Source: an uncultured Ruminococcus sp. (lineage in GTDB: Bacteria > Bacillota_A > Clostridia > Oscillospirales > Acutalibacteraceae). Taken from it: DNA of 37,287 nucleotides. Shown here piece after piece: positions 1 to 37,287 of this stretch. The notes beneath the pieces are model-generated. The model did no database searches. It was not told where the DNA came from and was given only the letters and a program-made list of their open reading frames with translations. Position numbers and translations under genes: made by a program. The stretch spans positions 1 to 37,287 of the forward strand of contig CADBXH010000005.1 in NCBI GenBank assembly GCA_902798605.1. The letters are read 5' to 3'. Each line of letters begins with the position of its first letter. Position 1 is the stretch's first letter.

Positions 1-3000
1 AAGCTTCGCTATGAGGTCACGGTCAGTTCCGTACACGGTACGCCGTCCGACATAGACGTTACGGATACCTTTACGTATTCGGGCGGCGGAACAGTAAGCA
101 CGCCGACAGAGATCTCGGTCGTAAAGCATAATGCGGACGGAACCATCGAGACCTCCTCCATCCCCGCACAGGGACATATTGACGCTCTTTCGGCGATCAT
201 ATACGAGATATCGCTCAATCTGCCCCAGCTTGATGATAACGAGTATTATACCCTTGTATATGAATACGGGGTGACCGGTTTGCCGGATCAGAACGCGGCT
301 GTTTCGGCATACAACACGCTTGAAGCCACCTCAACAAACAACCATGACACAACAACGGATCACGCGGATTATTTCATTTATAATAAGCAGCCCCAAAAGG
401 TCGGAAAAGACGGTATTCCTTTCGGCGAATACATTCAGTGGTATATTTCCGTCAACGACCGCGGAAGCGATATTGCCGGAAAAGTCATTTATGACAACGG
501 CTTTGCGGATGCGCAGAATGAAACGATCCTCGGAACCAACGGCATCTTCGTTCAGAGAGGATGGACTGACGCGACGCCCGGCGTAGATTACGAGTTTGTT
601 TACAATAACGATAACAAGATCATCGGCGTTCGCTTCCTTCCGGAGGACGGAAGCGCGACAAACAACAACACCTACCACATTACCTATTATACCCTTCCCG
701 ACGTCAAATACGGCGAGACCGCGATCGTTCATAATGACGCGGAATTCGACGGTGATACCGTATCTTACGACGTTGTTGTTACGGGCGGCGATATTGATAA
801 AACCGCTGACGGAGAACAGAGTCTCGGAAACGATCTGCACGGGATGAACTGGACGATCAACGTTCAGATCCCCGTGGGCGGTATTCAGTCCGGCACATCT
901 TTCTCCGACACGCTGAGCCCCTCCGGGCATTATATGACTCAGGCTCAGTATAACGCGCTTGTTTCTGCGCTTCAAACAGCATGGGGTACGAACGTGTCTG
1001 TTTCGCCTGTGTATACCTCAGGCAATATCACCGGATATACATTTACTGTCGGCACGGCGGGCAACGGATATCTTTTTGATGACGGAATGGTGGAAAATAT
1101 CACCTGGCATTACCAGACCACCGGCGATATGAGCGGCAAGGTCACGGAGTCGTTCGTCAATACGATTTCGGATGGACAAAAGACACTGCCGGTCATCAAC
1201 AATATCAGCCCGAACGTTAAAAAGCTTAATGTGCAAAAGATCAGCGACTGGCAAACGATCTTTTCGGAGGAGCCCCAATCGCTTTCGTTTGATTATGATG
1301 ACGAAGACAAGTCTTTCGTCTGGATCGCACAGGTTACACCAACTCCGGGTTTGCAGCAGTATCGCGTTATCGACACGCTTCCGGAAGGTGTCGAGCTGAT
1401 CGGCGTCAAGGTCATCCCCACTCCTTTGACCGCGTATAATTACGGGATGAATGACTACCCGTATAACTTGCTGACGATAGATGATAACGGTGTGATTTCC
1501 GGAGAGATCGGCAATCTCTGGCAAAGCAAGACAGTGGCGTCCGGACAGCTCTCAACCTCCGCCGAAGGCAGACAGGTCGTTGACATTACGCTGACGGCAA
1601 ACTCACAGAGCTCCGATTTGTTCAACAATACCTTCTATGTGATCTATTACTGTCAGCTCGCTGAGGATGCGTGGCCTCAAAACGGTACAGCTCACCTTGA
1701 ACTCAACAACACAGTAAATGTTAAGACAAACGGCGATGATTACGGCGAGGCGGACAATCAGATCAATATTGACGCGACCAAAAAGGAAAAAATCGTTGAC
1801 AAGACCGGCAACTGGGATAAAAACCTGCATATGCTTAACTATACGGTGGATATCAATCCATCTGCCGAAAACCTTCTCACAGGCGCCGACGGAACGGACG
1901 ATCCCGAATGGCTGACGCTTACGGATGTGCTTACGTATACGGCAAGGCAGGGATCGGGTACCGGAGAGGCTATCCTCAGCCTGAATTCCGTTCAACTCGA
2001 AAAAGAGGAAAACGGCGTTTGGTCCGTGCTGCATAATATACAATGGAGTGCACATACCGAAACCGATTCCACCGATCCGAACGTAAAGCAGGCGTTTATC
2101 GAAATGCAGGTCCCCGACAGCACGCATCTGCGTCTGACTTACAGTTATCAGGTCAACAGTTCTATGAATGGCGGAATTACGCTTGCCAACTCTGCAACGC
2201 TGGAAGGACACGGAGACGAGACCGGAAGTGACAACACTCATATTGAGGCTGAAGACTTTGAAACCTTCGGTGAATCATCGTTCAAGGAATTCTGGCTCAT
2301 AAAAATTGACGAGCAAGACGGAAGACCGCTGCCCGGTGCTGTGTTCACCGTATATACCTGGGATGGCATTAACGGAGAATGGTCTGCGACACCAAAAACA
2401 TACACAACAGACTCCGACGGAAAAATCACAATAAAAGTGAACGATACATACGACAACGGAACAAGAGTATACCAAATGGATACCGCCTATTGTATCATGG
2501 AAACCGCAGCGCCTACCGGGTATATCCTCCCGGATGATCCCCCGCCGTTCTATTTTTGGTTCAGTAAGTATGAATCAGCTCCTCACGCCGCTCCGAATGG
2601 CTTTATGCAGACTGCCGCCGATATTTCAACTTCAAGCTATAGAATCGAAGTGGATAATCAGCGCGATTACGACGCCATTCCTGCGGAACTGACAATAAGC
2701 AAAACCGTTACCGGCTCTATGGGTGACAAAACCAAAGAATTTATGTTTACGCTGACTGTTGAGGGCGCGAATGTTACCGATGAATACGCCTGGACTAAAA
2801 ACGGCGTCCAGCAAGCTGCACCGCTTCACAACCAGTCAACGTTCACCCTAAAGCACGGCGATGTTGTAAAGATAATGCTGCCCATGAACAGGGATATTAC
2901 GATTACAGAAAACAATCTGGATTATTCTGTGAGCATGAAGCTTAATGATACTGCCGCGACTGCGGGTAATACCAAGACATTCAAGCTTTATGATGATGCA

Positions 3001-3162
3001 ACGCTTGACGTAACAAATGATCGTAACACTATCATTCCGACCGGCGTGTTCAACTTGATGAACGTCATACCGTGCGTTATTGTTATGGTTATTTGCCTGC
3101 TTGTTTTTATGGCGATCCTCCTGCTGCGCACCCGTAAAAGAAGATCTGAAGCACGATCCTAA
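1..3162 (+). CDS. Large cell-wall-anchored surface protein (Cna/SpaA-type), 5' end missing
   Basis: The frame is open from base 1 with no start in context (the GTG at 271 is internal), so the N-terminus lies upstream; 1053 residues are visible. The protein is almost certainly extracellular: it is rich in Thr, Asn, Asp and Gly and contains repeated blocks of the form 'LHGMNWTINVQIP' and 'LHMLNYTVDINP' followed by 'DTLS' or 'DVLTYT', which resemble the collagen-binding/isopeptide-forming adhesin fold. A SpaA/CnaB prealbumin-like domain begins near base 2277 and contains the Glu box METAAPTGY. A second beta domain follows (from about 2680). The C-terminus is a sorting signal: IIPTGV at 3031-3048, a hydrophobic segment, then RTRKRR. 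The adjacent sortase B gene starts 13 bp after the stop codon, and its ribosome-binding site overlaps that stop, so the two are cotranscribed. The ligand cannot be inferred. It could be a pilin backbone or a free adhesin. Confidence 0.88.
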   Translation, partial: KLRYEVTVSSVHGTPSDIDVTDTFTYSGGGTVSTPTEISVVKHNADGTIETSSIPAQGHIDALSAIIYEISLNLPQLDDNEYYTLVYEYGVTGLPDQNAAVSAYNTLEATSTNNHDTTTDHADYFIYNKQPQKVGKDGIPFGEYIQWYISVNDRGSDIAGKVIYDNGFADAQNETILGTNGIFVQRGWTDATPGVDYEFVYNNDNKIIGVRFLPEDGSATNNNTYHITYYTLPDVKYGETAIVHNDAEFDGDTVSYDVVVTGGDIDKTADGEQSLGNDLHGMNWTINVQIPVGGIQSGTSFSDTLSPSGHYMTQAQYNALVSALQTAWGTNVSVSPVYTSGNITGYTFTVGTAGNGYLFDDGMVENITWHYQTTGDMSGKVTESFVNTISDGQKTLPVINNISPNVKKLNVQKISDWQTIFSEEPQSLSFDYDDEDKSFVWIAQVTPTPGLQQYRVIDTLPEGVELIGVKVIPTPLTAYNYGMNDYPYNLLTIDDNGVISGEIGNLWQSKTVASGQLSTSAEGRQVVDITLTANSQSSDLFNNTFYVIYYCQLAEDAWPQNGTAHLELNNTVNVKTNGDDYGEADNQINIDATKKEKIVDKTGNWDKNLHMLNYTVDINPSAENLLTGADGTDDPEWLTLTDVLTYTARQGSGTGEAILSLNSVQLEKEENGVWSVLHNIQWSAHTETDSTDPNVKQAFIEMQVPDSTHLRLTYSYQVNSSMNGGITLANSATLEGHGDETGSDNTHIEAEDFETFGESSFKEFWLIKIDEQDGRPLPGAVFTVYTWDGINGEWSATPKTYTTDSDGKITIKVNDTYDNGTRVYQMDTAYCIMETAAPTGYILPDDPPPFYFWFSKYESAPHAAPNGFMQTAADISTSSYRIEVDNQRDYDAIPAELTISKTVTGSMGDKTKEFMFTLTVEGANVTDEYAWTKNGVQQAAPLHNQSTFTLKHGDVVKIMLPMNRDITITENNLDYSVSMKLNDTAATAGNTKTFKLYDDATLDVTNDRNTIIPTGVFNLMNVIPCVIVMVICLLVFMAILLLRTRKRRSEARS

Positions 3163-3175
3163 AGAGGTTTTGCCA

Positions 3176-3970
3176 ATGAAAAAAAACAAAGCCAAAAACA
3201 TCATACTGGTTTTGCTTGCCGTGATTTGCGTTTGCGTGTTGTTGTACTCTCTTTACCATGGGCTGATCATCTACATTCCTCAAAAGCAGGAACAACAGCG
3301 CTTTGACGAGCTTCGGCAAATCGTCGAACAGGAGAGTGAAGAAAAAAGCGATCCGACTCATCCGGCGGAGGCTGAAACCCGATCCGGCTCCGACAAAGAT
3401 GAAAGTCATTCGGCGTTTAACGAATTAGAGACGATCAACGGTGACTACAGGGGTTGGCTGAAGATCGAGGATACTGTCATAGATTATCCTGTTATGAAAT
3501 CGAGCGAGGATGATCCCGAATACTATCTTCACCGCGATTTTGATAAGAACTATTCCTTTTCGGGAACGCCGTTCATCGGCGCCGGCGCGGACGAAAACTC
3601 AGACGCGTTTGTGATATATGCCCATAATATGAACAACGACACGATGTTCGGCACCCTTGATTATTATGCCGATAAGGGATGGGCTGAGCAACATCAGTAT
3701 ATCAGTTTTGACACTGTGGACGAAAACCGTACTTACCGTGTTTTTGCCGCGTTTCAAACCGCGATTGGCAGCGAGAACGAGTTTAAGTACTACGACAAAG
3801 TTGGCGAGCTCAGCGACGAGGAGTATAAGGAGCTTGTCGGGGAGATCAAGGAGGTTTCCGTAATGGATTTAGCTGATTGTCCGACAAAAAAAACGCAGAT
3901 CCTTATGCTCTCGACCTGTAGCTACCACTCTGATAACGGACGCTTCGTCGTTGCCGCGTATCGGGTTTGA
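3176..3970 (+). CDS. srtB: Class B sortase
   Basis: This is a membrane-anchored cysteine transpeptidase that cleaves a sorting motif and attaches the protein to the peptidoglycan cross-bridge or to another pilin. The start at 3176 (264 aa) is chosen because AAAGAGG at 3161-3167 sits 8 nt upstream; longer in-frame starts back to 3080 would overlap the previous gene. An N-terminal membrane segment (about residues 9-29) is followed by a charged linker. The catalytic residues are visible: His150 in YAHNMNNDTMFG, Cys248 in the LSTC motif (family consensus TLxTC), and Arg256 in NGRFVVAAYRV. The spacing and the HNM context fit class B rather than class A or C. Its likely substrate is the surface protein directly upstream, whose signal reads IIPTG rather than NPQTN or canonical LPxTG. 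No convincing terminator follows, only a weak AT-rich stem near 3985-4010. Confidence 0.92.
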   Translation: MKKNKAKNIILVLLAVICVCVLLYSLYHGLIIYIPQKQEQQRFDELRQIVEQESEEKSDPTHPAEAETRSGSDKDESHSAFNELETINGDYRGWLKIEDTVIDYPVMKSSEDDPEYYLHRDFDKNYSFSGTPFIGAGADENSDAFVIYAHNMNNDTMFGTLDYYADKGWAEQHQYISFDTVDENRTYRVFAAFQTAIGSENEFKYYDKVGELSDEEYKELVGEIKEVSVMDLADCPTKKTQILMLSTCSYHSDNGRFVVAAYRV

Positions 3971-4100
3971 AGGTTTCCGTAATGCATAATTGAATTTTAT
4001 TCTCAATTTTATAAATCCTTTTCTTTGTTGGTACAATAAATAGCGTAATCCAGTTGCGACAAACCAAACGATTGAGGATAAACTAAACGATATAATTATA

Positions 4101-4370
4101 TTACAACACAAAAATCCCCGCGTGAGAGGTCAAAATGCGCCTCCCAGCGGGGATTATTGTCTGCCGGTATATCTTAGCAAGAGAGGACATTATCGTGATG
4201 AGCAGCTCGCCTTTGCTGTCGAAGGTGTAGATGTTTTCTTTTTGAAAATAGACCTCGGTGCCGTGCTCTTTGAGTTTTCGAACGGCGGTGAGGCTGTCAA
4301 CGGTGTTGCGTGCAAAACGGCTGACGGATTTAGTGACGATCAACCACCGCTTCACAAAGGAAGTCCTCAC
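4101..4370 (-). pseudogene. Remnant of a serine site-specific recombinase (resolvase domain)
   Basis: On the minus strand the conserved core of a clostridial large serine recombinase is readable: [12 protein letters not shown], then [12 protein letters not shown], then [15 protein letters not shown] (roughly 4343 down to 4176). In intact relatives this block lies within the resolvase N-terminal domain, after the catalytic serine, and is followed by QEES and a recombinase domain. Here homology stops after SSLA and the frame runs into unrelated sequence ending at 4101. The N-terminal portion with the catalytic Ser is also absent. What remains is about 55 codons of a protein normally near 500 residues. 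It cannot be active and marks the decay of an integrated transposon or conjugative element. Confidence 0.8.
4113..4155 (-). terminator. Hairpin with U-tract for the minus strand
   Basis: A nine-base stem, AATCCCCGC (4113-4121) with GCGGGGATT (4147-4155), encloses an inner GAGG/CCTC pairing. Read on the minus strand it is followed by a run of T (complement of the A run at 4111-4114). It fits an intrinsic terminator left over from the recombinase-bearing element, or a stop for minus-strand transcription into srtB. Confidence 0.55.
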
Positions 4371-4383
4371 GCGGACGTTTTCA

Positions 4384-5106
4384 TCACATGATTTGTCGCT
4401 TTCCGCGCGAAATCTGCTGCATGACAGAGAGAATCCGGTTGACCTGTATCAGACGATCGACAAGGAAGCCGTTACCGATACTCTGAAAACTATGCTCGAT
4501 ATTCTCGATAAGGAGGAGCAGGAGATCGAAATCGACGAAACTCACGCCATTCAGATCAAAGAATATCTTGCTATGCTCGACCTGCTGATGGAGGTGGATT
4601 TGCAGTACCTTCCTCATGTCAACCGCTATGACAGAATAACGGTTATCACACAGCCGGGCTTGCGATACGCGCAGGCGACGGCGCTTGTCAACAGTATGCT
4701 GCTTGACGAGCAATTCGGCGTGTTGTCGGCTGTTGAGCGCAGCCGCATTATGGAACGGATCATGAGTGAAATCCAAGGCAGAATGATGGAGGATATCGTC
4801 CTGCTTGAAACCAAGCTTGCCAATCCCGATAAAGATGTCTTTCAGCTGCAATTCGCGGCGAGTGAGTTTGATATGGTCGTTGCCGACCCGAAAGCATTGA
4901 CCTGCGAAATCTTTGAGATTAAGTATAGCAAAGAGATCGTACCTGCACAGTACCGCCACCTGACAGACAAGGAAAAGTGCGCGCAGACAGAGCACCGCTT
5001 CGGAACAATTATCTCCAAAACCGTGATTTATCGCGGAAAAACTACTGATTCAGGAAATGTCCGGTATGTTAATGTGGAAGAGTATTTAAAACGGTTAGGT
5101 GTATGA
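4384..5106 (+). pseudogene. C-terminal fragment of an AAA-type ATPase with DUF4143-like tail
   Basis: About 240 residues in the plus frame resemble the C-terminal half of the large family of bacterial/archaeal ATPases with DUF4143/DUF234-type tails. The block near the end (FEIKYSKEIVPAQYRHL, then a Gly-rich IYRG strand and VNVEEYLKRL) is typical, including the EIK signature of the PD-(D/E)xK-like fold. The N-terminal P-loop ATPase domain (Walker A and B) is missing. The open frame extends upstream to 4258, but that part is the reverse complement of the recombinase remnant and is not genuine N-terminal sequence. No ribosome-binding site precedes 4384. I read it as a gene truncated at its 5' end by insertion or deletion of mobile DNA. 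Homologues have no settled function. Confidence 0.65.
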
Positions 5107-5130
5107 ACGAATAAAACGAACACTCAAGCG

Positions 5131-5281
5131 CTCCCGAGAGCAATGTCGTCAACTTAAGAAATAATCGCATACTTTTCCTTGCCATTGTAGGGGAGCACCC
5201 GCGTGTGCTCCCGAGGGCGTTCAATCATACTTTGATGCGCCCCTACGAAAAACCTTAAGTTGACGACATTGCTCCCGAGAG
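5131..5281. mobile_element. 131-bp MITE-like element with 18-bp TIRs and 10-bp target duplication
   Basis: The element spans 5141-5271. Its ends are perfect inverted repeats, CAATGTCGTCAACTTAAG at 5141-5158 and its exact reverse complement at 5254-5271. Immediately outside lie identical direct repeats CTCCCGAGAG at 5131-5140 and 5272-5281, a convincing target-site duplication. There is no coding capacity. The interior holds a smaller palindrome (GAGCAC...GTGCTC near 5193-5211) and GTAGGGG/CCCCTAC arms. Terminal repeats of about 18 bp with 10-11 bp duplications are seen among IS4-family elements, so a parent IS of that kind is a guess. The insertion separates the ATPase fragment from its probable terminator. 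Confidence 0.75.
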
Positions 5282-5325
5282 GGTGCATCAGGGTGCATTG
5301 TATCAATCATTACAGCCAATGCCAT

Positions 5326-5366
5326 CAAAATCAGGTATACCCTTTGGGTATGCCTGATTTTGCTTT
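5326..5366 (+). terminator. Strong intrinsic terminator hairpin
   Basis: A 17-bp stem closes on a TTT loop: the left arm 5326-5342 (ending GTATACCC) pairs with 5346-5362 (starting GGGTATGCC), with one G-U pair. A short T-rich tail (CTTTTT) follows. Removing the MITE upstream would place this hairpin about 80 bp after the ATPase fragment's stop codon, so it was probably that gene's terminator. It also has an A run on the other side and could act on both strands. Confidence 0.75.
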
Positions 5367-5399
5367 TTACCGCCGCGCCAACAGGGACTCGAAGACGAG

Positions 5400-5445
5400 C
5401 GTGCCGAAGGCAAAAACAGTCACGTGCCGAAGGCAAAAACAGTCA
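5400..5445. repeat. Tandem 23-bp direct repeat (two copies)
   Basis: Two exact, adjacent 23-bp units (5400-5422 and 5423-5445), each beginning CGTGCCGAAGG and ending ACAGTCA, lie directly upstream of the -35 box at 5452. They may be debris of a dispersed repeat or may affect the promoter; sequence alone does not decide. Confidence 0.8.
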
Positions 5446-5451
5446 AAACAC

Positions 5452-5480
5452 TTGACAAATGCCAATGTTTGGAATATAAT
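5452..5480 (+). promoter_or_regulatory. Consensus sigma-A promoter of the gamma-glutamyl-thiol operon
   Basis: TTGACA (5452-5457), a 17-bp spacer, and TATAAT (5475-5480) match the vegetative consensus at every position. Transcription is expected to start near 5487, giving a leader of about 195 nt before the amidotransferase start codon. Such a strong promoter implies that control acts downstream, at an operator or by attenuation. Confidence 0.88.
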
Positions 5481-5485
5481 AAACC

Positions 5486-5507
5486 TACTATGTAGATATG
5501 TATAGTA
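5486..5507. promoter_or_regulatory. Candidate operator palindrome at the transcription start
   Basis: TACTAT (5486-5491) and ATAGTA (5502-5507) form a dyad with a 10-bp gap, overlapping the predicted transcription start. The position suits a repressor. An Rrf2/CymR-type regulator of cysteine metabolism would fit the operon's content, but no regulator gene is present here and the assignment is a guess. Confidence 0.4.
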
Positions 5508-5526
5508 TATTTCGAGGTTGATCGTT

Positions 5527-5670
5527 ATGAAAAAGATTGTCAGTACTGATATGATGATGGGCGGCATCTGTATGATGTCTTGTTTTGTATGTTTAAAAAA
5601 GCCTCGGTCAATCGGAAAAAATGAACCGTTTATTGTACAGAGGCGTGAAAGCGCCTCTTTTTTGATATAG
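5527..5670 (+). CDS. Met/Cys-rich leader peptide (47 aa), putative attenuation ORF
   Basis: An ORF between the promoter and the amidotransferase gene starts at ATG 5527, with GAGG at 5514-5517 as ribosome-binding site. The peptide begins MKKIVSTDMMMGG and continues ICMMSCFVCLKKPR: five internal Met and three Cys fall in residues 9-22. The C-terminal third coincides with a rho-independent terminator (5639-5663), and the stop codon at 5668 is just beyond it and 11 nt before the next start. The location in front of cysteine-ligating enzymes suggests a regulatory leader in which ribosome progress through Cys/Met codons sets readthrough. The CxxxCxxC spacing matches the radical SAM motif but is surely coincidental in so short a peptide. 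Alternatives are an independent small membrane or metal-binding peptide. Confidence 0.55.
   Translation: MKKIVSTDMMMGGICMMSCFVCLKKPRSIGKNEPFIVQRRESASFLI
5639..5663 (+). terminator. Leader terminator/attenuator hairpin
   Basis: AGAGGCG (5639-5645) and CGCCTCT (5652-5658) form a 7-bp GC-rich stem with a 6-nt loop, followed by six T (5658-5663). It lies inside the leader ORF and upstream of the first structural gene, so it should cut most transcripts unless overridden. An upstream GCCTC (5601-5605), just 3' of the last Cys codon, can pair with GAGGC at 5640-5644 and would exclude the terminator stem. Confidence 0.75.
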
Positions 5671-5681
5671 GAGTTTTCTTT

Positions 5682-6455
5682 ATGTGCGAAATATACGGCT
5701 TCTCGGGCAACAGAAGCAGAGAACTTAATAATGATTTGCGTGAGTTTTATTCCCATTCCGATCAACACCCCAATGGGTGGGGACTTGCGCTGTTTGATGA
5801 AGAAAAAACCGAATTACTGAAGGAAGTATACCGCGCTGACAGAAGCGCATTGCTGAAAGAAAAGCTCAACGCTCCAATCAAAGCAAAGACCGCGCTGGCG
5901 CATATCCGTTTGGCGACCATCGGGAATGTGGAGCAGGACAACTGCCACCCCTTTACGGCGACCGACAACAGCGGCAGAACGTGGACGCTGATCCACAACG
6001 GCACGGTCTTTGAAAGCGATAAACTTAACAAATATATCTTTCTGCAAAAGGGCGAGACCGACAGCGAACGGATATTGCTCTATATTGTCGACCGAATCAA
6101 CGAAGCAAGCGCGCTGTTGAGACGCTTCCTGACCGCCGCGGAGCGTTTTGAGATTTTGGATGAGATCGTCCGCGACAGCTCACCGAAAAACAAGCTTAAT
6201 CTATTGATCTATGACGGCGAACTGCTCTATGTACACACCAATTTCCGCGACTCGCTTTATTACCGAAAGGACGAAAGCGGCGTGGCCTTTTCCACTCAGC
6301 CGCTCTCGGAAGGAATATGGGAAAATGTACCGTTTACAACCTTGCTCGGCTATAAAAACGGCGAGCGTTTGTACACGGGAACGCACCACGGAAATGAATA
6401 TTTCTTTGACCCGTCCACATACAAGCCGCTTTATATGGCTTACTCAGGTCTGTAA
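5682..6455 (+). CDS. Class II glutamine amidotransferase (Ntn hydrolase)
   Basis: The 257-aa protein starts MCEIYGFSG, leaving Cys2 as the N-terminal nucleophile of the class II (GATase_4-type) fold after Met removal. Other family blocks are visible: HPNGWGLALF, the Arg-containing strand LAHIRLATIGN, NCHPF and LIHNGTVFESDK. Only the glutaminase domain is present, as in YafJ/EgtC-like proteins; no synthetase or acceptor domain is attached. The start at 5682 follows ATAGGAG at 5666-5672. The gene sits 11 bp ahead of the GCS2-family ligase in one transcript. EgtC in ergothioneine synthesis is an Ntn enzyme that removes a gamma-glutamyl group from a cysteine conjugate, so hydrolysis of a gamma-glutamyl amide is a reasonable inference. 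No EgtB or EgtD is present. Confidence 0.88.
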   Translation: MCEIYGFSGNRSRELNNDLREFYSHSDQHPNGWGLALFDEEKTELLKEVYRADRSALLKEKLNAPIKAKTALAHIRLATIGNVEQDNCHPFTATDNSGRTWTLIHNGTVFESDKLNKYIFLQKGETDSERILLYIVDRINEASALLRRFLTAAERFEILDEIVRDSSPKNKLNLLIYDGELLYVHTNFRDSLYYRKDESGVAFSTQPLSEGIWENVPFTTLLGYKNGERLYTGTHHGNEYFFDPSTYKPLYMAYSGL

Positions 6456-6466
6456 GGAGAATAAAA

Positions 6467-7810
6467 ATGAATGCTCAGAAATTGATATACGACCGCTTTA
6501 TCACGCCGCTGCAAAAACCGCGTGCGAGCTATATCGGAATTGAAATAGAAATGCCGGTCGTGAATTTCAGCGGTGAAAAAACCGACAAGGCAGTGTGTAT
6601 TGAAGCCGTAACAAAGGCGATAAAACACTTTGGCTTTACGCCGCATAAGTTTGACGATGACGGGGTTTGCCACGAAGCCGTATGCGACGATACGGGCGAC
6701 GTTTTCTCTTTTGACTGCTCGTATAACAACTTTGAGATCTCTCTCGGACGTGTGCGCACGCTCCACGAAGCACAGGCGCGATTCAAAGATTATGTCAGCT
6801 TTATCAACGGAGAACTGAGCCGCAGCGAACACACGCTGACGGGCTTGGGAGTAAACCCAAATTACAAAATCAACGATTACAACTTTGTGCCGTCGCCGCG
6901 ATACCGTATGCTGGAAGGGTATCTGAAAAAGTGTAAGATTTGGAACGGTCCGTTTCATCCGTATTTCGGCTACGGTACGTTTTCGAGCGCGTCTCAGGTA
7001 CAGCTTGACGTTACCGAGGAAAATCTTTGTGAGACTATCGAGGCGTTCTCGCTCGTCGAGCCGCTGAAGGCTGTGCTGTTTGCCAATTCCTATCTGCCCG
7101 ATATCCCCGAGCTGCTTTGCGCGAGGGACTATTTTTGGGAGCATAGCCCTCACGGTATCAATCCGAAAAACGTCGGCTTTTTTGAGCCGCTGCCGAAAAC
7201 GGTCGGCGAGGTCACGGAGTATTTGAGCAAGGCGAGTATCTTTTGCGCCGAGCGCGACGGAAAATATCTGTTCTTTTATCCGATACCCTTTGACGAATAC
7301 CTCGGACGCGATTATATCGAGGCAGAGTATTACGACGGGGAATATCACGCCTGTTCCTTTTCGCCGAAAGCGGAGGATATCGCATATCTCAGGACGTACA
7401 AGCAAACCGACCTTACCTCGCGCGGAACATTGGAATTTCGTTCCGCCTGTACCCAGCCGCTCGGCGAAGCGATGACCGTGGCGGCGTTCCACCTCGGTTT
7501 AATGAGTTATACGGAAGAATTGATCTGCTTACTGAAAAGCTCCTTTTTATATCAAGCAAATGAAAAGCCGTCACAGCTGCGTCGGAAAATGAACCGCGCG
7601 GATTTTCTTTCCTTTGTTGACGAAGATGAATTGAAAGCATTGTTAAACGCTGTTTTACAGCTCTGCAATGAGGGCTTGTGTAAGCGCGGCTATTCCGAGG
7701 AAATCTATTTGTCGCCGCTGTTTGAAAGGGCAAGGACTTTGACCTCTCCGTCCGTCCGGTTGCTTCAAAATGAAATTAAAAAAGTGATTTTGGAATACGC
7801 GAAACTGTAG
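6467..7810 (+). CDS. Glutamate-cysteine ligase family 2 (GCS2-like)
   Basis: This is an ATP-dependent carboxylate-amine ligase expected to join the gamma-carboxyl of glutamate to an amine, classically cysteine. The 447-aa protein has the family's opening motif IGIEIEMPVV (residues about 24-33), an acidic strand SASQVQLDV in the middle, and the late block GTLEFRSACTQP, which lines the active site in GCS2 proteins. The start at 6467 follows AAGGAGA (6454-6460), and the gap to the amidotransferase is 11 bp. The next gene is a second, unrelated-looking glutamate-cysteine ligase that is frameshifted, so this copy may now carry the activity. GCS2 members include YbdK- and EgtA-type enzymes, and the amine acceptor cannot be fixed from sequence. 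Confidence 0.82.
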   Translation: MNAQKLIYDRFITPLQKPRASYIGIEIEMPVVNFSGEKTDKAVCIEAVTKAIKHFGFTPHKFDDDGVCHEAVCDDTGDVFSFDCSYNNFEISLGRVRTLHEAQARFKDYVSFINGELSRSEHTLTGLGVNPNYKINDYNFVPSPRYRMLEGYLKKCKIWNGPFHPYFGYGTFSSASQVQLDVTEENLCETIEAFSLVEPLKAVLFANSYLPDIPELLCARDYFWEHSPHGINPKNVGFFEPLPKTVGEVTEYLSKASIFCAERDGKYLFFYPIPFDEYLGRDYIEAEYYDGEYHACSFSPKAEDIAYLRTYKQTDLTSRGTLEFRSACTQPLGEAMTVAAFHLGLMSYTEELICLLKSSFLYQANEKPSQLRRKMNRADFLSFVDEDELKALLNAVLQLCNEGLCKRGYSEEIYLSPLFERARTLTSPSVRLLQNEIKKVILEYAKL

Positions 7811-7818
7811 GTGATATA

Positions 7819-8992
7819 ATGACAAAAATATTCAATACTACCAATGTGCAGCTTTTGAGCGGCACCTTCGGCTTGGAACGCGAGACCTTGCGCGTGACCG
7901 CCGAGGGCAGTATGGCGCTGCGAAAATCAGGCGGAAATCAACACCGGCGTTCACGACACCGCGCAGGGAGCGATCGATGAGCTTTCGGAGCATTCCAATC
8001 GGCTGACCGAGGAGATCAAAAAACGTGGCGAAAGGCTCTGGCTGTACTCCAATCCTCCGGCTATCAAAAACGCGGACGACATTCCCGTTGCCGTCTATGA
8101 GGGCGATCAGCAGGGCAAGCACAGCTACCGTCTGTATCTTGCCGAAAAGTACGGCAAATACAAAATGACGCTGTCGGGTATCCACGTAAATTACTCCCTT
8201 TCGGAAGAAATGCTGCGATACAGCTTTCCTCATTCCTCACACGGCGATTTTGTCAAATTCAAAAACCACGCTTACTTACGGCTGGCGCAGGGCTTGTTGG
8301 AATACGGCTGGCTGATCAACCTTCTTCTCTCCGCTTCTCCTGTCTGCGACGGTTCCTATTTTAGCCCCGACAGGCTCGGCGAAACGGTAATCACAAATTA
8401 CGCTTCCATTCGCTGCGGAAAAGAAGGCTATTGGAACACCTTTACGCCGATTATATTTTACGATGACATTTTAGAGTATGCCGGCAGTATTCAACGGTAT
8501 CTAAACAGCAGTACTCTTGCAGGCGTCGGAGAGCTGTATTATCCGATCCGCCTAAAGCCGAAGGGAGCCAACCGCCTGAATAATCTTGTTCAGAACGGCG
8601 TCAATCATATCGAGCTGCGCAATATCGACATCAATCCGTTTGCGGAATCGGGTATTGATGCGCGCGATTTGCAATTCATTGAGCTGTTGTGCCTTTGGAT
8701 ATACGCGGACTACAAAGACAAGCTCGCCTATAACGACCAAATCCGCGTGGTAGCAAATCTCAAAAACGCCGCAGTGTATGATATCGACAGCACGACGATA
8801 AACGGAAAGGAACCGCTCAGAGAGGCAGGCTTGCGCGTTCTGGGTAAAATGAAAGCATTTTACGGCGAAACAGAGCTCATCAAATATCAAATTCAAAAGC
8901 TGACAGAACCCGGCAAACGCTATGCCGAAAGAGTCTGTGATTCTTTGAAGAATAATTACATACTTGATTATCTCAGCAGAAATCATAATTAA
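7819..8992 (+). pseudogene. gshA: GshA/GshF-type glutamate-cysteine ligase, broken by a frame-shifting deletion
   Basis: The ATG at 7819 encodes a proper GshA start (residues 1-32 include TFGLERETLRV and GSMA), but after about 33 codons the frame turns to nonsense and stops near 7981. From 7919 onward the next frame reads CENQAEINTGVHDTAQGA, then LWLYSNPP, YRLYLAEKYGKYKM and the hallmark SGIHVNYS, continuing to 8992. The 16-20 residues that normally sit between GSMA and CENQ (the HPxxFG...RDF segment) are missing. A deletion whose length is not a multiple of three is the simplest explanation. Apart from it the gene is clean, without further stops, so the lesion is recent or an assembly error. 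It would encode a stand-alone gamma-glutamylcysteine synthetase of about 400 residues, without the ATP-grasp glutathione synthetase half of GshF. It lies 8 bp after the GCS2 gene. Confidence 0.85.
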
Positions 8993-9034
8993 AGCATCAA
9001 CGGGTATGCTATTCAAGAAACGGAGGAACGCTTT

Positions 9035-9250
9035 ATGAAATCAATATTGATCAAGGATACAACCAGAGAAGAACGCGAGGAAATCGTTCGCAAAGCTCTG
9101 TACGGCTCCTGCGGCGCGGAATGTGAGTTCTGCTCCGGCTGCGACAATCGCGGCGGCGGCAGAATAGACAGCTTTTATCAGCCCTACATCGACGGTGAAA
9201 AAGAAATCAGTGAGATCAACGCGGAGTACAGAGCGCCGTTTGTGAGATAA
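9035..9250 (+). CDS. Small four-cysteine protein (71 aa), unknown function
   Basis: A strong ribosome-binding site, GGAGG at 9022-9026, precedes ATG 9035. The protein has a helical charged N-terminal part (residues 8-20, DTTREEREEIVRK), then a cluster C26xxxC30xxC33xxC36, then a Gly-rich turn and a conserved-looking tail with FYQPYIDGEKE and INAEYRAPF. I recall similar short proteins in clostridial genomes, sometimes named after purine genes without evidence. The cysteine spacing could hold zinc or an iron-sulfur cluster. It is the last gene of the thiol operon (42 bp after the gshA stop), so a redox or metal-related role is an inference from context only. Confidence 0.7.
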   Translation: MKSILIKDTTREEREEIVRKALYGSCGAECEFCSGCDNRGGGRIDSFYQPYIDGEKEISEINAEYRAPFVR

Positions 9251-9825
9251 AAGAGAATCATAATCTCAATTCTATTGAATACTTGCAGAGTAAAAGGAGG
9301 CATAAGGCTCATTTTTGGTGCCCCAAGAGGGAATCAAAGGCGATGATTACGACCTTGTTTCAAACGGAGACTGTACCGAAGACAAAAACACCCCGTGAAC
9401 TGTTTTTAGAGAGGTCCCACTGCTTTATATCTCTGCGCACACCGCAAAAAACGAGTAGATAGTTTGCGCCTTATACGAACGAACTGTTGGCGCACCGGTA
9501 AACCGTAGCCTACCACACGATTCGGGAGGCTGCGGTTCTTTATTATGAAAGTTTTTTAAGTGTATTTTAATTATTTCGGCGTTTGCGATAACAATAGCGC
9601 GGAGCATATTTTCTATGATTGATTGTCCGCTGTTTTCCTGTCCGTAGTTATAGGAAGCTCCAGTATAAAGAAAAAGCAACTCGGATCATAGAAAACAAGA
9701 CAAATACTGACGGTTTGATTATTTCCGAGAGTAATTGTTTCATAGAAAAATGGGGGATTATGCAAAGCAAACAAAACAATAAAACATATTTGTAACCATA
9801 TTATTACAAAAATCGACAAAAAGTA
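9251..9825. other. Intergenic stretch with repeat debris, no gene seen
   Basis: No ORF here has a credible start and ribosome-binding site. The part around 9315-9400 shares short blocks with 5380-5425 (AGGGA-TC-AA..., CCGAAG-CAAAAACA) and ends in a partly complementary AAAACAC...GTGAACTGTTTT, suggesting two decayed copies of a dispersed noncoding repeat. A terminator-like hairpin lies at 9501-9540. The rest, to about 9820, is AT-rich and otherwise featureless. Confidence 0.5.
9501..9540 (+). terminator. Probable intrinsic terminator
   Basis: AACCGTAGCCT (9501-9511) pairs with AGGCTGCGGTT (9527-9537) through 11 bp including one G-U, with a 15-nt loop and a CTTT tail. It would end transcripts of the thiol operon before the VWA/tubulin operon promoter. 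Confidence 0.6.
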
Positions 9826-9854
9826 TTGCAAACAGAACAATTTTATAATATAAT
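9826..9854 (+). promoter_or_regulatory. Sigma-A promoter of the VWA/tubulin-like operon
   Basis: TTGCAA (9826-9831), a 17-bp spacer and TATAAT (9849-9854) form a good vegetative promoter 85 bp before the VWA start codon. A second, overlapping TATAAT lies at 9844-9849. It is the only clear promoter I see ahead of the five-gene run. Confidence 0.72.
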
Positions 9855-9939
9855 GTTATTGGTTTTTTGATAAACAAAGACAAAAAATCGTGTTCTTACA
9901 AATTATAACAGCATTATTTTTTACAAAAAGAGGGATAAA

Positions 9940-12084
9940 ATGAAGAAAATATCAAGACGCTTTATTTGTATAGGTTTGGCGACAATGCTCTTCGTTGGTC
10001 TGCTGTTGACATATGTTCCTGTTCATGCGGAGGATAATGGTTCGTATTCAAAGGATTATACAACGCATGATATTGCGATCGTATTTGATAACTCCGGATC
10101 GATGTATGAGAATGAGTCTTGGTGCCAAGCGCTGTACTCAATCGAAGTTTTTGCCACAATGGTGGATTACGATCATGACAAGTTAGGTATCTACCCCATG
10201 GGACCCATCAGCGTCGGAAAAAACGGCAAGGAAAGCGGTGACAGACTGGACATCTCCAGTAAGGAAGAGGTTAAAAACATTGAACGTATTTATTGTAAAA
10301 ATACATCAGAGACGATCCTCGCGCCCGCTTATAAGGCATACGAATACTTGAAGAATTCGTCTGCTGACGAATGTTGGATGATCGTATTGACCGACGGTGC
10401 ATTTTTCTATGACAAGGATACAAAAGAAGAATCCAAAGAGAAAAAACCGGAGTGGCTGAACGGAAAGTTGAATTCTTTTGTTTCAAGTTCCGGCGGAAAA
10501 GTCAAGATTCAGTATTTAGGGTTTGCAGAAGCGTCGTCGCTCTCGGGAAATCCTTCAAAGAATTTCTTTGCTTCGAGAGCAGGCTCAGAGGCTGATTTAA
10601 CCAAAGAATTGGTTTCTATATGCAATACCATTTTCCAGCGCGACCAGCTTTCCTCTATTTCTTCTGACGGTCATTTTTCGATTGATGTTTCTATGAAGAA
10701 TATGTTTGCGTTCGTTCAAGGAAAGGGAGCAAAGATAAAGACGCTGAGCAAAGACAACGGTGACGTTATCGAAGAGGTGAACTCAACTATTCTTGAGGCG
10801 AGTAAAGAAGGCGGAACCGGCAGTCCGGGTTACAATCCCCCGGTAGCGGATGTATCGGGAAATATGGTTGAATACGGCAAATGTGATGCAGGGTCATACC
10901 ATTTGGATTATTCAGGCTCGGATGTACAAATCTTTTATGAGCCGGATGTTATCATAAAGTCGAAGCTCGCTGATAAGAATGGTAAGGAAATCACTGATTT
11001 TACCCAAGATGTGCTTCCGGGCGAATATACCCTGACATATGATTTGGTCGATCGCAGCGGAAAAAGCGTTAAGGGATCTGCTCTTCTCGGAGATGTAGAT
11101 ATCGGTGATGCCGTTGTGACAAACAACGGAAAATCCACCAAGGTGCCCTCGGGCGGTAAGATCAAGCTGGATAAAGATGACAAAACTTCTATTTCCATAG
11201 AGGCTACATATCTGAAAAACTATCATATAACAAACGAAGATGATCAAGGCATCCGAGAGATACATGTTTCTCCTCCGGAATTGGGTGATTTGGAAATATC
11301 GGCAAAGGTAGAACAATCCGGAAAATGGTATAAGCTCAGTGACCACGAGAATTGGAAACCTATTAGAGTAGATGTAAAATACAACGGCGAAAAGCTCAGT
11401 GATGAACAGATGAAAATGCTGAAGCCGGATTTCTCGTTTTCACCCGAACTGGATTATACGGTCAATACCATACCCGGAGAATCTGCCTATGAGATTTACA
11501 TCGGCAAAGATGAGAACAACGAGTATTCCGAACCCGGCTGCGGCAGATACAAGTTCAGCAGCAAGGTTGTTATGACGGATCAATACGGTCAGGAAACGGC
11601 AAGCAATACAGCGGACGGAAAGTTTGAAGTGCAGAATTATTCAAAGTTCTGGAGATGGCTGATATGGATCATCATAGTTGCAGCGCTCCTGTTGTTGATT
11701 TGGTTCATTTTGTCGCGCAAAGCATGGCCGAGAAAAATGGTGTTTGTTGAAAAAAGAGAAAACGGTGTGCCGGCAAAGAAGCCTATCACTCCGGGAGAAT
11801 CCATGATTTTGGTACCGGTATTCAGTGTTCTAAAAGCGACGACCAGAAAGAACACTACCTTGATGAAAAAGTTCAGCAAGAAATCGAATATCTATGTTGA
11901 ATCAATAAAGGCAAGACCTAATGTCGATGCCTACTATATCAACTTTATCCCTTACGAAAGAGGTGCCGGATTCAAAGATAGCGTCGGAAATCCGTTCTCC
12001 GGAGTAATCGGAAACAACACACAAATCAAAATTGTTTATAATGACGGCAAGGATGATCTTGACGGAGAGATAAAAATCAATTAA
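9940..12084 (+). CDS. Membrane-anchored VWA-domain protein with extracytoplasmic MIDAS
   Basis: The 714-aa protein has a signal peptide (positive KKISRR, hydrophobic stretch, cleavage likely after VHA at residue 30). A von Willebrand factor A domain starts near residue 43. The metal-ion-dependent adhesion site is complete: Asp50-x-Ser52-Gly-Ser54 in FDNSGSM, Thr125 in SETILAP, and Asp152 in LTDGAFF. Further beta-rich domains extend to about residue 560. One transmembrane helix (about 571-592) is followed by a basic stop-transfer and a cytoplasmic tail of about 120 residues, so the VWA domain is outside and the tail can contact cytoplasmic partners. It is the first gene of a same-strand run, 49 bp before the tubulin-like gene. 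VWA proteins paired with tubulin-like proteins have been proposed as parts of a membrane-remodelling machine; that role here is inference. Confidence 0.85.
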   Translation: MKKISRRFICIGLATMLFVGLLLTYVPVHAEDNGSYSKDYTTHDIAIVFDNSGSMYENESWCQALYSIEVFATMVDYDHDKLGIYPMGPISVGKNGKESGDRLDISSKEEVKNIERIYCKNTSETILAPAYKAYEYLKNSSADECWMIVLTDGAFFYDKDTKEESKEKKPEWLNGKLNSFVSSSGGKVKIQYLGFAEASSLSGNPSKNFFASRAGSEADLTKELVSICNTIFQRDQLSSISSDGHFSIDVSMKNMFAFVQGKGAKIKTLSKDNGDVIEEVNSTILEASKEGGTGSPGYNPPVADVSGNMVEYGKCDAGSYHLDYSGSDVQIFYEPDVIIKSKLADKNGKEITDFTQDVLPGEYTLTYDLVDRSGKSVKGSALLGDVDIGDAVVTNNGKSTKVPSGGKIKLDKDDKTSISIEATYLKNYHITNEDDQGIREIHVSPPELGDLEISAKVEQSGKWYKLSDHENWKPIRVDVKYNGEKLSDEQMKMLKPDFSFSPELDYTVNTIPGESAYEIYIGKDENNEYSEPGCGRYKFSSKVVMTDQYGQETASNTADGKFEVQNYSKFWRWLIWIIIVAALLLLIWFILSRKAWPRKMVFVEKRENGVPAKKPITPGESMILVPVFSVLKATTRKNTTLMKKFSKKSNIYVESIKARPNVDAYYINFIPYERGAGFKDSVGNPFSGVIGNNTQIKIVYNDGKDDLDGEIKIN

Positions 12085-12133
12085 TCAATTTAGCTTTTAT
12101 TAAGTGAGATTACATTAAGAAAAGAGGTTCAAA

Positions 12134-15100
12134 ATGGGAAAACTAATTGAAACTGTACAAGCGAATTCTGTTAACGCACCGGTCTTGTTTGTAGGTTGTG
12201 GCGGTATCGGATCAAAAATCATCAAGGGTGTAGCGGACAGAGCGCTCCATGATGATAACACTCTGCTTAGATTTGTCTGTATGGACACTGACGTCAATGA
12301 CATTATTAATGTTGATAAAGGCGCTAATGTCCGCTCTGTTACGACATCATCGACCGCTACGATCGAAACATATCTGAAGAATGATAAAATAGCCAAGAAT
12401 TATTGGTTCCCCGAAAACAAGATGCTTGATTCCAAGTCAGTTTCCGAGGGCGCAGGTCAGGTTAGAGCTATTTCCAGACTGGCTTTAAATGCAACTATAA
12501 AAGAAGGAAGAATCATTGAACTGTATAACGCCATCGATGAGCTTTTCCTTAAGGACGGCGGAAAGTTCAAACAGGCAATCAAGGTAATGATAGCGTCAAC
12601 TGTTGCCGGCGGAACAGGATCAGGTATTGCCATGGAAGTCGGAATGCTGATCCGTCATTATATCAATAAAAACTATCCCGAAGCTGCCGTAATGATTCGC
12701 GGTTTTATGGTTATGCCCGGTGTTATGGATACGGTCATTGACACCCAGAGTGAGCGCGACAGCATCCGCTCCAACGGCTATGCGACGATTAAGGAAATCA
12801 ACGCCTTTATGATGAAAGGCTCAGGTTTCTTTGACACTGTCCCGGAATTAAGACGCTATAAGGATCTCAGTATATCTATTCCAAGCGCTACATCCGGTGA
12901 AGAGAAGTTGAGCAACCTTCCGTTTGATTTCTGTTTCCTGATGGACAGAACAGACTCGAATTCCGGTAATATGATTTCACTGTCGCAATATATTAATTTT
13001 GCCTCGCAGGCGATTTATGAGCAGACTATCGGCCCAATGAACAAGGCCTCCAACAGTAAAGAAGATAATGTTCTTAAGCTTTGTATTCGTCCCGAGACGC
13101 TGGGCAGATGCCGTTTTGCCGGTATGGGTGCGTCCAAAATGGTTTATCCCTATGAGAAGATCAAAGAGTATATTGCCCTCAACTGGACTCGTGCGGCTAT
13201 AATCGGATCATCTGCAGATAAGAATCTGACAGACAAGCAGAGAGAGGAACTGTTAAAGAACTCTTGGCTGCAATACGATATTCAGTTCCGTCAGGAATTG
13301 AAGGAATATAATGAAAACCCGTCAGCAAGCGGCGAAGCTCCGACCATTGAGAAATCCTATGTTAACGCTATGAAGCAAGGCAAGGATGAAAGTGCGGGTA
13401 ATAACTTTACTGCAAATATCTGGCTGCGTGATTTGACCCCGAAGGTAATGAGCCTGTATAAACAGACAGGCCCCGTAAAACGCGAGGGCGGCCCGAAAAT
13501 CAAGACAGCTCTTGACTACATTAAGCCTGATTCCAGCACTCAGGCAGTTGCACAGTCATATCTGGCAACGATGATCAAAGAAGTAATGGAAACCCGTTTG
13601 GTTATGTCCTTCCCGGATTATCCGTCCAATCGTTCTATAGCGCAGCTCCCCTGCAGCGCAGAAGGCGCTTCTCACAAAGATAAATATGATGCTGTTGAGT
13701 CGATTGAGATTTTGTCAAAAGACAGCCGTGTTGCTGAGATCGCATCCGTTTTTGCAAAGGGAGTATTCGCCAGCAAGTCTCCGTTGGCAAAGCAAGGACT
13801 CGGCGACTTTATGCTCGAGAAGTACATCACCGTCAACAATAAGGCGATGCACCCCAATGCGATCCGCTTTATGCTTTACGAGCTGTATGATGTCCTCAAA
13901 AAGTGCGACGAGATATTCATCAAGGATATGAACGGCGATGAATATGAGAATATGCTTGAAGTCATCAAGTTCGGCGAAGGCGGAAAGTCCGGAATAGACA
14001 AGTTCCAGGTTGCGGGCTTAAAAGCAATGCACAAAGAAGCAAATCTGGACGAGATGTGCGTAGCCTGTGACAAAAAGGGAGTATTCCGCGGCACTACCGA
14101 AGGAGACAGCTGCGAGAAGTTCCTGACCGGTTATTACCAAAACGTTGAAAAATACATCATTAGTGTTATCGGACATAACATCTGTACAGTTGCAATGCCC
14201 AAGGTGTCAGCTCTTATCAACGCCTTTCAGGATTTCTTTAATTCGTTTGACTCCAAGGTTCCGGATATCGAGAAGAAGAAAGAAGATATCGTTACAGCAC
14301 TGGAGTTCAAAAACGGCGATTATGTATATAATCTGTTCAACAACGAGAAGATACTCAACTTCCTGTGTGCGAATGTTGATCGTCCCGCCGACACCGGAGA
14401 AGCAACTAATGCTCTTTATGCAAAGATCTTTGAATCTGTACGCGAGAATTCGTTTATCAAAGAAAAGCAGAGCGTAAATCCGTTTGGCTACGAGGCTCCC
14501 GAAGATGTTTTTGATGATGTAATCGTCAAGTATTATGAAAAGATGGTTGAAGATAACGTTGAAGCCATCAATGTTCAGAATATACTCCAAGCGATCAAGC
14601 TTGAATTCAATATCAATAATTCGCTTGAGGTTGAGGAAACCAGCCCCAACTGTAAGGAAAAGAAACAGAAGGAGATATCCACTCCGGAGAATCTGGCCAA
14701 GTATATTAGAAATACGATCAGCAAGTGCGAAAACCTTGCTTCGCCCGGAATCAAGAAAAATACACAGGATGAAGCAAGAACAGTCAAAGCATCAACTTGC
14801 AGCTCTTCTCTGATGGACGGCGCAGGTATCCGTATAAACGATTATCTGCCGGAGGCGACCCGTTCGGAAACCGTATCCGCATATGAGCTGAGATTCTTCC
14901 GCTCTGTTTATAACATCACGCCGACTCAGCTTTCAAAGCTCGCAGCGCCTTCTACCGAAGAGATCCAGGATCAGTTTGCACTCAGTTCCGAGGGCGAGCT
15001 GGATCTTCCCAGCGCCGGAGATTACTTCCGTGTATATCAGAAATACATGGATACTATCGGCCCCGACAGCAAAACAAGTGCTGTGATCACTCCTCATGTG

Positions 15101-15865
15101 GATCAGCGTTGGAATGCTATCTCCGTGCTCCCGGAGTTAGATATGGATTATCAGAAGAAAGTAATGAGCAAGATCCAGAAAGCGATGCTTTACGGCTTTA
15201 TCTACAAGAGAATCGTGATGAAGCCGATTTCGGACGATAGCAGCGACGAGAATACCGAAGAAAAAATCTACAGATATCTTGATGCCGACGAGTATAAGCA
15301 GGATCTTGTTGTATCTAACGGAACCAGATGCGATATGCTCTACGAGGTACTTGATGCGCTGTACTTCGACAGAAAGGCTGTTTCTATCTTAAGAGATTTC
15401 GTTAACGAGATCAGAATTAAGACTAAGGAAATCGGCTGCAAGAACATTAACGAGTCCACCTTCTTCAAAGAGCTTGACAAGCTGACCAGAAAAAGGGTCA
15501 TTAATCTGCCGGAGAAAGAAAAAGATGAAAAGATATCTCTGTTTGAGGTCGTATTGATGTACTGCAATTCCTTGCCCGCGCAAAATAAGGATGTAAGTGA
15601 AATGAGGATCATGATCAAATCTGTTATCGAGATGATCCATGATGAGATCGCGCTGTTTACAAACAATCCCGAAACAGTTATGTCGCGTTCTGCTGAAGCA
15701 CTGCTGGCGCAATTTAATCTTTTCGTCGATAACTATAAAAAGAACCAAAAGACATTAAGAGTCGGTAATTTCTCCGATGACGTAGTTGAAACCGCTCAGG
15801 GTACGTTGATTCGCTACTTCAAGGACCAAGATTTGATGAAATACGTTGAAAAAATTCAGGATTAA
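12134..15865 (+). CDS. Giant FtsZ/tubulin-like GTPase (Tubulin_2-type)
   Basis: The N-terminal domain has FtsZ/tubulin nucleotide-binding features: GCGGIGSK at residues 21-28 (FtsZ-like GxGGxG loop), MDTD at 50-53, the signature loop AGGTGSG at 158-164, and RSNGYATIKEINAF from 212, equivalent to the guanine-contacting Asn helix. At 1243 residues it is about three times FtsZ length; the remaining roughly 850 residues are a predicted helix-rich, highly charged region with no fold I recognise. It has no membrane segment or signal peptide, so it is cytoplasmic. It is not the division FtsZ: the GGGTGTG form and the C-terminal FtsA-binding peptide are absent. AAAGAGG precedes the ATG. The neighbours (VWA, two membrane proteins, ion channel) suggest a membrane-associated filament or switch. 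GTPase activity and polymerisation are inferred from family only. Confidence 0.85.
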   Translation: MGKLIETVQANSVNAPVLFVGCGGIGSKIIKGVADRALHDDNTLLRFVCMDTDVNDIINVDKGANVRSVTTSSTATIETYLKNDKIAKNYWFPENKMLDSKSVSEGAGQVRAISRLALNATIKEGRIIELYNAIDELFLKDGGKFKQAIKVMIASTVAGGTGSGIAMEVGMLIRHYINKNYPEAAVMIRGFMVMPGVMDTVIDTQSERDSIRSNGYATIKEINAFMMKGSGFFDTVPELRRYKDLSISIPSATSGEEKLSNLPFDFCFLMDRTDSNSGNMISLSQYINFASQAIYEQTIGPMNKASNSKEDNVLKLCIRPETLGRCRFAGMGASKMVYPYEKIKEYIALNWTRAAIIGSSADKNLTDKQREELLKNSWLQYDIQFRQELKEYNENPSASGEAPTIEKSYVNAMKQGKDESAGNNFTANIWLRDLTPKVMSLYKQTGPVKREGGPKIKTALDYIKPDSSTQAVAQSYLATMIKEVMETRLVMSFPDYPSNRSIAQLPCSAEGASHKDKYDAVESIEILSKDSRVAEIASVFAKGVFASKSPLAKQGLGDFMLEKYITVNNKAMHPNAIRFMLYELYDVLKKCDEIFIKDMNGDEYENMLEVIKFGEGGKSGIDKFQVAGLKAMHKEANLDEMCVACDKKGVFRGTTEGDSCEKFLTGYYQNVEKYIISVIGHNICTVAMPKVSALINAFQDFFNSFDSKVPDIEKKKEDIVTALEFKNGDYVYNLFNNEKILNFLCANVDRPADTGEATNALYAKIFESVRENSFIKEKQSVNPFGYEAPEDVFDDVIVKYYEKMVEDNVEAINVQNILQAIKLEFNINNSLEVEETSPNCKEKKQKEISTPENLAKYIRNTISKCENLASPGIKKNTQDEARTVKASTCSSSLMDGAGIRINDYLPEATRSETVSAYELRFFRSVYNITPTQLSKLAAPSTEEIQDQFALSSEGELDLPSAGDYFRVYQKYMDTIGPDSKTSAVITPHVDQRWNAISVLPELDMDYQKKVMSKIQKAMLYGFIYKRIVMKPISDDSSDENTEEKIYRYLDADEYKQDLVVSNGTRCDMLYEVLDALYFDRKAVSILRDFVNEIRIKTKEIGCKNINESTFFKELDKLTRKRVINLPEKEKDEKISLFEVVLMYCNSLPAQNKDVSEMRIMIKSVIEMIHDEIALFTNNPETVMSRSAEALLAQFNLFVDNYKKNQKTLRVGNFSDDVVETAQGTLIRYFKDQDLMKYVEKIQD

Positions 15866-15918
15866 TGGTCGACTGATGCATTATTGTACCGTATTTGATT
15901 CGGTAAGGTGGTGAAAAA

Positions 15919-17946
15919 TTGTTTACAGTAATTATTTGTCATAAGTCTGTGATAAAAGATTTCACAAATAAATATAAAATACATCTTAAACCATTTTTGG
16001 ATAATGATAATTATGTGTTTTGTGCATGGAATCCTCAAGGGGAAACCCTTGAGGAGGCTGTGCCCGAGCTTCAAAAGATAGTTCGCGTCAAAAAAGAGTG
16101 GCGGGCAATCGTTGTTGCCGATAATCACACAAAGGTTTTGGATATTTACAAAGAAAATCCCTTTGATTATGTCGATTCTAAGCGAATTCCCAAACGTCTT
16201 GATTCCGCAGAACAAATCACAGAATACAGGGAATATGTTAGAAACGCTACAGAAAAGGCGCTCAGCAACCCGCTTATGAAGCTGTCCGTATGGCTTGGAG
16301 GTTCTGCTGTAAGGATAAGACCGGAATCTCCCGGGAAGGATATCCTTGAATTAGAGCCGGCATCCGATGAATATAAAAAGTATCTGAAAGAATCAAATAC
16401 ATCCGTTGAGGCGATGGAGCTTGCTATGGCGCGCGCGCATCGTTTTGATAGTATTACAGATAACTTTGAATTAAGCGGTGAAGTCTATAATCCGCCTAAA
16501 ATGGTTTTGACCATAGCCGAACGTGCTATCGATGTGAATCTTAAAGAGGCCGCGTACGCGTGGACTCGCCATACGGAATATGATTATTCCACATTTATTG
16601 AAGATAATCTGTATTCAAATAAATTGCGTTGCGTGATCTATGAAATGTCCCGCGTAAAGGGAGAGATCCGTGAAAACGATTATTTTAATCTCCTTGTGAC
16701 TGTTATGATCATTGCCCATAATGATATCCATTCGGATGTTTTAAAAATCGGCAAGGTCTATTCGGTAACGCCTGTCATAGACGACGTGAAGATGAAAGAG
16801 CTGTGTAACGACTATCTGTTCAAGCTGTCGGCTACAAAGGATAAGCTGGATAAGCTTCGTTATCGTCGCAGAACAGAGCTTAACAAAACTATTGACGATG
16901 ATCGTGCTGAAAAGGAGTTTGAAAAAGAGTCGGTGATCCCTGTTGCTGTCGGGAAGAAATATGACGTTGAGAAGCTTTTGTGTGAGTATGATGAAATCGG
17001 TTTGTCAACCGACTGTCCCGGCAATGAGGAAAGCTATTGGAATCGGCAGAACAAAGAGATAAAAAAGCGTTTTGCCCGTTTTCTCAGACAACCTCAGAGG
17101 AGCATCGAAAAAGCAGTGGAGGGCGATTTCCGCGCTTATGATACTATTGACGATGAAAATGTAAAACTACTGACAAAGTATCAAAAACAGGATATTATTA
17201 TAAAGCTGCTTGAAGAAGAGCAGGCTATGATAGAAACGCCTACATCCAAGGTGTTCAACAAGTCGGAGTATTTCAAACAGCTTGATGATAAGGATGAAGA
17301 GATCAAAGATAATATTCGCAAGAGAATGAGTCGAAAAAGCAGTGTTCTTGTCGGTATTATTTCACTTGTTTTGTTCTTTATCGGCTTTATCCCGCTTTTG
17401 ATCAGCGAGTTTAATAATTTTGGTACGGGAGCCATGTCTGTGATCTTGATTTCGATTGCGATGGCTGTCGTTGCTGTTGCTGTAATGATAACTCTGTTCG
17501 CTTTCAGGCAGCAACTGATTTCAAAATTCAAAGCTTTTAACAACACAATGAAATCTATCTTCGATGAGATCGTTTCTTCGTTAGGAGGTTTCTCTGATTA
17601 TTTGAGTCATGCTTGTAACGTAAAAAGAGAATTCTCTGTGTTAGATGCGATTAAAAACGAATCGTATGATTACTTCAAGATTTATAAAAAACATGAAATA
17701 GATATTGACAGGTGTATGTACGATATAACAAATCTGTTTTCGGATTATGTTGACGAGACATATATTCCGGCTGAAGAGCCTGTCCCGTATAATTATAATT
17801 TTGATCAGCCGCAGAATTATTCGTTTGATTTGCCGTACAGCGATACGGAAAAAGAGATCGAATTCCTGCAAAGAGGCAACATCATAACAATACCTGTTGA
17901 TTTTATTAAGAGTATAAGACTGAAAAGGGAGGAGCTATATGACTGA
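15919..17946 (+). CDS. Two-helix membrane protein of the tubulin-like operon, unknown fold
   Basis: The 675-aa ORF starts with TTG at 15919, chosen because AAGGTGGTG (15905-15913) sits 5 nt upstream and the first residues (FTVIICHKSV) already look like a beta strand of a folded domain. The first 470 residues are soluble, with an alpha/beta N-terminal part (to about residue 75) and a long charged helical region including KLDKLRYRRRTELNKT. Two adjacent membrane segments follow, about 474-498 and 505-529, separated by a short Phe/Gly/Asn-rich turn, so both large domains should face the same side, most likely the cytoplasm. The C-terminal 145 residues are again soluble. The stop overlaps the next gene's start by 8 bp, implying translational coupling. 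I do not recognise the family; from position it is probably a membrane receptor for the tubulin-like protein. Confidence 0.72.
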   Translation: MFTVIICHKSVIKDFTNKYKIHLKPFLDNDNYVFCAWNPQGETLEEAVPELQKIVRVKKEWRAIVVADNHTKVLDIYKENPFDYVDSKRIPKRLDSAEQITEYREYVRNATEKALSNPLMKLSVWLGGSAVRIRPESPGKDILELEPASDEYKKYLKESNTSVEAMELAMARAHRFDSITDNFELSGEVYNPPKMVLTIAERAIDVNLKEAAYAWTRHTEYDYSTFIEDNLYSNKLRCVIYEMSRVKGEIRENDYFNLLVTVMIIAHNDIHSDVLKIGKVYSVTPVIDDVKMKELCNDYLFKLSATKDKLDKLRYRRRTELNKTIDDDRAEKEFEKESVIPVAVGKKYDVEKLLCEYDEIGLSTDCPGNEESYWNRQNKEIKKRFARFLRQPQRSIEKAVEGDFRAYDTIDDENVKLLTKYQKQDIIIKLLEEEQAMIETPTSKVFNKSEYFKQLDDKDEEIKDNIRKRMSRKSSVLVGIISLVLFFIGFIPLLISEFNNFGTGAMSVILISIAMAVVAVAVMITLFAFRQQLISKFKAFNNTMKSIFDEIVSSLGGFSDYLSHACNVKREFSVLDAIKNESYDYFKIYKKHEIDIDRCMYDITNLFSDYVDETYIPAEEPVPYNYNFDQPQNYSFDLPYSDTEKEIEFLQRGNIITIPVDFIKSIRLKREELYD

Positions 17947-20900
17947 TGGCATAAGTGCTATGGTTGATATTTTAAAAACCGCAGTAGCTGTTATCCCTTT
18001 TCTTTTGTTGTGTTTACTCAGCATAAAAGTAAACCTTAAAAAGCCAATCAGGGACAGACAGTTTTTAATGCCGATAATTGCGCTTGTTTTTGTTTTGTTC
18101 CTGATGTTTGGGATGCGGATGATCAATAACTGGGTATTATCGTTGATGCACGCTATTCCGGGTTGGATAAACAGCTTTTTGGATTGGATCCCCGATCAGG
18201 TCTCTAACGCGATTTCAACACCGATCAACAGCGTATTGGATTACCTGCGAAGCTTAGATCTCAATTACTGGATCATGTATATATCCAATACCTTGATCAT
18301 CGTGGTATATCTGATCGTCAAGAGGATCATTATTACCATAATGAAAGTCCGGTTTAAAAAACGCAGCAGTATTCACGATGCGGTCTGCGCTAAGTTTTAT
18401 GAACACGATGCCGAGAATGATGTGTGGTGCCTGAAGGACAATATGTCCCAGACGCGAACGGTTTTAAAGGTAGTGTTTTATACAACGGTCGTCGTTGCTT
18501 CTGTTTTGATGATAGTATCAGGCAGAATGTATTTAAACGGGCTTTTGGCTGATATCTATTACCCCGTTGTCAGCGTCTTGCTGATCGGCGAAGTCTTTTT
18601 CTTCATGGATGGATTTACAAAGCAGGAATATTCCCAGAACGTTTTGGGGGATGACGAGAATTCATATCGTATCGTCAACTATTCTCTGCTTAGAAAATAC
18701 TTGAGAAGCCTCTTCTCGGATAAGCTGTTATCAGAGAACACAAATGTAAATAATGCGCTGGAATATGATGTTACCAACGAAGAGGTTCTGGAGCGCCTCC
18801 TTGATGATGCCGATCAGAAGGTAGTTAATTTTGCGCTGTTTTACAGTAAGCTGAATGCGAGCGGCGTTGAATTGGATCATAACTATCTGAATTCTTCCCT
18901 TGATTTACTCAAGGGGAAGAGTATCCTGTTCAACAATCCGTTTTACGAGGATTTGATACCATATGCATTCTATCCCTTGAACAGAACATTGTTGAGCCGA
19001 CAAAAGGTTCTGGTGATCCTCGGCCGTCATGCGATCGAGGACGATGTCAGGCAGTGGATTATGGATGGTATAGAAGCGGTTACCAATATCCCGTTTATGT
19101 GGAAAATCGATTTGCTTGACGACGAAGAAAAAGATATAGATATAGGCATCATTACCCGTTCAAAAGTAATAGATGCAAAAATGCACGAAATAAACGAGAA
19201 CTTCCTGAAGAAGGTCGGGTTCGTCATTATTTTAGAGCCCTCAAAGCTTGTATCGACCGCGCAGATTGGATTAAACCTTCTTGTAAAAAGGATCCGCGGC
19301 TATGACGACAAGCCTGTAGTGTACTGTATGTGTGACAAAAACTGTGACGGTTTGGTCGACGCGATGTCCCACATTTTGATGACCAGTTTTACGGAGGTTT
19401 CCGCTACCGGAAAACATCTCGGAACGTCATCTTATATGTGTTGGGAGGCAGACAGCGAGTATCTTCATCATAGAATGTTCCCAAATGTTTCTCGCTATCT
19501 CGGAATGGGTACGGAATTGTCTTTTGCTGCGTTAAAAAATCAGGTTGCAAAAACGGTCTGGTACGGCGGCGATGCTTTTCCTGTTACGGATATCAGATGG
19601 ATCGATCGACAGTATTACTATGAATTGATGAAGTTTGCCGCTCTTCCGACCGGGCAGGATGCAATGAACCGGTATTTTGTTACGACTCCGAATATGTGGA
19701 GCGCAAAAGTCAGCAAGAACAACTACTTTACCGTAGAAGACGAATCTTGTAATATGTTTGAAATATTGAGGGATTTCTCAACACGTTCTACGGAACAGGG
19801 CTTTATCAATATTGTTTCTACAGATTATTTGTTAAAGGACTATATGGCATCCAACGACACCATATTTGAGACTGATGCAAAGGCTATACCGAATATGGTT
19901 GCCGATTATGCCCGAACAAACCGAAATGTTATCCTCAGACTGATGCTGTTGCTCAGTATCACTTTGGTTAACGAAGAGTCTATCAGAAAAGAATTCTCTC
20001 TGATGGGTTTGCCGTTGCTGAACACAAGGCGGCAGCTTTGGTTTGAGATTTATAAGTGTATATCAGACATTGAAACTATTTCCGGACTTCCCGAGAATTA
20101 TCGTGAAGCTGTAAGCGAGGTTTCCGGAAGAAGTATTCCTTCTCCGAATGATTCGACGATATTCAAAATCGACATTATCAAATCGGAAGAAAAATACAAC
20201 TACGAAATCGGAAAAATGGAAGTCGTATATCACATTGCCAATTCCCGATTTATCGATCGTTTTGTTAACGAGCTGAAATCTTCCAGTTATGTAGCTGAGG
20301 ACGAAAAAGGCGAACAGTATTTTCTCGGTTCGGAAATCAGAGGTCATATTTATCAGAAGTATCTTCCCGGACAGTTCTTTACCTTTGACGGAAAGTATTA
20401 CGAAATGCAGTATCTGACAGCAGAGAACCATGTGCTTGTCCGCAGAGCTGCCGATCATATCAACGGAAGACCTGTGTATCGTCAGTTCAGAGAGTATGCT
20501 TTTTCTGCAATCAGACCTTCTGACCGTATCGGATCCGTAAAGGAAATAGACGGAATAAAAATCATAAAGGAGTACGCTGATATTTCCGTGAGTACGCCAG
20601 GATATCTGCGTATGGAAAGATACAATGACTTCAAAACTGCAAAACCCGTTATGTTTGAAGGCGAAAAAACCGGTATTCCTGTGCGTAAATATCATAATAA
20701 AGCTTTTCTCAGAATCGATTTCCCCGATTCGGACGGCTTTACCCCAAATGTAAGGTATACGATAACTGTTTTGATGAATGAAGTTTTCAAGACTTTGTTT
20801 GCTGAAAATCAGCCGTTTATCTCTGCGGTTACCGATGACAGTTTTATTCCCCAAGACGCGGAATGCAAACCCTTTACATATTCTATACACGGCGACGGAA

Positions 20901-23581
20901 TAGAGCTTTCTTCAAATAGTATTTATATAATTGAAGACAGCCAGCTCGATCTTGGCCTCATTATTACAGTTGAGCGCAATCTGAAAAGGATATTCCAGAT
21001 TATCCAAGATTATATCGCTTGGAACAAACGCGAGATAAAGCTGAGTTTGAATCCACCTGCCGTAAATACGCCTATGCAAATCGCACCGGAAGATATAGGC
21101 GAGTACAAGCCTAAAAAGAAAGATAATATTTTCAAGAGGATCATCGCTAAAATTGCGTCGTTCTTCAAAAGAAAGAAAAACCGGTCGGAAACGGATAACA
21201 TCCGTACACCCGAGCCGGTAGTACCGACAGTACCGGAACCCGAGCCGGTAGTACCGACAGCACCGGAACCCGAAAAAACACCGGAGGATCCGGATATGAA
21301 CGGCGCTAAAGAAAAAACAGAAAATGATGCAGCGGAATCGACGCCGGATCAAAAGGATATCGTCTCAGATCCGGGCGAAGATACCCCCGATGTCGCTTCG
21401 GCAGAGATCGAACCGGCGCCGCCGGCAAATATGCCCGGCGGACCTGAAGAAACAGTGAATGTTTCTTCAAATGATGAAAAGAAATCTGCCTTCGATTTTA
21501 CTCGGGCTCCATACCATAAGCGTTACTATCTTTTGTATGGTTACGACACAGAGCCGACCATGATGGATTTGAACGCAACCAACATATACTTGACAAAGTT
21601 TGGTTATAATGACAATCCGCTGCGATTTGCCAGAAACGGCAGACGAATCGCCAAATATGTTGAGGCTACTTTCAAACCAAATAAGAAAGATGCAAGGTAT
21701 TGTGATTTCTGCGGCAGCGAAATTTACGGCGTAGAATATGAAACGATATCGGATGGCCGCGACAGATGTATCAGTTGCAGCCGTACTGCGGTCAAGACCG
21801 AAGAAGAATTCAGGAAAATCTTTGAAGACGTTAAGCGCAATCTGGAATCTTTCTTTGGAATCAAGTTGAATGTCGGCGTCAAGGTGCAGATGGTTGACAG
21901 CCAAAAGCTGCATCGTCGTCTGAAAAAAGCATTCGTACCCACTCCGTCGCAAGACGGACGTGTTCTGGGTGTTGCTATCAAAGACAAAAACGGGTATTCA
22001 TTATTGGTTGAGAACGGTTCGCCCCGTATCATGTCTATGCTGACGATCGCCCATGAACTGACCCATATTTGGCAGTATACGAATTGGCAGGATAAGTATA
22101 TCAAAAGGCGATACGGAAAAGCGCTGTGGTTACAGGTTTATGAGGGTATGGCAAAATGGGTCGAGATCCAGTATGCTTACCTGATAAACGAACCATCGCT
22201 TGCAAAACGCGAGGAAATCATCACCGTCAATCGCGATGACGAATACGGACATGGATATATCCGCTACAAGGCAAATTATCCTATTTCCGAAAGCGCTGTT
22301 CTCAACGATAACACGCCGTTTATGAATAAAGAGATGCCGCTCGATCCCATGTATTGCGGAGACGTCAGCGTTATGCTGGATCCAAATAACGGCGCTCGGG
22401 GCTATCAGGATGACCTGCTTGATGAGGATGAGGATTATATTGACGTCGAAGAAGAGCAGGATATAGTCGAAAAGAGAGTTTTTGAACCTTGCCATCTGCG
22501 CGATGTAAACAACACACCTCTTTATGCATATCAACAACTGACAAAAGAAGAGCAGGTGTTTTATGATTTGTTCTTGTCTGCGGTGAAAAACCATTCTTTG
22601 TCGCCGGAATCCATTCCTCCGTTTGTGACGGAACAGGTTCTTATCAAAATCAGAGATTATGTGCTGATAGACCATCCCGAGATCTTCTGGTTCAGCGGAA
22701 AGATCAACTACCTCTTTGAGAAAGAATCCGGCAGAATCACCAGTTGTGAATTTGTTTATTCCATGACCCCGGAAGAAGCAGCAGAAAAGGAGCGGTTGAT
22801 CGAAGAATCTCTCACATCGTTTTTGAGCGGAATCACCGATAAAATGAGTGATTACGAGGTCGCTGTTGCAGTTTACAACAATATTATCGATCTTGTAGAT
22901 TATGACTCACTGAGGCTGGAACAGGAAAAATCCAAAAATAAGATAAATGATGATGTTCCGGATGACTTGCGTTCGATATTTGGTGTCTTTGTTAACAAGA
23001 AGGCAGTTTGCGCCGGATACGCGAAAGCAACTCAGTATTTGTTTAATCGCTTGGGAATCGAATGCGTATATGTTTCGGGTATCGGAGATGACGGTCCCCA
23101 CGCATGGAATCTGGTCAATCTTGAAGGAGAATATTACTACATAGATACTACGTGGGATGATCACTCAAACACAAAGGACGGAAACGATTCCTCCAGAGAA
23201 ATTACATATGATTATTTCTGTATCACAACAGAACTATTGCTGCGTGATCATAAGCCTGACGATACAATTGTTTTGCCTGAATGTAATTCTCTAAAGTGTA
23301 ATTATTACTACAGGAACGGGCTGTTGTTGGATCATTATAATTTTACCGAAATCAGATCAATTATCAAAGCCGCCGTTGCCGATGGAAATACCACTGTTCC
23401 TCTAAAGGCGATGACGAGCGATGTATATCAACAAATGTATGATTCGCTGATCGACGGTAAGAAGACAGAGGATGTAATCAGATATCTGAATCTTGATTCA
23501 GCTACACGTGTCAGCACATCCTACTCGTATTCCTATAGCGAGGAAAAACTGAGGATTTCTATCACGTTAAGCAGATTATAA
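17939..23581 (+). CDS. 1880-aa polytopic membrane protein with LIM-like zinc ribbon, DA1-type peptidase and transglutaminase-like domain
   Basis: The start at 17939 lies inside the previous gene, with GGAGG upstream. About five membrane segments occupy the first 230 residues (roughly 11-29, 42-62, 110-134, 175-196, 203-226). A large domain of about 250-1080 follows (strands such as KVLVILGRHAIEDD and VGFVIILEPSKL; no Walker A seen), unrecognised. A Pro/Glu/Val linker (1091-1120) and acidic stretch lead to a zinc ribbon with C1255, C1258, C1277 and C1280. Then comes a metallopeptidase with H1372-E1373xxH1376 (HELTHIWQ) and a probable third ligand Glu1402 in YEGMAKW; this order matches LIM plus DA1-like peptidases. 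The C-terminal transglutaminase-like domain has Cys1691 (AVCAGYA), His1721 (HAWN) and Asp1736 (DTTWDD), a complete triad. Expected activities are zinc-dependent proteolysis and thiol-based cleavage or crosslinking; the substrate is unknown. Confidence 0.82.
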   Translation: MTDGISAMVDILKTAVAVIPFLLLCLLSIKVNLKKPIRDRQFLMPIIALVFVLFLMFGMRMINNWVLSLMHAIPGWINSFLDWIPDQVSNAISTPINSVLDYLRSLDLNYWIMYISNTLIIVVYLIVKRIIITIMKVRFKKRSSIHDAVCAKFYEHDAENDVWCLKDNMSQTRTVLKVVFYTTVVVASVLMIVSGRMYLNGLLADIYYPVVSVLLIGEVFFFMDGFTKQEYSQNVLGDDENSYRIVNYSLLRKYLRSLFSDKLLSENTNVNNALEYDVTNEEVLERLLDDADQKVVNFALFYSKLNASGVELDHNYLNSSLDLLKGKSILFNNPFYEDLIPYAFYPLNRTLLSRQKVLVILGRHAIEDDVRQWIMDGIEAVTNIPFMWKIDLLDDEEKDIDIGIITRSKVIDAKMHEINENFLKKVGFVIILEPSKLVSTAQIGLNLLVKRIRGYDDKPVVYCMCDKNCDGLVDAMSHILMTSFTEVSATGKHLGTSSYMCWEADSEYLHHRMFPNVSRYLGMGTELSFAALKNQVAKTVWYGGDAFPVTDIRWIDRQYYYELMKFAALPTGQDAMNRYFVTTPNMWSAKVSKNNYFTVEDESCNMFEILRDFSTRSTEQGFINIVSTDYLLKDYMASNDTIFETDAKAIPNMVADYARTNRNVILRLMLLLSITLVNEESIRKEFSLMGLPLLNTRRQLWFEIYKCISDIETISGLPENYREAVSEVSGRSIPSPNDSTIFKIDIIKSEEKYNYEIGKMEVVYHIANSRFIDRFVNELKSSSYVAEDEKGEQYFLGSEIRGHIYQKYLPGQFFTFDGKYYEMQYLTAENHVLVRRAADHINGRPVYRQFREYAFSAIRPSDRIGSVKEIDGIKIIKEYADISVSTPGYLRMERYNDFKTAKPVMFEGEKTGIPVRKYHNKAFLRIDFPDSDGFTPNVRYTITVLMNEVFKTLFAENQPFISAVTDDSFIPQDAECKPFTYSIHGDGIELSSNSIYIIEDSQLDLGLIITVERNLKRIFQIIQDYIAWNKREIKLSLNPPAVNTPMQIAPEDIGEYKPKKKDNIFKRIIAKIASFFKRKKNRSETDNIRTPEPVVPTVPEPEPVVPTAPEPEKTPEDPDMNGAKEKTENDAAESTPDQKDIVSDPGEDTPDVASAEIEPAPPANMPGGPEETVNVSSNDEKKSAFDFTRAPYHKRYYLLYGYDTEPTMMDLNATNIYLTKFGYNDNPLRFARNGRRIAKYVEATFKPNKKDARYCDFCGSEIYGVEYETISDGRDRCISCSRTAVKTEEEFRKIFEDVKRNLESFFGIKLNVGVKVQMVDSQKLHRRLKKAFVPTPSQDGRVLGVAIKDKNGYSLLVENGSPRIMSMLTIAHELTHIWQYTNWQDKYIKRRYGKALWLQVYEGMAKWVEIQYAYLINEPSLAKREEIITVNRDDEYGHGYIRYKANYPISESAVLNDNTPFMNKEMPLDPMYCGDVSVMLDPNNGARGYQDDLLDEDEDYIDVEEEQDIVEKRVFEPCHLRDVNNTPLYAYQQLTKEEQVFYDLFLSAVKNHSLSPESIPPFVTEQVLIKIRDYVLIDHPEIFWFSGKINYLFEKESGRITSCEFVYSMTPEEAAEKERLIEESLTSFLSGITDKMSDYEVAVAVYNNIIDLVDYDSLRLEQEKSKNKINDDVPDDLRSIFGVFVNKKAVCAGYAKATQYLFNRLGIECVYVSGIGDDGPHAWNLVNLEGEYYYIDTTWDDHSNTKDGNDSSREITYDYFCITTELLLRDHKPDDTIVLPECNSLKCNYYYRNGLLLDHYNFTEIRSIIKAAVADGNTTVPLKAMTSDVYQQMYDSLIDGKKTEDVIRYLNLDSATRVSTSYSYSYSEEKLRISITLSRL
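21209..21268. repeat. 30-bp tandem duplication encoding the Pro/Glu linker
   Basis: Two adjacent 30-bp units (21209-21238 and 21239-21268) differ at one base and encode PEPVVPTVPE and PEPVVPTAPE. They lie in the flexible linker before the zinc-ribbon domain, where copy number can vary by slippage without breaking the frame. Confidence 0.85.
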
Positions 23582-23616
23582 ATCAAATGTCGCATCATTG
23601 CGAAAGGTGACAAAGT

Positions 23617-25737
23617 ATGAGGAAAATTATCAGAGAAAAACTTAGTATTCAACTGGCCAAAAACCCGGGGAGAATGGTACTTGTAGGAATATTGATTTTC
23701 AATATCGTATTCTTTATAGTAGCGGCGCTTTTTATCAGCGCAATGCCGGTAAGAGGTACCGAGCATATGAGCTTTTTAGAGGCTGCGTATTATACAATAA
23801 CGATGATTCTTGATGCAGGATGCATAGAAGGCGTCATTGAGGATATCGGAAGTTCCGGTGTTTTTCTCGCCGTTGTTTGTCTGGTAATAATACTGATCGG
23901 TATGATTACGTTTACCGGCGCGGTGATCGGTTATGTTACAAACTGGATCTCTGAATTCATTAAAAATGCAAATACCGGTACCAGAAGACTCAGAATATCC
24001 AACCACACGGTTGTTTTGAACTGGAATACAAGAGCTTCTGAAATCATCAACGATCTTATGTTCAGCGAACAAAAAGAAAAAGTTGTTGTTCTGGTGGGTT
24101 CGCGAAAGGAAGAAATAAAAAAAGAAATAGAGGAACGCCTGAGCGAAACGATCTCAAAGGAAAATGCAGAGGTTCACAGGTATGCAGCAGGACTGTCGTT
24201 TTTCAAAAGACATCAGTACATCAGAAAGCATAAGCTCCGCCGGAATGTGACCTTTATTGTCCGTCAAGGCGATGTTTTCTCGCTCAAACAATTAAAGGAT
24301 ATTCAGCTTGAGCAAGCAAAAGCTATTGTGATTTTGGGCAACGATGTAAACAACTCGATATGTAAATTTGAAACCGAAGTGCGAAACGAAGTGAACAGCC
24401 GCGGCAATTCGCAGACGATCAAGACTTTGATGCAGGTTGCGGATATCACAGCTTCCGATTATTCAGTGGATAATCAGAAAATCATTGTTGAGATAACAGA
24501 TACGTGGACGCAAGACATCGTAGAAAAAATCATTCGCAGTAAACAGGTTGACAAAAAATGTAATATCGTTCCCGTGTTTGTTAATCAAATCTTAGGGCAA
24601 ATTTTGTCGCAGTTTTCTTTGATGCCGGAGTTGAATATGGTTTACAGAGAGCTGTTTTCCAATAAAGGCGCGGCGTTCTATACACAGCAAGTCAATGTCG
24701 ATGATGAAGAAGCGTATATTGCAAGCTATATCCGTAATCACAACCATGCGATTCCGCTTGCTTCACTTAAAGACAAGGATGTGTCATATTTCTTCTATGT
24801 TGCCGAATCCGAGCAAAGTATATCCAAAACCTCCGGAGAAACCAATTCAGACTATTCGGTTAAGATGAATTATGATTACTGGATCGAAAAGAAGAATGTG
24901 ATCATCCTCGGCCATAACAGCAACTGCGATGAGATTATGGATGGCTTTTCTGCTTTCAGATGTGAGTGGAATTACGCTGATGAAAAAGGCGGAGAGATAC
25001 TCAGAGTCACGGTCGTAGATGATAAAGAACACCTGGAGAAGAAGAATTATTACCGTCAATATCCATTTGTTATAGAAACCGTAGTAGCGGATATTTACGA
25101 CAAAGATATTATTTGTGAAACTATCAACAAGGTGATCTCATATACCGATGAGGACACCAGCGTTTTGATCCTTTCTGATGATTCGGCGCTTTCCGAAAAC
25201 ATCGACGCCAACGCACTTGCAAATTTGATATATGTTCAGGATATTATCAAAGACAAGATAGCTGAAAATCCACTGTTTGATGTCAACAGCATTGATGTTG
25301 TTGTCGAAATTATCGATCCTAAGCATCATGATATCGTTAACAGTTACGATGTTAATAATGTTGTCATCAGTAATAGATATATCAGTAAGATGATTACACA
25401 GATAGGCGAAAAGGAAGCAATATACAACTTCTACAGCGACATCCTTACCTATGATATTGACACTGGTGAGGGTAACGGATATGAGAACAAAGAAGTATAT
25501 GCTAAGAAAGTATCAACGTTTTTCAGGGAGTTGCCCGCGCCATGTAAAGCAGACGAGTTTATAAGGGCAGTCTATTATGCGTCTTCTCATCCGGATCCCG
25601 GCTATCCTTTCAATCCTACGTTAGTGATTGGATATGTGCGCAAATCCGGCGAATTGATTATTTTCAGCGGCGACTTGTCAACAATTGACGTTAAGCTTGA
25701 AAACGATGATAAAATCATTGTATATACACCACATTGA
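23617..25737 (+). CDS. CASTOR/POLLUX-like ion channel with RCK domains
   Basis: The 706-aa protein has a two-helix pore module: TM1 about 21-43, pore helix EAAYYTITMIL (55-65), filter D66-A67-G68-C69, TM2 about 82-108. It is followed by two Rossmann-type RCK units beginning NHTVVLNWNTRASEI (from 129) and KKNVIILGHNSNCDEI (near 427). The filter is not the TVGYG of potassium channels; the DAG core recalls the ADAGN filter of plant CASTOR/POLLUX channels, and the long double-RCK cytoplasmic part also fits that family. Ion selectivity (K+, Ca2+ or other) cannot be told. It is the last gene of the run, 35 bp after the giant protein, and is followed by a hairpin. A channel in a tubulin/VWA operon may let the system sense or change membrane ion flux; that is inference. 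Confidence 0.82.
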   Translation: MRKIIREKLSIQLAKNPGRMVLVGILIFNIVFFIVAALFISAMPVRGTEHMSFLEAAYYTITMILDAGCIEGVIEDIGSSGVFLAVVCLVIILIGMITFTGAVIGYVTNWISEFIKNANTGTRRLRISNHTVVLNWNTRASEIINDLMFSEQKEKVVVLVGSRKEEIKKEIEERLSETISKENAEVHRYAAGLSFFKRHQYIRKHKLRRNVTFIVRQGDVFSLKQLKDIQLEQAKAIVILGNDVNNSICKFETEVRNEVNSRGNSQTIKTLMQVADITASDYSVDNQKIIVEITDTWTQDIVEKIIRSKQVDKKCNIVPVFVNQILGQILSQFSLMPELNMVYRELFSNKGAAFYTQQVNVDDEEAYIASYIRNHNHAIPLASLKDKDVSYFFYVAESEQSISKTSGETNSDYSVKMNYDYWIEKKNVIILGHNSNCDEIMDGFSAFRCEWNYADEKGGEILRVTVVDDKEHLEKKNYYRQYPFVIETVVADIYDKDIICETINKVISYTDEDTSVLILSDDSALSENIDANALANLIYVQDIIKDKIAENPLFDVNSIDVVVEIIDPKHHDIVNSYDVNNVVISNRYISKMITQIGEKEAIYNFYSDILTYDIDTGEGNGYENKEVYAKKVSTFFRELPAPCKADEFIRAVYYASSHPDPGYPFNPTLVIGYVRKSGELIIFSGDLSTIDVKLENDDKIIVYTPH

Positions 25738-25743
25738 TTAATG

Positions 25744-25771
25744 GGGCTGTCGCAAAAATGAGCGACAGCCC
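25744..25771 (+). terminator. Hairpin ending the tubulin-like operon
   Basis: GGGCTGTCGC (25744-25753) and GCGACAGCCC (25762-25771) form a perfect 10-bp stem with an 8-nt loop, starting 7 bp after the channel stop codon. The tail TTAAAAAATT is poor in U, so termination may be incomplete and alkD could be reached by readthrough. Confidence 0.6.
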
Positions 25772-25800
25772 TTAAAAAATTAAATGACCGGAGGAACAAG

Positions 25801-26472
25801 ATGACTCTTTATGACAGACTTATCGAAGTTAAAGACGATGAATACCAAAAATTCCAGGCAAAGCTTGTCCCCAATATACCGCCCGAGACCATTATAGGCG
25901 TCAGGACTCCGCAGATGAGAAAGATCGCCAAAGAGGTCTATGAAAGCGATCACAGAGAAGATTTTTTAGACGACTTGCCGCACAAATACTACGAAGAAAA
26001 CCTTATCCATTTCTTCGTGCTGGCATTGATCAAGGATTTTGACGAGTGCGTTGAAAGGGTAGAGATATTCCTCCCTTATGTCGATTGCTGGCCCGTGTCG
26101 GATCAGGCGACCCCAAAATCATTTAAGAAAAATCATCAAGAGCTTTTGCCGTATATAAAAAAATGGATCTCATCGCAGCATATTTATACCGCAAGATTCG
26201 GGATCCGTATGCTGATGAATGAGTTTTTGGGCGAGGATTTCAAGGAAGAGTATTTGGAACTTGTGGCGTGCAAAAAAGGCGAAGATTACTACCTTAAAAT
26301 GATGATCGCATGGTTCTTCGCGACGGCTCTCGCCAAAAGATACGATGAGAGCGTTAAATACATAGAAAACCGTCGCTTAGATGAATGGACGCACAAAAAG
26401 GCTATCCAAAAGGCGGTAGAAAGCTATCGGGTGACGGATGAGCATAAAGGATATCTAAAGAGCCTTAGATAA
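25801..26472 (+). CDS. DNA alkylation repair protein, AlkD-like HEAT-repeat glycosylase
   Basis: The 223-aa protein matches the AlkD family of all-helical (HEAT-like) DNA glycosylases that excise positively charged alkylated bases such as N7-methylguanine and N3-methyladenine. Family blocks seen are GVRTPQMRKIAKEV near residue 33, YEENLIHFFVLALIKD, the conserved DCWPVSDQ (Trp and Asp of the active-site pocket), YTARFGIRMLM, and IAWFFATALAKR. Length is normal for the family. GGAGG lies just before ATG 25801. It is probably a single-gene unit between the hairpin at 25744 and the bidirectional terminator at 26491. It has no evident link to the preceding operon. Confidence 0.85.
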   Translation: MTLYDRLIEVKDDEYQKFQAKLVPNIPPETIIGVRTPQMRKIAKEVYESDHREDFLDDLPHKYYEENLIHFFVLALIKDFDECVERVEIFLPYVDCWPVSDQATPKSFKKNHQELLPYIKKWISSQHIYTARFGIRMLMNEFLGEDFKEEYLELVACKKGEDYYLKMMIAWFFATALAKRYDESVKYIENRRLDEWTHKKAIQKAVESYRVTDEHKGYLKSLR

Positions 26473-26490
26473 ATCAGAAGCGTAAAAAAG

Positions 26491-26529
26491 AACCCTTATG
26501 CACTCTTTTGGGAGCATAAGGGTTTTTTG
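26491..26529. terminator. Bidirectional terminator between alkD-like gene and luxS
   Basis: AACCCTTATGC (26491-26501) and GCATAAGGGTT (26514-26524) form an 11-bp stem with a T run to 26528 on the plus strand. An A run at 26484-26489 supplies the U-tract on the minus strand, serving both converging genes. Confidence 0.85.
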
Positions 26530-26551
26530 TAATACTTTCATAGATATTTGG

Positions 26552-27076
26552 TTATGAATCGTAAAAATGCTGTCCGTCATCGGTCACAAGCCGCTCTGCC
26601 TTGGGATACTCAAAAATGTCGCTGTTTTCCGCGTTTGTTTTAAGATAAGCCGAAAACTCATTTGCGTACCATTTTGCCATTTCAAGGTTGTGCATACGGT
26701 AATATCCGCAGTTTTCGGGAGTTGTGCCGGGCACTTCCTGCGCGTCGACTACGGATTTGAACGCGCTGAGCACAAGATTATATATCTCCCTCGGAGCGCG
26801 GTTGCCTTTGAGTATTAGGTAAAAGCCCGTAAGACAGCCCATCGGTCCCCAGTAAATAACCTCGTCCTTCCAATCGGGATCGTTGCGAAGATAGGTCGCG
26901 ATGATGTGCTCAAGCGAATGCATAGCAGCAACATCAATGACCGGTTCCCTGTTAGGCCTTTTGAGTCTTATATCATAGGTCGTCACTTTATAGTCGCCTA
27001 AATAATCGACCCTGCTTGTAAAAATGCCGGGAACGATGCGCGTATGGTCAACCGAAAAGCTCTGTATCATTTTCAT
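26552..27076 (-). CDS. luxS: S-ribosylhomocysteine lyase (AI-2 synthase)
   Basis: LuxS cleaves S-ribosylhomocysteine to homocysteine and DPD, the precursor of AI-2, within the activated methyl cycle. The 174-aa protein has all landmarks: metal ligands His53 and His57 in HSLEH, the general base Glu56, catalytic Cys81 in GPMGCLTGF, and the third ligand Cys123 in PENCGYY. The start at 27076 is supported by AAGGAG a few bases upstream. The alternative Met at residue 3 would be too close to the ribosome-binding site. It is the last gene of a minus-strand operon, 20 bp after the SDR gene, ending at a bidirectional terminator. No mtnN/pfs gene is nearby. Confidence 0.96.
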   Translation of the reverse strand: MKMIQSFSVDHTRIVPGIFTSRVDYLGDYKVTTYDIRLKRPNREPVIDVAAMHSLEHIIATYLRNDPDWKDEVIYWGPMGCLTGFYLILKGNRAPREIYNLVLSAFKSVVDAQEVPGTTPENCGYYRMHNLEMAKWYANEFSAYLKTNAENSDIFEYPKAERLVTDDGQHFYDS

Positions 27077-27096
27077 TTTTGTATCTCCTTATTATT

Positions 27097-27759
27097 TCAG
27101 CATCCCTCAGGCCATACAAAGGTGGCGTTTAGGCGCATTTCTCCGTTGTCGATAATGAGGTTTTCTCCCGACATCGAGCGGTTTTGCGTCGTCAAAAACA
27201 GAACCCAGTCGGCTGCCTCATCGGGCGTCAGCCACTTTTTCATAGGGGTGACGTCCATAATTTTTTTCCAGCAGTCGGGATCTTTTACCACGGGGTCGTT
27301 AAGGTGGGTGAGGACACCGCCGAGGCTTATCGCGTTGACCGTGACCCGCTGCGGAGCAAGGCGTATCGCCGTGTTCCTCATATATCCCAGGATACCCGCC
27401 TTTGACGCGGCGTATTCGGGGAACTCCTGCCCCGATACCGCCGAAGCCGAGGCGTTGAATAAGATCGATTTCAGCGGACAGCTTGCCATATATTTTTCCG
27501 TAACGTTGATCGCGCCGCGCAGGTTGTTGCCGATGTCATCATCGTTTTGCGTTCCCGCGTTGTTGAAGATGATCTCCGCGTCGTTTATATCGGGCAGAGC
27601 TTCAGCGTCTTTGATATCCGCCTGAAAATGGATATACAACGGGTGGTCGATCACGGCAGGGCTTATGTCGATACCGTAAACGGTGTGCCCCAAGCTCAGA
27701 AAGCGCTCGCTGACAGCTTTGCCTATGCCTCCCGATGAGCCGGTGATTATGATGTTCAT
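27097..27759 (-). CDS. Short-chain dehydrogenase/reductase (SDR)
   Basis: This is a 220-aa classical SDR with the Rossmann cofactor motif TGSSGGIG (residues 6-13), NNAG (66-69), a Ser-rich strand NASASAVSG (102-110) and the catalytic pair Tyr116 and Lys120 in YAASK. Asp31 at the end of the second strand suggests a preference for NAD(H) over NADP(H). It is slightly shorter than the usual 250 residues. The substrate is not readable. Its start codon overlaps the stop of the transporter gene by 4 bp (ATGA), so the two are translated together, and luxS follows after 20 bp. A link to the transporter's substrate or to AI-2/DPD chemistry is possible but unproven. Confidence 0.88.
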   Translation of the reverse strand: MNIIITGSSGGIGKAVSERFLSLGHTVYGIDISPAVIDHPLYIHFQADIKDAEALPDINDAEIIFNNAGTQNDDDIGNNLRGAINVTEKYMASCPLKSILFNASASAVSGQEFPEYAASKAGILGYMRNTAIRLAPQRVTVNAISLGGVLTHLNDPVVKDPDCWKKIMDVTPMKKWLTPDEAADWVLFLTTQNRSMSGENLIIDNGEMRLNATFVWPEGC

Positions 27760-28490
27760 ATCGTTGCCTTTCCGTTCAGGTATTCTGTTCCTACGCCGTC
27801 ACGCTTCCAGCCCTTGAGCACGATGTACCCGATAGGGGAGAAGATAGCTTCCATAATGAGCTCCAGAACCGCGCCGAGAAGCGAGCAGGTGACGCACTGG
27901 ATAAAAGTCCAGTGAAAGCCGTCCCAGAAGATAGGCGCGAACACCATAAAGGTCAGAGCCGCGAAGATAAAGTTGTCGCAGAACTGACCGATGAAGGTCG
28001 AAATATAGCTGCGCGTGACATACGCGAGCTTGCCGTCGGGATTCTTGCGGAAGGTTTTGCCGATGCCCCAGTTCATAAAGTTGTTTATCACCGCCGACGA
28101 AATAAACGCTACCGTGCTGGAAAGCAGAATAAACCACGTTCCGCCGATGACCGTGTTGAACGCCGAAAAGTCCTCTCCGGGGGGATTGGGGATAATGCTG
28201 ACAAAATAGAACAGCACGCATACGAACGCATTGATAAGCATTGCAAATATCGCAAGCTTTGTTGCGCCCTTGGGGCCGAACGCCTTGGTGATTATATCCA
28301 TACATAAAAACGACAGCCAGGATACGAGTATTCCACCGTCGATCGCCAGCCAATCGCTTTTATAAATCGTCTTGTTGGCGAGGATATTCATTATCACCAC
28401 GGAAACGGTAAACAAAGCCGTGATGACAGACGGGATGTTGCGGAACAGCAACTTCGTATCCGCTGTCGCGGATGTGATTTTTTCTTTCAT
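27756..28490 (-). CDS. VUT family (YhhQ/queuosine-precursor-type) transporter
   Basis: This 244-aa polytopic membrane protein has about six hydrophobic segments and matches the Vut_1/YhhQ pattern: an early GGILVSWLSFLCMDIITKAFG segment (family form: F-x-x-x-D-x-x-x-x-x-FG), a middle helix with FISSAVINNFMNW, and GQFCDNFIFAALTF near residue 173. Family members take up queuosine precursors or related small molecules. The start at 28490 is chosen over the longer frame because AAGGAG lies 7-8 nt upstream (complement of 28498-28503) and the 38 extra residues upstream have no family character. It is the first gene of the operon with the SDR and luxS, with a promoter about 90 bp upstream. I could not recognise a preQ1 riboswitch in the leader. 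Confidence 0.78.
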   Translation of the reverse strand: MKEKITSATADTKLLFRNIPSVITALFTVSVVIMNILANKTIYKSDWLAIDGGILVSWLSFLCMDIITKAFGPKGATKLAIFAMLINAFVCVLFYFVSIIPNPPGEDFSAFNTVIGGTWFILLSSTVAFISSAVINNFMNWGIGKTFRKNPDGKLAYVTRSYISTFIGQFCDNFIFAALTFMVFAPIFWDGFHWTFIQCVTCSLLGAVLELIMEAIFSPIGYIVLKGWKRDGVGTEYLNGKATI

Positions 28491-28575
28491 TGTGATTCTC
28501 CTTGGTTTTATTATTTTAAGCGAAGGATTTAGAGACCGAACTCCGCTGATAGTCGGCAAAAACCGAACGTATCGT

Positions 28576-28604
28576 ATTGTAACACAAACAAGCGATAATT
28601 GCAA
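28576..28604 (-). promoter_or_regulatory. Sigma-A promoter of the VUT-SDR-luxS operon
   Basis: On the minus strand, TTGCAA (28604-28599) and TACAAT (28581-28576) are separated by 17 bp. Transcription should start near 28569, leaving an untranslated leader of about 80 nt before the transporter start at 28490. Confidence 0.72.
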
Positions 28605-28706
28605 TGCTTTTTTGATAAGAAAATCATATAAAAATTTGCGGGGTGGTCGTAAGATTCAAAACAGTGATATTTCCAACCTCTTTTTACGATTTATTCCCGA
28701 TAAGTA

Positions 28707-28736
28707 TTGACCAAATTCATAATAATATGATAAAAT
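28707..28736 (+). promoter_or_regulatory. Probable promoter of the STAS-NRPS operon
   Basis: TTGACC (28707-28712) and TAAAAT (28731-28736) are 18 bp apart, 48 bp before the STAS start codon. The boxes are imperfect. The 294-bp region 28491-28784 holds only this promoter and the divergent one; I see no other structure in it. Confidence 0.55.
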
Positions 28737-28784
28737 GATAGTTGAAATTTATTACAAATAGTCAAAGTTAAAGGAGCGTTCAAC

Positions 28785-29081
28785 ATGACGATAAACAAGA
28801 CACTTGAAAACAGAGTTTGCACCTTGTTCATAGAGGGCAGGATCGACACGCTTACCGCGCCGCAGCTTGAGCAGGCGTTTGCCGATAATGCCGACAGCTG
28901 CGACAAAATGATTTTTGATATGTCCAATGTGGATTATATCTCCTCTGCGGGACTGAGGGTCGTTGTTGTCGCCCACCGTGAAATGAAGAAAAAGGACGGT
29001 CTTGTACTCAAAAATCTGAGCAAAAACGTTGCAAGTATCATAAATCTTACAGGCTTTAACAAAGCGCTGAATATTGAATAA
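28785..29081 (+). CDS. STAS-domain anti-sigma-factor antagonist
   Basis: The 98-aa protein is a single STAS domain of the SpoIIAA/RsbV type. The motif YISSAGLRVV (residues 51-60) carries the serine pair where partner kinases phosphorylate such proteins; strands GRIDTLTAP and KMIFDMSNVDYI precede it. AAAGGAG lies before ATG 28785. In partner-switching systems the unphosphorylated form binds an anti-sigma kinase and frees its target. The gene is 17 bp upstream of the NRPS on one transcript, so it may tune NRPS expression or respond to the same signal. No kinase or PP2C phosphatase is in the window; they may lie beyond its right end. Confidence 0.87.
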   Translation: MTINKTLENRVCTLFIEGRIDTLTAPQLEQAFADNADSCDKMIFDMSNVDYISSAGLRVVVVAHREMKKKDGLVLKNLSKNVASIINLTGFNKALNIE

Positions 29082-29098
29082 GAGAGGATGAAAGCAGG

Positions 29099-32000
29099 AT
29101 GAAACGGTACCCGTTATCTAAAACCGAGTACGGTATGTATTTGGAGCAGGTTTCCAAAGAGAATACCGCGTACAATTTACCGCTGAAAATTGAGCTCGGC
29201 AGCGAGGTCGATATCGACCGCCTTTGCGGCGCGATCAAAACCGCTGTCAACGCCCACCCCTGCCTTAAATCCGCCTTTGCCGCGGATAAAAACGGCGAAA
29301 CGTATAAGTATCTGCGCGACTGCGACGTGGATGTGGAGATCATCGAAGCGGATGATTTTGATTTATATTCACTGGTCAAGCCCTTTGATCTGCAAAACGA
29401 CATCCTGTTTCGCTTTTATATCATCAAATCCTCATCGGGAAATACGCTGTTTTTCGATATCCATCATATCGTCTTTGACGGCACGTCCTGCGGTATCCTC
29501 GCGGAGCAGATCAGCCGCGCGTACTTCGGCGAGGAGATTGAGCCGGAGGAATTCACCGCCAACGATTACGCGCTGGAGGAAGCCCAGCTGCGCAAATCCG
29601 AAGAATATGAAAAAGCAAAGGTGTATTTTGAGGAGACCTTTGGCGGCGCTGATGTCAACTCCGCTCTTTTTACCGACAAAACCGACCGTGAGCCTGTCGC
29701 CAATGAAATCATTTATCCCTTGACAAATGTAGACTCGGAACAGATCAAAGCGTTTTCACGTCTTTACGGAATAAGGCGCAGCACGGTATTCAACGGCGCT
29801 TTCGCCTATGTGCTGTCGCAGTACTCGGGCAGCGAGCAGGCTCTGTTTTCAACCTACCGCCACGGCAGAGATGAGCGAATGAGCGACACCGTCGGCGCGT
29901 TTGTAAAGACATATCCCGTATATGCCGACTTTTCGGAAGATGAGCCGGTCGTTGAGTTCCTGCAAAAGCTTGACGAGCATATTTCTCTGAACCGTAATAA
30001 TGATTTGTATTCGTTCGCGGATTTCCGCGAGGATATGAAGCTGGACGCGAGCGTTCTGTTTGCGTATCAGGGCGACATAATTCCGCCTATGGACTTCTGC
30101 GGCTGTGAATCAGAGATAGTTTTGATGCCGATGAAGGATACAAAGGCGGCTTTTGAGCTTACCGTCAGAAGAAGAGGCAACAGCTTTGTCGCTTACACCC
30201 TTTATCAGCAGGATCTCTATGACGACGAGATAATCCGCGGACTGCTCGAGAGCTACAACAAAGTGCTGTCCGAGATGCTCGGCAAAGAAAAGCTCAGCGA
30301 GATAGAAATGCTGACGGACGCTCAGCTTGAAAAGCTCGACAAAGAAAACCACTTTGAATTCGACTACGAGATCACCGATATCGTGACGATGTTCCGCCGT
30401 CAGGCAGAAAAAACTCCCGACAATACCGCGGTGGTCTACCTTGACCATAGATACACATACAAAGATATCGACAGAATAACCGAGAATATCGCCGCTTTCC
30501 TCAAAAGCAAGGGTGTGGGCAAGAACAACGCGGTGTCAGTCTTGATCCCGCGCTGTGAGTATATGCCCATCGCCGCTATCGGTATCCACAAGTCGGGCGC
30601 GGGTTATCAGCCGCTCGACCCGAGCTATCCGAGCGAGCGCCTTGAATTCATGATAAAGGACGCGGACGCAAAGTATCTTATTGCAGACAGGGAGCTTATG
30701 GACAAGATCCCGAGCTACAACGGCCCTGTCCTCTATACCGATGAGATCCCGAACCTTCCCGACGCGGAAAAGATAAGCGAAAATCCCGACCCGGGCGACC
30801 TGTTCATTATGCTTTACACCTCGGGTTCAACAGGCGTGCCCAAGGGCGTTATGCTTGAGCACCATAACCTCTGCTGCTTCTGCAACTGGTATATCAATAC
30901 GTATAAAATGGACGAAACAAGCCGCGCTTCGGCGTACGCGAGCTACGGCTTTGACTGCCATATGCTCGATATGTACCCCGTGCTGCTTGTCGGCGGCCAG
31001 CTGCATATAATCGACGAGAGCATCCGTCTTGACCTTGTCGAGATCAATAAATATTTTACCGAAAACAAAATCACCCACACCTTTATGACAACTCAGGTCG
31101 GCAGACAATACGCCGAGCTGTTCCCCGACGCGGAGAACCCGCATCACCTCTCTGCCGCGGGAGAAAAGCTTGTTCCCGTTGAGCCTCCGCGCGGATTTAA
31201 GCTGTACAACGGCTACGGCCCCACAGAGTGCACTATATTTACGCATATGTACCCCGTGGACAAGCTCTATGACCGCGTCCCCATCGGCAAGCCGCTGTTC
31301 AATATGAAGCAGTATGTCGTTGACAAACAGCTCAGGCGGGTACCCTTCGGCGTACCGGGCGAGCTGATCGTCGCGGGTCATCAGGTCGGCAGAGGCTACC
31401 TCAACCGCCCCGAAAAGAACGCCGAGGTGTTTATTAAAAACCCGTTCTCCGATGAAGAGGGCTACGAGCACGCCTACCGCACGGGCGATATAGTTCGCAT
31501 TATGAGCGACGGAAATGTCGACTTTATCGGCAGAAACGACGGTCAGGTCAAGATCCGCGGCTTCCGCATCGAGCTCAGCGAGGTCGAGGGCGTTATCCGC
31601 AAGTTCCCCGGAATAAAAGACGCCACCGTACAGGCGTTTGACGAGCCCGGCGGCGGCAAATATATCGTCGCGTATGTAGTATCGGACGAGCCTGTCGATG
31701 TTGAAGCTATGGGCGAGTTTATCAAGCAGGACAAGCCTGCCTATATGGTTCCCGCGGTCACGATGCAGATAGAAAGTATTCCGCTCAACCAGAACCAAAA
31801 AGTTAACAGAAGAGCGCTTCCCAAGCCGGAGCCGAAGGCAAAAGCAGAAAAGAAAGATCAGCTCGCAGCTCCGCTTAACGTGCTCGAAAAAGAGATACAG
31901 AGCATCGTTGCCGAGGTCATCGGCACATCGGACTTCGGCGTTACCGATCCGTTTGTGGACTTCGGTTTGACCTCGATTTCAAGCATAAAGCTCGCTATGC

Positions 32001-35000
32001 TTATCTACGAGCGCTTCGGCGTGCAGATCAATGTGCGCAGTCTGGTTTCGGACGGCAATATCCAGAGTATTGAAAACGAGATACTCACCGGCTTCCTTGA
32101 GAACAAAGAGGACGCTCCCGCCGCGGAGGAGACCCGCGGAGCGCAGACCTGCCGCCTCAGCTTTGCCCAGCAGGGAGTTTATGCCGAATGTCAGGCGAGC
32201 CCCGACTCCGTGCGCTATAACCTGCCGTTTGCCATGAAGTTCCCCGAGGGCATCGGCGAGCAGCAGCTTGAGGAAGCTGTGCGCAAGGTCATTGACGCCC
32301 ACTCGTACGTGCTGTGCCGTTTTGTAGCGGACAGCGATAACGAGATCGTGCAGGAGCCGATCCCCGACTGCGTCCTTGATATCCCCGTAAAAGAAATGAC
32401 AGGGGATGAATTTGAAAAATATAAAACCGAGTTTGTAAAGCCGTTTGACCTCGCGACCGGTCCCTGCGTGCGGTTTGAGATAATCAAGACCGATTCTCTG
32501 AATTTGCTGGTGGATATGCACCATCTTGTCAGCGACGGCGCGTCTATGGACCTGTTCTTTGAACGCCTGTGCGAGACGCTCGACGGCAAAGAGCCCGAGC
32601 CCGAGCGCTATACATATTATGACTTTGCGGCTCAGGAGAAGATCACCTCCGAAACCGAGGACTTCTTCGCGCAGAAAATGGCAGAGGTGGAGGAGCCCAC
32701 ACAGCTTATCCCCGATGTGTTCACGGAAAATCTTCCGCATACAGAAAACAGCGTTTCCGTAAAAACCGAGATCAAGGCAGTAAAGGAATTTGCGCAAAAG
32801 AACGGCGTAACTCCCGCTGCGGTCTACCTTGCCGCCTGCTTTATGACCTTCGGCAGATTCGTCTGTGAAGACACCGTTTCGATCATCACGATCTCCAACG
32901 GCAGAGGCAACGTCAAGGTCGGCAACACCTTCGGAATGTTCGTCAACACGCTTCCGCTTGTAACAACGCTTGACCACAAAGAAAGAACGGAGGATTTCCT
33001 GCGCCGTGTGTCGCAGAACTTCTCCGATACGATCGACCACGAGAGCTATCCGTTCGCGCGTATAGCGAGCAAATACGACTTCCATCCGTCGATCTCATAC
33101 GCTTATCAGATCGGCGTTATCAATGATTATAAAATAAAATTCGGTAGTGTGAGCGCCGAGGAGCTCGGCTCGGATATCGCCAAGGTTCCGATCTCGATAT
33201 TCATTGACGGAACCGAGGACGACGCGCGTATCATCGTTACCTACGACACCGCCCTTTACAGCGGCGAGATGATGCGCGGACTTGCCGACAGCATCCAAAA
33301 CGCCGCTAATGGTCTGATAAGCTGTGAAAGCGTTTCAGATATAAGCTTGACAAACGAAAAGCAGTGGGAGGTGCTCGACAGCTACAACAAGCCGTGGGAT
33401 CTCGACTACGATATGACCGACTCCGTTGCGACGCGCTTCAAGAGGATCGTCGCTCAGTACCCCGACAAAACAGCGGCGGTATTCAAGGACAAGGCATACA
33501 CCTACAAAGAGCTTGACGAGCTGACCGACAGCCTCGCTGCTAAGATATACAAGATTGGCTGCGAGATAACAGGCAAGACCGACCTCAAAGAAGAGGTCGC
33601 GGCGATAATCCTGCCGAGGAACGAGCAGACCTTTATCCTGCCTATGGCGGCGGTAAAGGCGGGTATGGGCTATGAGCCGCTTGACCCGAGCTACCCGCAG
33701 GAGCGCCTGAACTTTATGGTCAAGGACGCGGACGTCTGTATGCTTATCGCGGATGATGAGCTGCGCGATGTCGTTGATGAATTCAAGGGCAAGGTCGTCA
33801 CCGTCGGCGAGCTCTACGGTATGGAAACACCCGACTTAACACCGGTACCCGCCACACCCGACAGCCTGTTCATTATGCTCTACACCTCCGGCTCTACCGG
33901 AATGCCCAAGGGCTGTCAGATAGAAAACGGCAACATAGTAGCTTACGCGCACGGTATGCGCAACACCTTCTATACCAAGGATGACAATGTTGCGGCATAC
34001 GCGTCGTTCAGCTTCGACGTAAATATGGCTGACGTTTTCTGTACCCTCCTTGTCGGCGGAACGGTTCACGTCGTTCCCGAAGAGGTTCGTATGAACCTCG
34101 ACGATCTGGCGGCGTACTTTGACGAGGTCGGAATAACTACTCTGCTGCTGACCACGCAGGTCGGTGTGCAGTTCCTGCAAAATTATCCCAAGCTGAAAAC
34201 CCTCAGACTGCTCATAATGGGCGGCGAAAAGCTTCCCGCGGTCGAGCCGTCGGGCATCAGCTATACTATAGCGAACGGCTACGGTCCCACAGAGAATTGC
34301 TGCGGCGTCAGCGTATTCCCGATCAAGGAGTGGGAGCCCAACATCCCCATAGGCAAGCCGATCGCGACTATTCACGGCTATGTTTTGGATAAAACTAACC
34401 ACAGGCTTCCCGCGGGCGCCGCAGGCGAATACTGCCTCTCGGGACCGCAGGTCAGCCGCGGCTACCTCAACCGTCCGGACAAGACCGCCGAGGCGTACGA
34501 GGCAAGCCCGTTTGACCGATTCCGTATGTACCACACGGGCGACATCGTCCGCTACCGTCAGAGCGGCGACATCGAGTTTGTCGGACGTAAGGACGGTCAG
34601 GTAAAGATCCGCGGCTTCCGCATTGAGACCAAGGAGGTCGAGGCGGTCATCCGCGGCTATGAGGGCATACGCGACGTTACCGTACAGGCTTACGATTACG
34701 AGGGCGGCGGAAAATACCTTGCGGCGTTCGTTGTCGGCAAGGGTACTGTCGACACCACAGCGCTCGCGGAATACATCAAGAGCCAAAAGCCTGCCTATAT
34801 GTGTCCTGCGGTCATTATGCAGATAGATAAGATCCCGCTTACCGTCAACCAGAAGGTCGACAAAAAGGCGCTGCCCAAGCCCGAGCAGAAAAAGGCGGAT
34901 TATGTGGCTCCGGCTAACAAGACCGAGGAGGACTTCTGCGCTATCTTCGGTAAGGTCCTCGATGTTGAGCGCGTCAGCGCGGAGGACGACTTCTTTGATA

Positions 35001-36406
35001 TCGGCGGCAGCTCTATCCTCGCTATGAAGGTAGTTATCGCTGCCGAAAAAGCCGGATACAAGATCGTCTACAATGATGTGTTCTCTTACACCACCCCGAG
35101 GCTGATGGCTGAGTTTCTCGGCGACGTTACCGAAAAACCGGCGGAATCTTCCGCTCCCGCTCCCGTGGAGTACGGCGAATGGACGCCGCCCGTTATCGGC
35201 AGAGACGGTTATGACTATAACAAGATCCACGAATTGCTCTCGAAGAATACGATGGACGCGTTCAAAAACGGAGAGCGCAATACCGTCGGCGACGTCCTGC
35301 TCTTGGGCGCGACCGGCTACCTCGGCAGCCATGTCCTGCACGAGCTGATCGAAAACAACGACGGCGCTATATTCTGTTTTGTCCGTCCCGGAAAGGAACA
35401 GAGCGGAGAGCATCGGCTCAAAGCAACGCTGAAGTACTATTTCGGCTACGATTACGCGTGGCTGTTCGGTTCGCGTATACGTGTGCTCGAGGGCGACGCT
35501 ACCGACCCGGAGGCGCTTGCGTCCTTTGAGGCTCCGCACGGCGGTATGACGGCGATAAACTGCGCCGCCAGCGTCAAACACTTTGCCAAGGGCAACGAGA
35601 TCGACCGCATCAATGTGGAATCGGTCAAAAACCTCTGCGCTTGTTGCGAGCATAACAACGCCCGTCTTGTTCATATCTCAACGGGAAGCGTTATGGGCTG
35701 CCGCGAAAACGGCCTGCCTCCTGCAAGCTATCAGTTCACCGAGAATATCCTCTACGCGGGTCAGGAGCTCGACAGCAACCAGTACATCCACTCCAAATTT
35801 ATGGCGGAGCGCCATATTTACGAGGAGATAATGGAGCGCGGTCTAAAGGCAACGGTTTGCCGTGTGGGCAACCTCGCACCGAGAGCGCTTGACGGCGAGT
35901 TCCAGAAGAATTACAAAACAAACAGCTATATGAATTCCCTCAACGCTTATCAGACTATCGGGCTCATTAACTACGATTTGCTGAACGAGCAGACGGAATT
36001 CTCACCCATAGACTATGTGGCAAAGGCGGTGCTCAAGTTGGCGCAGACGCCCGACGACTGCATATGCTTCCAGCCGCTCAACCCCCACAGACCGCTGATG
36101 GGAGACGTTATCCGCGTGATGAACGAGATCGGCTGTTCCGTTTGCGGAGCCGAGGATGAAGAGGTCGACGCTGCGCTAAACGAAGCGCTTGCAGACGACA
36201 AAAAGAGTGCGGCTGTCAGCAGCCTTATCGCCTATGCGAACAACGACGATATACAGGAGATAGGCTTGGAGAGCTTTGACAACTCCTACACCTCGCGCGT
36301 TTTGGAACGCCTCGGCTTTGAATGGCCCGAGACGGGTTCCGACTATATGCGCCGATTCCTTGAAAAGCTCGGCAAAAAAGGATTCTTCAAAGGAGAAGAT
36401 CAATGA
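29099..36406 (+). CDS. Two-module nonribosomal peptide synthetase, C-A-T-C-A-T-R
   Basis: The 2435-aa synthetase has, in order: C1 with HHIVFDG (122-128); A1 with LYTSGSTG (from 572) and YGPTE (706-710); T1 with Ser959 in FGLTSIS; C2 with HHLVSDG (1141-1147); A2 with LYTSGSTG (from 1594) and YGPTE (from 1728); T2 with Ser1972 in IGGSS; and a terminal thioester reductase with GATGYLG (2070-2076) and YxxxK (Tyr2229, Lys2233). Both A domains keep the late Lys (NQKV). The starting C domain suggests an N-acyl cap or use of an upstream carrier. Reductive release would give a dipeptide aldehyde, which may cyclise to a pyrazinone or be reduced to an alcohol; gut clostridial NRPSs of this layout have been reported to make such protease-inhibiting products. 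By-eye pocket codes are DCLQSAGIF-K (A1) and DVAQIGGCG-K (A2), unassigned. AGAGAGG precedes the start; the stop overlaps the next start. Confidence 0.93.
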   Translation: MKRYPLSKTEYGMYLEQVSKENTAYNLPLKIELGSEVDIDRLCGAIKTAVNAHPCLKSAFAADKNGETYKYLRDCDVDVEIIEADDFDLYSLVKPFDLQNDILFRFYIIKSSSGNTLFFDIHHIVFDGTSCGILAEQISRAYFGEEIEPEEFTANDYALEEAQLRKSEEYEKAKVYFEETFGGADVNSALFTDKTDREPVANEIIYPLTNVDSEQIKAFSRLYGIRRSTVFNGAFAYVLSQYSGSEQALFSTYRHGRDERMSDTVGAFVKTYPVYADFSEDEPVVEFLQKLDEHISLNRNNDLYSFADFREDMKLDASVLFAYQGDIIPPMDFCGCESEIVLMPMKDTKAAFELTVRRRGNSFVAYTLYQQDLYDDEIIRGLLESYNKVLSEMLGKEKLSEIEMLTDAQLEKLDKENHFEFDYEITDIVTMFRRQAEKTPDNTAVVYLDHRYTYKDIDRITENIAAFLKSKGVGKNNAVSVLIPRCEYMPIAAIGIHKSGAGYQPLDPSYPSERLEFMIKDADAKYLIADRELMDKIPSYNGPVLYTDEIPNLPDAEKISENPDPGDLFIMLYTSGSTGVPKGVMLEHHNLCCFCNWYINTYKMDETSRASAYASYGFDCHMLDMYPVLLVGGQLHIIDESIRLDLVEINKYFTENKITHTFMTTQVGRQYAELFPDAENPHHLSAAGEKLVPVEPPRGFKLYNGYGPTECTIFTHMYPVDKLYDRVPIGKPLFNMKQYVVDKQLRRVPFGVPGELIVAGHQVGRGYLNRPEKNAEVFIKNPFSDEEGYEHAYRTGDIVRIMSDGNVDFIGRNDGQVKIRGFRIELSEVEGVIRKFPGIKDATVQAFDEPGGGKYIVAYVVSDEPVDVEAMGEFIKQDKPAYMVPAVTMQIESIPLNQNQKVNRRALPKPEPKAKAEKKDQLAAPLNVLEKEIQSIVAEVIGTSDFGVTDPFVDFGLTSISSIKLAMLIYERFGVQINVRSLVSDGNIQSIENEILTGFLENKEDAPAAEETRGAQTCRLSFAQQGVYAECQASPDSVRYNLPFAMKFPEGIGEQQLEEAVRKVIDAHSYVLCRFVADSDNEIVQEPIPDCVLDIPVKEMTGDEFEKYKTEFVKPFDLATGPCVRFEIIKTDSLNLLVDMHHLVSDGASMDLFFERLCETLDGKEPEPERYTYYDFAAQEKITSETEDFFAQKMAEVEEPTQLIPDVFTENLPHTENSVSVKTEIKAVKEFAQKNGVTPAAVYLAACFMTFGRFVCEDTVSIITISNGRGNVKVGNTFGMFVNTLPLVTTLDHKERTEDFLRRVSQNFSDTIDHESYPFARIASKYDFHPSISYAYQIGVINDYKIKFGSVSAEELGSDIAKVPISIFIDGTEDDARIIVTYDTALYSGEMMRGLADSIQNAANGLISCESVSDISLTNEKQWEVLDSYNKPWDLDYDMTDSVATRFKRIVAQYPDKTAAVFKDKAYTYKELDELTDSLAAKIYKIGCEITGKTDLKEEVAAIILPRNEQTFILPMAAVKAGMGYEPLDPSYPQERLNFMVKDADVCMLIADDELRDVVDEFKGKVVTVGELYGMETPDLTPVPATPDSLFIMLYTSGSTGMPKGCQIENGNIVAYAHGMRNTFYTKDDNVAAYASFSFDVNMADVFCTLLVGGTVHVVPEEVRMNLDDLAAYFDEVGITTLLLTTQVGVQFLQNYPKLKTLRLLIMGGEKLPAVEPSGISYTIANGYGPTENCCGVSVFPIKEWEPNIPIGKPIATIHGYVLDKTNHRLPAGAAGEYCLSGPQVSRGYLNRPDKTAEAYEASPFDRFRMYHTGDIVRYRQSGDIEFVGRKDGQVKIRGFRIETKEVEAVIRGYEGIRDVTVQAYDYEGGGKYLAAFVVGKGTVDTTALAEYIKSQKPAYMCPAVIMQIDKIPLTVNQKVDKKALPKPEQKKADYVAPANKTEEDFCAIFGKVLDVERVSAEDDFFDIGGSSILAMKVVIAAEKAGYKIVYNDVFSYTTPRLMAEFLGDVTEKPAESSAPAPVEYGEWTPPVIGRDGYDYNKIHELLSKNTMDAFKNGERNTVGDVLLLGATGYLGSHVLHELIENNDGAIFCFVRPGKEQSGEHRLKATLKYYFGYDYAWLFGSRIRVLEGDATDPEALASFEAPHGGMTAINCAASVKHFAKGNEIDRINVESVKNLCACCEHNNARLVHISTGSVMGCRENGLPPASYQFTENILYAGQELDSNQYIHSKFMAERHIYEEIMERGLKATVCRVGNLAPRALDGEFQKNYKTNSYMNSLNAYQTIGLINYDLLNEQTEFSPIDYVAKAVLKLAQTPDDCICFQPLNPHRPLMGDVIRVMNEIGCSVCGAEDEEVDAALNEALADDKKSAAVSSLIAYANNDDIQEIGLESFDNSYTSRVLERLGFEWPETGSDYMRRFLEKLGKKGFFKGEDQ

Positions 36407-37287
36407 AGCTCATCCATAACTTAGTGACGGAATACGCCGCGTCATATCCCGAAAAATCGGCAGTGTCCGACGCTTTCGGTGAGATAAGCTACGGGGAGCT
36501 CGAATCAAAAAGCGCCTCTGCTTCGCGCGTGCTCGCGTCATTCGGCGCAAAGCCGGGCGACTCGGTTGCAGTCTATGTTCCGTATGTAAAAGAAATACTT
36601 GTAGGCGCGTTCGCGGCTCTCAGAACGGGGTGTATATTCATCCCGTTTGACGGGGCTTACCCCGAAAAGCGTCTGGAGTATATGCTCGGCGACAGCAGCG
36701 CCAAGGCGATTTTGACAACGCGGGAATTTTGGGAGAGCAAAAAGCTTGATTTTCCCGAAGATAAGCTAATATTTCTTGACGAGGAACCGGACGCGGACGT
36801 TGAGCCCGTTGCCTGTGACTCGCTGAACGAGGATTCTCCCGCAATGCTGCTCTATACCTCGGGAACAACAGGAAAGCCCAAGGGCGTTTTGCACTCCCAC
36901 CGTATGCTTTTGCATATCGTAGATTCCTTCAAGGAGCAGGGCGACGCGGCTATGAACGCCGACACACGCTCGGGCGTTATGTCGAGCTTTCCGTTTGTTG
37001 CAACGCAGATGTTTGTTATGGGCGCGATCGTCAACGGAGGCACGGTCTGTATCGCTCCCGAGGCGGCGCGAAAGGACACGGGTTATCTTTACCGCTTTAT
37101 CAAGGATTCGCGCCTTACCCACATTTTCCTTCCCTCCGGACTTGCCGCGATCATGGCGGAGGACTATGACCTGAGCGGAGTATATGTTTTTGCCGCGGGA
37201 GAAAAGCTGCGTAATTTCCGCGCGTTTTGCCCGGGCAATGTTTTGATCAACCTCTACGGCAGTACCGAGACTACCGGAATCCTGACA
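36403..37287 (+). CDS. Adenylation-domain protein (NRPS-type A domain or acyl/aminoacyl ligase), 3' end missing
   Basis: The ATG at 36403 overlaps the NRPS stop codon (ATGA), and the frame stays open to the window's last base, 295 codons. The N-terminus (MKLIHNLVTEYAASYPEKSAV) and the core motifs LYTSGTTGKPKGV, FAAGEKL and NLYGSTETTG identify an ANL-superfamily adenylating enzyme closer to NRPS A domains than to long-chain acyl-CoA ligases. AGGAGA at 36391-36396 serves as ribosome-binding site inside the NRPS gene. It probably activates a further building block or the acyl group loaded by the first C domain. What follows (a carrier domain or stand-alone end) is outside the window. Confidence 0.87.
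   Translation, partial: MKLIHNLVTEYAASYPEKSAVSDAFGEISYGELESKSASASRVLASFGAKPGDSVAVYVPYVKEILVGAFAALRTGCIFIPFDGAYPEKRLEYMLGDSSAKAILTTREFWESKKLDFPEDKLIFLDEEPDADVEPVACDSLNEDSPAMLLYTSGTTGKPKGVLHSHRMLLHIVDSFKEQGDAAMNADTRSGVMSSFPFVATQMFVMGAIVNGGTVCIAPEAARKDTGYLYRFIKDSRLTHIFLPSGLAAIMAEDYDLSGVYVFAAGEKLRNFRAFCPGNVLINLYGSTETTGILT

Follow-up and report, generated by a model that had tools for sequence, protein, structure and literature searches.

A clostridial variant of FtsZl1/VWA systems with a predicted membrane-anchored pseudo-helicase carrying peptidase-like domains

Here we describe an operon, lying in a 37,287-nt stretch of DNA from an uncultured Ruminococcus sp. (the window, meaning that whole stretch), that is a variant of the known FtsZl1/VWA kind of system. 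Its conserved unit, carried by some gut bacteria, is a set of four genes, encoding a VWA protein, an FtsZl1/Tubulin_2 protein (TUB) and two proteins that we call C and D, with a CASTOR/DMI1-like channel (CHAN) as an optional partner. Our leading reading, held at a little less than even confidence, is that the GTPase module of FtsZl1/VWA systems has been replaced here by a membrane-anchored pseudo-helicase carrying peptidase-like domains, in a relay from sensor to effector. Gene order, domain content, loss of the ATP-site motifs, the presence of at least one peptidase-type set in close relatives of D and the absence of DO-GTPase2 from the genomes searched were all computed directly.

The five ORFs lie on one strand with successive gaps of 49, 53, -8 and 35 bp, as a preliminary description of the window had reported, and the recomputed coordinates agree throughout (Table 1). 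That description also placed a promoter upstream; a TTGCAA-17-TATAAT site does exist, but such sites barely exceed shuffles, with 50 in the region scanned against a shuffle mean of 40.2 (sd 6.3), a mild excess. The window contains no tRNA genes or Rfam families at gathering score.

Table 1. Features of the operon, in positions of the window; residue numbers refer to the respective protein.
Feature	Position	Strand	Basis or remark
Promoter-like site TTGCAA-17-TATAAT	9826..9854	+	upstream of operon; consensus match only
VWA protein ORF, 714 aa	9940-12084	+	ORF call
VWA protein parts: signal/TM 8-26; VWA about 44-169, with MIDAS DNSGSM; TM 574-592; cytoplasmic tail 593-714			membrane segments and tail by hydropathy
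FtsZl1/Tubulin_2 protein ORF (TUB), 1243 aa	12134-15865	+	ORF call; PF13809 match
TUB T1-like glycine loop GCGGIG (21-26)	12194..12211	+	G21, G23, G24, G26 invariant, n=46
TUB T4 nucleotide loop GGTGSG (159-164)	12608..12625	+	GGTG[ST]G motif
Protein C ORF, 675 aa, TTG start	15919-17946	+	ORF call
Protein C parts: small alpha/beta N-terminal domain; long helices with TM hairpin (477-495, 508-526); beta C-terminus			structure model, hydropathy
Protein D ORF, 1880 aa	17939-23581	+	ORF call; TM region, predicted pseudo-helicase, zinc finger/zincin, transglutaminase-like domain
D five predicted TM helices (11-220)	17969..18598	+	hydropathy; positive-inside counts
D predicted MrfA/YprA-type SF2 helicase fold (243-1033)	18665..21037	+	structure model, structural comparison
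D Walker A position, now NNPF	18932..18943	+	alignment, n=49; P334, F335 100%
D motif II (DExx) position, now invariant E433-P434	19235..19240	+	alignment, n=49
D motif III-like SAT (488-490)	19400..19408	+	SAT in 37/49
D polybasic helix (1064-1080)	21128..21178	+	then proline/glutamate-rich linker; low model confidence around
D CxxC-CxxC zinc finger, LIM/zinc-ribbon-like	21701..21778	+	four Cys invariant, n=46 (sequences selected for having HExxH)
D HELTH zincin motif	22052..22066	+	H, E, H invariant, n=46 (same sequences)
D transglutaminase-like core (1633-1736)	22835..23146	+	Transglut_core PF01841; Cys-His-Asp kept
CASTOR/DMI1-like channel ORF (CHAN), 706 aa	23617-25737	+	ORF call; optional partner
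Channel parts: TMs 22-40, 81-99; then cytoplasmic region	23617..25737	+	hydropathy

A TUB scan of genome contigs yielded 60 loci, most of them from clostridial MAGs, with a few Erysipelotrichaceae-type names and two isolates, and the five proteins were searched by tblastn against these loci and the window. Isolates with the operon include Pseudoflavonifractor sp. An44 and Flavonifractor sp. An112. Where contigs left room, the VWA gene lay upstream of TUB in 59 of 60 loci, C came next after TUB in 56 of 57, and D next after C in 54 of 54, an arrangement far beyond chance, whereas the channel was near the operon in only 14 of the 43 loci that offered 1.5 kb or more of space (12 downstream of D, 2 upstream of VWA). 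Pairwise distances were correlated in Mantel tests for D and C (r 0.83, 44 loci), C and TUB (r 0.77, 43 loci), VWA and TUB (r 0.71, 33 loci), D and CHAN (r 0.61, 11 loci) and D and TUB (r 0.42, 40 loci), values that 0 to 3 of 999 permutations reached in each case; TUB and CHAN formed the weakest pair (r 0.31, 10 loci, 26 of 999 permutations as high). It is because of these order counts and correlations that we set the unit at four genes rather than the five first proposed; co-occurrence across Clostridia, a check named beforehand, was found for the order of those four in mostly clostridial loci. Among 200 genomes of one family, D was strong in 6, CHAN in 6 and both in 3 (Fisher p 2.9e-4; one weak match dropped from each count), and in one of the three, G570, the two genes lie on different contigs.

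The largest part of D is a feature that the preliminary description missed: it had recognized a transglutaminase fold in this protein, which stands, and overlooked a predicted membrane-anchored helicase fold lacking its ATP site. Hydropathy and charge, the only inputs to the topology prediction, place everything beyond the fifth TM helix in the cytoplasm, the segment after it having 0.14 K+R per residue, not far above the outer loops (0.07 and 0.11). The core that follows is predicted, from a structure model, to adopt a RecA1-RecA2-OB/CON/DUF1998 fold of the MrfA/YprA type. Walker A and DExx motifs occur in 0 of 49 aligned D sequences each, and in the model the loop after the strand at the P-loop place is three residues long, with no P-loop. 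The altered positions are highly conserved, with many 100% columns. A helicase turned membrane scaffold, its ATP-site motifs gone from all 49 sequences, would be a striking pseudoenzyme.

The likeness to MrfA/YprA (DUF1998) helicases, as in DISARM, Dpd, Druantia and ARMADA, lies in the predicted fold over two RecA lobes and the region that follows. Unlike them, D is membrane-anchored, has lost Walker A and DExx and has a peptidase-like C terminus, and sequence similarity was not detected: hhalign probabilities against MrfA/YprA profiles were 0.15 and 0.11 (maximum 100), and the profile score was matched by 23 of 40 column shuffles. In residues 1-1090 of D no conserved cysteine cluster was seen, and no invariant or near-invariant cysteine was found there beyond position 469 (the conserved finger at 1255-1280 lies further on). 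The four-cysteine DUF1998 cluster is lost in Dpd (PMC12458937), and the main text of that YprA-family survey mentions no tubulin, VWA, transmembrane or transglutaminase, and FtsZ once, in a reference title.

Of 40 D proteins that reach 1300 aa, 39, the window's included, carry the CxxC-CxxC finger and HE[LM]TH[IV]WQ after the core; the fortieth (L056) and six loci with a short D (L006, L022, L033, L036, L053, L055) have finger and HExxH in the next ORF. This region had been called a DA1 peptidase, and the order of finger and HExxH, shared with DA1 and with the zinc-finger and zincin peptidases of DUF6782, DUF6055 and BSP, bears out part of that claim. The DA1 family itself fares less well: across 46 D members, Pfam matches went to DUF6782 in 43, DUF6055 in 42, BSP in 33 and DA1-like in 8 (E<=0.05, best 0.0044, below cut-off, the window's absent among the matches listed), and one member scored 15 bits against DA1-like where the cut-off is 25. 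In the window's D all zinc-finger and zincin matches fall below cut-off, and, unlike in DA1-type peptidases, the domain sits in a membrane protein. Zinc finger plus zincin peptidase is therefore the safer label for what its motifs predict.

The transglutaminase-fold domain proposed earlier is upheld by Transglut_core, which scores 28.3 bits in the window's D against a cut-off of 23, with the Cys-His-Asp triad aligned. Transglutaminase folds include other enzymes too. Members of the window's group have the domain, and so do those of a divergent D group (L124-L126, which the profile comparison joins to the main group at E 2e-36), in which HExxH is lost; many others lack the domain. Catalytic residues were counted in two sets of D relatives of at least 1300 aa, each made up of the nearest relatives of its query rather than a random sample. 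In set 1 (117 proteins within the best 120 of 775, among them the window's D), 113 have HExxH and 106 a relaxed Cys-His-Asp triad, and no protein lacks both; in set 2 (119 within the best 120 of 163), 0 have HExxH, 116 have the relaxed triad and 3 lack both. A stricter triad pattern is found in 98 of 117 and 106 of 119 of these best-120 sets, respectively. At least one peptidase-type catalytic set is retained in the close relatives examined, and the motifs predict activity. As separate observations, L006 (21006-22253) and L055 (13890-15209) encode transglutaminase-like proteins directly after their D ORFs, each with its own N-terminal membrane or signal segment, and in L124, L125 and L126 the place of C is taken by a 716-788-aa protein with a TM hairpin.

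TUB and the VWA protein connect the operon to the systems of Makarova and Koonin (2010), in which FtsZl1 occurs with VWA proteins, kinases, a GTPase and OmpA-like proteins and for which membrane remodelling was proposed (PMC2875224). The preliminary description had drawn this link, and it is confirmed by a VWA gene beside the Tubulin_2 gene in 59 of 60 loci, with the MIDAS intact in 53 of 54 VWA proteins, in a predicted operon with membrane proteins, as in those systems. DO-GTPase, by contrast, is not found in the genomes and loci of the present operon type that were searched, and the main text of PMC2875224 makes no mention of D-like or C-like proteins, a helicase, protease, peptidase, transglutaminase or ion channel. 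TUB matches Tubulin_2 (PF13809) at E 5.8e-54 and has the T4 loop GGTG[ST]G, as do all 51 of 51 TUB proteins, the window's included, in keeping with the tubulin family first assigned. Its match to PF00091 (E 4.6e-6) is below that family's cut-off, and a profile of residues 1-360 found no PDB chain of any kind, FtsZ and tubulin included, at E<=0.01. Makarova and Koonin did not confidently find T6-H7 elements in FtsZl1 (PMC2875224), and another study called the Tubulin_2 group sparse and irregular and set it aside (PMC9871819).

For the window's VWA protein as a single sequence, the Pfam match is weak (E 0.063), and a profile of 41 VWA sequences found no PDB chain at E<=0.01. We keep the VWA identity despite this score because the MIDAS motif is conserved: of 54 VWA proteins, 53 carry DxSxS and 46 carry DxSGSM, and the window's (DNSGSM) belongs to both counts. 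A C-terminal TM segment and tail are predicted, matching the exported VWA protein with cytoplasmic tail described before. Castor_Poll_mid is likewise weak for the window's channel alone (E 0.099), and a profile of 11 channel sequences matched DMI1 (1.2e-7) and CASTOR (3.4e-6) in the PDB, with no single stretch passing alone; the CASTOR-like channel named earlier is thus predicted at the family level. It resembles CASTOR/DMI1 channels in the profile of its cytoplasmic region and differs in being bacterial, in having only two TM helices by hydropathy and in being an optional operon partner (PMC6697748). Three genomes (L137, L138, L139) have the channel without D, the other components not being seen in the stretches fetched, one of which is a contig of only 5.4 kb.

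Kaur et al. (2020) list firmicute loci combining tubulin-domain proteins, VWA proteins and GAP1/DO-GTPases as conflict systems, with coiled-coil tubulin-domain proteins and an extracellular VWA (PMC7159879); the present operon shares the pairing of a tubulin-family protein with an extracellular VWA. Loci of the GAP1-N2/DO-GTPase type were found in the same taxonomic order, in genomes G707 and G724, and the D and C profiles have no match in these GTPase-type loci. Across 197 genomes of one order, Tubulin_2 was matched in 15: 8 carry C and D (including G001, with locus L051), 3 carry a divergent D after a C-like TM-hairpin gene without a C-profile match, 2 (G707, G724) carry a DO-GTPase, a VWA protein and two tubulins, and 2 stop at a contig end or fragment, giving 11 of 15 of the pseudo-helicase type against 2 of 15 of the GTPase type. 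DO-GTPase2 (PF19993) was found in 0 of 16 D-type genomes (the window's own not among them) and in 2 of 2 GTPase-type genomes, where it was first noticed; no relatives of those GTPases or of the GAP1-like protein occur in 74 D-type locus records (some overlapping or repeated, the window included). This comparison, with two GTPase-type genomes behind it, suggests that the GTPase module of the described relatives was apparently replaced by the pseudo-helicase, and such a swap suggests that these systems may converge on effector control at the membrane. The tubulin/VWA/DO-GTPase loci of this taxonomic order are L116, L117 and L118, the last with a protein (4253-6016) containing a NADase_transloc domain. 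The combination of genes had been called undescribed; no description of it was found in the literature searched (supplements and subscription papers lying outside the search), although the kind of system is known. No tested function accompanied the 2010 description of FtsZl1 proteins, and none was found since in the literature searched.

The most economical reading, we infer, is a membrane sensor-to-effector relay. The extracellular VWA domain would use its metal site to detect a ligand or an altered envelope, and the VWA tail and the TM-hairpin protein C would pass the signal to the putative cytoplasmic tubulin-like GTPase, which would assemble or disassemble at the membrane. Its movement might then act on the pseudo-helicase as a rigid two-lobed scaffold. 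This would free the zinc peptidase and/or the transglutaminase-fold domain, tethered by a flexible linker close to the inner surface of the membrane, so that a target in the cytoplasm or the membrane could be cleaved or modified. In loci that have it, the CASTOR-like channel could contribute a calcium or other ion step. The interpretation first offered is partly supported by these results, in the kind of operon and its parts, and is revised in its five-gene unit, its DA1 label and the pseudo-helicase it missed. HELTH, the transglutaminase Cys, the T4 loop and MIDAS are direct targets for mutants.

A lesser possibility, though one we take seriously, is an anti-phage or conflict system in which the helicase-derived core would still bind nucleic acid, such as DNA coming in at the membrane, and would set off the peptidase domains, along with the channel in loci that have one, to halt infection. 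The listing of tubulin/VWA/GTPase loci among conflict systems (PMC7159879) and the patchy presence of D speak for it: in the phylum sample the D profile found the centre genome only among 398 (0 of 397 others), against 6 of 200 strong in the family, both counts being lower bounds in that a first-pass search can miss distant forms. Defence models do pick out a few neighbours (at E<=1e-5, 29 PADLOC families; separately, TIR_2 in 2 of 97), but no PADLOC family occurs in more than 2 of 97 neighbours, no defence-island setting was recognized, and PADLOC has no match for VWA, tubulin, D or channel and a weak one for C (PycTM, E 0.018). Domain search of the five proteins recognized no nuclease, and viral-contig, plasmid and phage collections hold no relatives of D; an origin in a phage, plasmid or defence island is unsupported on these counts. 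GC is 42% in the window's operon and 47-51% in its flanks, but across loci the operon lies below its flanks in only 20 of 39 (Wilcoxon p 0.74), no trend, and recent acquisition judged by GC was set aside.

Slightly less probable again is a membrane-remodelling or vesicle machine as envisaged by Makarova and Koonin, in which tubulin-like filaments would bend the membrane while the other proteins anchor and regulate them. The linkage of FtsZl1 and VWA is the context of that proposal (PMC2875224), and hydropathy marks VWA, C and D as membrane proteins, C and D being the two reported earlier. The model of C (pLDDT 87.1, pTM 0.65) has long helices and a TM hairpin, and it weakly resembles numerous helical proteins, including a bacterial dynamin and F-BAR helices, but all of its structural matches fall below significance. 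Remodelling also gives no reason for the retention of one or more peptidase-type sites in each of the 117 proteins of set 1 (within the best 120 of 775), and no remodelling by an FtsZl1 protein is shown in the literature consulted.

A bolder version of events, which we consider unlikely, is that a helicase of the defence-related YprA lineage was captured as a dead membrane-anchored receptor for nucleic acid, so that nucleic acid at the membrane or firing of the VWA sensor would lead a tubulin-like GTPase polymer to rearrange the complex and switch on tethered peptidases; if true, a tubulin-gated membrane protease relay would be a kind of system not previously known. That the D core is an active motor, using another nucleotide site or chemistry at E433-P434 and D466/D470/D474, would fit the very high conservation of the altered sites and is very improbable given the three-residue modelled loop in place of a P-loop and the lack of DExx in 49 of 49 sequences. 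Mere co-transcription of unrelated genes in the window, for which the three genomes with a channel and no D could be cited, is contradicted for the four core genes by their order and hardly deserves credence.

Besides the channel, no recurrent accessory gene stood out near the loci. The largest neighbour cluster spans 14 loci, with proteins mostly of about 600 aa in mixed positions and strands, and a second cluster probably consists of antisense ORFs of the tubulin gene. Elsewhere in the window, a SpaA/DUF7601 surface protein followed by a sortase (271-3970, +) is likely a pilus or surface-protein pair, and a class-II glutamine amidotransferase and two glutamate-cysteine ligase-like genes lie in a row (5682-8992, +). 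A short-chain dehydrogenase and a Vut_1 vitamin-uptake-like transporter (27097-28604, -) are divergent from a 2435-aa two-module nonribosomal peptide synthetase (29099-36406, +) with two each of condensation, AMP-binding and carrier domains and an NAD-binding reductase domain at its end; gut clostridial synthetases of such build make dipeptide aldehydes and pyrazinones.
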